The position numbers were made by a program, and so were the translations under genes. A stretch of DNA of 64,000 nt from Ypsolopha sequella (lineage: Eukaryota; Arthropoda; Insecta; Lepidoptera; Ypsolophidae). The stretch spans positions 20,749,045 to 20,813,044 of the forward strand of contig OW203990.1 in assembly GCA_934047225.1 (NCBI GenBank). The letters run 5' to 3'. Below are positions 1-64,000 of the stretch, piece by piece (position 1 is the stretch's first letter; the number at the start of each line of letters is the position of its first letter). The notes under the pieces were generated by a model. That model made no database searches. It had not been told where the DNA came from and worked only from the letters and a program-made list of their open reading frames with translations.

Positions 1-56
1 AAACTTCCTCTATTTTCTTGCACCTTTCATGATCCTGGTCGTAAAAATACTAGTCT

Positions 57-362
57 TTAAGAGCAGTTTCGTAGCCGGATTGTGAAATACCCGCCTACTT
101 TTTTAATTAATTGAAACACAACACTTAAATTTAAAATTCACTCAATAGTTATTCAAAAAAACCTTATTACCTTTGTATTGTGTATACTTCATTCGCAAAG
201 TTTCCATTGGTTTCTATAAATTAGAATTTCAAAATTTTTGAAATTCTAATTTACGGAAACCAATGGAAACTTTGCGATTTGTAACATACATAATACATAC
301 TGTTTCGATTAATTAGAAAAGTAGGCGGGTATTTCACAATCCGGCAGCAAAACTGCTCTTAA
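57..362. mobile_element. TTAA-flanked inverted-repeat MITE, family A copy 1
   Basis: An element of about 298 bp (61-358) lies between two TTAA tetramers (57-60 and 359-362), as expected for a piggyBac-type target duplication. The ends begin GAGCAGTTT and are followed in both arms by the shared block CCGGATTGTGAAATACCCGCC, broken here as CCGGATTGTG + AAATACCCGCC. A second inner pair of arms (CAAAGTTTCCATTGG and its complement) makes most of the element foldable. There is no coding capacity. A second copy lies at 818-1083 and a truncated one at 32939. The piggyBac assignment rests only on TTAA. Confidence 0.8.
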
Positions 363-813
363 TGCAAACGGAAGAAAAAATTTCACTGCTACTGAAATTT
401 TACCCATATTTATCTCTAAAGCAAGTTTCGGGTAACCGAATTCATATGTTTATCTGATAAAACTTTCGGGCTCTACGTCATCAGGATTTGGTCCAATCCT
501 ATCTGACAAGCACTTGACCTACTCTGAAAACACAGCTAATCGAAAATCAATAAAAAGAGAACGTCGAACTTTTAATCTCACCAACCCTTTATGTTTTTTT
601 TTAATGAAACTCGGTCTAACGTTTTACCAAGGAGTTAACAATAATCTTGGTTATACAAATCCGCTCACGTAAAAGTTAAAAGAAATGGTATCTGAAGTCA
701 CAATTTAAAAAATCCACGTCGAAAGCAGTATAAAGATTAGTTTACGAGTCGAGTAAGATGTAGATATTCATTTTAGAGTTATCCTTGATTTACTCTTCTA
801 TCGGAAGGTATAG

Positions 814-1087
814 TTAACAGCGGTTTAGCAGCCGGATTGTGAAAACCCCGCCTTTTTCTAATTAAACTAAACAGAACACTTATATTAAAAATTTACTCGC
901 AAAGTTTCCATTGGTTTCTGCGAATTATAATTTTAAAGTTTTAAATTTTAAAATACACAAAACATAGGTAATAAGGTTTTGTTGTAAAACTATTGAGCAA
1001 ATTTTGAATATAAGTGTTATGTTTCGATTAATTAGAAAAAGGCGGGGTTTTCAACTTTTCACAATCCGGCTGCTAAACTGCTCTTAA
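814..1087. mobile_element. TTAA-flanked inverted-repeat MITE, family A copy 2
   Basis: The element body (818-1083) is flanked by TTAA at 814-817 and 1084-1087. Its arms carry GTTTAGCAGCCGGATTGTG and the complement, then CCCCGCCTTTTTCTAATTA. The interior repeats the CAAAGTTTCCATTGGTTTC motif of copy 1. The right arm has a small extra segment (CAACTTTTC) not present in the left arm. It is non-coding and non-autonomous. Confidence 0.78.
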
Positions 1088-3739
1088 TCAATTAAATGCC
1101 CCTCCCACCACCCTGTACTCGTACTCTTTTTGGTTCGGTTTAACAGATGTCCTGTGACGTCACATCAGCAGCCATCTGTCTAGGCTTCCTCCTGCTTGGC
1201 CAGCTCTTGACCCAGTTGTGGATCTCGCAGGAGCAAATCGAAAATCAATGTGGCAACGACCCCTCCTGGTGCGATCACACCGTAACGTTGTGATGCTGAA
1301 GACCTTACTTTACTGGTTTATCTGATATGATACTTCCGGTTTGATTTTTACTTACTGTATTTTGTATGATTTGTCCGTCTGTACGTCCAAGGAATTGGAA
1401 AATTTAAAGTCATATTTTGGATTTTTTACCGTACCAGATCCTCTAAAAAGGCCGTTTTGCATGAATCACATTATGATTCTGTTCTAATGCCATCTCTTTT
1501 GCACACGTGAAGAAACTCTGACTCTGTCCTACTTTCAAATCATGTTATGATTCACCCAAGTCGGATTTTTTAGATTCCCTGTAGTGAAACTGTGTGTGTT
1601 TTTTTTTTTCAAGCTGTTTGCATAATATTGTTAATTTTCAAATTGGGTAGGTATAGTTAATAAAAGACATTTTTATTAACAAAACATGAAAAATCTATTT
1701 TCTATCTTTGTAGCGCTGTATACTGAACTTCAGGCTCACAACCTACTTAGCAGCAGATGCTCCTACTCTCTTACACTATGCTAAAATTGTTTAAACTTAT
1801 TTGTAATCTAACTGAGCATAAATTGTGTAAACATGTACCGTTTTTGTGAATAAATAACTTATATTATATTATATTTTTATTTTCTATCTTTATATTTCTC
1901 GTATCGTACACCCAATGGCATGATGTTATTTCTATCTGACATCAACTGGTAATGACTACATTAGATTAAATAACTACACACTCGTATAATTATGTCAGAT
2001 ACGACTGTGTGTCTTAGCTATAATAATCTTTTCCTTGAGGTCGGTGACCTGTTATGCAGCCACATTAATTGCTACGAAGCAACCCACAATTTGGAGTTAG
2101 AGAGCACGATTGTTGTTTTTTTGTCTTGAGGGGAGTGGGGAGTTCAGTCCCCCTTGACCACGTGTTGGCTACTAATTGCTCAGCTGGGACCCTCCAAGCC
2201 CAATGTGAGTTTTCCACTTTAACAAATACACGACTCTTTAAATGGTGTAGTTTTTCCCGTCCATTCAATTTACTTTAACAATGATTTTCATGTTTCAAAT
2301 AATTAATTTAAAACCGTATCGTATTGGAAATGATAAGAACACTTTGAAGGTAAATTTGTACAACATATTCGTCAGTAATTCCAAAACCTCAACCGAGAAA
2401 ATGAACGCACCCGCCGCCGCCGGAGAGATTGTTTAAACTTGGGAATTATTTACAAGCAGCTACATGTCCTTTAGGAACGGGGAAGTTCGCCACGCGTATT
2501 CGAATTTCTGTATGGAGTAGAAATACGGCTTTATAGGAGCAAAATCATACTTTCTCCTCAGAGCCGCGCGAGGGGAGAGCGGTACTAATGACCGCGGGGG
2601 GCGAGGTACCTCTCTACCTATACCTACCTACATATGCCACGACAACCACACTTTATATTGCGTTTAGCTGCCTACCCACACACACAGGCATAAGGGGCCC
2701 GTATTCGCTCTTTTTAGTTTTTATTATTTGCACTATTTTCTCTCGTTTTACAGAACTCATCATAAATCTGCCTTTCGCAAAACACGTAGCGTCTAGGTAT
2801 TCAACTCTGGGCGGTATGCACTCGTCGCATTATAAGTGAAGGTTGAGAGAGCCCAAGATTTTCATTTTATTTGATGTCATGTTATTCTTGGTCTCATTTC
2901 TGTAACAGATATTATTTTCATAATAGTCGAATTTGGGTTATCTTTATATTCAACAAAGCAAGTATCATCTTATCTCACCAAGGTTTCTTGCTAATGAACA
3001 TGTCAAACAAACTTAACAATTAAAAAAACCTGTCACTGTTTTCACTAGTCATCGTTTCACACATGTAGCGGCTCCAGTCAGGGTAGCTGCTGAAAACTGC
3101 TGAGTCATGGATCCTGTGTCAAACCTTGATGGACAAACTCGCTGGCTGGCTGCCACATGTTCCGACCTCCTCACTTGGTCCTGACAGATTCTGGCAAGTT
3201 GTCGTTGATAAGTCAATGTTTGCGTTAGCATGCCGATGAGTGAGAATCCGTCATGGGGGATGTGGCGAAATTGGGATCATGTTTCAGTTTGACTACTTTA
3301 AAGTGAATTGAGCCAAATAACTATGATTGCAAAACCATAATAAAGTGTTGGTTTCCAGACCCGTAGCCAGGCTTTGTTTTCGGGGAGGGGTCAAAACTTT
3401 CGGGAATGCTTGTAATCAACAATATCGTTGCTTGAAATACATATAATACCTGTCGTATTCCATCCATTTTTTCATTTAAATTATAATAAGGTGGTCAACG
3501 TATCACTAAATATTTTTTTTGAAAGCAAAACCTTTCGCTTGGGATAAGACACCCAACCCCCCCCTGTATAACCTGTAACCCCCAACGGACCTGTTGGTAT
3601 CTACGTAAGCAGTCCGATGGTAGTGAATATTGGGTACCTACTCGTAAGCACAGTAGCGTTCCTTACATACTCCGCAAGGAACTTGTGTTGCCTGAAATTT
3701 AATGATAAAAGGTAGGAAATGATATGATAAGACTCTTGA
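1088..3739. other. Non-coding, no recognised gene
   Basis: AT-rich sequence in which only short unsupported reading frames occur. A GC-richer stretch near 2395-2640 (CCGCCGCCGCCGG and following) might be regulatory, but nothing specific can be named. By inference this is intronic or upstream DNA of pb. Confidence 0.5.
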
Positions 3740-3915
3740 TTCAATATGACAGTTTCTTGAAAAATATCATGGAAGAAGAGGTCGGGGGGAAAAGAGGAAG
3801 AGAAAGATCAAGTGAAGGAGAAAGTTAATGTTATGTCTTATCAAGAGGCCAAATTATTAGCAGAAGAAAAAGAAGAATGGTGATTACCCAACCGACAAGA
3901 GCGTAGCTCTTAAGT
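3740..3915 (+). mobile_element. LINE (RTE-like) reverse transcriptase C-terminal tail fragment
   Basis: The + strand reads a degenerate peptide with EEEVGGKRGRE followed, after a frame change, by QVKEKVNVMSYQEAK, LLAEEKEEW, a stop, then NRQERSS. This tail is typical of arthropod RTE-like LINEs. The copy is a 5'-truncated dead fragment; the frame changes and the internal stop show it is not functional. A longer fragment of a similar kind lies at 5411-5960. Confidence 0.6.
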
Positions 3916-5084
3916 TATAGATAGATAAAAGGTAGAAAATATCCTTGTGACTTTTGACTGCTACCTAAGGTTGTTGCAATTTAAAAGAAGACGTATTGAC
4001 TATAGATTATAGAATATGTATGCTTCAGTGGTATCGCCAAATAGAGATCTAGATGAGATAGAGTGCAAGTAGAAGATTGAGGTTGACTTTTGCATTTTGT
4101 ATGAAACCATAGGTATGTAGGATGTCTCAATCCAACGTTAAGTTATTTCCAAAATATATCTGAAATTAAACGTTCTGCATACTCATTTATCAAAGTATTG
4201 AACTGACATCTATAAAACATTCTTTCGCACGTATCGACCTCTATGATTACCAACAAATCTAACCTAACTCCCCCATGGATCGGTTGGTGGATCCAAGGTA
4301 GACCCAACCCACACTTATCCTCAGATACCTACAAATTACCTACGTACACGTACCCTGGATACGTACAAATTAAGTGTACGTATGTACCTTGGCTTGTACA
4401 TTCGCTGACTTATTATTTATTTACATTCTCGCTGTAACGTGTAATTTAAACGATGTAGCTGTGTGAATCCGTATGTGAAGTGAACGTAGGGTGTAATTTC
4501 TCGTGTATTGGCCAGCAGCAACGGCATTGGTTCTGATTATAGAGGTTTTCTCACTCCATGGTTCCAGTGCTATCTTTTTTTCCATTTTTTTATCTTTATG
4601 AACTGGTTTAAGAAACAACTTATGCATTATACTGAATATGTTTATTTTATTTTTATGGATATGTTTATTTATTATGGAGAATTTATCATTAATAGAATTG
4701 ATTAACATTTTCAATTAACATACTAGAGAGGGAACAATGATCATGGTATCACAAAATATGATATTTTCTAAACATGATATATTTCTTCAATATCACCAGT
4801 GTTTGCGAGAAAAGTATCTCGCGTGACGAAGAAGACCGACTCCGCCGAGGCAGAGAATATAAAGTATTTGGCCGAGGCCTGAGAGTTGTTTGTAACCTGT
4901 CATTAAGCTATGATATGCCGCCGGCTGCCTGACTCCATGCGCGCACGCATCCATCTCCGGCCTTTACGGGGCGTACGAGTACAGTACCATTATCTAGAGT
5001 GTTGCGAATTAGTTGTTAGAATCAATGATCTGTAAGACCCTACTCTGTAAATATACTAGGATAGTGAGTAACAACTCTTTTAAA
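3916..5084. other. Non-coding, no recognised gene
   Basis: AT-rich sequence with TACGTA-rich low-complexity patches near 4330-4390. The frames in 4243-4714 on the two strands overlap each other and resemble nothing known. A mixed-composition block at 4800-4980 contains GATAT and GCGC-rich segments but no gene. Confidence 0.45.
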
Positions 5085-5298
5085 TGTCGTGGGCAGATCA
5101 TAGAATTGGACAGATCGTAAAGTATGAAATTGAAAATCTTTCACCAAAAGTCAAAAATAGGTGCGATGATGTGCGGAGCGAGGAGGAGCGTGTTATGTTA
5201 ATAAATTTGGGGAACCGAGTGAAGCTGAGCGGAGTGAAGCGAACCCCCTAGTTTTAACAGAAATATAATATGCCCAATTCTACAATGTGCTGACGACA
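5085..5298. mobile_element. Inverted-repeat MITE, family B copy 1
   Basis: The left arm (GTCGTGGGCAGATCATAGAATTG) starts near 5086 and has a degenerate complement near 5270-5297 (CCCAATTCTACAATGTGCTGACGAC, reading outward). The interior contains the phrase AAAAATAGGTGCGATGATG followed by purine-rich GAGCGGAGTGAAGCGA. The same interior is seen at 54858-55119, and a fragment at about 19819-19935. Non-coding and non-autonomous. Confidence 0.6.
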
Positions 5299-5410
5299 TA
5301 CATATGTAGACATAGTCAGGGAGCTAGGCTGGGAATGATAGCATGTGTGTAATTACCAATACGGTTGGAAAAAAATTGGGTATTTTTATAACAAATTACC
5401 AAGTTTTAAT

Positions 5411-5960
5411 AATGGCTGCAAAGGCACTATTGGCGGTTCATAATGGAGTGTTGGCTTCTACACTTATGTATGGTAGTGAATGTTAGGTACGGCAAGATAA
5501 AGATCAAAGTAGAGTGAATGCAGTGGAAATGCGTTCCTTAAGAAGTATGTATTAACATTGAAAGACAGAGTGAAAAATATCGACATACGGGATCGTTGCG
5601 GCCTGAAAAAAGATGAGGTGATTAGAATAGAAAAAGGGATGCTCCGGTGGTTTGGACATATAGAGAAGATGAATGAAAGCAGGGTGACGAAAGAAAATTA
5701 TAGTGTACAAGTGGAAGGTACAGCTTAACCAGGCCACCCTAAAAGGACGTATGCTGACCAAATTGGCGACAGACTGAAGAAGGGTAATGTCAAAAGTACC
5801 CAGAATAGAAGAGCTTGTATGACTAGATTGATGGATTTGGAAGAGGCGAAAGAGGTGTGTCTGGATCGTAGTAGATGGAAATCTGTAGTTTGCCTACCCC
5901 TCTGGGAGACATGCGTAAGTAAGTATATGTATGTACGACGTACGTATGTATGTAAGAATA
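5411..5960 (+). mobile_element. LINE (RTE-like) reverse transcriptase C-terminal region, degenerate
   Basis: Translation of the + strand gives recognisable non-LTR reverse transcriptase 3' domain phrases in order: GVLASTLMYGSE, KDRVKNIDIRDRCGLKKDEV, MLRWFGHIEKMNESRVTKE, then a region around GTAPGHPKRTY broken by a stop, and RRACMTRLMDLEEAKEVC. The order and spacing match the thumb and post-RT region of RTE/BovB-like LINEs. Frameshifts and stops show that it is dead. It may be of the same family as the - strand fragment at 39290-40110. Confidence 0.65.
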
Positions 5961-7836
5961 AATTATTATATTATCTATGGTATCCGTTATTCTCGTGATT
6001 AATCTAGAGTAAATAAAAAAAAAATGTTGCAACGCCAAATGATGTTTGAATCAGGTAATAGCAATTATTCTTAAAATTAATAAATTTGTTACTAAAAAAT
6101 TACCTTTCTTTTATTTTCAACCGTACGTCTACCGTGTAGTACGTCTACACACAAAACATCAAAATTTTATCTGTCAAGGTCTGTATGATTACAACTATTT
6201 ACGAGTATTTTTTTTTTCAAAATTTGTATTTGAATGCGGTTGTTTTAACCTCCAATTTAATATGTTTACGATCAAAATTTCCTGAACTTTGTTGATTATA
6301 TATGGGTATATGATTGTTTTCCTTTTGCAGTACGATTCTTTCCTATTTACATCTGGCAGGCCTGACTTGGTGTGCCGAAGTTCTAACTTATTGGCAATTA
6401 GATCAGGTTATATCACAGATTTCTGTCAGTTGAAGAATGCATTAGAATACAAGTTAATATGAGATAAATAAATTTCATGATATTAAAATGTTATAACGTT
6501 AAATTAAATATCGACTCAGGTGATCCCAGCTGTCATACGCTCATTCCTAACACTTCTCTACTTATTACGTAATTTATCAATAAACCTAAATACCTAAATG
6601 ATTATCTACCTACACGATGTGGGATTCAAGCCCTTTCAAAATGCATGTCATCGTAATAATACAATCTAAGTGCAACCCACAAACTCAAAATACCGCTGAG
6701 CTTGAGCTTAAAGAAGACATGATAAATAGTGAACGCATCGAGAACTCGAATCAGAGAACGTCAAGCACGACACAGACTTTCAAAATGTATTCTGCATCCG
6801 ATTTCCAAACTGTATCCAATAATGTATCATCCATCAGACGTGCGCCGTCACTGGGGTGAATGGTACGCGGGAGAGATAGGTAGATCACGTTCGACACAAG
6901 GGGGAAGAAGACGGGGATTGAATTTGAGAATATTTGCATAATCTCCTCGGGTACTTTATCATAGAACCACGTGGCAGTGACTAGTGCACTCGCGGATTAC
7001 GCACGCTGGATTATATCGACACTTTGCTAGACCTACCGAGGCCGCTTGAATCACGACCTTACTGTTACCATATGAAAGGTATTTCCGAGAAATCGATTAA
7101 CAGGTTGAGAGGTTTTTACTATAGTAATAACAGCCTAACGTGAGCTATAATTATTCATATCACAATATAACTCCAATACCGACTGACCGATTTCAAAGTC
7201 AAAACACAATTGGAGGCAACTTTTATACGAAATGATAAATATCGCACCGCCAGTCTCGGCCGTCCAAAAAACGCTTAACTTGTCCCGCTACAAAAGGAAA
7301 AAGCCAACGTCTTCCGTTCGGCCGGAGCCAAAGAAAAAAATCTTCGCGAGGGATTCCTGCCTTCCATTTATCATATTCCATATTCATTTATTCGTCAAGT
7401 TCTTGATTCATTTATTCGTCATGTCTTGATTTCGTCTCATTTATTATTAAAAATGAACTGTCCCAAGCAGACCGTCGAGCGACAACGGTCGGCCACTGTT
7501 TCAATCTTGGAATAATTTCATGCTGAATCAGGTCACTGAGATCGGAGCCTACTTTTTGCAACTAAACTTGGACAATGAAATGAATTCAGAAGGCAATGAT
7601 GTAATTGGCTTCCTAAGTGGTATTAAAAATAAATCGATTTTATCGTTTCCATTTTCGGAATTGAAGTGAAAATACAGACTAAGTATTAGGCATTCACGAG
7701 CCTACTTTTATAAAGAACATTGTACAAATCTACTCTGTGTAAGGGCTCCGGGTAGGGTGCAGAGGTAAAGGTCCCGAGTCACAGGTTATCTCGTGATCTC
7801 GGCCCGCGGTCAGCACCGGGCCCACCGGTCCTCAAG

Positions 7837-7846
7837 TGATGGATGG
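7837..7846 (+). promoter_or_regulatory. Candidate Exd/Hox (Labial-type) bipartite site
   Basis: TGATGGATGG is identical to the bipartite Exd/Pbx-Hox sequence known from labial/Hoxb1 autoregulatory elements. It lies in a GC-richer block (7740-7870) upstream of the pb homeobox exon. One exact 10-mer could occur by chance in 64 kb, so this is a candidate only. Confidence 0.35.
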
Positions 7847-9125
7847 CGGGATACGGCCGCCGCTATCATTGCTCATGTAATTCACTGTTGGAAACGATAA
7901 AACTTCCTGCTGAAATTTGATACTGCTTGATTTTGATGCGTTGAGATATGTTTATTTGGATTTTAGATGCTTTTATAACACTTAGATAATTTTGATCACG
8001 ATTTTTATTTATAAATATGTCAAGATCACATATATAGTAGTATGTGCCCAGCCCACTGGGAAACGCAAATGTGTTTTTATCCAGTGTTAATTAGAAGTAA
8101 CATACGCAAGTAAAAATTTGTATCGATTTTTTTTTCTATACCACTTTTTTAATTAAGGCCAAATTTTACAAGTCAACTTGGGCATTAGCTCTCCGTAAGC
8201 AGATGTCTAAGTTTTGTGCGTTTAATGTGATATCTCTACGCAAGAATAAGTTGAATTAAAAGCCCAATTCAGTGGACTCCCACATTTTTTTCCGACGTAA
8301 CATGGAGCTGTCCTCCCGCGTCACGTCATCCATCACACTGCGCCGGCGGCGACGTTAAGCGTCCACCTCGTCACCTCGCTGCCAATCTCGGAGAGTAGCC
8401 AGATCATAGAGGGGACGGGTGATCGGCTTTTGTACAATCACTAGGCACTGTTTACTAAATAATTTTATGGAATTCATTAGTTTTATTAGACTCACCAAAA
8501 TCTGTAAAAAAAAAACCACGTCATATGTTTTCGATGTATCTAAACAAAATCAGATTGTTATTTCTCAACTCTCCAAAATCAGAGCCGAACATTTGATATG
8601 TGGCCCATTTGTAAGCAATCTCGTCAGTAAAACGTTGTCAGTCTTTGTGTCGGCTGTCGGCGAACGTAATACGGCCATTTCGCAGACATAACAAATGGGG
8701 GCACATTACGAGCGGCAACTACCGACCGATTCCGCACTCCAGTTATAGTAAAATTCAAAGAATAAGGAGTTAACTGAACATCCTGTTTCAAAATACGATT
8801 ATTCGTTACCCTTTTTTTAAGTCATTTCTCATCTAAACAAAACGATTAAACAAAAACGCTTCTGATTTCCCAATCGTATGTCCATTACGTCACACGGCCC
8901 AGTATCATGTGATGTGATCCTAAAAAACTATTGGTCTCGTCTCGATTTGATGGGCACCGGGGCTCCACGGACCCGCCCCGGGCGCCGCCGCTCCGCTGCC
9001 GCGACAAGAACAAATGACCCCCACGCATCATAATAAATAAAACAATTTGTTCTTAATTAGATTTCGTGAATTTAATTTTCATGCCGGTAATTGGTCGTAG
9101 CCTCAAAGAGACGCGACTCTATCGG

Positions 9126-9135
9126 TGATGGATGA
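9126..9135 (+). promoter_or_regulatory. Candidate Exd/Hox site
   Basis: TGATGGATGA fits the TGATNNAT Exd/Hox consensus. It sits about 100 bases after a TAATTGG core and before CATAATTAGAG. The clustering of homeodomain cores in 9040-9200 is suggestive of an enhancer but not proof. Confidence 0.25.
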
Positions 9136-10969
9136 TCGAACGGCGCCTTAACAACTATTTACTCATTCATCTGTGGATGCATAATTAGAGGGTTCGGAAG
9201 TTTACTTTCATTAACGCTTATGATCCTATTACTGTTTCTTTTATGGGTTTCAATGGCTAGGTTATTGTTTCGCTTAACGTGTGTTACTTGCGTGGGAAAT
9301 TTTATTAACATTACATTTTATTATACTAACTTAATTTGATTCATTTTACAATGTCCCGAATGTCCTCTTAAAAGAATATTTAATACGGAATAAAGAAACA
9401 AAAGGGAATACAAAAGACAAATCGGAAAACGCTTGCCTCCAACAATCGCTACAAACGGCACAGAAAGAGAACTTTAAAAAATAAACGCCGAAAAAATCTT
9501 GAAAAGTCACGGACGCTTAACTTTCTTCCCCTGTTTTATTTTTTGTACCCTCTTCTGTACTTTATTTCTATCTTTTACGCACCCGTTGTTTAAGATAGGG
9601 GTTTCTCTTTCTATTTAACTGATAAGTTACTTTTTTAAACTGCAGGGAAATCGAAGTTGTTTTCTGAGCAAAATTAAAAGCTGGCAGTCGCAGACGTAGG
9701 TCATAAAAAGAAAATATGGGGCCCGTTAATCAGACATCTTGTTTTATTTGTTTTGAGCTTTCTTTCATGTTAGTTTAATAACTTAATACTGCGTTACGGC
9801 TCTTTATTTATGGATTGCAATTACATACAACCACATTTCAATTTATTAACACGTATCTAGCAACAGTTTCTTTTTGTAATACTTACTTATCTAACTAATA
9901 TTTCTTCAATTGTTCTTGATAAATCTTGACAGTTGAAACTGTTAAATAATGTATTTTTAAGAGGCTATGCGAATTATATTTTTGTCAATGTCACTCTAAG
10001 CGATAAAACGCGCAGTGCGAGAGGGGCGGATTTAGGGTAAAAGGGAAAAAAGTTGGTTTTATATTTTTATAAAAAAAAACTAAACTAGCTTGTAAAATTT
10101 CCAAAATCAAAAATCTAGATATTGTTGAACCCCATCTAATAAAATATGTTTGAGTTCTGTACATGGCTGCTATTCGTTAAACGAGGAGAAAAAGTGTGTT
10201 AGAAGACCTCATTTCAACAATTATTTCTATTGAGGAAAGTTTATCCAAAAACGTTTGCCAAAAATAAAACCCTAGATTATATGGTCAAAATGCATATACC
10301 AGAAACTGATTATAATTTTCCGTGTATTTAATGAAATACACAGAATAGAAACACCCGTAATTTTTTAAAATATCGCCTTAAGTAAAGCGTAGTTACATTA
10401 TTCCGATGCACAAATAAACGAAGACGTCGAACGTTGCGTGATTGTGTGTCGTGTAGTTCTAATATAACTGCAAATAAAAGTAAAGCTGCCACCACTCCAT
10501 ACAAAAAATTTGGATAAAAGGTACCAAGATTAACGTATTAGACGTTTCAGACGACTTAGCCGGAACAATGTGGTTCTACCTTTATCAACTTGCCAATGTT
10601 GTCAATACCGAACATCAAATTTCTTTTTATAATTTAATATCGTATTGGAATTACAGAACATATAAAAGTTAATTAGTTATTTATTACAACTGTTGTCTAC
10701 GGAACCCTTCATCAGTAAGCTTAGCACATACTCTTCGTTGATTTTTATTTGCAAAGCGTAGAAATCGACGCAACATTGCGCCAACATCGGTGGGGGCAAA
10801 TGTGCCAGTCACTATGACGAAAGTAAGGTTTGCATACTGCATTGTAAAAAGCTATTATTTTGATTCCAATTCATAGACAATAAAAAGTGTCATTATCGCT
10901 AAAATAATAGAAAAACATGATATACCATCGTTCACCTCGTAATTTGGATCCAATATTCTTTATCTACTC

Positions 10970-11437
10970 CCATACTGCAATAAGGCAATTGCAACATCAA
11001 AAGCAGTTTCATAAGTACCTAGATTGTTTATCCGATGTTATAATATTACATTATAACACCGTGATTCTGCGCTGCGATTGGCCCAATTTATTATAAAACC
11101 GCTAGAGAGCCAATCAAGAACAGAGACGAGAAATAAGTACCGACCTTATTTCTTAAGCCACGCCCGTTTATCCTGATTGGCCTTCAAGCTGCATTACCGA
11201 GACGACGCACCCGAGGTTTATGAACGATTGTTCTACTTCTTATTTTTCGTGAAATTTTTAGTTGAAAATATTATAAATAAAGACGATATTTTTAATGGTC
11301 GTAGATAAAGTATTGTGTGCAAATGAACATAATTAGATATTGGGACACTCGTGCAAAATTATTACGAAACTCACTTCGTTCGTTTCGTAAACAAGCACTG
11401 TGCCCCAGTGTCTCGAGCTATGTTATAGTTGCACAAA
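10970..11437. repeat. Dispersed repeat family C, copy 1
   Basis: About 470 bp nearly parallel to 44277-44756, in the same orientation. Both copies begin TATCTACTCCCATACT, pass through GCGCTG..ATTGGCCCAATTTA, CGCTAGAGAGCCAATCAA, AAGCCACGCCC and AATGGTCGTAGAT, and end near TGTTA.AGTTGCACAAA. No ORF and no clear terminal inverted repeat were found, so the class is unknown. Two CCAAT-type boxes (ATTGGC, GCCAAT) occur in it. Confidence 0.8.
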
Positions 11438-14400
11438 TTCCATTATTTTCATAAGAAAGAATACTTTTTAATTATGACTTCTATTTATCAATCCGCGTTC
11501 GCTGGAAGAGATCTCTTTTTAGAGCTTAGCTCGCCTATGAACATGATATCTCTATAATATTGTGATTTTTGTGTACAATAAAAAATGTGAATTTGGTATT
11601 TTTATTGTAATTTTATGATATGTCAAAATTGCGCCAAAATTTTCGTTTCATTCATGTTTTTTTTTTGTTCGTGTTCTAAAACCATGAAAGTTTCGCGGTA
11701 ATTTATTAAAAATTAAAATCTGTGCTAAGATAGATCCGGACTCTCAGAACCACGTCAACGTTTTTCTGCTAACCGTACCGCGATGCAAATGTAACGGTGT
11801 GCCCCGTCACCGCGGCTACGCAAATTGCAATTAGTGGCCGCCGGCGCTGCTGACGATACAGGAAGACCGACCGTTCGTTTTACTTCTTCTATCTGTTATT
11901 TATTATATACATAATATAATCTTTATCTGTATATTTTTACACAATATAAATAAAGACCTTAAATCACGCCCTTAAAAGCAGATAGAGCGATATCGTCTGT
12001 TTATAATCGTAGGCCCAAGACGGAAGTAAAATCGAGTTTCGCTTAATTAGGTAATAATGCTTTTTCATTTAGTATCTTACCTTTTTACAGTATATTCCAT
12101 GATTAGTTAATAAAAACATAGTTTGCTTAGAGAGCCACCGTACATAACAAAAACGTCTCGTTAAAAAATAATCACTTTTGGCTATATAGTTTAGCTTGCT
12201 TTCTTTGCTAAAAGTAAATGAAAGAATGTATGGATGAAGTTAACTTGGTTAAAACAATTGATTTGATAAAATAGAGCCTAGTTTACAAAATTTAAGTATG
12301 GTAAAATTTGCAAAACAGTGCCTTATTTTATTTCTAAATTTATGTCTTGGTTGTCATTATTGCCATGTTAAATTAGCCTTCCTTCGATGGCTACGACAGC
12401 CGGGACTTTGAGACCTTAATCACGTTTGTGGTTTAACAAGATAACTTTTTCTACCAAGCATAAAGTGTACTCAGTTAATCGTCCTCTGAGTGTAAATCCC
12501 AATAAATGACAAACAACAAACAAAAACCCATAATAGTCATTAGTGCAAGTACTGCGATATCAAACACTATCGATGTATCTCCAACAAAAACTTTGGGGTA
12601 AACAACCATTTGTAATGCTAAACTTTACTGTTTGTACTCCAAACTGTCTGTACCCAGTAGTTCTATGCAAAAACTTGTGAACAAAACCTTGCAGCGATGC
12701 CCTTCGGACCCTGATAGGGATACCAGTGACTTGCACTTCGCGCCCTCTGACGGATTACGAGCATATTACGGTAACTGGAGACCTACCCTCTACCCCACAG
12801 AACTTTGTTTACCTAACAAATATTGTCTTTACAAACATTTTACTTACGTCATAATCGTAGCTGAGTGTGAAAATACTACGTTACCCAACCATCAATCTTT
12901 GTTGGTATGTGAACTAAAGGAAGTAATTATTTATTGTATGAATTTTCTGCAACGTCCCACATAATTTAACTCCTTCGCAACTGTCCAGTAAATCTTACCG
13001 GACGACAGTAAAGGGACATTCGCACGAAACTTGCGAAACCACAAAACCGGGACTAAATTCGCCACAACGGATCCATAAACAAGTGGTGGGGGCGCGAGAG
13101 GAATATTCAAGAGGAAAGTTGGAGTTAGCTGCCCACTCGATGGACTATCCGGCGCGACACTTGCCTTTAACGGGCCGAGTTTGGACATTCTACATCATGA
13201 GCATGCATCGGCCCCTTAATGAAGCTAGTCTCCATAAGTTAGGGACAACTTCGCCAAGTTATTGTGTCCTGAACGCGTTTTGATGGGCACTTAAATATTG
13301 TAACTCTACTTAATAGTTTGGTTCAGTCTAAAGTTGTAACTTAAATTACTAAGTAAATAGTGTTTACTTTATTAATAATAAGGCTGCCCCAAAATTTTTG
13401 TTATTTATTTCAACAAGGTTACATAAATATATGTATATATAACGCAGCAATAAAATTATTGGCTAAGAACTTGGCATGGATACAATGAGTTTTAACACAC
13501 TTGATCTCGGCAAGGATATCGCCTACTCTCGGCTAACTTCACAAAACTTTGCAAGAAACCAGCCAAGTGTTGATATGAATGCTATGATTGGTTACAATAA
13601 AATTCTTTCTTTGCGAGCGTATTATGGAGAACCATCAGTTTGACCTACCAGTACCTACCTAGAAAAAGTACATTCTTAACAAAACTTTCAATTTTGTTAA
13701 ACTTTATACATTTTTAATGTACATGATTACAGTGGTCTAAAAAATGATATCTTTAAAATCCAGTGAAGGCTTCATAAGTTTATTTTAGATCAAAAGTACA
13801 GAAAGTTTCTCGTATTTTCTCAACAAGTATGACAGTCATGTTTTTGTCGCGCATGTCTTTTGACGTAACATCACTCGTCGCCTATTCCGTCCGACTTGTT
13901 TGTGAAATATAAATACAGTATTGATACAATTTTGAAATATGTACTCTTTAAAACACGTGTGCAATGTAAACTTTTTAAAAATTCAGACGTAGTGATCTTT
14001 TAAATTAAGTTATGTCACTTTGTATTAGATCCACATTAGAGCAGTGAATTTAAGGTAGCTATCCCGTTTCTTGATTTCTAAGTAAACACTAATCTAGCAT
14101 GAACATTTTTTAAAAAAGAAACTGAGAACATGGAGCGTAATAAATGCGTGTAAGAATAAGGCGCAGCTAATAATAGGTGGGTAATATTTTTATTTCTCTC
14201 AATAGAAAGTCCGCAAGCTCTCTTTCTAACCAGCAAGTAATTGAGATCTATTTTTTATTACAATAAAATATGGTTTCTCTCATATAACATTTTTTTGGCA
14301 AACTCTCTTACTAATACGTCATCCACCATGAATTCTAAAAAAAGTACCTAAAATTGCTGATTTGAGTCAATACGACAAAAAAGTCACTTGTGTAGACACA

Positions 14401-16015
14401 CATAAAAATAACACAACTCTATGAAAGAAAATAAAAATAGAAACTGGCTATTTTCGTCTGCTTATTGTTTCCAATGTGGAGAAAGACTGAAATATCAGTC
14501 ATTAGTGCTAAGAATTCTCTAACGTTTTAAAGTAGATAAATAAAGATATGTTATGTTTAAAATGTTGAGTAAGCCTCAAAAGCAAGGTGCTCAACTAAAA
14601 ATTAAAATGTATAACAGGCTACCATCTCAAATAACCCGATTATCAGTTCCAGAATTTAATTCAAAATAAAAAATAAAATTTGTAATCAACCCTTTCTACT
14701 GAGTTACTGAATTCATGGCAAAATCTTTTTCAGAATGTTGTTTTTTTATTTAGGTTATTAGTTTTTTGATTCTGACATAATATGATATGTTTTTATTTTA
14801 GTCTTAATTAATTTGATATAAGTGACAATGACATTCATAATTGAATGTATGTTTTTTTTAATCTAACTATTAATAGAATAAGGAATCTTTAAATGTACCT
14901 AATGTTATGATAAGTCATTAAGGCAAGGGTAAGCCCTTGTATAACGTTATTAGTTATAATTGTGGCGAATAAATTTTAATGATGTCTATGTATATGTCTT
15001 ATACCTGACGCTAGAACATCAACAACACCAGATTTTCAAGGGTTCATTGGAAGAAACTAGGTCTCTCCTCATATTGAAGAAAATGTATTTGATTTATCGA
15101 TCTTTTGTCTAGGGATTCCACCTATAAACAATGTCTTAAGATTTATACTTTTGACAACAACAAAAATTTTTTTAGGTTTTCAAACGTTCGTTTCAAAGAC
15201 GTGGTTAAGATTAATGAGTGTTTTTTTATAAAATAAGCAATAGAAATATGAAGGGATTAGTATTAGCTAAAAACACACCAATTTGTTGTTTCCCTGCGTG
15301 ATCACTAGTATTACGCGTCCAAGAACAAGAGGCCAAAGAGCCAACATATAATCGCCTCTACGATAAGCCAATAAGGTCTTTGCCATTAGACTTATTGTGC
15401 TGGACGGGTAATAAAAAAAGTTGCTAAGGTATGCCATCCTCTTAATATACTTACATATACTAACAGTCTCGTATAACAAATAAGTATTTATTGGTACAAA
15501 TAACAACATTAAAGCTTTAAATACACAGTTACAAGGTGTCAGAAATATACTGACACGTATTTTTTCCATTTAAACCCATTATTCTAATGAGATTTTTCAG
15601 ACAAGCGAAATGAAAACAGATAAATCTGTAGCCTTTAACTACGGTTGTATGGGCTTCCGGTGCAGACTCTTGAGACAGTGGAAATTGTTTCTTTTAATCT
15701 CTTTTTCTTGTGTGAATGGAGCCAATGACTGCAACCTAGTAGAAGAGATACAGGCAGATACCTTCCACCAATTAAAAAACCGTGAAGTGCGAGTAAGAAT
15801 TGCGCCATAAGGGTTCCATGGCATTAAAAAAGACTTTAATAATTTTAACAAAAATTACAAGCATATCACAAAATACAAAATTTATGAAACAAAACTGCAA
15901 AATTAATTTGATCACGTATTCGGGGACTTAACCCTAAAACTATATGATAAATCGGCATTTTCAGTATTTATTGACGAGATACAGCATATGGTACATAATA
16001 TTAATACAGAAGCAG
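11438..16015. other. Non-coding; one GC-rich block with an octamer
   Basis: No gene was recognised. The block at 11740-11870 is GC-rich and contains a perfect POU octamer ATGCAAAT (11783-11790) and a GCAATTAG core, so it is a candidate regulatory element. The frames at 12632-12964, 13083-13283 and 15267-15569 have no recognisable protein features. The remainder is AT-rich. Confidence 0.4.
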
Positions 16016-16825
16016 ACCCCCTTTAAGAGAGGTTGGAGGGTGAAAGTTACAGATTTCTTAATTTTCTTGTTGTTTGTGTGCTAGTTCTAGCCTGCATACC
16101 AAATTTCAGCTTTATAGGACTTCAGAAAGTACCCTAGATTTTTGATGATCATCAGTGAGTGAGTGAGTGAGTGAGTGAGTGAGTGAGTGAATGAGTGAGT
16201 GAGTGACGAAATCGACGTATTTTAGGTATTAATAACATTCAAAGTATAAAAGCTAGATAAATTAAACTTATCGTGTTTAATAAGACTGCTTCCTACATGT
16301 TATCTTGAGAATTTGGTATCTCTAGTATTATCTAGACCGAAGCTATGAGGGTTCAAAAATATGACGAAACGCTTCGAGAAAAGGTACGTAGTGCCCCGCT
16401 TCCTTTGGCTCGTCTTGGCGGGGGGCACTATCGTGCCCCCAGATACAGAAATTCAAAATACTTTGCTTTATTCTTTGAGATAGACTCCGTAACAAAAATG
16501 GTCTAAAACTGACAACTTTGACGATCCCCATTTCATTATTTTTGAATATAGAAAAATAAAAAAATATTTATTTGCCAGGGCACGAAAAAATTTACTTTTT
16601 CGGATCCTTTTTTCACGTTTGGGAAAATATCCCTGATAATTAATTTTATTAAATTTTTAATTTATTTCTCGGTATGGGTCAACATTCTGGACAACATATT
16701 AATTTTAATTAACATTGAATTTCAAGTCTCTATCTCATTTCGTGTATACGAGCCAGAGACTCTTTACATACGGACGGACACACAGCAAGGGCTCCGTTTT
16801 CCCCTTCAGGTACTGAACCCTAAAA
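16016..16825. repeat. Lepidopteran-type interspersed repeat with GTGA microsatellite
   Basis: The unit contains CCAAATTTCAGCTTTATAGGA, split here as CCAAATTTCAGC + TTTATAGGA, a GTGA tetranucleotide run at 16154-16206 (about 13 units, one interrupted), and ends with AGGGCTCCGTTTTCCCC..TACTGAACCCTAAAAA. The same 3' phrase, GGAACCCTAAAAA, ends the repeat at 53446-54151. Such tails are common in moth genomes. The class is left open (SINE/LINE or Helitron-type). Confidence 0.55.
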
Positions 16826-17225
16826 ATAAGTCATAAATATTGTGTTTAGCGAAATGCTTTGGTAGACAGCCACATTATTTCGTTAAAGCATTTTATTGCT
16901 TGGAGACTTGAAAATCCATTTCCATCATAATTATGAAGAAAAAAGAATTTTTTGAAGCACAGTAACTGTGCCTTCTCAATACAGTGTGTTAGTTGCGCGG
17001 GCGCATAACGGTCGTGCTCATTCATCAGAACTGTCAACGACATCTATTGACAGTTTACTTCTGTGTCACGCCTTCCGAAAACATCGTCTTTTACCGCTGA
17101 TTGAGACTTCTGGATGTCCCGTTTTTTGTTTTAGGAAAGCAATTGTTAAATGTATATTTTGGGTACGTTTCCTTAAAATTTTAATTTGGATTGAGGACTG
17201 AAGAATATCGCCCTATTGCAGGTGA

Positions 17226-17400
17226 AATGTAAAAAACCCGTCTTTACATAACTTAAATGACCATTGTATTCATATTGTATACTGTCATCGCCAAGTTCCC
17301 ATTAGTTTTTGTTAATTATAAATAGTTATTTAAGTTATGTACTGAGTTAAGTTAATTTTGATTAACTACAAAAAAGGCGGGATTTTGCTGTTTGGCCATA
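17226..17400. mobile_element. Degenerate relative of MITE family A
   Basis: AAAAAACCCGTCTTTACATAACTTA on the left (17231 onward) is mirrored by TAAGTTATGTA and AAAAAAGGCGGGATTTT on the right, with CCAAGTTCCCATTAG inside, resembling the CAAAGTTTCCATTGG interior of family A. The ends are eroded and no TTAA pair is seen. Confidence 0.4.
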
Positions 17401-17511
17401 ATTTGCTGTTCGCTCTATGAAAAAGAACAGTTACAATTTTATTCGTACAAAAAGTCAGAGAAAATTGGTAATGGTAGACTTGTCTGAGCCGCATGAAAGT
17501 CAATTACAAAT

Positions 17512-17830
17512 CAGTAAATAATAATAAAAGCCTTTATTTACCACAAAAATAATAAAACTACATGCACTGACATTGAAATAATAACAAATTCTTAATAAAT
17601 AGCTCCAGTAAATTAACATTATCAAACAAAAATAACATTGTTGTACATTCAAAAATTCATGCAAAATTCATTATGTTAGTTAAATATAAATTAAGTATAA
17701 AATTTAAAACAAGTTAGATAATTAATTATACTAAGAAATACATATGTCATCTGCTATATGGCCTAGTTACAATCAGTAAATAGGTACTCTGTTATTTGGA
17801 GAGGCCCTTTGTCATACCGAGAAAGTGAAA
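17512..17830 (-). repeat. Possible LINE 3' end
   Basis: AATAATAATAAAAGCCTTTATTTA on + (read on - as a TTTATTAAT-rich terminus after TAAATAAAGGC) is a common form of lepidopteran non-LTR element 3' termini. No protein remnant was recognised next to it. Confidence 0.3.
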
Positions 17831-20039
17831 CACACATTTTGAAATGCAAAGACAAATTCTACTAGGCAACAGCGGCTACCGACCGCAAACTACAATAGTT
17901 GGCGATAAGAAATTTGTAAAGAAAAATAAACCATTAAAAAATCATCAGTCATACACGACCCCCGCGGTGGGCAGGTCACCGGAGTCCGAGAAAAAAACTC
18001 ACTGCCGAGCCGAATTCAAATGAAGAATGATTCATTTATGAAAATGAAATGACAGATTGAATGAAGGCAAGGTTCGAGCACAAAAGATTCAGCTACTGTC
18101 GGCCGCCTTCTGCCACGTGTGCCCATCTCCCACGATACCAGTCGTGATGGTATTACTGGCTATTCTTGTAGAACCAGCTATTCATATGTGGCTACTCATG
18201 CGTTCCTGGTGGCGTCAGTCTGAGACCTTAAACCGGCTTCGATGAAAGCCTTCGGTAGCTGTCTGAGATTTACAAAATAACTAAATTAATGATGCTAGTT
18301 TCTGGGCTAGTAAAATAAATGATAAAAAGAGTAGAGCTGCTCTTTTCAAGGACACAAAAATAATGCGTAATAAATTAGTTAAATACGACATTATTTATGT
18401 TCGACATTTAAAAGTTGCGACCTTATCTCGTAAAAATGGCAATTACTCCGTACCCTTCCACCGAGTGCACCAGGAGTCACTCGACTCTAACAACACTAAG
18501 AAACGAGGAATGGGCAATGAAATTAAAAATATGTCTTAAGGGCAATTAGCTTTAACTTTTACAGTAAGTGCCCTATCTGCTCCCTCACAGTTTTCAATTG
18601 TGGGGAAAGCGGGCAGCTTTCGGGAGTGAATTTTATGTACTCGCGAAGAGTTCTGACTTTTAAGCGAGTGCTTCCCTAGACAGATTAATTGTAGCTTAAC
18701 TAACTTTTATTAACATAAAGAAACTTAAACGAAAACCTTTTTACGTAGGTATATAGAAATATACAAAAAAGGAGAACAAAGGAAGTATGAACTAGGTAAA
18801 AATTGTGGTCTTGTGAGAGCATTGGCGAAGTGTTTAACAATAAATTTCCATTTAAAAGGCCGCAAGCTGGTGGTAGTCTGTGCGGGGGTAGGTGCGGTGC
18901 ACGGGGGAAGGGGCAGCTTCCGGCGCTTTTTTCCTTCATTTCCTTTGAGCGCGTGGCGAGGGCGCTGCCCCGCTAAAGTTCCATGCTAATATGTATTTTA
19001 ATTTAAAATTTTTGTTTGTTTTAAGCAGATATGTACCTCCTTAAAAGCTACATAAATTATTGAGGAACCTATATTATATAGTTACTGAGAAAAAGACGCA
19101 AGATGATGTTTAAAAGCTCATAAATGAGCGACACGTGAACTTTTCAGCGTATTTTTTGTTTCGTAACAATTCAACTATAATTTACATTGATTTAGTAAAA
19201 GATACCATCTAATTGTGTAATAATAAATAAGTGTCATAAAATAATAAGTTGAAATATTTAAGGTGGTCTATTTACCGATATCGCACCCTTCAAGGTTTTT
19301 TAAAAGGCACAAATAAGGTTTTTATACCGCTACAAACAAATATAGAGGCTTAGTAAATGTCGCATAAAATATCGGCGGGATAATAATTAAAAGAAGCGAT
19401 AATGTCCCCGCCGCGGCTGAAAAACGGCCGCGCCATCCTTTTTATTTGATAAATAAAATTTATTCCCCTGCCCCGTTCCTTTGCGGCTTTAAGCTTCCTG
19501 TAAATGGTTTTCTTTGTTTTAAACGTTTCTTTCTCGGATGCGGTTTTCGATTTATATGCGTCTTGGTTTAATTTTCAGGTTTGTGTTGTGGAAAAGCTTG
19601 TAGAAGAATTTGAACTCGTAGCGCCATCTATTTCGTAATAAGGTAATAACTTTGTAGTAATGTGGCAGGCAAATGGTAAAATTCCGTCGTTTATAAATGG
19701 CGCCGTCAGTTTCCAAATGCTTGCTGTTTTACATTTGCCGTTCGGCAAATTGATAAGTACCCGCCGTTTGTAAAATGAGTTCGTCATTTTTATAAAGCCG
19801 AAATAGAAAGTCTTTCATTTCACCTATAAGTAAAAAATAGGTGCGATGAGGATCGGAGCTCCTACAACTATTACCTTGTCCTTCACTTAGTTCTCCTTGC
19901 TTGCACACCGACTTTTGGTGAAAGAAGATCGAATCGTTTTTTTTAACCTAAACAATAATAATACGCTAAGTTCTTTTTTTTATATTCGTGCTCGAAAACA
20001 CTAATCATGTTGGAACATCGAAGATATTCTTTAATTGTT
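17831..20039. other. Non-coding, no recognised gene
   Basis: Mixed composition. GC-richer pieces lie at 17955-18010, 18880-18980 and 19400-19440. A fragment of MITE family B (AAAAAATAGGTGCGATGAGGA) lies at about 19819-19935. The reading frame at 18057-18245 shows no family features. Confidence 0.4.
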
Positions 20040-20430
20040 CAGTCGTAGTGTAATTCTTTATTATCCATCCATCTATTCATCGACCTGTATTCTTCCACCT
20101 GCTAGACATAGGCCTTTTCGTGATTTCGCCACTCTTGGCGGTCCTCCTCATCCAGCTACCATCCGCAACGTCCTTCAGGTCATCGGTCCAGCGGCCACGA
20201 GGTCAGCCTACGCTACGCTTTCCTGTCATCCATCCATCCATCAGCCTAGTGTACCACTGCTGGACATAAGCCTTTCCAGGACTTTGCCACTCCCGGCGGT
20301 CATCCTGGAAGAATTGCCCATACTCACACACGCTGGGCAGGCGGGTTGGTGAGCGCGGTGCCGGAATCCTCGCACCAGTGACGCCGCTGCCCGTCACCAG
20401 TCTGTTCCATATAAGACCCGGCTATTAGGG
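20040..20430. repeat. Lepidopteran interspersed repeat, two tandem partial copies
   Basis: Two partial copies of one unit lie head to tail: CCATCCATCTATTC..CTGCTAGACATAGGCCTTTT..GCCACTCTTGGCGGTC (about 20060-20215), and CCATCCATCCATC..CTGCTGGACATAAGCCTTTC..GCCACTCCCGGCGGTC (about 20225-20420). The phrase CTGCTGGACATA.GCCT is a very common dispersed repeat in moths, normally attributed to LINE sequences. The segment at 20431-20690 has a more protein-like composition on both strands but no identifiable domain. Confidence 0.6.
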
Positions 20431-20690
20431 ATGGATATACCGCCATCCATCGGTCCCAGGCATGGTGGGCCTCCTGGTTTTTTGCCTGTGAGCTGTCCTC
20501 TTACTCTACCCCGAATTACTTCGAAGGGGTCTCCAAGTAAGATGGTGGTACGCCTTTCAGCCCAAACGGCCATTATGTCGGCGACAGATATGGCCTACCC
20601 ACTAGCACTTACTGATTCAGAAGGTAGATATCCCAAGCATAATCCTCAATCAGCCCAACTATATTTAATCTTATTCAAGGCTGTTTAACC

Positions 20691-21240
20691 TTTCGTCCTA
20701 ACATCTACGGAACCCATAGTTACATTGATAAACTTTTATATCTAATTAAGTTTGTTAGAAAATATAAGAAACCATTATTTAGTTCGTAAGAAGTGTAAAA
20801 TATCATCTAAGGCACCCTTTCCCCCTAAGCAATCGGGTCATTTTTACTGCGCACTAAATATTCTCCGGGCGACACTTGCGATTATGAAAAGTGCACTCCT
20901 ATTTATACCCCGCAGTTTTTTGTCGCCCCTTTCAAGGGCAATTAAATGCCGCCAGTCTTTAGCTTTGCATATTCTAAAGTCGCCCTGCCGTCTTTATGGC
21001 CTGTCTAATAAGTTGCTAAGAAAAGGTCGTAAAAGAAAATTCTGATGTGGAAAAATATGTGGTCAATCCAGTAATACTAATTGTGAAGTCTCATATTCGT
21101 GTTTGTACCGATTCCTCATGGGCAGCAGAATTGGTTGAGCAGTAATTTGACATGTCTGTGGAAAATCTGAGAGTCCGGAAAATTTTGAAAAATCTTATGT
21201 AAGTCCACATTTGAAAAATGTATGTGGACTGGCAAATAAA
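20691..21240. other. Non-coding; GC-richer block 20820-21000
   Basis: The block 20820-21000 is distinctly less AT-rich, with GCAATTAAATG and TTTATGGCC homeodomain-like cores. It could be a regulatory island. A short frame spans it (20752-21045), but its translation has no known domain. Confidence 0.3.
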
Positions 21241-21508
21241 ACATACAACGTGAAATTTAAGTAATTTTGTTAACGAAAACTGGTGAGAGTACTTGCCCAT
21301 ATAAACAACTTTTACTATGGAGCCAACCCTGAAATCGTAAAAAAAAATATCAGCTGTTCCATAGAAAAGTTAAATACCTACTCGACACAAATGTGCTGAT
21401 TCTTTTTTCACGATTTCAGGGTTGGCTTCATAGTCAAAGTTGTTCCTATGGACGAGTACTATCACCAGTTTTCGTTTACAAAATGACTTAAATTTCACGT
21501 TGTATATG
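21241..21508. mobile_element. Long imperfect palindrome (foldback MITE)
   Basis: The left arm ACAACGTGAAATTTAAGTAA ... GAAAACTGGTGA ... GGAGCCAACCCTGAAATCGT (21246-21340) is mirrored by ACGATTTCAGGGTTGGCTTC ... TCACCAGTTTTCG ... ACTTAAATTTCACGTTGT (21410-21504). A further copy of GGAGCCAACCCTGAAATCGT lies at 21588, outside the palindrome. Non-coding. Confidence 0.75.
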
Positions 21509-21869
21509 AAAGTATACAGGCTGCATTTTAGTCGCTGAAAAGCCAAAATTTAACTAGTCAAATATGAACAACCATCAATACTTGTATGGAGCCAACCCTG
21601 AAATCGTAAATATGAAAGTATAGTTTTTTGCACGAAGGAGGTGACTGACAGTTCGTAATGTTGGAAATGCGCTTTTAACTCCTACGATACATGAGCCATA
21701 TCACATTGTTGGGAACTTTTAAATGATGCAATGCCTACTATCAGTTTCCTTCTTAGTGCAAAAAAATAATCCTTCATATATAATAAAGTACTGAAAAAGT
21801 CTTGTAATTGTACATTTTTGCGAAATTTTAATTATTAGTATTGTACTAAGGCCAAAAATAAACAAAATG

Positions 21870-22085
21870 TAATTTTTGCCTTCTGTCTGTATTTTTCTTT
21901 CTAACTCGAGAACCACTCAACGGATTTGGATGCGGTTTTCTTTATTATCATTGTAGTGAGCCTGGTCAACATATAAGCTAAAGAAAGGGGTGTTGATGAA
22001 ATAACCGCTAAGCCGAAAACTGTTGATATTACTTAAAGACTGAAAGATAGACGAGCGAAGTCGCGGGCAAAACCTAGTCGTAAAT
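21870..22085. repeat. Interspersed repeat tail (GACGAGCGAAGTCGCGGGC type)
   Basis: The segment ends with TAGACGAGCGAAGTCGCGGGCAAAACCTAGT, split as TAGACGAGCGAAG + TCGCGGGCAAAACCTAGT. This 3' phrase is widespread in lepidopteran retroposons. It is preceded by the usual GAGAACCACTCAACGGATTT segment. A related tail (CGCGAGCAAAGCCGCGGGG) closes the repeat at 25060-25250. Confidence 0.55.
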
Positions 22086-22334
22086 ATTATCAAATAAAAG
22101 TTATGTATATAGACGAATACTCTCTCTAGTATTTCTAAGCTTTTCTGCAACAAAAAATTCATCGATAATGTACGGTAACCCTAAACTATACACTGTGAAC
22201 GAAACGTACATACAATTGGCTAAGTTTTCCAAATTTTCCTCGACTTTCTAAAAGCCATGAATTTTGTAAGACCTGACGTTGAAATCTCTCAGTCACTCAG
22301 AAATGATTAGGAAATACAACTTTTTAATGCGGTA

Positions 22335-22440
22335 AAGTATTAATGAAATTTGCTCAGTGACGGAATCGAACTCGCGTCCCTAAGGACGAACTGTCAAACT
22401 GTTCAGAACTTCTCGCCGTCCGTCTGTCGAGCGACAACTT
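22335..22440 (-). repeat. tRNA-derived SINE fragment
   Basis: Read on the - strand, the segment contains GAGAAGTTCTGAACAGTTTG, then GTCCTTAGGGACGCGAGTTCGATTCCGTCAC, split here as GTCCTTAGGGACGCG + AGTTCGATTCCGTCAC. GTTCGATTCC is a Pol III B-box. The cloverleaf is not intact, so this is a SINE head rather than a tRNA gene. Confidence 0.45.
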
Positions 22441-25059
22441 TTAATAACCCCCTGTATCAGCTAAATGGATTCGGGACGGGATAGAACCGTAACATTTTCT
22501 GTAAACTCGATATTAAATGTAGCCACCCTTTATACTCTTATTTAGGATACATAACTAGGTATTATAGGTATTGTCAATACGGGGTTGGATTAAGTTTCGA
22601 AGCTTTTATTAAAACTTTTTTGGCAATATAATGTAAATAAATAAAACAGTTTTGATCAAAATTTGTTATGTAAGAGCTATTTTATTGTAATAATTTGGAT
22701 ATTATTTGTTACTCTACATAAGATGAAATCACCGACACACTAAAAGGACAAAGTTCAAACAAAGCGGACAAAGGTGAGCAAAAGGTTTTTGCTTTAAACA
22801 AAATGTAAGACAACCGCGTTATGTATTTATATTTTTAAATTTTACCTTTGTCGAATTGTGGCTTCTTTAAGGCCCTTAATATCGCCAAATGGGTACATTC
22901 TAAAGCCTACTCCTCTTTTATGGCCAAACGAAAAGTATTGAAAAAAATGTATTATGGATTATCAACTCTAGGACAACATATGCAACATTTTTCTTTTTCG
23001 TACCACCAAAACTTCTATATGAAAAATTGTTTCAACTGAATGGTGTTTTTTGGCTTGAATTTCCTACTGCTCCTAAGCGGCTTAGGTGATTTAATTCATT
23101 TATGCTTTGATAAATAGATAAACTTGATAGCTATAAATATAACATAGAATTATTCAATCGAACAATGACGCCCATGTGAAAAGTATTATTTTCTCCTATT
23201 TTGCCCTTTCAAGGACGCAGCAAGCGTCGTAACTGCCACCACGCATTGTGCACTGATTTGAACATTATTTCAATGTCGTTTCCGTCGATATTCATACAGA
23301 CAAACATCGAGCTGCTAATTTGGCGACGGTAATCGCCTTAAGTTTCAACAAAATTTCAATCTATACACAAAGTACCAACTAAACCAACTAATATATAAAC
23401 ACATAGTCGTTTTTAGAGCATCTAACCCTCAGTCTTCCACCTTTGTCAGCTGATAAGACCGAAGACGATCTCTAACCACTTCCTGATCCAACCCCTCTTT
23501 CCCCATCGACTCCCCGCGAATCTGAGCCGCGGATCCGTCTGTCTGTCTGTTGGTAATCCTTATAATTGATGCGACAATGTCAAGTAGGCCGCGATACAGA
23601 TTCAATAGGAAAAACACAAATCCTTTGCAAGGTATGATCGATGGATGGTCTATTGACAACTCTAAAACTCACTAAATCCTAACAAATTAGTTCCCAACCC
23701 AAATAAGCAAACATAAAATTACTTTCTCTGAGATAAGCTGTCCCCAAACGACATTGTTATGCGAACAAGAAATTGCGGAAAAAATAACTCTTACGCCGTT
23801 TGATATATTGAATTTTTACATTTATGCCTTTTACACCTCATAGCGTAATATTTCTTGCCGTTGCCTCCCTAACTTTTCCGTTGCAGCAAGCGCTGGCAAT
23901 ATTCAAAATAAATGTTTGGTGCTTTATCAAGCAGGAGTCGTATGTGGCAGCTGCTACATGACTCTGTGTACCACTACTCTGACATCATCGTGTATTCTAC
24001 TGTTGTCTTCCTTTGAATGTTTATTTAGATTTAGATGATTCAGCGTCGAAAACAAGGAACTACATCTATCTATCAATCTAAAGCTATCTATTTTTAAGGT
24101 AAACTGAAAGAAATTAAATGAAATGGAAAGCAACTGAATACGTCAACTAAAAACAAATTAGTGTCGTTTGTACGTACACCATGTTTGATTGTTTTTTATA
24201 TATTTTATATTTATTTGTGTGAATGTGCAATGAGTGTTACAAATAAAATAAATAAGGTGTTAATAAATATGTAATATTGAGCTTTCTTGAGCTTTATTTA
24301 TTCGTTTTTTTTTTATTTATTAATAGTAAAACAATAAAAATAGATACTCGATATATAAAATAAATAAGTAGTATTAGGTATATTGTGTGCCTATCTCAAT
24401 TAAGTTTTATAGGGGTACTCTAGGTCTAAAGATTAGGGTACTTATTATTATTATTAGGGTACTCTAGGTCAAAAGAGGGAAAACATTACCCTCTTTGCTT
24501 TATCAAAGACATGCAATGCCATAGCAGTATAATCCGAAAATTGGTACCTCGATTAAAACGCGGGCGTGCCATAACCTTGGAACTTTAGCAAAATAAGACG
24601 ATGTCCCATTAAAAAAATATTCAAGATAAATCTTGTTGCGTTCACAATGAACCCGTACCGGAGAATATAAAGTTACCCGTACTATGTGAACAATGACAAA
24701 CGCTCGATAAACATTTCTCTTTTACCAACCCTTTCAAGCACTACTTATTTAGACCGGTTGAGCCCAGTAATTAATTAAAGCACTATATCAATTAGCACCC
24801 CTCCACCGCAACCGTACATTACAATCCTGAACAAGTGTAACAACATTTAAGGCGAAACACACCATTTACTGCGAGGGGCATCGACTGCCTTAATGGCATC
24901 CCACCGCCAACTGGCCACTGCTAATCCTTTAGCTCTTGATTAATAATTTAAACTTACCCCGGGCTCCTTAAGCTATACGAGTATGTGGACCTTTCTATAA
25001 ATCAGTGCTACTTTTCTGGTATCCGTGGACTTTTCCAATCTTTAACTTCAGGAAAATCA
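22441..25059. other. Non-coding; candidate regulatory block 24770-24970
   Basis: Mostly AT-rich, with no gene recognised. In 24770-24970 the composition changes, and homeodomain-type cores cluster: TTAATTAAAG, ATCAATTAGC and TGATTAAT (24938-24945, an Exd/Hox-type 8-mer). A short direct repeat GGGTACTCTAGGTC occurs at about 24414 and 24457. Confidence 0.35.
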
Positions 25060-25250
25060 CATACACGTATATTTAGAGAAGTCCTGGCTAATCAACGCCC
25101 AGCCCAAACCCTTGGACCTAGAAAACTGAAACGTTGCACAAAGATCCCCTTTGTAATATAGACAGGGGGTAAGTTTCAAAATTTTCACGGGTTCGGGATA
25201 AACGGGGTCCACGCGAGCAAAGCCGCGGGGCGTCTGCTACTCATAGTATC
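25060..25250. repeat. Interspersed repeat tail
   Basis: The phrases AAACTGAAACGTTGCACAAA, ATAGACAGGGGGTAAGTTTC and ACGCGAGCAAAGCCGCGGGG are typical of a lepidopteran retroposon 3' region. It is related to 21870-22085 by its final motif. The flanking 25250-25900 is very AT-rich with nothing recognisable. Confidence 0.45.
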
Positions 25251-25907
25251 ATATAAAGTTCGTTACCGCTATATTCAGTACCACAGTTTTTTAGTGAATT
25301 AAAGGGACGACTATTTTTGTGATACCTATAACATGAAATGAAAATTCAAATAAATATATTTTTTATTATTACCTTTGTATGGCATTTAATTATTTATAGA
25401 TATGGAGCATATAAATAATGAAATGAAAATCAAATTCAATATATTTATTTATGTAATGTAGGTATACAACAAATACACTTATTACAGGTCAGTTTTAATA
25501 TAATATGATTAAATAATCTATGTCGAATAGTTTAACATAATAAATAATAATATTGGGAAATATACAAAAAAGTAGTTAGGTTTACTTAAATTTATTATAA
25601 AATAATACACTTGAATAAAATAAAATTATATAGGAATAAATAATAATATAAATATAGGTAAATATAATGCAATACATATAATAAATATATTCCCATCACC
25701 GCCCATTCGATTCGAATAATTCGACATTTGCGTATATCGAATATATGTATGTCTAGTTAATTATTTTTTAAGTTACGATAAATCAGACGAAAATTACAAC
25801 CAAGATATTATTTTATGTCTTTCTACCGTGATTCCAATTACATCAAATAATCTAGTCTCAAATTAAAAATAATTAATTTCAAATTCAAATTCAAATTCAA
25901 ATTTGGG

Positions 25908-26025
25908 TCTCGATACACGTTAGCGACTGCGTAAAATATTATTGTGTTCCTCACGTAAACCGCTACGGGCGCTGAACAATTTCTCATAAAAATATTTTAC
26001 GCAGTCGCTTGCTCGTGTATCGAGG
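25908..26025. mobile_element. Short inverted-repeat MITE
   Basis: TCTCGATACACG..TAGCGACTGCGTAAAATATT (25908-25950) is mirrored by AATATTTTACGCAGTCGCTT.GCTCGTGTATCGAGGC (25990-26025). A hexamer run AAATTC (about 4 units) lies immediately left, at 25880-25903. Non-coding. Confidence 0.7.
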
Positions 26026-28493
26026 CGTAAACTCATGGCCTATACAGATGAATTTTTGACTGCTTTTACTAAGTAAAAAACAATTTAACGAAATCACCGG
26101 TTTTTAAACATAATGTTAATCATTAAGCTATTATAGCTTAACAAGAAACGTAACAATAAAAGTTGTGCCACATTTTACTAAATTACAAACATTTCTGTCC
26201 ACATCCCAAGTAGGACACAAAACGTGATAAATTAACAAGAGTTCGTTGAAGCTTGCACAACCCTTGTTCTGTCTGTTTTTGGTCTACGAACAAGACACTG
26301 AGGGTACAAAACCACCTACTCAATTTTCACCTTTATTCCACTTGGAATAAGAATGAGAAGACTGTGTACTTACGAGAGGTAGGGCAGGAGATTTACGGCA
26401 GATTATAGGCACTTACAGCGGTCAAGAGTCGTTTGGTTGTTCTTTAATACACATACGAGAACGCAAAACACTGGTTTTATTTAAAGTGCATGCACGCATA
26501 TGTGAAGAATTTGTTCGATAACAGGCAAAATGAAAAAAGAGATATTCAATAAAAGCCTTTTCAGAAACAAAGGCCGTAAACTAAAAACAAATTAATTCAC
26601 CTGCTACGAAGCAAAGCTTTCTTTGTCTACAATACTACGGCGTAGACCATCGTAGCGCTTGAGAATACCGTACCGCTACGACACGAAATAATTCTCAATT
26701 CGGAACACTCCAGAAACCATGACGAATTCATATTTTCCATCCAAGTTAGTTTATGATGTTGTCAAATACAATGATATGGCAGAGGCAGGCTATCGAACAA
26801 AGTTCGCGCGATGCTCTGTGGCGTGGAAGCGAATCGCGATAATGGGAACATTATACAAGGCTCCTCTCGAGCGAGCATAATCTCGCTAATATATGATACG
26901 GAGCAAAAACTTACTGCCGACTTGCACCTTTCGTGCATTCGTTGTCTGGTACCACCAAGTAGGGAAGCGTACAATCGATCTTCACTTTTGGGCATAATAT
27001 GTATGTTATTTAATAGTTATTGCCGAGTGATAACGAAAAGAGTTAAAGAATGAAGCAATTCCCATAGCTTAATTTCAAAGATTTTTTTTTCAGAGAATAT
27101 ACGCCATTTTAGGACATAGTTTTCATTATTTTGGTATATAAATTAACCATTATATTTCCATGATTTTTAAAGAACTGTCTGATATGACATTACTTGAGAA
27201 TTTTAGACATTATACTGATTGTGATATTGTGATTGCTTATAAAAAAGTGGTTCGTCTCTGTCTGTCTACTCATCTGACGTCCATTTGTCAAATCAGTCGA
27301 GAGCAAATTATTATAAATTTACCTTGGTAGCAAAGGACACATTTCTAAACAGCTATTTCTCAAGTGACGTCACACGAAGGCAAATGGAAGTTGCAGCAAT
27401 TTTCGTAAAAATATTCATCATTGTGAGGTTTTATAGACGGCAAGTTCTAAAATACGGCTTATTAAACCTAAATCTCGAAATGGTTTTTGAATCAACACAC
27501 AATAACATAATTTAATCAAAGCGAATTTCTTATAATATTTCCCATATTGTAAGTTTCTAAAATAACTCCAAACCCGTATTTTAATGGTAATAAGACTCGT
27601 AAGAAAAGTGAAAAGTTCTTAGAATAAGGTCCACACAAAACGGATATTAAATAACTATAAAAACAGATACATTGTATAGAATGCTAACGTAATCACTTTT
27701 GTTAGCCAGTATACATATATCTAATAATTCTCTGTTCTGTCTGACCAAAGGCTATCAAGTTTTGGGTCCAGTACACTGATAATGATATTCAGGTACAAGA
27801 ACACCCTCAGAAGGACCAATTCAAAATTGAGCAAGTGGTTACAACTTGTAGGCAATGGTTGAGTGTTGAGAAGGGTGTTTGAGCGGGAATTAAAATAATT
27901 TTAGCATTTTAGTTGGTTGGAAACCGGAGCAAGTGCAGCCGTGCGGAACCGAGGGCCGAGCTCAGTTTGATTGACAGCTGCGCTTGTCCAATAGCAAGCG
28001 CGAGCGCTGACGAGCGTCGATCAAGCGCCACCGCCACTCTCCCTACCGACTCTCCACGAACACTAGCAAGGGAAATACACCCTTCTCTTTCTTGTCATAA
28101 GACTCGTCCTAAACAAAACAACATCCTGGCACCATCCACCAGCCCCGCAAGCAAACTGAGCCGTCACGCGAACGATATCGTGCCCTATTATTCCCCAGCT
28201 TTTGTAATTTGAATTCCGAATTCCAATTCGTATTTTGTGGTAAAATACGAGTAAAAAGTACGCTCCGTTTCGACACAATGGCGTCAAGGGCGGTGCTCCG
28301 ACATGCGATCAAGTTATTACATTAAAGTAAAGCGCACACGCCAGCCACCACAACCAGTTTATTGAAAGCTTCTAAGAATCGCTTTCAAAGTTATTAATTG
28401 CTACAGGAATACCTTCACACCATATTCGACTATGTATTTACCTATTATAGAAGAGTCGCAAAAGCTAAAATGAATTATTTTCTATTTTTACAG
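26026..28493. other. Presumed pb intron immediately before the homeobox exon
   Basis: No clear exon was found. The interval 27913-28212 is GC-rich with an open frame (start at 27913), but its translation has no Hox, YPWM or other motif, and it is not joined to the homeobox exon in a demonstrable way. The polypyrimidine run ending TTTTTACAG at 28484-28493 is the acceptor of the homeobox exon. Confidence 0.45.
27968..27977 (+). promoter_or_regulatory. Candidate Exd/Hth (Pbx/Meis) site
   Basis: TGATTGACAG is an exact match to the Pbx-Meis/Prep (Exd-Hth) composite site. It is set in a GC-rich block about 0.5 kb upstream of the pb homeobox exon. These proteins are Hox cofactors, which makes the location plausible. 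Chance occurrence cannot be excluded. Confidence 0.35.
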
Positions 28494-30134
28494 AAAATGG
28501 CCTACCACGACGACTTCGGACGGCATACACTAACACTCAGTTGCTGGAGCTGGAGAAGGAGTTCCACTTCAACAAGTACTTATGTCGTCCACGAAGGATC
28601 GAGATCGCCGCCTCACTGGACCTCACTGAAAGACAAGTACGATTCTAGATCTACGTAATACAAGATCAGTAAAAATAAACTTATATCTTGGAAAACGTAA
28701 CATAACTTACAAATATTGCCTCTCTTGTTCCAGGTAAAGGTCTGGTTTCAAAACAGACGAATGAAACACAAACGACAAACGCTAACCAAGAGTGAAGACG
28801 GCGACGATAAAGATTCAACCACATCTGAAGGTGGAAAAAGTTCCAAGACCGGACTCGACAAATTCCTCGACGACGACGGTCCTTTGTCTGGCAAGAAAAG
28901 CTGCCAGGGATGTGAACTACCACCGGGAGCCCTATGTTCACCAGCCGAGGACCTGCCAGAGCTAGCGTCTCGAACACGGAACAACAATACACCCAGCGCT
29001 ACAAACAATAACAGCTTCGCGAGTGACGGAGCCTCCAGTGTCGCCTCTTCTTCCTCATTAGACAAGCTAGCAGAGGAAGACTCCCGAGATGCTCATCCAC
29101 CGGTCGTCACCGCCGTCACTGCACCCAGAAGTCTCGCAAAGAGAATCAAACAGGAAGCAAGGAAACGTTCACCGTCTTTGGACACCACGCAATGCAAAGT
29201 CTCCCCGTCATCTTCCAAAGACGGCCTCGGAGCGATAGCTGGCTTACCAGACGGTGCTAAATATTCTTCAGTGAATCTGACTCCATCAACGACACCAGGC
29301 ACCCCGTCTAGCTTACACCAGAGCCCACTCGGGCATTACCCACGACCATCACCACCTAATGCGCCACCTGGACCTCCCCATCCTCAAGCTGTACCCAACG
29401 CGATGCCACCTTACGTAATTAGAGGAAACGCACCGCCCGGCCAATTCGTTCCGCATCCAGACTTCCGGATGGATTCCAAACAATTCGTAGGAAAGCTTGC
29501 CCAATATCCTCAGGGCAACAGGGGCTACGAAGGCTATACTCCTCCGGTTCAAGGAACCGATCAGCACTCTTACGCTCGGAATCAGCCGCACGCAAGAGCT
29601 GATGGCTCTCCGGTGACGCGACCCACTAACGGTATTGGCGCGAGGCAAGCATACCCACAAGATATGTATCAGAATTACGGCTATCCGGCATATAATAAAG
29701 ATCAAGTTGGTTACGGGCATCCAGGTTTCGATCAATCTCAAGGGTACCCAGGCGAGCACATGGCGTATCCGAACAGCCACTACGGATATCACTACCACGA
29801 AGGAGCTCAGCATGATCACGTACACAACTACTACTCCAGTGACGGGCAGAAGAATGCCCATGGAGCTGAGTACGCGAAGAACGCGTATTATGATGCTAAT
29901 GGTGGTTATAGTGGACAGCAGCCAGCGGGTTACAGTGGCGGACCTGCACAGCCGGCGGCAGCAGGAGAGGGGTATACGGGCAGCGCGGAGTGTGGGGAGG
30001 GCTACGGTTCGTTCCAGCAGTTCTACGAGGCGACGCACGCGGCCCCCGCCGGAGACAACTCCAACTCCTCATCTGACTTCCACTTCCTGAGCAACCTCGC
30101 TAACGACTTCGCACCCGAGTACTACACCATTTGA
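28494..30134 (+). CDS. pb: proboscipedia (Hox2-type homeodomain protein), last two coding exons
   Basis: Exon 28494-28636 ends at CAA|gtacga, and exon 28734-30134 starts after ttccag|GTA; the junction is phase 0. The first gives [20 protein letters not shown] through to LDLTERQ, the second opens [16 protein letters not shown], so the homeobox is split between homeodomain residues 44 and 45. Recognition helix residues Q50, N51, R53 and K55 are all present. [15 protein letters not shown] with [14 protein letters not shown] is diagnostic of pb/Hox2. The 466-residue last exon is low complexity (Ser/Asp-rich, then Pro-, Tyr-, Gly- and His-rich) and ends in [11 protein letters not shown], a conserved-looking tail. 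In insects pb specifies mouthpart appendages as a nuclear transcription factor. The first codon of exon 28494 is split (phase: 2 nt), so an upstream exon (expected to carry YPWM) is required; it was not found in the window and presumably lies beyond the left edge or in unrecognised DNA. Confidence 0.96.
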
Positions 30135-31044
30135 GATAAGGACCTCGCCGAGCAGGCGAGCGATCTGTTCGTGTAACGCTTTTTATAGCATATTATTATA
30201 ATTAACGTGTATTATACAAAGCTAAACATATAAGGGATATAGCGACAAAAATGAAGTGCTAAGTGGTCTCGCCAAAGGCGATCGTATGACAGGTACATGA
30301 TTGGTTACTATTTTATATTATTACTACGTAAACATGTTTAAGGTAACAATGTAATTAATTGTAAATAGCTAACTAGCTTTTACTTTCAATGATATTTTTA
30401 CTTAAGTATACATTATTTAAGGTTTGACATAATTGAATTGGGATATCAGCAAAAGCTATGATCATCATCATGCAACACTACAGAAAAAGTATTCCAGCTT
30501 CTCCTGACACTGCTATACTATGAAATTAATGTATTATTTGTAATTACTCGTAAATAAAAATGACATCATTCGAAATACAATAATTATATATCTAATATCA
30601 ACACCCTTGTTCTCGTGTTCAAAAAAAAACTATAGATAAAAATTGGTTTATTAAACTAGTAACTGTTTATTAAGAAATAGTCGTTGCCTTATTTAGTTAA
30701 TATTGTTTTGTGACTATAAGAAGTTGTAGATACTTAAGAAAATAATTTATAATAAGTCATTACATTGTAGATATTAGTGCTATCAATTTGACCTATTAAA
30801 AATAAATCATTTGGTGTCATGTTCACTGGCTTTCAATCTTTTTTTTATCCTGATCCTAGTAGGTGATTGAAAATAAACCGAAAATGCGTGGCGTGCCTTT
30901 TAAGTTTTTTCGTTTGAGAAAAAAATAAACACCTACAACGTTATATGGGTATTTGTCAAATTAGATGTACGTAACGAAAAACTATGTCACAAATATTGTA
31001 ACGAATAGTCAACATTAAGGTAAGTTTACCAATGAGGCCCCATT
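30135..31044 (+). other. pb 3' UTR and downstream flank
   Basis: After the TGA the sequence turns AT-rich. AATAAA-type signals occur near 30553 (GTAAATAAAAATG) and 30799 (AAAAATAAATCATTTGG), either of which could end the pb mRNA. No other gene is seen before the palindrome at 31045. Confidence 0.4.
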
Positions 31045-31185
31045 GGTGTCGATTCGGTAATACATATTTGACAGGACTAAACTTAATTTAAGCGTTCTGT
31101 CCTTGTCTTTTCGATACAGAACGAAAAGGACAGAACACTTAAATTAAGTTTAGTCCTGTCAAATATGTAACACCGATTCGACACC
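31045..31185. mobile_element. Inverted-repeat MITE
   Basis: GGTGTCGATTCGGT..TACATATTTGACAGGACTAA..CTTAATTTAAG.GTTCTGTCCTT is mirrored almost fully by AAGGACAGAAC.CTTAAATTAAG..AGTCCTGTCAAATATGTA..ACCGATTCGACACC. The loop is about 15 bases. The element is essentially one perfect hairpin with no coding capacity. Confidence 0.8.
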
Positions 31186-32285
31186 CTTTTGTCTTTTTTA
31201 CTTATTAAACACGAAAAATAAAACTAGCTATTTCATCAAAAATTTTCAAATAATAGTAACCAGGTCTTAGGAGCCGTATATGTACGCAGCTTTATTTTGC
31301 GATCGCAAAATATTCTATAGAAATGTTTCGTTGCGTAACGAAACGTAACTAATAGTAAGGGAAAAATAACATAAAAAGTGTTCTGGGAACGCGGTGTTTC
31401 ATTTTAATTTATTACAACGCATGTAGCTGTACAAACAATTTAACAATCTACACTAATTAAATTATGATTGTTAAATCAGAATGACTTACCGTGAAAAAGG
31501 TGGTATCGTTTTTGTTATAACGAAAAGTAAATTCACTCGAATGTCACACATACCACTCGTTTTACTAGAAAAACATGGCGTTAATAGCTAACCATCAGCC
31601 AATCAGAAAAATATTAGTGTTTCTAGAGTTAAAAACCTACTAATACGTTCAGTAATTAAAAAATGTACGGTTATTCACGTTAGTAAAAGTAATGTAACAA
31701 AAAGTATTTTAGGCGTGACAAATGGTTTTCTGCGTTTTATTAATTTTTTTACTAGGGAACCTTGTATAAAATAACTTTATGTTATAAACTACATCACACA
31801 AGGTGCTGAATAGAAAAGCCGTAAATTTTAATAATTCGATTTAAGGCCATTCATTACAAACGCGACAAACATTTGAGGTATAGGAGTGACATTTACTTTT
31901 TCATAGAACGAAAAATATCTATTTTGGGAAAAAAACTCCTTTCAGAGAAAATTAAAGGAATACTAGTATTTAATGAATATTATTCAAATAATAAATACAT
32001 TTCCTTGAAATCAGCACCAAATTGATGATCAAAACACAATTAGAAAAAAAATTACTGTTGTTCAAACATTTGCGACATTTTAAATGTACATCTAATTTGA
32101 CAAATACCCATATACATTTTATTGCTTTTAAAGTATTCTTCAAGATAGTCGACTTTAGAGACGTCATCACGCGCAAACCTACATACAAACGTTGTCACAA
32201 AATTGTGGGGTGTTTATGGAATGTTATTTTAATACACAGACTTTCAATTTATTGAATGTATCTCTGTTTGAATGAAATGATATAT
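31186..32285. other. Non-coding, no recognised gene
   Basis: AT-rich. The two overlapping frames around 31970-32255 (opposite strands) have no known similarity. CGATCGCAAAATATTC and repeated CGTTGCGTAACGAAACG near 31320 form a small hairpin. Confidence 0.4.
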
Positions 32286-32507
32286 AATGAACAGAAAATC
32301 ACTTGTACTATCCCACAAATTTATTTAATACTTCCTGACCGGTTTCGCCTTTATGGCATTATCAAAGGAATTAATAACAGATCTTAATTACACAATAAAT
32401 AGTTTACATCAGCCAGTGCGATCAATGACACTAACACATTAGTGTTAAATAAATTGAAGTATTAAATAAATTTGTGGGATAGTACAAGTGATTTTCTTTT
32501 CATTATG
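32286..32507. mobile_element. Inverted-repeat MITE
   Basis: Arms GAAAATCACTTGTACTATCC..CACAAATTTATTTAATACTTC (32295-32334) and its near-perfect complement (32457-32498) enclose about 120 bases. Flanks AATGAACAG / TTTTCATT extend the match weakly to 32286 and 32507. Non-coding. Confidence 0.75.
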
Positions 32508-32938
32508 TATTCCAAGTTCCACCAAGTGCCAACAATCAACAGTGTAAACATTCGAAATGATATATGTTTAAATCAAACTAAAAATAGTGAAATTTCGGTA
32601 ATATCCCTAAAATACGTAAATTTAACGGTGTCTTACCAAAAGTGTAGCCAAATGTGATTTTATTGTTTTAGATAAAATCAAAAATGAGTACGAGTAAAGA
32701 ACTATAATTATAATACTTATAACCAAAAATAATGTTTGAAAACGTCCACAGTCTTGCCAAAACCATGTTTCTCCTGAAACGAGTTTTCAATGTTGTGCCC
32801 GCGACGAAATCGGCACGATTGTATTGTCATCGCAAGTTTCATGGAGCGTGCGTGCACCTTGGCCGCGCCCGCAACTGAGTTGGTTGCGTCATGTCGCAAA
32901 TTGACCGTTTGAAAAATAAAACCGTAGGTACGTTTTAA

Positions 32939-33130
32939 GAGCCGTATAGCAGCGAAAATGAAAACGAAACAGAACTACAGAACACTTATATTCAAAATTC
33001 ACTCAATAGTTATTCAAAAATCTTTATTAGTTATTATTATATATTAGGTACCTAGGTATCTATTGTGGATGCTGCCATCGCAGTTTCCATTGGTTTCTGT
33101 AAATTATAATTTTAAAGTTTTAAGCTGTCA
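32939..33130. mobile_element. MITE family A, truncated copy 3
   Basis: It starts directly after TTAA (32935-32938) with GAGCCGTATAGCAGCG and continues with AACACTTATATTCAAAATTC, ACTCAATAGTTATTCAAAAA and CAGTTTCCATTGGTTTCTG, all shared with 61-358. The right arm is missing; mariner-derived sequence follows. Confidence 0.65.
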
Positions 33131-33139
33131 AATGCTTAC

Positions 33140-33560
33140 AAAATTCCAGTTTATTCCACTCCGAAGTAGGGGTACCTAACAAATTTTCTCAATTAAAAAA
33201 TTGTACAGCGGATGGTCCAGTATTAGTATGTATTGCTGATTCAAATACTGAAATGTTTGGCGAGCGATATGGGAACTTGCATTGTCATATGTTCTGAGGT
33301 CATGGTGCTAGATGATTACGTTTGTTTGGGTCGGTTTTTCGAAGCTCGGTGATAAGGATAACTTGTGGTAAACAGACTGTGTTATACCACTGCACTGCAT
33401 TAACTGTCAATGATCTTCTAGTTCTAGTCGCAACGTGACCTGTTTTTACTACGAACGTGGCCACCAATTTTTCAAGTGGCCAAGTGGCCAACTTTCGTTG
33501 GTTATGGCTCATCTTGGAATACCCAAACGGTCGATTGCTGCTTAGAATCAGGATCATAGG
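33140..33560 (-). pseudogene. Mariner transposase relic, C-terminal half
   Basis: Read on the - strand in shifting frames this gives YDPDSKQQSTVWVFQDEP, TKVGHLAT-like remnants, KTGHVATRTRRSLTVNAVQW, YNTVCLPQVI, ELRKTDPN, and then DNASSHIARQT (second catalytic Asp region, DNAS) followed by YLNQQYILILDHPLYNFL. These are the ordered blocks of a Tc1/mariner-family mariner transposase. Stops and frameshifts make it non-functional. Its N-terminal part continues at 34232-34575, so the gene has been split by the insertion at 33561-34231. Confidence 0.8.
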
Positions 33561-34231
33561 CCTGTGCCGCCGGTGTCCAGGCACAGGGCGTAGATTCTGG
33601 GGGGCGCAAGAATGGCCAGATCAGGCAGGACTATTATTTTTTCGGTTTTCTCCTGATAAGTTCCCGCTGCGCCCCTAGTGCTCGGTTCCAACACATACGT
33701 ACCTACATGCCAGTATCATCAAAAACGTATATTAAATTAGACAAAACAACGCGCTCATTTTTTTTGCAGCGAGCGTATAATAGGCGAAGGGTCCCTTAAC
33801 ATCAGATGGCTCATCTGCTTGTTTGCCCGCATCAGTTCTTAAAATAAATGGATTTTTCTTCCAAAATATTAGATAATTGGTCCACCAACACCAAGTTCCT
33901 TGTGCTTTATTTTATCACCCTGAATGAAATAAAGTAGGCCTATAGCAATGGCGTGCACAGAACTTTTTGCTGGAAAAGCAAGCAATTGGTCAAGAATAAC
34001 AATAAAAAAAATATGAAAAAATTTTAATAAAGTGATATTTAAATTTTTTCATATTTTTTTTATTGTTGTTCTTGCCCAATTGCTTGCTTTTCCAGTAAAA
34101 AGTTCTGTGCACGCCACTGGCCTATAGGTAGATAGCATTGCTCCAGGGTACCTACCTATAATATCTAAAAAACACAAGGGCGCAGTTATAGAAGCTCGCA
34201 CAGGGCGCAGAAAGGGCTATTTACGGCACTG
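33561..34231. mobile_element. Insertion splitting the mariner relic
   Basis: The junction is defined by the interrupted coding phrase: GDESWIYAY ends on the right at about 34232-34250, and AYDPDSKQQ resumes on the left at 33560. CATAGG flanks both sides (33555-33560 and 34232-34237), consistent with a target duplication. The ends resemble each other inverted (CCTGTGCCG at left; GTTTACGGCACTG-like at right). The interior contains GGGGGGCGC and AGGGCGCAG segments and a nested hAT MITE. The class is uncertain, with hAT-like ends. Confidence 0.6.
33938..34127. mobile_element. hAT-type MITE, CAGTGGCGTGCACAG family, copy 1
   Basis: The 174-bp element (33946-34119) has ends CAATGGCGTGCACAGAAC and CTGTGCACGCCACTG inverted, flanked by a perfect 8-bp duplication GCCTATAG (33938-33945 and 34120-34127). 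Arms run through AGCAATTGG..CAAGAA.AACAATAAAAAAAATATG almost to the centre. It is nested within the 33561-34231 insertion. A sister copy is at 63531-63792. Confidence 0.93.
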
Positions 34232-34575
34232 CATAGGCATAAATCCAAGATTCATCACCGCTGATGATGTCATAGACGTGATTTGACTCTCCTCGATCGG
34301 ATCGCTGAAGAGTTTTCCTACTTACACCATTTGACACGAGCCGCCTTTATTGTGATCATCGGAAAGCGAATGGGAGATCCAACGGGTGACTAGCTTTCTC
34401 ACACCAAGCGCTTCATGCAGGATCTATTGAATGGTTGTCCCTGAAATGCCTAATAATGCTGCAATTTTACGATACGTCACATGACGGTATTCGATGATTA
34501 GTTGTCTCACAGCAACGATGTTATCTTCGGTTTAGGATGTTTTTGGACATCCTTGGTGAGATTTGTCACTAGACT
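34232..34575 (-). pseudogene. Mariner transposase relic, N-terminal half
   Basis: The - strand reads SDKSHQGCPKTSKTEDNIVA, VRQLIIEYRHVTYRKIAALL, GISGTTIQ-stop-ILHEALG, VRKLVTRWISHSL, then in another frame NHVYDIISGDESWIYAY. VRQLI..RHVTYR.IA..LGIS is the mariner helix-turn-helix, RWISH corresponds to the WVPH-type linker, and GDESWI holds the first catalytic Asp. A stop and several frameshifts disable it. Further N-terminal residues may lie beyond the next insertion, at about 36790-36930 (- strand SVFNDEGPCLRTVE). Confidence 0.82.
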
Positions 34576-34598
34576 GGTATGTCTAGCAGCGTTCGACA

Positions 34599-36770
34599 CA
34601 GGGCCGTAGCCAGACTGTACCGTGTAATCAGGACAGGCTCAAAAAAAACAGAGTAGGCTGAAAGCTGAAACTGTCCGCTACTAGCTTTTGCACGCGACTT
34701 CGCCCTCGTTGATTTAGCTTTTGTTCCTCCAGAATCTGTCAATATTTTTCGAACCTTTAATTTTATAAAATGTATTTGAGGTTTGGGGTATTTTTGTTGC
34801 ACCTATTTGATCCCCGGGTAAAGTCTCTTTGCCGAATCCGATCGCCGAGTCGCATTTCCAAACGAAGTCGAAACTAATTATTTCTTGTTCTCTGAATTGA
34901 TCCTGTGGTAAATTTTCTTTGGCAAAGCCGAAAACCGAGCCGTGTTTCCTAATGAAGGATTTGTTTTATAACTTAAATTATATTTGATCCGGTCATATAG
35001 TGGGTTCGGCTAGGCCGAAGGCAGAGCCGCGTTTCCAGACGAAACTATTTCTCGTTCTCTGAATCGATTCTTTGGTTTATCTGGCGAGGCCGAAGGGCGA
35101 GGCCGAAGGGCGAGCCACCTTTTTGAACGAAATTATTACTTAATCTCTTATTTGATTCCCAGGTAAAGCATATTTTGAGAGGCCGAAGGCCGAGCCGCAT
35201 TTCCGAAAAAAATGATTTCTTGATATCTTATTGTCAGATAGCACGACCAGCGGGTACCCGGTCTTTTCCACCAGTCGTACTACTGAACAAAATAAAAATT
35301 AAAAAGTGACCTAATTGTAACCTAATAGTTGGTAAAAGGTTCTGAAGAAAACTTCGAGGTACTTTACAATTAAGTGTATTTAATTTTATTAAAAAAAAGT
35401 CTAATTTCACAAGTCAAAGGTGTTACGGAAAATATTACTTAGTTACAAACTTTTGGCCAAGACCTTCATTTGGCAAATATTCTGCCAAGACATTACTAAA
35501 ACCTTAAGTACCTTTAAATAGTTATGTCAGGTACCGCCTTAACATCAGGTAGTAATATTACATTGGAATTAGTATTGCCAAGACATAAATAAACATTTAA
35601 GTGATAACTAGATGGAATTGTTACCGCCTTAACCACAGGTAACTAGATTACATGGAATCTTGTGAAATTACATTAAAAAAAAACTTTAATAGTAACAAAA
35701 CTTGTAAACAAACAAGGGAAATAATTTCCAAAAATAAATCTAGCTCAGGGGAGCCGTAGATCCAACTAACAATACATATTTGTCGATCATACTCTTTAAA
35801 CTAAATCGTCTGGTACACCATTCAGTTCTACCAGGAAAAAAAAATATTACGGAACATTAAATTTTACAGTTTGGGTTATTCAGTGAAACAGGAAGAAGAA
35901 TTTTCACTTGGTTAACTATAAGACACATAACTAAGTGTCCTGAAAACATACCGTCCTAGGTACCTTAATTGTGTGAGGTTAAAAATAAAAATTCCAACAC
36001 ATACTTGAATTCTCCAATATTCACAACAGGAAATGGCACGCCGACCGCTGCCCCCTTTTCAAGGTCAACGATCCCCGTCCACGCAGACAAAGGAACTGCT
36101 TACTGCGTACACCACGCGGCGGTCATTTCTCTGCCAGCTGGATAAAATCACCAACGAGGCAATACAACTTCAAACTTGAACTTGAAAAACTTGAAAACCC
36201 ATGATCCAACAATAAATTAGATCTCCCACCAACCCGGCGAAAAAAATCCTTTTGAAACCATCCGAAGAATGTAAATATTTTCCTGAAATACAAAAACAAT
36301 ATTATAGAACTATTCCACACAAGATATATTAACCAAATTTAACACGAAACCCACCTATTTTATTAAAGACACAACTCCGGTTGGCAAATCCGCCATTATC
36401 ATCAATATAAAAAAAATAAAAAAATGATGATACACACAACACGAGTTGACAGCAAAAGACCTGGCCGACAAATGACCGAGAAAAAACCTCGGAAATCGCA
36501 ACAGACAAGCGAGCGAACTTCATGTCTAGAAAAGAGGGTAAACCCGAAACTTTCCGGCAAGCAAATAAAACGACGCGAAAACTTTGTGATAACCGCACCT
36601 ACAAAATTTGCTATGCTACATTATTTAATTCCAAACGAAGTAATTTTTTGATTTGATCCCTTATCTCGAAATTTCGAAATCATGAGCTAGTTCTGGCTAG
36701 CGGCTAGGGCAGGCTCAACATTTTCCAGAGCAGGCTAAGCCTGCCCTGGCGTACCCCTGGCTACGGCTTA
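34599..36770. mobile_element. About 2.2 kb element with CCGTAGCCAG ends
   Basis: The left end CAGGGCCGTAGCCAGACTGTAC and right end GTAAGCCGTAGCCAGGGGTAC (read inverted, from 36770) are similar, each given here in full but cut at the junction by the flanking relic. CAGGGCCGTAGCCAG is a typical hAT terminus, but no clean 8-bp duplication was found. It carries AGGCTCA repeats near both ends, a degenerate tandem array (34800-35220) and no recognisable transposase. The frames at 36123-36651 are unsupported. It appears to separate mariner sequence on its two sides. Confidence 0.5.
34800..35220. repeat. Degenerate tandem repeat, about 5 units
   Basis: Units of roughly 80-100 bases each contain TTTGATCC..GGTAAA, GCCGAAGGCCGAGCCGC and TTTCC.AACGAA, followed by TTATTTCTTGTTCTCTGAAT. 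Copies start near 34806, 34900, 34985, 35060 and 35150. The core GGCCGAAGG.CGAG is itself doubled near 35085-35110. No coding function is evident. Confidence 0.65.
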
Positions 36771-37834
36771 CAGCCATTGATCTATTGTTGTTCTGAGCTT
36801 ACAGCATATGGTCAAAGGGCTACGGGCCTGAGTTCAACAGTTCTAAGACATGGGCCTTCATCATTAAACACTGAAGTCAGCTCCTCGAAACATAGAAGTC
36901 TTATTAGTTCTCTTCGGAAGTTGTAGAAAATAATTGCACGAAAATTTTCCGTATAGAAATTAATTTTCATAATAAATAATGAATAATTTTTTGAAATGAC
37001 GCTATGTTACTATAACAAATAAGTATAATCTTATATCTAAATTCAAAAAGATTCGAACGCTGTTGTTCTATATTCAAATTTGGCGGTAAATACGTAAACG
37101 ACAAAACTTAAAAGGCATACCTTGTATGGCGGAAATTTCTGCGTTATAACGACGAGCAAGTTTTCCAACATTGAAATTAAAACTAATTGACTCAGGGTTA
37201 ATATTTTTCGTATTTTGCACAAAGTATCGTTGAACCTTGGTCCTGACCACTAACCGAATCTCCAGTATGAATTCGGCTATATCAAAGTCACCTTATTACA
37301 GTAATTTACACCACACACAATTTAATCTTTTTTAAAGCAAAGTTTACTTAGTTCATACTAATTATTAATTAGAGAGGTAAGTATTCAAAGTAAAGATAAA
37401 TAAATTAAAATACAATACTGCGATAAATTTATTCATAATCAAACTAAAAGAATTATAACATATTACAAATAGATATTAGTTTTGTGATTACGTATCATAT
37501 CTCATTGCATCACAATTTTTAAAAAGGTAGGTTTCATATTTTTACAAACAATTGAGTGATCTCATGTCCAATGTTTTAAAATTTTCCACAAAATACTTGA
37601 GAAGAGACAAATTGAGACAAATATTAATTTTAATTTCATATGCTGTAAGGTGAATTCCCTTTGAAAATCCCTGAAAAGTAATTGCAAGACAAGTTAATAG
37701 TTTTTAAATTAAACTTTACATTATTAAGAATTATAATGGGAAACGATGCATAAAATGTTAGTGCAGTTTTATGAATTATGCATATAAACAGAGGTACATT
37801 AAAAAGCAAGTAAGTCTAAGTAAGAGGATGTCTG
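36771..37834. other. Non-coding; possible mariner 5' part and palindrome fragment
   Basis: On the - strand 36790-36930 weakly continues the mariner N terminus. At 37225-37300, CTCCAGTATGAATTCGGC..TATCAAAGTCACCTTATTA resembles the right half of the palindromic element at 38479-38740. The rest, up to the prefoldin stop codon, is AT-rich and probably includes its 3' UTR. Confidence 0.4.
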
Positions 37835-40800
37835 TTATGAAGCGCCAGCTTTCTGCGCCTGAGCTTGGGCTTGGTATTTCATCTCCATCATCATACAGAT
37901 AGCTTCACGGACTTTGGACTTCTCTATTCCTATCACTTGGATCTTTTCCATTTGTTCCGTCACAAACTGGACTTTTCTCTTAAAGTAGTCTTTAGCGCCA
38001 TCTATATTCTGAAAATATAGCATTACATTGAAATGGTTGAATAAATTAAAATATTAATAAAGATATATTATGATAATAAATATTTTTACTTAATAAAAGC
38101 TTTTTTACCGTTTTATTATATATATATATACACAGATTATGGTAGAAATTAAATAAAAAAGAAAATTTTCGATTTATATTTCGACCCACTTGGGATCGTC
38201 GCCAGTCGAATATGGAATAATATCATAAATAAAATAGAGTTAACAATAGATTGACAAACTTAACCTATTTTCTTAACCTATTTAATTTACTTTTTTGCTC
38301 TCATCTGGTGAAGGTAGAGAAGGGTCTGTCTGTCGGTCAGTGTTGTCTGTTTAGTCCGGCTCCGTAGTGGGCACCAAGTGACCAAATGTAAGACGATTCC
38401 CAAGTGGGTCGACAAATATATAGAAAATTTTCTTTTTTATTTAATTTCTACCATAATATTCGTAAGAATCTGTATATACAAGGTGACTTTTTGATCATCG
38501 TCCAAATTCATACTGGTGGCTTGGTAAGTGATCAGTATCATGGATCAATAACAATTTTGGCGAAATTCGTAAAATGAAATTTTGACTCCCCATAGTGATT
38601 CACTCGGGGCTGGAACTGAATTTCTATGGGAAGCCGAAATTTCATTTTACGAATTTCACAAAAATTGTTATTGATCCAAGATACTGATCACTTATCAAGC
38701 CTCCAGTATGAATTTGGACGATGATCAAAAAGTCACCTTGTATATAATAAAGATATATTATATACATGAAAACTCTTTTTGAGCTTTATTTATTTGTAAG
38801 GGATAGTAGATAATTATAAAAACAATAGAACATATATTTAAACTTGATATATTGGATGCGAACATATGAAATTGAAGAAATTTTCTAGATTTGTAAGTTC
38901 ATAATTCCTGTAAATCAATAACTATTTCCATTATTTGTTTTTTATTTGAAAATTGATTTCAATGTTTTACACCTACTTATTAAATTTTGTTTTTATTGTC
39001 AGTTTAATAACTAAAATTAAATCTTCAGAAAGAGTTCATCCTAAATGTCATCCATTTCCATTATAAGATTTGTAATATTTTTTTAGAGCTGACACTTTTC
39101 AAAAATAAAATGATTGTTAGTATTAGCTCACTGTTGTCTCATTCTTACACAAAAAAAAACTGGATTTGTCATTCCTACAAAAAATGCAAAAATTTTAGTG
39201 CTGAAAATTGAGTTTTTTACAAAATGTATTCATTGTACTTCTGTATCACTTGTTTCACAGTGTGTATGTGGTTGTTTTTACTAAAATTCTTCCTAAACCC
39301 TGCTTGCTTTATTGGCTAGCCCTCGTCCAGTGTTTTTGATATTCTTTTTAGTATCACTTTTGCAAACACTTTGTACACATTTGACATAAGGATTATCGGC
39401 CGATAGTTATCAATCTCGTCTTTAGGTCTTTTTTGTGTAAAAGTATAATGTGAGATTCGCCCCACTGCACTGTTTTGGAACAATCTCTGTGCGCAAGATG
39501 TAGCTGAATAGCGCTTCTAAAATTGGACTTAGTGGACTTAAGACTATTGTTCCTCTCATGAGTACATTTGTAATTTTGTCTGGGCGTGGTGCTTTATCCA
39601 GCTTTTGGGAGTTCACTGCTTTCTCTACCTCTGCTGGAAGAATATCAGGTACTGTGTCATTTTCACTTTGCGCCTTGAATTGATTTATCTGGTCTTCAAT
39701 CATCACACAATTATTGGAATACAATGAGCGGTAGTAGTCTGTGGCTAGCTTGTTGATTTTTTTGCGTTTTGTACTACTGCTAGTTTGGTTCTTCTTTTTA
39801 TTTTGTGGATATCCATTTTTTCTTTTTTCTTTTAATTCTGTCAGAACTTTTCTTATGCCTCCTGTTCTTGCTATATGTTTCCCTGGAGTTTGTACTAGTT
39901 TCTTGATTTTTTATCTTTTTTCATGCTTTCTCTTATTTGTTTGCTGAGTTCTAAAATCTTTTTTATTGTTATTATCTTCTTTCTTTCTTCTAGGAAATTC
40001 ATAGTTCTGTCACTGAACTTGTCATTTTGTTTGCTGTATTAGTTTTTGCTAATTTGTTTAGACTATATTCGGCCCTTTTATATTTTTCTGACAGATGTAG
40101 TTCAGATTTGGCATCACAGTTTTTAGTGTTGGTGGGTTAAATTGTGAAATATATGGTTATTTCTTGTAAACGCATTGAAGTGTATTTTCAAGTAATCCTA
40201 TAATCAGCACCATAACATTAACTGATTGCCGCAATCTCAAGTTATGTGCTGTCATCCATTGAGGAATTCTATGGTAATAAAGCCAGGATCGAAGGTTAGA
40301 TGGGTATTCTGATAATTTCCAAGTAAAATCCTGTAATCAGCACCCTAACACGGAGATTACTGCAATTTCGAGTGTGCTCTCATTTGTTGAGGAGTTCTAT
40401 GGTAATAAGGCCTGGATCGAAGGTCAGGTGTAGGAATTACAATTTAGAAGTAATACACTACAATACACATCCTAGTACAAAGTGATTGCCTTAATCTCGA
40501 ATGGTATGCTGTCATTTTCTGAGGAGTTCCACAGCCTATCACTGAAGACCTTCATCAGATCATGACTAATCTCAAAACAGGACTCGTAGCACTCTTCCAA
40601 ACCAAAAATGAATCATTCAAATTGGTTCTGAAATGGAGTAAGATAAGCTATGGAGTAATATACCCGAAAAAAGAAAAAAATACAGTGAGAACCTACACCT
40701 TTTTTGAAGTTGGTTAGAAAAGTTAAAGTGACAACGATTTTTGCAAGTTTTTCTGTATATTTATGGGATGAGCTGCCAGATGGAATGAGAATGAGAATGG

Positions 40801-41464
40801 CGCTATTACTACTCTTCTTATGCACAATAAATATGGTTATGTTTTGATTATGAGGTTTTGAGCAGTCTAGTTTGTCATTTGTTATTGTTTTTTTTACTAT
40901 CCCTTATAAAAAAGTAAATATAAAACAACTTAACCTGTTAAGACAACATAAATACTCGTATACATATTACATACATAGTGGTCTTAGTAGGTTAATTTTA
41001 AGATTCTTCAAAGTATTGTTAGATAAACAAGGCTCCTTACTTTTTGAGCATAGTATCCTGTACCAATATCTATGACAACATTGTCGGTATCTGTGATAGT
41101 CCCAGGAACATACATAGACCCAGTGAGAGGAACTAAAATAGTTTTCCCTTTAGAGTCTGGTGTTAGTTTCTCAACACATTCGCCAGACTCCACGAACTTT
41201 CCTTGAGCTATCTTTAGAGTTTGAAGGGAATCTTGACAGACGTTAAGTTCCTGCAAAATAATTGGTTCTGAGTTAGCTGTACGGCAAACTTATAACACTA
41301 AGCTTCGTATTGACATTTTTATATATCGTCTCTTAACTAATATTACAAAAAATAGTAGGTACCTGATCTAACTGTTGCTTTAGCTGGGCCAACTGGTGCA
41401 GATTCAGTTTGGATAAGTCTATTTGGTGCATGCCTGGAGCTGGTGCTGTTGAAACTGATGCCAT
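37835..41464 (-). CDS. Pfdn5: Prefoldin subunit 5 (three exons, 161 aa)
   Basis: The exons on the - strand are 41464-41363 (34 codons, start M at 41464), 41250-41041 (70 codons) and 38008-37835 (57 codons plus TAA). All introns are GT..AG and phase 0. The protein runs MASVSTAPAPG, a DLSKLNLHQLAQLKQQLDQ helix, LKIAQGKFVESGECV, LLVP-like ILVPLTGSMYVPG, VVIDIGTGYYAQ, DYFKRKVQFVTEQMEKI and an Ala/Gln-rich tail. This is the alpha-type prefoldin layout: N- and C-terminal coiled-coil helices joined by the beta-hairpin region with LVPLT.SMYVPG and GTGYY. It matches family length. The subunit is part of the hexameric cytosolic prefoldin that passes nascent actin and tubulin to CCT. Intron 2 (38009-41040) is about 3 kb and packed with MITE, LINE and tandem-repeat DNA, while the exons are intact. 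Confidence 0.95.
38130..38472. mobile_element. TA-flanked palindromic MITE in Pfdn5 intron 2
   Basis: Arms AGATTATGGTAGAAATTAAA..TAAAAAAGAAAATTTTC..CCCACTTGGGA are mirrored by TCCCAAGTGGG..GAAAATTTTC.TTTTTTATTTAATTTCTACCATAAT. A TATATA run flanks both ends. It ends directly beside the next palindrome (38479). Non-coding. Confidence 0.75.
38479..38740. mobile_element. Near-perfect palindromic Tc1/mariner-like MITE
   Basis: The termini CAAGGTGACTTTTTGATC are inverted at both ends and flanked by TA. The arms of about 115-125 bases (through TCCAAATTCATACTGG, GTGATCAGTAT, GATCAATAACAATTTT, TTCGTAAAATGAAATTT) are nearly identical. The loop is only about 25 bases (ACTCGGGGCTGGAACTG). Non-coding. 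A partial relative is at about 37225-37300. Confidence 0.8.
39290..40110 (-). mobile_element. LINE (RTE-like) reverse transcriptase fragment
   Basis: The - strand gives, in order, a Lys-rich linker (40000-39740), then DQINQFKAQSENDTVPDILP, AEVEKAVNSQKLDKAPRPDKI, PILEALFSYILRTEIVPKQ, and after a frameshift KDEIDNYRPIILMSNVYKVF, AKVILKRISKTLDEG and QAGFRKNF. These correspond to the fingers and first RT motifs (DKAPGPDKI-type, then YRPI.L, then F.ILRI..TLDE.....QAGFR). The copy ends before the YADD motif. Frameshifts and a stop mark it as dead. Confidence 0.82.
40140..40520. repeat. Tandem repeat, three units of about 120-130 bp
   Basis: The recurring phrases are AATCAGCACC.TAACA, GATT.C.GCAATCTCGAG, TGCTGTCATT.ATTGAGGA and TTCTATGGTAATAA.GCC.GGATCGAAGGT. 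Units start near 40195, 40325 and 40455, with a partial unit earlier. The degree of divergence suggests an old array. Function unknown. Confidence 0.6.
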
Positions 41465-41628
41465 TTTGTCTAAAGATTATTTAAAATTTAAAGATTTTTA
41501 TTCAGAAACTAATGGTTAAGATAATTTTATTTTTTCATAGTTTCCTTCCAATACCGATTAACCTCAAAACAATTGTCCACAAATTATAGAGGGATACTAC
41601 GTAAGTCTACGTACAATTGTCTGTCTGA

Positions 41629-41763
41629 CTGCAGACCCCGTTCCTTAATTAACACTTTCGTCAGGTTCCAACACTGACAACAAGATAGCGTATACAAATT
41701 TTAACGAGTACGACAGAGATGGCAATAGAACCCGTGTCGCGACCCCTAGTTTATGAACGCGCC
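41629..41763. mobile_element. Partial MITE family D (right half)
   Basis: From GACCCCGTTC.TTAATTAACAC through TTCGTCAGGTTCCAACACTG, AGATAGCGTAT and ATAGAACCCGTGTCGCGACC to GTTTATGAACGCGCCC, this matches the right half of the inverted-repeat element at 61240-61512. The left arm is absent. It lies about 165 bases upstream of the Pfdn5 start, close to the promoter. Confidence 0.7.
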
Positions 41764-41849
41764 CGTGAGTGCTGAGCTCAGACAATTAAACCAATAGACA
41801 AAGTCTTGGTGCCGTCAAAACGTACTACCCTAAACTTCATTTCGACTCC

Positions 41850-42437
41850 TAGGGTACGTTTCGTAACGTGTGATTATCACTCGGAGCGATGCGAATTTTA
41901 CCCTGCATCGTTCAAAAATCGACCCGAGTGAAACCGAGGGTAAACGAACTGTTACCTGACAGTTGCGCTAAGTGTTTAGAAACGCTTTCGGGGAATGTGA
42001 ATATCGCACTGACAAGTGCGATTTCTAACTCTGTTTGGGTACCGTTAAAATTCGCCTGACAGTTGTCATTTCGGAGTTTTCGCGGGATTCGGACAATTTT
42101 TGAAAATAGAATTCAACATTTCCGTACGAATACGGGAAAATGTTTCGAAACTGCTTCGACAGGATTATGGCTTGCAAATGCAAAGGTTGCAATGCCATCC
42201 ATATTAAAAGCAATAGGTATTTAGGTACTTTACTTAATTTATTTATTTTGATTTGAGGTTCTGTATTTACTTGACGTGTGTCACTCCAGACCGTTTCAAA
42301 ACGCTTTTCTCACGGGAATCACTCGCAAGCGTTTCAAAACCAGATCTTTCATTCTCTTTCTAGTATATAGCTTTGTCTCTTTCTTAAAAACGAGTGAAAT
42401 TTCGCACGAAGATCACACGTTTTGAAACGTAGCCCTA
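41850..42437. mobile_element. Probable MITE with TAGGG termini
   Basis: The left end TAGGGTACGTTTCGTAACG..GTGTGAT and right end (inverted) TAGGGCTACGTTTCAAAACG..GTGTGAT resemble each other, and GACTCC occurs just outside both (41844-41849 and 42440-42445). The interior has repeated CGTTTCAAAACGC segments. The frame at 42025-42213 is not recognisable. Confidence 0.5.
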
Positions 42438-42639
42438 ATGACTCCTGTCCAAGTCACCAAATTATAATGTACTGTTACTTTTCTTAAGTGGCAACATTTG
42501 CAATCCTTTGTAATTTGGTCGTGTTATAGCTTGTGTTTACATTTTAGGAAGTAAGTCGGCAGATTTTTAAACAAAATTTTATTTAAGTTGTGTTTTGCTG
42601 CGAATTATCGTATGGAAAAGGGTTGAAGATACAAGGACA

Positions 42640-43788
42640 ATGTCCTGCTACGTGCGTGGTTGCAGATTCCATTCGGGGAATAAAGAAAACTCGAACAGCA
42701 ATATCAGTTTTCACAAGTGAGTAAAAAGTGATGTTTTCCTAGTAAATGAACCATAAAATGGAATTCCATCACGTAATACAGCATTTTACGACGTGTCGTT
42801 TTCATATAGTAACGTAAATATAGCTTTTAGAATAAAAGTAAATCCTAAAATCATTAAAATAATTAAATCCGTTTTGAGGTTATTAGTGAAGTCAAAACAG
42901 TTGTCGGTAATTTTACTGATATTGTGCTAATATGAAGTATTGATTCAGCTTATTTTACTTAAGGTTCCCCAAAAATGAAGACATTCCTAAACGATGGTTT
43001 GTTGCTATTAGCCAAAGTTGGAAACAGCAAAAAAACTAATTGGAAAGTGTTCTCAAGGCACTTTGAGTCCTAAGTGCTTTCTGAAAAGAACTATTGCGAC
43101 CACGCTTAAAAAACGATGCGGTGCTCACCTTAAATTTACCTAGTAAAACAGAAGTTTTTTTGGTTGAATCCTTCACTACGCTCGAAATTCTAACTTAGAA
43201 TCACGAGTCTTGCTCGAGATTCAAACTCGGCACTCTCAACAAAAATAAACTTTGCTCTCTTGTTGCACAAACTTTAATGCTTTTTTACTACTATCTGTTT
43301 AAAAATGACCAATAAATTTTGTGTTTAATTCTAGGATTGAGGACTGCAATGGAACCATCAAAAGCTGTCTTTGTAGTGCGTAAATTGAAAAAATTCTTGC
43401 ATTGAAAAAAATGTCTCCAAGCCCTGAAAGGACCTGCTAACAGCATGCCTCTAATGAATGTAAAAGACAGAGGAGGGCTGACTAAGCCATCAAAAAGCAT
43501 TCAAAAAATCTGCCAAACTGCAAAGAAACTCCTGAGAGAGTTTGAGGCTGTAGTTACAAAAAAAGTGTACGAAAACCACAGCACTTCACATCTATGATAA
43601 AACAAATTTCACAAAGATTATTGGTACAGACAGACGTACTTGACGACCAACATGACCGTTCGTTGGTTAACTCCGTGTTCGACACGTATTTGAAACTTAG
43701 AATACATCACATGACGAAGGAAATTACTTCACCCATCGAAAATATACGCTCATTTCTGACAAAAACAATAATTTTCAAAGGTCAATAA
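42640..43788 (+). pseudogene. P-element-like THAP transposase relic, internally deleted
   Basis: Exon 42640-42716 gives MSCYVRGCRFHSGNKENSNS, then NISFHK split by a GT donor; the continuation after the acceptor at 42963 gives FPKNEDIPKRWFVAISQSW. C..C and the FP/RW residues are those of a THAP zinc finger, but a frameshift and stop follow and the CxxH segment is degraded (FSRHFES). Further right, 43410-43560 reads RGGLTKPSKSIQKICQTAKK, and 43594-43788 reads LVNSVFDTYLKLRIHHMTKE then FLTKTIIFKGQ, which resemble the C-terminal part of THAP9/P-type transposases. The central catalytic region is absent, and 43140-43320 looks unrelated. The gene is dead. The THAP exon and intron position (after SFHK/R) match the intact gene at 45471. 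Confidence 0.68.
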
Positions 43789-44276
43789 ATACGTTTATTT
43801 TTGGCTGCTTTGTAAATCTTAATGACATGCGAAAATCAAACGTACTCAGTGGAGAAAATTGAGAAATTGAACAACCATTAAGTTTGAAAAAAATTAAGCT
43901 TCTCATTAAAATAATTCAATTATGCATTTTGTATGCGAAGGTCAATATGTTATTTTTATTTTTGATGTTTTTATATAATAATATGTAAAATAGTAATTCT
44001 GGAGATTGCAACAAATTGTTTCTTTTATCCTCTGATTATATTTCTGAGTTTTATTATTTTTATCATTATTTCACAACTGTTTGAGAGAGATCCTTTTGAA
44101 TGTTAAGGAGGCTTGTTTTCATGGCGGCGCTTTCCTCTCAAAATATGTATTTTTAGTGGGAGTGGACCGTGTGTGTGTGGATGTATGTATGTAAACGTGG
44201 TATTCTTAGTTTTGAAAATAAAGTTGATTATTTCATTCCATAAATATTTGGCAGGTTTCTCAATTTCATATATTAT
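43789..44276. other. Non-coding, no recognised gene
   Basis: AT-rich DNA between the THAP relic and dispersed repeat C. No inverted repeat or TSD closing the relic was found here. Confidence 0.4.
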
Positions 44277-44756
44277 TTTATCTACTCCCATACTACAATA
44301 AGGTAATTGCATCATCAGAATCAGTTTTATAAGTACCTATACTGTTTATCTGATAATATTACATTATGACACCGTGATTCCGCGCTGCTATTGGCCCAAT
44401 TTACTATAACACCGCTAGAGAGCCAATCAACAACAGCGACGAGAAATAAGTCCCGACCTTATTTCTCAAGCCACGCCCACTTTATCCTAGTTGCTTCTAA
44501 TTGGTACTCAAGGCAGCATTACCGGTCGATGAACTCGGGGTTCATGAACGAGTGTTCTTCTCATTTTTCGTGAAATTGTTAGTTGAAAATATGATTAAAA
44601 TACGATATTTTTGATGGTCGTAGATTAAGTATTGTGTCCAACTGAACATAAATAGACATTTCGACACTTGTGCAAAACTATTACGAAACTCACTTATTTC
44701 GTTTCGTTAATAAGCACTCGTGTCCCAATGACTTGAATTATGTTACAGTTGCACAA
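44277..44756. repeat. Dispersed repeat family C, copy 2
   Basis: Second copy of the unit at 10970-11437, in the same orientation, colinear over about 470 bp with small indels. It sits 287 bases left of the P-like element. Confidence 0.8.
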
Positions 44757-45034
44757 AATACTATGATAATCTATGTAGTTTTCTAACTGTACAACAAGGT
44801 ATTATTAAGGCTTTTTTTTATCCAAATCGATATCGATAAAGTCTTCAAACCGGTAGTCCGATACATGCCTAGTTGCAAGCGTTTGAAAGATAGGGCTGTA
44901 GCCGGCTTGAAATCGACGTACTGATAAAAATACTGTCTTCTTGTTTTTTCATACTGAGAGTTGTATATGTGAAAGTAGCATAGCTTTACCATCCTAGGTT
45001 TCTGCTTAATTAGATCTTATCTATTGGTTTATTG

Positions 45035-47061
45035 GTCTGAGGCTCAGAATAAGGAATACAAATAGAAACCTGGCTAAAATAAGAACTGGGCATGAGCCAT
45101 TGTACTCATCTAACGTAAATTACTCCTGTGTACGAGTGAATGAAACGACGGACCGCACTTACTTTATATTTTTTCCTGGTGTGTCACTAGATTGAACCAA
45201 ACAAATGTCAGATGGATGTAATTTGGATGTATTTTAAAAATTATAATACAATCAAATTAAATATGTCTCATCATTGTATCGTTGTGTTGTAATATCGTTC
45301 GTAGCGTGCATCATATCTTAATTTGGTGGCATCGAAATGTCTAATGCATTTTGCGAAAGTTTACAGCTTCACCGAGAGAAATTAAATATTTTTGTGCTCT
45401 TCCTCTCAAAATTCGTGAAAGTGTGATTTATTATTGTTTGTGTTGATTGTTTTTTTAACATTGTAATAAAATGTCTTGTGCGATTGAAGGCTGTAAATCG
45501 CATACAGGAAGAAAAGAAAACAACAATGAAGCAATATCATTTCATCGGTGAGTTCTGATAGTTTTTATGTTAATAAGTTGCAGGATCATACCTAAAACTC
45601 AGTAACAATAATAGTAGTTCTTGTAAATTATACTCGTGTTCAATTCTACACCGATATTTGCCTGTTTTATATAGATTTTCTGCAGACTAGTAGAGGTTAT
45701 GTTTTTTCGCATAGTGATGTACTAAAGTCCGTGTCGCAAACTATCGAACATTGGTTCACGTGGCAGCCGTGCATAAAGGATGAAGCCGCAGATTAATTGC
45801 AGCGCGAGTTAAAAGAAAAATAATGCCGAATAAATATTGCCATATCTTTTTGTTACAGATTTCCAAAAAGGGAAGAATTAAAAAGTGGATGGCTTAGACG
45901 AATAATTAGACCCAATTGGCCAATTAAAAAAAGCACTCATATTTGTTCGAAACACTTTACGCCGGATTCTTTTGGACCAAACGAAAATTTAACATGGAGA
46001 CGGTTAAAAGCAGATGCTTTAGCGACGTTATATTTACCAGATACAGACACATTGGTAACCTTTTAATAATTATGTATAATTGCATTATCAATCTTGTTTG
46101 TAGGTACGTGCTTGTACTATACTATAGTATATTAACTCGATAATTTTTCAATTTTAGGCAAGAGAACCAGTACCTATGGATGTTTGTGGTGTAGAAAAGT
46201 GCATACTTCTATGTTCGCAAATCGTTCTGAAAGGCCTGTTCAGAACTTGTACGTTACTTCCGTGATCGACTTCACGAAGAAATTCCGCAGATCAAGACAT
46301 TTTCGTACTTAGTGGTTGACAATAAAAGTACTTTGATAGGGTGGTTCTTTCGTGAAATGAATTTTGGGAATGCTTATTGACTTGAACTGCACATAATTTG
46401 ATTTCTTATTACAGGTTATAAGGTATTTTAATCGTTCATTATTTGTTATCAGTTATTATTCAAGATTAGTTGATGTTTATTTGATATAATAATAAAAAAA
46501 ATTAAATTACCTCTGTAGTAATTGCGCTGTCATCGCTCATCATTTTTGTACTAGAAACAAGCACAATTTTGGACTTAACTTATGTACCTACTTGCCTACG
46601 ATATAGTAATTTGTTCTTAATAAAAAATATTATGCTAAAGAAAGATATCCTTTTATTAATTCCTTATTTACACAATATAACATGTGTCCCACTGGGGTAG
46701 ACAGAGACCACTTTGCTATTAATTCTCTTGGCCTCCTTCCAAAGCAAGAGGATGTCACCAGAAAGGTCGGTGCCTCCTGCATTCTCTTTTTTTTCACACT
46801 TTGATACGATATAATGTGTGGTAAGCAGATTGGTCGTGGTTCATTTCGATTTGGTTTATTTATCGTAGTCAAAAATCGACATTGTTACATCACTAGCAAA
46901 GCAACGAACTAGTGACAACCTACCTAATTAAGAAAAAACTAATACATATCCATCTCTCTCTAACGCACTAGAATGTCGTAAGAAAATCAAGGATAGGTGT
47001 TTTTCTCCGCGTATTATTTTAGCCAGGCTTCTATTTGTATTCCTTATTCTGAGGTCTGAGG
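45035..47061. mobile_element. P-element-like transposable element with THAP gene
   Basis: The element 45043-47053 (2011 bp) has 40-bp terminal inverted repeats (45043-45082 and 47014-47053) starting CTCAGAATAAGGAATAC with one mismatch, and a perfect 8-bp duplication GTCTGAGG (45035-45042 and 47054-47061). A 9-bp subterminal inverted repeat TGTCACTAG lies 139 bases from the left end (45182-45190), and its complement 136 bases from the right end (46909-46917). Drosophila P elements have 8-bp duplications, 31-bp ends and 11-bp internal repeats about 125 bases from each end. With the THAP-domain gene inside (45471-46265), the P superfamily is the best fit. No transposase catalytic region is visible, so it is non-autonomous. 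hAT also makes 8-bp duplications, but hAT proteins do not carry THAP fingers. Confidence 0.85.
45471..46265 (+). CDS. THAP zinc-finger protein within the P-like element (predicted 126 aa)
   Basis: Exons 45471-45547, 45859-46054 and 46158-46265 join in frame (phases 2 and 0; GT/AG borders cg|gtgagt, acag|attt, ttg|gtaacc, tttag|gcaag). The peptide opens MSCAIEGCKSHTGRKENN, then SFHR.FPKREELKSGWLRRI, THICSKHFTPDSFGPN and WRRLKADALATLYLP. The THAP signature C3-x4-C8-x46-C55-x2-H58 is complete, with the invariant Pro (P28), Trp (W37) and HF after the His. The finger fills about residues 1-75; the last 36 residues (exon 3) are not recognised and this exon is the weakest call. THAP fingers bind DNA; in P elements this domain binds the subterminal sites. 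A THAP-only product from a deleted P-like element recalls the truncated repressor-type P proteins. Expression is unknown. Alternative: exon 2 could read on to a stop at 46070 without splicing. Confidence 0.7.
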
Positions 47062-47640
47062 TGCTGAGCAGCCGAGACACTAGACACATGACACAGAGTA
47101 TATAATTTACTCACGAGAAGAACATCGACTCCTTACAAATAAATAAGGAGGAACCGCAATTTATTCTAGTTGTGGGCTAAAAGACAGATGGCGTTGGCGC
47201 AAATCAAATCAAATATTTTCTTTCACCATCGCCCCTCAGAAAATAATAAAAATCGCAAATTTAAAAGTACTTACATTGGGTTCGAACCTCATACCTGTTG
47301 ATCACGAAGACGATGTATTCGGATGATATAACCATTCGAGCACAGACGTTGATGTAATAATTTAGGCTATTGTTTAATAGTGGGCGTTACAAACCGTAAA
47401 CAGTTTCTGTACCTAGATATTGGTGTACAAATTAAAATACTGTATTCGATTTTGCAATAACAAAAAATGAAATTTAAGCTACGTTCATAATTAAATTACA
47501 ATTTAATTTTTGACCACAAGACAAAAGCTTGACATACACGTTCAAGTACAAATCACGTTGATACATTCCCAACCACGGTCATGTACATGTGGACGGTGCA
47601 ACTTTTATGAGCCCGGTAATGATGATCACCATGAGGTAAA
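47062..47640. other. Intergenic; possible tRNA-like segment at 47276-47352 (- strand)
   Basis: On the - strand, 47352-47276 has CTCGAATGGTTATATCATCC (A-box-like) and GAGGTTCGAACCC (a perfect B-box) about 35 bases apart. A clean cloverleaf could not be drawn, so a tRNA pseudogene or SINE head is more likely than a functional tRNA. The rest is AT-rich. Confidence 0.35.
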
Positions 47641-47982
47641 AAAAATGAGATAATAATAATAATAACTTTATTGACCAAAAAGTTGCAAAAAATAAGTCAC
47701 AGAGTTTTGAACATTTAAAATTTCATCATAGTAAGTAGTTAGACAAATATTTAGTCACTTAGTTAAACTAAAAATATGAGCTATACAAATATAAATCAAA
47801 TCTTTGACACCTGAGCTAAATCGAAAGATCTGTCAGGTGACAATTTATTATCACCTCTGTAAAGATGGAATGACAACAGGTAAACTGATTTATAATTTAA
47901 ATGAAATGTAAATCTTAATCTAAATTACAAAGTCATAAAAAAGAGAACAAAAGTAATTATAAAAATTAATAATTATACTATT
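47641..47982 (-). repeat. Possible LINE 3' terminus
   Basis: An AATAATAATAATAACTTTATTGACC start on + reads on - as GGTCAATAAAGTTATT followed by ATT repeats. This is a common 3' end of lepidopteran non-LTR elements. No coding remnant was identified on this strand. Confidence 0.35.
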
Positions 47983-49170
47983 ATGAACAAAAATCAAAGC
48001 AACAAAACACAAAAGATTGCATTTGACTCTGCTACGTCATGGTTTGATTCTTATCTCCATGGACGCCAGCAGCGCATTCGTGTCAATGACACATTCTCCA
48101 TTTGGTGTGACGTGACTGCTGGAGTTCCACAAGGCGGAGTTATTTTCCCTTTGCTTTTCTCTGTCTTCATAAATACTCTTGTCTCTGTTGTGAACTTCAG
48201 CTCTTTTCACTTACTGCCGATGACTTGCACCTGTACTTATCCTGCAAACAAGATTCACTGTCTAATACTATTGAGACGATGATCGTTGATCTTGACTCTT
48301 TTAATCTATGGACTGAACGGTATGGGCTCTTAGTCAATTCAGCCAAGACGCAAGTCATGGTTTTAGGAAGTGGAGCTCTTGTCCATAAACTTGACCTTGA
48401 TACCTTGCCCTCGGTTCATCTGAATAATATACCTATACCTTACTGTATCAAAGTAAAAAACCTGGGTTTGCATATTCAGAATACAAGGTCCTGGGATTTA
48501 CACGTCTCAGAAACAAGTAGAAAAATATTTGCATCTATGCATGCACCTAAACGCTCGCAAAAGTTCCTGCCATACTCTGTCAAAGTTACTCTTGTCAATT
48601 CCTTGTGCATTAGGGATTATTCTGGATTATGCAGATGTCTGCTATCCCGACCTCACTGAGGAACTTCTGAATAAGCTTGACCGTCTTCTCAACGTATGCA
48701 TCCGCTATATATTCGGGCTGCGTAAGTATGATCACATCTCTGAATTCCGCGCCAAACGTGTAAATTGGCTTAACATCAGGTACCGGAGATTCCCACGTTC
48801 TTACTTTCTCATATGGTATTCTCCATAATCCCAATTCCCCACTGTGGAGAATGAGTAATATTACAACCTGAATTATGTAGGCTTTATTGTGCTAAAATCC
48901 TAGTAATGTAATGACAATGAGTGACATCTAATCAAACTGACAATTTACCATAAATACGAGTACGTAGTATTTACCATAAGTACGACACCCACAATATCTC
49001 AAAGTATGTTTTGTACCCCTCTTGTCCCTCGATCGTCTTCAACGACCCAGCAAAGCCTGGCTTAGACATGTAAGTTTTGTACACGTCGCCCACCTCTCAC
49101 GTGGCCTGATGTTTGGCTCGGACGTATGGTTGGATTTTGAGAGGCTTATAATTATTATTATTGTTATCAA
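47983..49170 (+). mobile_element. LINE (Jockey/CR1-type) reverse transcriptase remnant
   Basis: The + strand, in changing frames, yields SWFDSYLHGRQQRIRVNDTF, TAGVPQGGVIFPLLFSVFIN (RT motif GVPQGS..GPLLF), then TADDLHLYLSCKQ (the catalytic YADD with Y replaced or shifted), LDSFNLWTERYGLLVNSAKT, KNLGLHIQNTRSWDLHVSE, then LPYSVKVTLVNSL, DYADVCYPDLTEELLNKLDR and LLNVCIRYIFGLRKYDHISE. The order fits the RT palm, thumb and C-terminal region. Several frame changes show decay. A further tail RPSKAWLRHVSFVHVAHLSR at 49050-49110 and an ATT-rich end near 49150 probably belong to it. Confidence 0.88.
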
Positions 49171-49401
49171 TCAGTTGAATTTTTCTCATCAACCTAAACT
49201 TCTTTTTTTTTTACTCTGTGATAAACGTCAAGCAGCATTATAAAAAAGGGCCGGGAAAGTTTGCCTTTTCCGTGTAATTTTCCCATTTTTCTTGATTTTA
49301 ATGTGTGTAGAAGATACTATTTGCAAAACAAACTGTCAATTGGTTATTGCTCTTCATTCGGTCGTTTTCCAAACCACTATCTAACATAACCTAATTTTAA
49401 A

Positions 49402-52400
49402 ATGTCGATCACGACTTTGGAAACTACGGAAAATTTCGAGAACTCCATCAGGTAACCTACGTAACCTTTCCACATTGAACCAATGTCACTAAATTCCTTA
49501 CATGATTTACGTAAATTGAAAAGGTCTAGCTAGACTAGGAGCGTACAGTCGATAACCCTATGTATCGTGTAACAAGATGGGACAAATTTGTAGTTCTATA
49601 GAAAATAAACTACATCAAAATAAATAGGGTTGGTTGGCGCAACCTGGAGCATTTTGTTTTTGCTGACGGCACAAAGCCCCTGCCAACCCTGTTTATTTAA
49701 TTTTGTTTCATACACATCTCCAAATTGGTCACATCTTGTTACTCAATACATAGGGTAACCCACTGTATACCCATAGTCTAGTCCATTCGATCTTCAACTT
49801 TCACATTATCCCTCATTCATTATAGTACAGCCTCATCAGTTTTGTAGTTATTTACCCTGCGGTCCGAAATAGAATTACAATGGATCATAAGCCATTCACT
49901 TCATACTTTCGTAATCGATTTTAGCGATATAATTCTATTTCGGAATGCAGGGTTAGTGATTGACACAAATTATGGGCTAAGGTAAAACAACAAAGAGGCA
50001 AATAGGTTCAATTATTTTTTGGTCAGTGTCAAGGGGCAGCAAAAAGTGTACTTAATAACCTAACAGCTCAGCCAATCTGCCTCACATCTATATTCCCTTA
50101 GTGCCCCTAATCAACACCTTAACCTTTTTATTTATCAAACTTTGTTAAATATTACTATCACGTAATCATGCTAACATTGATATAATAGGTCCAGCATTAT
50201 CAAAACAGAAAGTGGTGTAAATGGATCTCAATGCTAATACAATTACATTATCATCTTACCTTTGTAACACAAGGAAAATTTTCTAACATTAAGCTGTAGA
50301 ATTATAAAATTTTTATAACAATCGATTTCTGGCAGAATCTATCCTCCTGCCTCTTCGGGAGTTAAGAAAACTACAAGACTATTCTTTATATTCAGTTAAA
50401 ATAGTAACAAGGGACTGCACAATGCTAAAATTCAGTCCTGCTCTAATGCGTTTGTTTTTAAACTCTATCCTGCTCTAATCAGATGCAGCGCACGCAAAAC
50501 TTCAGTTATTTTGAAATCGCGGCTCCATTAGGACATTAACCATAATTTCTTTGTGTAATAAAGATGTTTTTTTCTAGTTAGTATCTGCATGTGTTGGTTT
50601 TGTTTCAATCGGTTTTGAAACATAAAAACTGAATCGCTTTTTTCATGAAATTAATGCTTTTTTAAAAGTAATGTAATTAATAGAAGATTGAAAGTATGTT
50701 TATTTATAAAGTGTAATTAATAATTATCTTGAGTCAAAAAACACACCTTATTTTTTTCAAATTTTTACTATCTACATTGACAGAAAGCCCCTTAGGGAGT
50801 GTATTGTTAATTAGAGCTTTATATAATTTGATTTAAAATATTTGTGTATCTTGATTAGAGATGAAACGGATAGTGATTTGGCCGGATACCGGATACCGGA
50901 TATCCGGCGAGGCCCTAGGCCGGATAGCCGGATATCCGGCGGCCGGATATCCGGCTCAAGATATGCGTTTCGCACTAATTGAGCAAGTCTTAACATTACG
51001 CACCAAGGTGCGTGCGGGTGCAACTGGGCGAGATTATTTGTGTATTTTCTAAATCACAATCACAATCATACAAATGCTGGTCTGCAAACGCGAAACAATT
51101 TCCGATCCTAACAAAATTCGTAAATATGTATCTTTTGTCTCCTTGCGGTGTATACTGTATATAAATGGACAGGTATATTTAAATGAAACCGCGTAATCTA
51201 CTGTTCATACTGAACAAATTTCCCAAAGTAACATATTGAAAAAATAAATTGAACCTGCCCACCCAATGCCCTTTCAAAATTCACAGTAGGTTTTAAAATG
51301 AGTAACATGAAAATGAGTAACATGAATGAGAAACATGAAAATATTTTTTCATTTCCACAAATATGTTTCTTTAGAAAAATTGTTCAGTATGATTCTTAGA
51401 CCATGTGTTTTTTATTAAAAGATACCTGTTGAATTACATCCGGTATATTGTGAGAGCAAAAGAAGCTGGTGTAATGTATGAAGAAAAGCACAAACGTTAA
51501 TTCCCAACAATTGCTGTACAGCTTGTCTTTATCTACCATAGCTCAACTCTATTCACTTTATGTATTAGAATTTAGATTATTGAATCATTGATACAATCAA
51601 TTTATTTTGTGATTTAACCGACTTTTTGTATGCTGAGTTAAGTATCCGGTATCCGGCCGGATACTGGCTACTATCCGGCCGGATACCGGATACCAAAAAT
51701 GTGGCCGGATAGGCCGGATACCGGATAGTAACCGGATATCCGTTTCATCTCTAATCTTGATACATTACTTTTCTGAGTGTTGATGATGATGTTGCGGTGG
51801 GACGCCTGCTGGGCTCAGGTGGATGGTCGCCTCTCTATTTGAAGCTACTCCATCCAATTCCCATTGCTTAGAGCTTTGGTATCCTAATGTCCCAGGGGCA
51901 TTCCCTCCTCAAATCTTCCGCTTCTTTCTGAGTGTTATTAGGGGCTATTTACTAGCAGTCTAAATACAGTCCTTGTGGTTAACACATCGTTGGCATACAC
52001 AACAACCACACAACATAAAAGGTTTATAATATTATTAAAACTCGCGTGAGCTGACGTACTAAATTATTATTACATACAGCTTGAACACTCACGTGTGATT
52101 GTCGTTGACTACATGCCAACCGTTTCACCGATACAGTTTCGGCATTATGAAGGCGAGTGTCGTTCTTCTTAGGACGATGACGCGGCGTTCACCGTGTGCT
52201 GCGTCGAACACCGTGTGCCGCGTTGAACACCGTGTGCCGCGTCGAACACCGTCGTTGTCGCCGGGCTGCCAGTGCCCGTTTGAGAACAACGGTGAATGCC
52301 TAAGAACAGTCGTCTTGATAATGCCGAAATTGTATCAGTGAAACGGTTGGCATATAGTCAACAACTCACACGTGAGTGTTCAAGCCGTATGTAATAATAA

Positions 52401-55400
52401 TAAAAGGTTTAGTTTGCTGATGGAACACTCGAACAGTTAACAAAATGCAAAAGTTCAAACAAAACAATCAATTTTCAGGTCTCCAAATCTCGCAGTTGTT
52501 CATTTCTCAGCCGGCTGGGCAGCGCAATGTGGCCAAGTGACAGACGTCCTCAAAGAGCTTGCAAAACTTCCAGAAATACAAGCTGGCGGAGCTACATTCT
52601 GCATTTGTGATGCTGAAAAACTTTCAGAAACCTCCCTGAAATATAAGGTGAATAGAATTCAAAACAAAATAAATTAATTTAAAATTATTTTTACTTTTTA
52701 ATTTACAGACAAGGCTCATTACATGCTTATAACTCTTTTTAATTTTCAACGCTTTTTGATTTGTATATTTTAAGATGTGTGTTTTGTGTTACAAGTTCAT
52801 TGAAATAACTCTATTTACTTTAAACAATGTTTTGAAGATTTCGCTTGGTAATTGAAACTTTTGACTGATTTTCCAAAAAATGGTCTATGAAATCAAAAAG
52901 TAAAATATTGTATTTTATTTTAGGTTGATTCGGTGCCTACTGTAATTTTATTCAAAAATGGAAACCAAGTAGACAGAGTAGATGGCGCAGATGCATCTCA
53001 GATCTCATCCAAAGTCAAAAGTCACTGCCTTGGTAAAGGTGTTGCAATAGACGCATCGGCACAACAACCATTAGAAGAAAGACTGAAACAGTTAATCAAT
53101 AGGCACAATGTGATGGTTTTCATGAAAGGAAACAGAGACCAGCCGAGATGTGGATTCAGCAGGACCCTTATTCAAATTCTCAATGGATTAGGGTAGGTTT
53201 TATTTATACCCTTGTCAATAGGTACTCATAAATTAAGCTATAGGTATAATAAAATAAATCTTGAATCTCTTGGTTATTTTAGCAACTTCAAGGCAAAAAC
53301 ATTTCCTACAACTAAAAACGTGCCTTTGTTTGATATTGTTTTAAAATTATCGATTTTACGGGTTAAAGATTAAGAAGGTTAAATGTCAAGCTTATCCATA
53401 ACAAACTTCACATTATCCTCGACATGAATTCATAGATTTAAAAAAAACGGGCCAAGTGCGTGTCGGGCCACGCGCAGTGTAGGGTTCCGTAGTTGCCCTG
53501 CACGATATGCGGACTTCTTCTCCAAGTACATTTTATAAGTTTGTCGACTAATACGCTCTTCTAGTACGCTCGGTAGTTGCTCTTCCCAAAAACGGCCCAT
53601 ACATTTTGTTCCTGCTGATGCGAATCGCCCCGTGTTTAGAGGGGACTAAAATTTTGGCGTGATCTGTACTCGTTAACTTGTAAAGCCTACTTAGCTGTGA
53701 TAGTTTTCCTTTTAATTTCGTTATGTATACTACTGCCGTGATTTTTTTCACGTCTCCAAATACAACGGTTTCGCTAGCAGGGGAGGGACACTTGACTCTA
53801 ACAAAAATTAACACTTTTAAGCTTAATATTTCGCAAACGGATCCCTGGATCGAAAAATGGTCTTCACACACCCCCAATATTTTTAAATTACCTATCCAAT
53901 GACACCCCACACTAGGGGATAGACGAGAAAAAAAAACATCCCCACTTTACGTGTAGGGGAGGTAACCTAAAAATAAAAAACATTTTCAAAATTCTACTGT
54001 ACCACTTTATCGGCGTGATAAATATGTATACCCATGCCAAATTACAGCTTTCTAATACTAATAGTCTCTAAGCTAAGCCGCGGACAGACAGACAGACAGA
54101 CATGGCGCAACTATAAGGGTTCCTTGTTGTTGACTGTGGAACCCTAAAAACCGGCCAAGTGCAATTGTACCCAAGCGCCCAGGAACATTTGTTTATTTAA
54201 ATGACTCATATTTACCTAATTATTAAAGTTATACATTGATCAACGTGTGCTCACTATCACAAGTATCTTTAAATTGTGCCCAAAAATTTGCCTAAATATT
54301 GTTAAATTATAAATTCAAAAATCCAAAATCCAAGCCAAAAATAATCATATGCACCAGAGACTGAAAAGGGCAAAAGGCTCATGATTGGTTCGTACTGTTG
54401 TCATGCGACGCTAGGCCAGCCGTGGTTGGCCGACTAAAAGACACAGTGAATGCCGTGCAGGAGCCGTGTTCAACACACTTCATCTTGGGGCATTTCAGCT
54501 CTAACCAGACTTCTATGTTTTTTTCGTTCACTGCTCCTGCCGTCGCTCCTATGTTTTATTTTAATTACCGAGTTAATTCATGACTTTTGACGATAATGAG
54601 TTCGTCTCCTGCAGTGAGATATCAGTATATTTTTATGTTAACTGTTAAAAACACAATGAACAACAATTTTTGAATTTTTGAAATGATCCTATTATTACCG
54701 AAGTTAGCGATATCAATATTTATCACTTTTAGTACGCCATCGTTTACGTTGACGTCACGATCTATGCCGTTAAGAGGCCCCTTTACACCTCTGATTGTGA
54801 AGTCAACTGCTTATTTTCTTTATAAGTATTATCAAGCGACATCTAACTACGTATCTACGTCGTGACCATATCGTAAAATTGTCAATTTCATGATCAGTTT
54901 GGGCAGATCGTAAAGTATGAAATCAAAAATCCTTCATCAAAAGTTAAAAATAGGTGCGACGACGAGCGAAGCGAAGCGGAACGAGAAGGAGCGTGTTAGG
55001 TTTACCATCTAAGATAAAATAAGGAGCCGAGCGAAGCGAGGTGACCCTCCCAATTTTAACAGAAATACGATATGGCCAACCAGATCATGAAATGGTCAAT
55101 TCTACGATATGGCCACAACATCTATCAAAAGGCAAAATTTGATGAAACACCATCATATTAGCTGTCAGGATATCGTGAATATTGCCTCGTTTTTACGCCA
55201 CCTTTAGCAAGTTGTATACCTACTTTTTATCTATACTGGAAATAAAAAAGAGAAACACAGTGTGTCCCTCGTAAGAGTGCACATCCGAAAAAGGGTGAAA
55301 CTAGATCCAAACATATCGACAAAAACAAAGAAAATTTTATTTTTTATTTTTTTTTTAATCTTGAAAAAATGCTCCGCAGTGCCTTTTGTTAACCGCTCAT

Positions 55401-56528
55401 AGAAATTATTGTGTTTATGATAGAACGTTGCATTTCTTTTTGTTAGAAAGGTAATGGAATAGGGAATGATAAATAGGAATAAAATCATAGTAAAACGGGG
55501 ACATTATTTTGAAAAAAAAATACTAGTACTGAAAAAAAAAAGACGGAAAAATTAAAGACAATCTTTTAGGATATTATTTTTATTGTAATGGTAGTCGATT
55601 ATGGTTTGTTTTTGATTTGGTATGCAATGTCTATTCTTAAGGATCATAATATAATAGTTTAATTTCATTGCATTACCCGCGGTAGATCAAAAGTTATGAC
55701 ATATTTTATACATAGTGTCCTCGGTAGGCAACAAAAAATTAAAACGTAAATTCATAAAATAAAAACTTTTTCAAAAAAATAATTAAATTTTTTTGTCGAT
55801 AAAATAAGGACAAAGGACACACTGTCGAAAGGACACACTGTATAGACGTCGTCGTTCATGTGAAGAAGACTACAGTGCTCCCAAAGTAATAATGCGCATA
55901 CAAATCTTCGCCACTGTTCGGCAAAGTTCGTATTTCCTTACATTTTCTATACAATCAATACGGTCACGTGGTACGTCCGGTCGCTCGGCTATAGATTTGT
56001 ATGCGCATTATTACTTTGGGAATACCTACTGTAAGCTTATGCACTTTTCTATAATTAAACGGTTATCGTTTCATGGAAAACAGTTTTTACCCGAAACCAT
56101 TTCACAAATTTGGCGCCTTGTGAATATCTCGCCATCTTACACCTCTTGATGAGATGGATCGGAGTGCGCTGTGGGGAGGAAGGGAAACATTTATAAAAAT
56201 GTATGCAACGTTTCATTGAGATCAAAGCCACCAGGATGTTACAAACACAAGTAATCAGGCTGCGTGTGTGTGTAACATACGTACATGGAAGTGTGTAAAG
56301 AAACCGAAAAACTAATATGATATATTAATAGTTGTTCTTTCTACTTTCAGTGTTCCCTATGAAACTTTTGACATTCTCAGCGATGAGGAGGTTCGTCAAG
56401 GCCTAAAGGTGTACTCCGATTGGCCGACATACCCACAACTATATGTAAAGGGTGAACTCATTGGAGGCCTGGACATTATCAAGGAGCTACAAGCCAATGG
56501 CGAACTGGAAGTCACACTGAAAGCTTAA
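49402..56528 (+). CDS. Grx3: Glutaredoxin-3 / PICOT (Trx-like plus one Grx domain, 221 aa)
   Basis: The exons are 49402-49451, 52479-52647, 52924-53192 and 56351-56528, with GT..AG introns and consistent phases (2, 0, 2). Together they give 222 codons including TAA. The N terminus [17 protein letters not shown] leads into a thioredoxin-like fold: [17 protein letters not shown] (the usual WCGPC is replaced, with one Cys remaining), then [20 protein letters not shown]. From about residue 120 comes a monothiol glutaredoxin domain: [20 protein letters not shown], then PRCGFS (the single active-site Cys), [19 protein letters not shown], then [22 protein letters not shown] Grx proteins bind a bridging [2Fe-2S] cluster with glutathione and deliver iron in the cytosol. 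One Grx domain is the form found in flies, while human GLRX3 has two. The start codon choice is supported by the short exon 1 joining in frame. Introns 1 and 3 are long and full of repeats. Confidence 0.96.
49544..49767. mobile_element. Tc1/mariner-type MITE in Grx3 intron 1
   Basis: The body 49546-49765 has ends CAGTCGATAACCCTATGTAT and, inverted, CAGTGGGTTACCCTATGTAT, flanked by TA (49544-49545 and 49766-49767). A second inner inverted pair, AATAAATAGGGTTGG and CCAACCCTGTTTATT, follows. CAGT ends plus TA are typical for Tc1/mariner. Non-coding. Confidence 0.82.
49854..49953. mobile_element. Short palindromic repeat
   Basis: ACCCTGCGGTCCGAAATAGA..ATTA is mirrored by TAATTCTATTTCGGAATGCAGGGT over about 27 bases, with a loop of about 45 bases. 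Probably another MITE remnant. 49954-50855 holds nothing else recognised. Confidence 0.65.
50848..51761. mobile_element. hAT element with CCGGATA subterminal repeats
   Basis: The element 50856-51753 (898 bp) starts TAGAGATGAAACGGATA and ends with the complement, flanked by a perfect 8-bp duplication ATCTTGAT (50848-50855 and 51754-51761). Each end carries about 100 bases crowded with GGATA/TATCCGG words (for example GGATACCGGATACCGGATAT at the left), in both orientations. No transposase remnant is visible in the AT-rich centre. The 8-bp duplication and the short terminal repeat indicate hAT; the repeated word is a probable transposase-binding site. Confidence 0.92.
52063..52401. mobile_element. 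Inverted-repeat element with internal 19-bp tandem array
   Basis: The arms (52063-52145 and 52319-52401) begin ATTATTATTACATAC and pass through GCTTGAACACTCACGTGTGA and ATGCCAACCGTTTCAC to TTTCGGCAT, about 85 bases with few mismatches. Between them lies a GC-rich array, 52181-52255, of about four units of GCGTCGAACACCGTGTGCC. It lies 78 bases upstream of Grx3 exon 2. A frame crosses it (52099-52341), but its translation reflects the repeat. Class unknown. Confidence 0.8.
53446..54165. repeat. Lepidopteran interspersed repeat (GGCCAAGTGC ... GGAACCCTAAAAA)
   Basis: Starts CGGGCCAAGTGCGTGTCGGG and ends AAGGGTTCC..TGTGGAACCCTAAAAA after a GACA microsatellite (54078-54101). Another start of the same unit (CCGGCCAAGTGC) abuts its end at 54151. 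A - strand frame of 120 codons (53548-53910) falls inside it and is not considered a gene. It lies in Grx3 intron 3. Confidence 0.65.
54858..55119. mobile_element. Inverted-repeat MITE, family B copy 2
   Basis: The left arm CGTGACCATATCGTAAAATT..GTCAATTTCATGATCAG is mirrored by CTGATCATGAAATGG-like sequence followed by TCAATTCTACGATATGGCCAC (right arm 55081-55119, with an A/T mismatch at its start). The interior AAAAATAGGTGCGACGACGA, GAGCGAAGCGAAGCGG and TTTTAACAGAAATACGATATG are shared with 5085-5298. In Grx3 intron 3. Confidence 0.75.
55120..55872. other. Intronic, no recognised feature
   Basis: AT-rich Grx3 intron 3 sequence. AAGGACACACTGT occurs twice near 55810-55845, and a partly similar CACAGTGTGTCC lies at 55256, making a loose inverted repeat spanning about 55250-55845 that might mark an eroded element. 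Confidence 0.35.
55871..56033. mobile_element. Tc1/mariner-type MITE in Grx3 intron 3
   Basis: The body 55873-56031 is flanked by TA on both sides. It begins CAGTGCTCCCAAAGTAATAA, and its other end read inward is CAGTAGGTATTCCCAAAGTA. The 29-base core TCCCAAAGTAATAATGCGC..ATACAAATCT is perfectly inverted. Non-coding. Confidence 0.85.
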
Positions 56529-57439
56529 AAGACAAAACAATAAGATATTTGGATCTAATTTATTTTACTTTTCAAGTAAATTGTTTGTATAATCTGGCTG
56601 GGTTAGTTTTTGTGCTTTTTGTATGTAAATTAAATTAAATACAAAGTACTTATTATTCTTTTATCTGTACTACATTCCCCTAATTTAAGGGGCAGGTAGT
56701 CACCAACGAACTTGAGTCGACCTGTTTACAGAAACTAAACAAATATCGACAGAAACTGTGTATTGAAATAACGTTCACATCAGCGCGTACTGCTTTAGAA
56801 CGTCGTTCGGTCTCTGGATAGCGCAAAATAGGAGAAAATAATACTGTTCACATGGACGTGATAGACGGAAAAAATTCCGTAAATTCTTTCTAAGCAATAT
56901 TTTCCTTGTATTTTAGTTCAAGAACCATGCAGATACCATTAGTGGTTTCAAAGAAATAACCAATTTTACTTAATTTTAGTCTAAAAACAGCTTGACTTTA
57001 AACAAAATTTTCATTCTGTTTCACATACGCGAGAATAATTTCGTGCTGCTACTTTGAAAAAAAAAATCATTTTTTACTTACTAGATTAATTATTGCAAAT
57101 CTACTCAAGTAAATGCTTAGATAATATAGCAATTAACTATTTTTAAATAGCATGGTTTTCAAAGGTAACGTCTTTGATGAGCTAAAATTTTAATTTATGC
57201 CATAAGCGGCCGTTTTTAGCAAAAGTTAAATGTTTAGCTCATCAAAGACCGTTTTATTATGTGCAGTGCAGTGATTTTTTTTTTCTTTTCAGTTACAGAG
57301 TTATTTGAGATTTAAAGATTTATAAAAGTGATTTAAATCTTCTGAACAAAAATATTTATAAATCTCTGTTCCTTACAAGGATTTAATCTGCGCATCTCTA
57401 CTTACCTTGTACATACCCGGGGCCTGCCAAATGTAGTTC
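56529..57439. other. Grx3 3' flank and non-coding
   Basis: ATTAAA/AATTAAATAC near 56625-56640 are plausible Grx3 polyadenylation signals. GGTAACGTCTTTGATGAGCTAAA (57165) has a partial inverted match TTTAGCTCATCAAAGACCG (57233), a small hairpin with the GCGGCCG centre. Nothing else was recognised. Confidence 0.4.
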
Positions 57440-57800
57440 TCTTCTCCCTTTTATCTTGAGATTTTTTTCGTTAAGAGGGTAGTTATATATGTGAACGCAT
57501 GGGTGGGTACACAAAAGCAAAAACGTGCACATGCATTTTGAACGCGTTGGATTGCACGACTAGTTTTTTCGTAAAGTCTTGGCCCATATACCGTGTCACA
57601 ATAGTTACAGATTGATAAAACTAGCGCTTCAGTCAGCATGATTCTTATTATCTTCTTTCAAGAAGTCTCTTATACCGCAGAATACATTAAGACGAAAGAA
57701 AGCAAGTCTTATTTTTGAGTTAATGTGCTCTACAAATCGTAACTCCACATCCAAGTTTTTCGTAGTGGTAACACTCAACATTTTCACCGTCTATTAAAAT
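57440..57800 (-). mobile_element. LINE reverse transcriptase C-terminal fragment
   Basis: On - in shifting frames: KNLDVELRFVEHINSKIRLA, FFRLNVFCGIRDFLKEDNK, then LVLSICNYCDTVYGPRLYEK, TSRAIQRVQNACARFCFCVP. This is the post-YADD thumb region of Jockey/CR1-type LINEs (LNYCD..YGP..., IQRVQNACARF). Decayed, with no other part of the element nearby. Confidence 0.82.
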
Positions 57801-58730
57801 TATAGACAAAATACCCCCCAGACCACTCATAACAGGCGACCGATTTCTGACAACACATCTGACTAATCGAGCTGACATAAGGCAGCTGATTCAAAACCAG
57901 TACCAGTTGCGACCAGATCTCTGATACGGAACCGCGTTCTCAGTTTTTATGAATGAAAATATTCGTAAAAAGAGCAATAGGTAGGTTAAAATAGGTGTAC
58001 CTACTTTTACAGTTAAATGGTGTGGAAAAACCATAACAAAAACAACTAAAAGAAATATTTACTTTAAAAAGTAATATTTATAGAAAATTAACTCAATAAT
58101 TTATAGGTACAAAGCATTTTACAAAATCCTCATGATTCAACTTATACTGGTCTGACGTTGAATTACTTGAATTTTAAAGCTTGCGCACTCCGTTGTGTCA
58201 TAGTAAAATTGTGTCTTACTCTATTGTCTACTTCAGTATTTTTGTTTCGATTATTTTGTCCAGTCGTGTAACGATAGAGGTGCGTATTTATAGAGCACTC
58301 ATTAATCGATACTTATTGATTCATGTAGATTATTAAAAGTATATTTATGCCTTTAAAGCAAGTTAAACATATTATAGAGGTAAGTATTGTTTAAACCATT
58401 TTTCTTTTGTCATTTCACAAACTGTGTCAATTTAAAATTTATAAATCCCTTCATTTTTCTTTTGTATTTTATTAGAATCTTATGAAAAACCTGTCATGTA
58501 TATAAAATATAACAATACATATTCTCAGGACCAATCTCATATGTACTTCCAAATTTGAATTTTGAATCTGTAAGTAATTAATTTATCGATACCTAATAAA
58601 GCAATATTGACACTATTGTGATACAATAATTTAAGAAATTAAAAGGTAAAGCTCCATGAAATTAAAATACTTAATACATAAAAATAATATCGATAAAGCT
58701 AGTAAACCTGACCGTCCTAATCCTACAAAG

Positions 58731-58866
58731 TAGAGTCTGTCTAATGAAAACTGAGAGTAACTTTACCTGACATGTGTACGGAAAAAATATTTTTTTAATA
58801 ATTTTTCCATACCCGTGTCAGGACTGTCAGGTAAAGTTACCCTCAGCTTTCATTAGACAGACTCTA
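58731..58866. mobile_element. TA-flanked palindromic MITE
   Basis: TAGAGTCTGTCTAATGAAAA and its complement close a hairpin whose arms continue CTGAG.GTAACTTTACCTGACA. The central TTTTCCATACCCGTGTCAGG is shared with the element at 61067-61240. TA stands at both ends. Non-coding. Confidence 0.78.
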
Positions 58867-59043
58867 TTGCTACTTATGACAGAATCAGAGAATATAAAGT
58901 ATTACTACATAAAGAAGCGACACTCACCTCCCCGCGCGAATTTAACGTCCCCCGCGGTCCCCCGCAAGTTAGTGGCAAATCTGGAGGCAGGCAGAGCTCG
59001 AGTAGCACTCGTTCGCTGCGCGCGTATTTTGTTTTGTTTTCTT

Positions 59044-59132
59044 GATTTTGACCACAAACACTTGTACTATTTGTTTCATAACATTTGTTTTATGTTATGA
59101 AACAAATAGTACAAGTGTTTGTGTTCAAAATC
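59044..59132. mobile_element. Near-perfect 89-bp palindrome
   Basis: GATTTTGACCACAAACACTT..GTACTATTTGTTTCATAACAT is mirrored with one or two changes by ATGTTATGAAACAAATAGTA..CAAGTGTTTGTGTTCAAAATC. The loop is 7-8 bases. Folding into a long hairpin is unavoidable if transcribed. Confidence 0.85.
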
Positions 59133-59383
59133 GAGATGCTTTTTATGTTTCATCAAGTTCCGACAATCGCAAGTATAAATCTTGTTTTGTTTTATTACGA
59201 TACTGATTTTTAATCAATAATATGGTTCGTTATTGTGGTATATGGTTCGTTTCAACACCGACCCAATATTGTCTTTGCACCGACCGTTCAAAAATGACAG
59301 TGTCGCTACACTGGTGTCAAATTTTTCAACATCAACTCTGAGCAGGGTTCGCAAGGTTCGTATAGGCTCCAAACGTCACCTGA

Positions 59384-59853
59384 CATTCACGCAGGGCTGC
59401 CAGGTCCAACTGAGTGTTGCGCGCTAACTCCGCTGTAAAAAAGCGCTAGATTCCGCTAAACATATTTTTTTATAAAAAGCGCTAGAAGAAGCGCTAGTTT
59501 TATGTTGTATATTGGTGGCCATATTGATAAGATGATTGTAATTGATTGGCTTTTTAAAAAAAAACGTCATTTCCTGTGCGCCGTAAAGAATTTTTAAAAG
59601 AAGGTAAAGAAATTTTATACTAAATTAAATCAATGCAAGTAGAATTATCATCACTAAAACAAAACTCATTTCAAAATAGCGCTAGATTTCCCAAAATTAT
59701 TCCAAAAAAGTGCTAAAATAATGAAACACAACTCATTCCGAAATAGCGCTAGATTTTCCGCTAGGCGCTAAAAACGAATTTTGAGCGCTAAGTGGTCAAA
59801 AAAAGCGTTAGATCTGGCGCAAAATGCGCTGATCTGGCAGCACTGCATTCACG
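59384..59853. mobile_element. hAT element with AGCGCTAGA repeats
   Basis: The element 59392-59845 (454 bp) has ends CAGGGCTGCCAG and, inverted, CAGTGCTGCCAG, with a perfect 8-bp duplication CATTCACG (59384-59391 and 59846-59853). AGCGCTAGA and variants (GCGCTAG, GCGCTAAA) occur about ten times throughout. CAGNGCTGCCAG is a hAT-type terminus. No coding remnant. The empty site reads CTGACATTCACGTAAATG. Confidence 0.93.
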
Positions 59854-60059
59854 TAAATGAAATGACGTTAATTTTTGTACCAAGGGGTCTTCTCAGCGTT
59901 ATAGTTGATATATTAACGTTAAATTTCGTACCGAGGGGGTCCTCTCAACGTTATTATACTAAATATAATGCAAAAATGACAACTGACGTTTGGAGTGTCG
60001 CTACACGACGAAACCCGTTCAAAAACTCAGCGTTACAACCCCAGTGTTCCTGCCCAGCC

Positions 60060-60480
60060 CAGGGTAGGCCACTTCAGGGGTAGAACGCTGGCCTCTCAAT
60101 CTTGAGATCCAGGTTCAATCCGCGGTTGGGCATGCACCAATGAGTTTTTCGGAATTTACATAATGCGCATCGTATTTGCTTATAGGTAAGTACTTCCCAC
60201 TTTCTGAACGGTAAAGGAAAACATAGTGAGGAAACCCGTATGTCCTAAAAATCGTCGGTGTTACTACAAAACGGTGTTTAACTTTAGACAGTGTTTAAAT
60301 CTGTTGTTGTCACCTTTTGTTCCATATTGTAAAAAGTGACAGCAACAGATTTAAACACTGTCTAAAGTTAAACATCGTTTAAACGCCCTTTTGTAGTAAC
60401 ACAGTGTGTGTTTGTGCCCAAAGTACTTACGGCGATAGGGCTCACCTCCCACCACGTTGGGACGTAATATTTGTAGGTGA
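60060..60480 (+). repeat. tRNA-derived SINE interrupted by a palindromic MITE
   Basis: The head GGTAGAACGCTGGCCTCTCA..ATCTTGAGATCC..GGTTCAATCCGCGG has A- and B-box spacing of a tRNA. It is followed by the SINE body GGGCATGCACCAATGAG, TTCGGAATTTACATAATG and GGTAAAGGAAAACATAGTG. The body resumes after an inserted hairpin (60259-60402) with TTTGTGCCCAAAGTACTTAC and GGGCTCACCTCCCACCACG. This class is common in noctuoid moths. Confidence 0.7.
60259..60402. mobile_element. Palindromic MITE inserted in the SINE
   Basis: GTGTTACTACAAAACGGTGT..TTAACTTTAGACAGTGTTTAAA..TCTGTTG is mirrored by CAACAGATTTAAACACTGTC..TAAAGTTAAACATCG..TTTTGTAGTAACAC. Arms of about 55-60 bases; loop about 35 bases. Non-coding. 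Confidence 0.75.
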
Positions 60481-61066
60481 AACGCTGGTGTACCGAGTGT
60501 GGACTGTGACTTGCATTTCAAAGTTCACACTCGGAACACCTCTGACACTCTTTGGCGCATATATATATTTTTAATACAAATTTATCCATGGGGAACCAGA
60601 ACTAGGACCTAGGGATTAACCACGCTAAAATTTAGGAAGAGAATCATATAAGTTGCTGACTATAAATGTTGTCCCTCTCGATCGACGACGCTCACACGCT
60701 TGCTGCCAGCCCTAGACTAGCTCACGCACACACAAGCGTGTGCGGATTAGCCAGATGCGCGCGTGAGAGTGTAGGTAAATAACTTGAGCGAGGACAATGA
60801 AGTGTCGGGGGTGTGACAGAATAACCTTGGTAGGGCCAATAGAATTGCAGTACCCCACTTTCTCATACCTCGGCTAGATGACAGAATGAATTGTACGCTT
60901 AAAATTAAACAATGGCCGTCTTTGGTGTATTTCGTCTATGATTTACCTAAGTATTCCAAAAAGCAACCAAAAATTGCACATTAAAGTTTAAAAAACGACG
61001 TACAAGTTCTGAGCATGCCATCTGCGTATATTCATACGAGATGCAGATTTACGCAGCTCCGATAAG
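60481..61066. other. Non-coding, no recognised gene
   Basis: A small hairpin, CCGAGTGTGGAC..GTTCACACTCGG (60497-60536), follows the SINE. 60690-60790 contains several CACACGC/GCGTGTG words in both orientations. No ORF of interest. Confidence 0.4.
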
Positions 61067-61240
61067 CTGAGTGATGGTAGATGGTAGTGTTTGGCCAGCG
61101 AATCGTGTCACATCTTTACCCTGACATTATTCTAAGATTTCTAAGCACAGGTATAAAAAAATTACATCTTTCCATACCCGTGTCAGGGCAAAGTTGTGAC
61201 ACGATTCGCTGACCTATCATGATACTCATCTATCACTCAG
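61067..61240. mobile_element. Palindromic MITE related to 58731-58866
   Basis: CTGAGTGATGGTAGATGGTA..CAGCGAATCGTGTCACA..TTTACCCTGACA is mirrored by CCATACCCGTGTCAGGGCAAA.TTGTGACACGATTCGCTG (cut here to its halves) and TATCACTCAG. CCATACCCGTGTCAGG is shared with 58731-58866. It directly abuts the next element. Confidence 0.7.
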
Positions 61241-61512
61241 GGGCGGATTCATAAACTAGGGTCGTGACGCGGGTTCTTATGCTATCTCCGTCGCACTTGT
61301 TGGAAATTGTATACGCTATCCTGCTGTCAGTGTTGGAACCAGATGAAATTGTTAATATATGAACGGCTAGCAGCATATCAGACCCCCGTTCATTAATTAA
61401 CACTTTCGTCAGGTTCCAACACTGACAGCAGGATAGCGTATATAATTTTCAACGCGTGCGACAGAAATAGCAATAGAACCCGTGTCGCGACCCCTAGTTT
61501 ATGAACGCGCCC
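61240..61512. mobile_element. Inverted-repeat MITE family D, complete copy
   Basis: GGGGCGGATTCATAAACTAG..GGTCG.GACGCGGGTTCT is mirrored by AGAACCCGTGTCGCGACCCC..TAGTTTATGAACGCGCCC. Inner arms ATACGCTATCCTGCTGTCAG..TGTTGGAACC are mirrored by GGTTCCAACACTGACAGCAGG..ATAGCGTAT. The right half also occurs at 41629-41763, and the TGTCAGTGTTGGAACCTGAC word occurs again at 61595-61614. Confidence 0.8.
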
Positions 61513-61606
61513 AGCTGCGTTTTTAAAACTCGGTATTGCGACACAGATTCCAATGCTGTCTCTTTTGCACGCGTTAAAAAGTATGTTATTCAGCTGTCAG
61601 TGTTGG

Positions 61607-62403
61607 AACCTGACCAGTGTGACCATTTGTGGCAGATTTCTGCCGTTTTGGCAGATTTCGCTCTTAAATTTTGTCTGTGGCAGATCATGCTGACGATTTA
61701 CAAAAGAGGCAGATTTTGGCAGATTTCAAAGATTCCAAGAAAATTCACATTACCTAATTTGAATTTTCAATGAATTCATCTTTTTTATAAGTGATTACAT
61801 TAGGTTTTATACATAATTAGATGACAAATGAAGTAGCACCAGCAGCACAATTTTGAGTGTAGACAAATTTTGGGGAGTGATAGGAAAAGTCAAGGACGCG
61901 AATGGGGCTACAAAATACCCAAGTATTACAAATTTCGCCAAAGCTTTATTATGTTCGCCCATGTCCAACGCTTCGTGCGAGAGAATATTCTCTCAGGTGA
62001 CTTTAAATAAAAACAAAAATAAGGAATAGGTTCCTAAACCAAAATGTTTCAGCTTTAATTATAACAAAAGAGGGGATTAAGGAACACGGAGACTGTGTCT
62101 CCTTTAAACCGACTAAAAATATGATCAAAAAGATGTCTTCAAAATCTATGAACTACACGGAAAAAGAAGACGAGGCAAATATTGACACGTAGAGTAAATG
62201 TTACGTTTAGGTACAATTTATAAGAAAATTGTTAAATAATTTTGTTGATTAAAGAAATTCCATTGAATTCGAGTGTATTTTTTTCCGTTTCCATGAAGGC
62301 ATATTTCTGGCATTGTTGGCGCCAAGTGTGGCAGGTTTTGGCAGATTTTTTGCCCACTCTCTGGCAGATTCGACATTTATGAGATGGTCACACTGAACCT
62401 GAC
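61607..62403. mobile_element. Deleted hAT element with TGGCAGATT repeats
   Basis: The element 61615-62395 (781 bp) starts CAGTGTGACCATTTG and ends with the complement, ATGGTCACACTG, flanked by a perfect 8-bp duplication AACCTGAC (61607-61614 and 62396-62403). Subterminal regions at both ends repeat TGGCAGATTT/TTTGGCAGATT. The centre keeps a hAT transposase C-terminal fragment (61865-62029). It inserted into a fragment of MITE family D. Confidence 0.93.
61865..62029 (+). pseudogene. hAT transposase dimerisation-domain fragment
   Basis: A 54-codon open stretch reads KFWGVIGKVKDANGATKYPS, then ITNFAKALLCSPMSNASCER, IFSQVTLNKNKNKE, and a stop. FAKALL..P.SNASCER.FS is the signature of the hAT C-terminal dimerisation region (hATC). 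The upstream RNase-H-like catalytic part is missing, and no start codon supports translation. It is the coding remnant of a formerly autonomous hAT relative. Confidence 0.85.
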
Positions 62404-62582
62404 ATCCTGACATTGTGTGAAATAATGAACGCCACTCACTCAGCTGATTTATTTATTTCGGATAAATTATTTATTAATTGATTCTGTGATTATTCAATAA
62501 ATCGTAAAATTGTTTGTGTTGTGTTATCAAGTAGAGATTACGTGATTTTCCATTGCAACTTGTAAACAACTTTCCAAGTATT

Positions 62583-63200
62583 ATGGACCATTTAACGCCG
62601 TTTCATCCACGTAAGTAAAATTCAGTTTGTTTTGATTTTTCATGCACTGTCGTGTCATAAAAATCATTACCTACCTACCACCTTTTCGTTGCAGAAATCA
62701 TGAGTAGGCCGAGAACTGCTGGTGATGGAATGGAATCCGATTCCAAAACAGCCGAAATCTTGCGAAAATCTGACGTCAAGCCTCACAGCAGAAAGTCCAA
62801 AGAAACCCTACTTCCTGGACGCTTGATTCAGGTCTATCCTACATATACTTTGAAAGTAGAAAAAAATAAGCCGCAGATGTACTCTAAGAGCCCTAAATTT
62901 GTTCCTTATGAACCTTACCCAGCAGCGGTTAAACCTATCGTTCCACTTCCAAAAACCAAAGGTTTGAAGAAACATATTTCAAAGAACAATATGGACATAA
63001 ACACTCTTATATCACAGATGTCTCAAATGGACACAAATCTTAGTGAGTTTAAGCCCAGAGCTAAGCTGACATCGGCGGGGGACAAGAGTATAGTGGATGA
63101 TGATAAATCTTGCCAAGAAAAAGTGGAAATGCAAATAAAAATAAATGATCTCACTCAAGAAAATGAATCTCTGAAAGAACAACTGAAGCAACAAGCACAG
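62583..63200 (+). CDS. Coiled-coil protein, probable golgin-45 (5' exons, truncated by window)
   Basis: A short first exon 62583-62610 (MDHLTPFHP plus one base) joins in frame to 62695-63200 (donor CAC|gtaagt, acceptor ttgcag|aaatc), giving MDHLTPFHPQIMSRPRTAGD, then GMESDSKTAEIL. An internal ATG at 62700 is an alternative start. A conserved-looking block LLPGRLIQVYPTYTLKVEK and SPKFVPYEPYPAAVKPIVPL precedes IDTLISQMSQMD-like Asn/Ser-rich sequence. From about residue 150 a heptad pattern starts (VEMQIKINDLTQENESLKEQ). RTAGDGMES resembles the start region of vertebrate golgin-45/BLZF1, a Golgi coiled-coil tether, which also continues as a coiled coil. Exon 2 ends in phase 0 at gtatta; later exons lie beyond 64000. 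The identity is an inference from one short motif plus layout. Confidence 0.6.
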
Positions 63201-63522
63201 GTATTAATAATTGTATAGTAGGTAAATGTACCACATAATATATGATAACATAACAAATAATAATTTGAAGAAGTCTTGTTGGAATTTTATGAATTAGGTA
63301 TCTTTTTAGCTAGTTTTTATAGTAGGATTAACTGGCAGAATTATTGATTTTTGATAAAAATATACTGAATATTCATATCTGGCCAGATTATCACCTATGA
63401 TATTCTATGGGAGTTATTACAAAAGATATTACAAAAATTTTTAAGCAGGGAAAAAGTACAGGTAAAACAAACACCTACCTACTTATGCCAAGCTTCAAGA
63501 GGTATAGAAAGAAACTAGATTT
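63201..63522. other. Intron of the coiled-coil gene, no recognised feature
   Basis: AT-rich intron sequence. The frame at 63407-63601 runs into the hAT MITE and is not a gene. Confidence 0.5.
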
Positions 63523-63800
63523 CCACCACACAGTGGCGTGCACAGAACTTTTTTCCGGAAAAGCAATCAGAAGGTCAAGTACGACAATAAAAAAAATATG
63601 AAAAAATTTAAATAACACTTTGAAAAAAAAAAGTTTGTATGACAATTTTCACTCTAGGGTAGGCAGTGCCTACCCTGGCGTCATACAAACTTTTTTTTTT
63701 CAAAGTGTTATTTAATTTTTTTCATATTTTTTTTATTGTCGTACTTGACCTTCTGATTGCTTTTCCGGAAAAAAGTTCTGTGCACGCCACTGCCACCACA
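63523..63800. mobile_element. hAT-type MITE, CAGTGGCGTGCACAG family, copy 2
   Basis: The element 63531-63792 (262 bp) is flanked by a perfect 8-bp duplication CCACCACA (63523-63530 and 63793-63800). The termini CAGTGGCGTGCACAGAAC are inverted at both ends. Arms are nearly perfect for about 110 bases (through AAAAGCAATCAGAAGGTCAA, ATAAAAAAAATATGAAAAAA and AATAACACTTTG). The loop contains CTAGGGTAGGCAGTGCCTACC. It is inserted in the intron of the coiled-coil gene. Confidence 0.95.
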
Positions 63801-63839
63801 TGATCTCAACTCATACTCATAGTCTTTATTCAGTTATAA

Positions 63840-64000
63840 AAATTACAGGTCAAACTTATTGTTACATTGTATTATCACATTATTGTTCTATAACGTCTTG
63901 TTCTTTAAAGAGTGCCTATAGTTCTTATGTTTGTCTTCAAATGACATGGCATTGTAGATTTTAGGACCGACAACAAAAACTGACTTTTTTGGCTTTTATA
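63840..64000 (-). mobile_element. Possible LINE C-terminal fragment (runs off the window)
   Basis: The - strand reads KKSVFVVGPKIYNAMSFEDK, then HKNYRHSLKNKTL and a stop. F..GPKIYN.(L/M)......FK..LK..L is the common C-terminal ending of Jockey/CR1-type reverse transcriptases. The fragment is too short for a firm class call. Confidence 0.5.

Follow-up and report, generated by a model that had tools for sequence, protein, structure and literature searches.

A 2-kb internally deleted P-superfamily transposon with an open THAP frame in Ypsolopha sequella and its 6.3-kb full-length relative

Transposons accompanied by their own deletion derivatives are known classically from the P elements. A 2-kb element with a THAP gene was analysed in a 64-kb stretch of the Ypsolopha sequella genome (64,000 nucleotides on contig C7, called the window here), and the question raised by the locus is whether such derivatives spread as encoders of a repressor or merely as good substrates. 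The element at 45043-47053 (2,011 bp) is a non-autonomous, internally deleted DNA transposon of the P superfamily, and its features are summarized in Table 1.

Table 1. Features of the element and their coordinates in the window (L055, locus of the full-length relative; TSD, target-site duplication; TIR, terminal inverted repeat)
Feature	Position	Strand	Basis
Left TSD GTCTGAGG	45035..45042	.	sequence
Left TIR, 40 bp	45043..45082	+	arm comparison, shuffles, genome count of first 25 bp
Left subterminal inverted repeat TGTCACTAG	45182..45190	+	sequence, shuffles, 36 copies
Exon 1, THAP domain start (zinc ligands C3, C8)	45471..45547	+	homologous to L055:1154-1230
Exon 2, remaining THAP domain (C55, H58); A81 for the AVPTIF proline	45859..46054	+	Pfam, alignment
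Predicted exon 3, 35 codons and stop	46158..46265	+	splice model, L055 comparison
Junction of the ~4.1-kb internal deletion	46196..46200	.	between L055:1880 and L055:5989
AATAAA, possible polyadenylation signal (also at 46321 and 46619)	46491..46496	+	motif search only
Second deletion junction (192 bp)	46541..46548	.	copy alignment
Right subterminal inverted repeat TGTCACTAG	46909..46917	-	sequence, shuffles, 36 copies
Right TIR, 40 bp; one mismatch to the left	47014..47053	-	arm comparison, shuffles, copy alignment
Right TSD GTCTGAGG	47054..47061	.	sequence

The two flanking 8-bp copies of GTCTGAGG matched perfectly and the TIR arms were complementary at 39 of 40 bp. The first 25 bp of the TIR, with up to 3 mismatches, occurred at two places in the window, which were the two ends, while the maximum count in 100 dinucleotide shuffles was 0; no further copy of the element was found inside the 64-kb window. 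The single mismatch between the arms was common to most family copies in a set of 36, so it is not a fresh mutation of the window copy and the dating of the copy from this mismatch was rejected. Counted from the left end, the 9-bp TGTCACTAG begins at element position 140, and counted from the right end at 137. A symmetric subterminal repeat appeared by chance in 23 of 2000 shuffles for the 40-250 bp zone and in 148 of 2000 for the 40-1000 zone, so the pair alone is modest evidence, little beyond chance. The repeat was found at the expected site in 34 of the 36 copies on the left and in all 36 on the right, and the full-length relative has it as well, at 142 (left) and 137 (right). Exact 24- and 23-bp TIR strings had no match in viral or prokaryote contigs, the element had no match among phages and Rfam at gathering thresholds gave none on the window. 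The start string of the TIR returned no relevant paper from the literature, the one match being an unrelated virus paper.

The THAP gene has GT-AG introns and a predicted spliced product of 126 aa with the four zinc ligands. Exon 2 alone matched the Pfam THAP domain (E=5.5e-10) and the spliced product matched human THAP1 (1.6e-10). THAP was the only domain found; a catalytic domain was detected in none of the six frames of the element. The third exon is of mixed origin: in the full-length element its first ~40 nt belong to an alternative exon, and the remainder lies past the transposase stop codon (L055:5912). Against 5.8 billion proteins the 126-aa product gave one candidate and none significant, under length limits that exclude full-length transposases. 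The THAP exon gave five pattern matches and no relative in viral contigs, and the exon 3 region gave nothing significant among solved structures (E 0.74 and worse).

The proline of the AVPTIF motif is required for DNA binding by THAP1. It is replaced by alanine in 32 of the 36 copies, the window copy among them, and is kept in L030, L034, L040, L041 and the full-length element; a script called proline in 13 of 15 further loci, the other two giving no call. The derivative product also misses a basic stretch of the full-length protein beginning at residue 135 (HEKKISRLQKELERVR...), which by eye looks like a coiled coil. The THAP sites of Drosophila P and Galileo are placed 41-80 bp from the ends in the account of PMC3688188, and by this analogy binding of the THAP finger to the subterminal TGTCACTAG is not favoured. 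The window gene is expressible in principle, and its product may have a weak effect.

The genome was searched with the P-transposase domain PF21787, which gave at least 150 places above the cut-off (150 of 320 candidates were scored and all passed), many with frames of 700-886 aa. These places fall into several families, including some equal-scoring sets such as five with 824-aa frames at 148.3 bits, and suggest several recently active P families in the genome. Twelve of the places (L043-L054) were compared with the window element. DNA was shared with L043 and L044 only, at a stretch that is the intron 2/exon 3 boundary of the window gene.

The full-length relative was found around L043 as an element of 6,290 bp (C3:18975224-18981513, or L055:725-7014), with matching TIRs having 1-3 differences from the left TIR of the window and with its own 8-bp duplication, GATACTAC. 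The window element is collinear with it in three blocks of 92-94% identity, element positions 1-1156 falling at the left end and both 1155-1505 and 1501-2011 at the right end. The predicted gene (L055 exons 1154-1230, 1541-1736 and 3504-5912) encodes 893 aa with no stop and carries THAP, Tnp_P_element, RNaseH_N, GBD, RNaseH_C and THAP9_C domains. Its comparison with Drosophila P transposase 6P5A (E 1.1e-25) placed D299, D390 and E626, which we take to be the catalytic triad, on identical residues. The relative thus has the transposase traits of the P superfamily (THAP, P HTH, split RNase H, GTP-binding insertion), and the 8-bp duplication and the TIR with subterminal inverted repeats are present as well. 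The window element is placed in the P superfamily by this full-length partner with matching ends.

These results are in accordance with the structural part of the original prediction, which had described 40-bp TIRs with one mismatch, a perfect 8-bp duplication, a 9-bp subterminal repeat, and a THAP finger gene over three exons in an element of P type with no visible catalytic domain. The repeat was retained in the relative and in nearly all 36 copies, the gene is backed by its domain match and GT-AG introns and the missing catalytic domain by the six-frame search, and the P type by the relative with its P transposase. A partner of the P/THAP9 type rather than hAT had been anticipated, and the P type was found.

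The search with the transposase exon (all 12 candidates scored, 13 matches) gave long matches only on C3 (100%) and C9 (99%), the others being 50-319 bases at 69-99% identity. The C9 copy has no 5' part within 1.3 kb upstream of the homology and its frame from the exon ATG breaks after 424 codons. With the C9 frame broken and the rest short, the C3 copy is the one structurally complete copy seen in the assembly. The 2.0-kb copies differ from it by ~4-5%, so the element that actually supplied transposase for their burst may no longer exist, may be missing from the assembly or may be polymorphic.

Downstream of exon 2 and upstream of the transposase exon, the full-length element holds three tandem units of ~285 bp (L055:1737-2592), each with a 3' splice site resembling that of intron 2 and with a terminal exon of 168 nt (55 codons and stop). 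The terminal exon is open in all three units and in frame with THAP, giving a predicted THAP isoform of 146 aa. The differences between the units (1N:0S, 11N:2S and 10N:2S) revealed no sign of constraint, and a regulated isoform is possible. Drosophila P employs intron retention, whereas an alternative terminal exon is predicted here. The deletion derivatives are without most of this exon. That the isoform would be a built-in repressor switch operated by alternative splicing, and the spread of the derivatives an escape from it, is considered unlikely.

The copies of the family were collected from the whole assembly (866.8 Mb, 151 contigs). The element search gave 3,090 first-look candidates, and among the 40 that were scored the matches above 1.4 kb had 94-100% identity. 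Forty-two loci were fetched, yielding 36 distinct copies with both ends; L018, L032, L035, L036 and L038 were left out as the second end was not recognisable, and L042 (equal to L008) and the second copy in L041 (equal to L004) as repeats. Other copies with these ends and 8-bp duplications, which had also been expected, do exist: perfect duplications flank 35 of the 36 copies and all 35 differ, L025 showing none and L034 being scored on the outer ends of a tandem pair. The distance to the majority sequence was at most 1.0% in 28 of the 36 copies and 1.2-3.9% in the others, and the pairwise divergence had a mean of 1.1% and a maximum of 2.5% (32 copies; L034, L039, L040 and L041 left out).

The terminal 25 bp with up to 3 mismatches occurred 1,523 times forward and 1,513 times reverse genome-wide, against 0 and 0 for the reversed-pattern control. 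The first 100 listed end matches were all exact and all on contig C1, and 84 of these ends paired to give 42 elements of less than 12 kb. Of these, 16 measure 2.06-2.25 kb, 11 measure 2.7-2.85 kb, 2 measure 1.84 kb and 13 have other sizes, 4 of which exceed 6 kb. If C1 is typical, extrapolation gives well over a thousand two-ended elements genome-wide. From the 42 pairs, 15 further loci on C1 were selected for their length rather than randomly, comprising one 1.8-kb, six 2.2-kb, four 2.8-kb and four 4.9-6.8-kb elements. Perfect duplications were present in 14 of them, and no transposase beyond THAP was detected in the 15 at E 1e-4.

Tandem or nested pairs were observed at L041 (C15:4815034-4819436), where the second copy lies in or beside the target duplication of the first, at L034 (C13:23353495-23357776) and at L062 (C1:33425776-33432649), which contains two copies. 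A 277-bp palindrome is inserted at element position ~1610 of L037, an extra 511-bp stretch was seen at ~78 in L026 and a 98-bp foldback at ~148 in L033; these extra stretches are probably other elements.

The target sites, pooled over both strands, showed G1/C8 at 57% and T2/A7 at 46%, with mostly T at position -3. Palindromic pairs numbered 53 of 140, a count reached or exceeded in 10 of 5000 random-flank draws and, as a weaker result, in 155 of 5000 half-site shuffles. The GT....AC pattern resembles the Drosophila P motif ATRGTCCGGACWAT, which contains GT....AC in the description of PMC10299278, and the Galileo target GTATTAC given in PMC4168063, whereas position -3 is T here and A in Drosophila.

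The junction of the ~4.1-kb deletion was present in all 36 best-scoring copies and all 15 further loci (51/51), while four older 2.2-kb copies carry 192 bp at the second junction. In the tree of the left 1.16 kb, rooted with L055, these four are the earliest branches, with the 2.0-kb copies nested. The junctions and the tree together point to the order of full-length element, 4.1-kb deletion, 2.2- and 2.8-kb forms, 192-bp deletion and 2.0-kb burst.

The history that may be proposed begins with a ~4.1-kb internal deletion that would have fused the THAP exons to the 3' non-coding end of the full-length element, the 192-bp deletion coming second. The derivative kept both ends and, judging from its structure, would have been cut and pasted in trans by a P-type transposase, leaving the 8-bp duplications. 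It would have spread first as the older 2.2- and 2.8-kb forms, and a recent wave of 2.0-kb copies (~0.5% from the majority sequence) would have placed the window copy ~15 kb downstream of a proboscipedia-like exon. The THAP frame is most likely open through the youth of the copy, its product being a by-product with little or no function. If transposition is damped at all, well over 1,000 end pairs competing for scarce transposase would be a likelier cause than a THAP repressor. The probability that the window element is such a deleted P derivative of the 6.3-kb element, passively moved in trans, is put at roughly 93%.

The selection acting on the THAP frame was analysed by counting N and S changes. 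The THAP exons of the 36 copies gave 23N:5S private and 11N:1S shared changes (sites 217:56; ratios 1.19 and 2.84), and exon 3 gave 13N:3S and 6N:3S (ratios 1.43 and 0.66). No purifying selection was detected on the THAP exons of the 36 copies, the pooled 34N:6S giving p=0.56 against expectation. The whole 126-aa frame with its splice dinucleotides is intact in 26 of the 36 copies and the THAP part in 33. Broken alleles occurred in pairs, namely K49* in L033 and L034, E94* in L005 and L024, and a missing intron-1 acceptor in both L019 and L020. Of the 15 further loci, judged on frames only, 12 have a stop or frameshift, one and the same codon-43 stop recurring in 8 of these, which indicates that ORF-dead copies spread widely; L061, one of the three open loci, has lost the zinc ligand C8.

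The comparison of the young majority sequence with L055 gave 13N:8S in the THAP exons (ratio ~0.42, p=0.058), and the contrast with 34N:6S gave p=0.057. This non-significant lean hints, without proof, at constraint, which is assigned to the full-length elements. A simulated copy free of constraint and carrying 1.25% substitutions per site kept the 126-codon frame and splice sites with a probability of 0.39, any indel being counted as fatal. Selection as the cause of the open frame was rejected on the neutral N:S of the 36 copies and the common broken alleles. The original prediction had offered either selection on a THAP-only protein or its recent origin. The recent origin holds, and selection is unsupported in view of the same N:S data and broken alleles and also of the window copy lacking the AVPTIF proline and the coiled-coil-like stretch.

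One alternative is a repressor of the KP kind. The KP protein of 207 aa reportedly dimerises, as Lee et al. are said to have found in 1996, whereas the product here is THAP plus 35 aa with the AVPTIF proline lost. KP and other deleted P elements of Drosophila melanogaster are described with P ends, an 8-bp TSD, the catalytic part deleted and a truncated N-terminal product (PMC7776569, PMC10299278), and in its ends, duplication, internal deletion and truncated N-terminal product KP is the same as the window element. A KP-like role would mean that the 126-aa protein (or one of ~94 aa from intron retention) binds the ends, represses transposition and thereby aided spread or retention. PMC7776569 names the 66-kDa protein and KP (207 aa) among the truncated P products that repress in Drosophila, 26 of the 36 copies keep the whole frame (33 the THAP part), and the 13N:8S of the young sequence against the full-length THAP leans to constraint (p=0.058). 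However, purifying selection is missing (private 23N:5S, shared 11N:1S, p=0.56), 12 of 15 further loci are broken, 8 with the codon-43 stop, and 32 of 36 copies have A81 in place of the AVPTIF proline. An internal deletion with the N-terminal THAP frame kept, which is a KP-type trait, is present, whereas a retained dimerisation region, another such trait, is absent, the exon with the basic coiled-coil-like stretch (judged by eye; from residue 135) having been deleted. The KP-like role is thus held to be improbable. Compared with KP, the Ypsolopha sequella family stands at about 3,000 ends genome-wide.

Two further readings carry hardly any weight. The open frame and its position ~15 kb from the proboscipedia-like exon could point to the host domesticating the THAP protein of the window copy as a factor of its own, within or close to the Hox complex, but near-identical frames occur in dozens of copies scattered over many contigs, the frame shows no constraint and no Hox-specific feature was seen. 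Capture of a THAP domain by an element of hAT or Mutator type is just as implausible. The TIR has no CA start, 8-bp duplications are also typical of hAT, whose targets can resemble palindromic GT....AC, and the original prediction had itself named a hAT partner as the outcome speaking against it. Barring a second family with these ends, the hAT partner was nevertheless rejected, as the transposase encoded by the full-length relative is of P type, with no hAT domain listed in it by Pfam, and the ends of the two elements match.

The deleted P derivative has close parallels outside Drosophila melanogaster. The TIR of Drosophila P begins with CA, and here the TIR begins with CTCAG and not with CA as in Drosophila P and zebrafish Pdre2; the CA start is not treated as defining for the P superfamily. 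The zebrafish Pdre elements, described with THAP9-type full-length and deleted copies, TIRs, subterminal repeats and 8-bp TSDs, have the same layout of a full-length THAP9-type element with multiple internally deleted copies, at least 50 P-homologous sequences being reported there; the Pdre TIR has 13 bp (CATACCTGTCAAC) compared to 40 bp here (CTCAGAATAAGG), and that of Pdre2 is given as beginning with CA (PMC10983969). AgaP of Anopheles gambiae, reported as three subfamilies of 876-895 aa with THAP, perfect 8-bp TSDs and non-autonomous relatives, is alike in transposase size and in these traits. Its TIR is 27-31 bp against 40 bp here, and the centres of the Anopheles P-MITEs are described as unrelated to P, whereas the centre here is made of the element's own THAP exons (PMC1562414).

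A protein search with the full-length product gave 84 P-type proteins among 7,993 scored candidates, several from Lepidoptera and uncharacterised, and the closest match of any source had 69% identity over 87% of the query. Proteins of Parnassius mnemosyne, Euphydryas editha, Scirpophaga incertulas, Chilo suppressalis and Spodoptera exigua have P transposase domains at 36-44% identity, those of Euphydryas, Scirpophaga and Chilo also having THAP. These lepidopteran proteins, compared by protein alone, are alike in the transposase domains. P elements are listed among the transposons of Helicoverpa armigera in PMC7764229, and the matches listed for P elements in Lepidoptera included no paper on the present family.

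The genomic setting of the element was also inspected. A long exon (28701-30134) lying ~15 kb upstream of the element contains the last part of a homeodomain, matched in Pfam at E 6e-4 without reaching the curated cut-off, and by its sequence resembles proboscipedia. By this proboscipedia-like exon the window is in or beside the Hox complex, and nothing seen in it points to a Hox-specific role of the element. Transposons can accumulate in part of the lepidopteran Hox cluster, as PMC9977156 describes for LINEs in the Shx region. Reverse-transcriptase-like (LINE) fragments were recognised by eye at 47905-48828 (+), starting ~850 bp right of the element, and at 39422-39910 (-); in Pfam, part of the former matched RVT_1 weakly (E 0.058) and the latter gave nothing. 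A direct repeat of 480 bp, 83.5% identical, occurs at 10959-11437 and 44277-44757, the latter copy ending ~280 bp left of the element. A palindromic (foldback) element with arms 91% alike and ends CAGTGGCGTGCAC lies at 63531-63792 between 8-bp direct repeats CCACCACA, with related arms at 33939-34128. Further palindromic stretches (38473-38746, 61241-61512, 21243-21505, 52063-52401, 31045-31185 and 60269-60380) are likely MITEs of other families.

On its sequence, the element would work like an internally deleted P element, a kind already known, with a repressor role being possible. The chief interest lies in the natural contrast between one structurally complete parent and about 3,000 ends. 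With open and dead THAP frames both at hand in the family, the old question of whether derivatives spread as repressor-encoders or merely as good substrates becomes directly testable, and the present comparison favours spread as good substrates over spread through encoded repressors.
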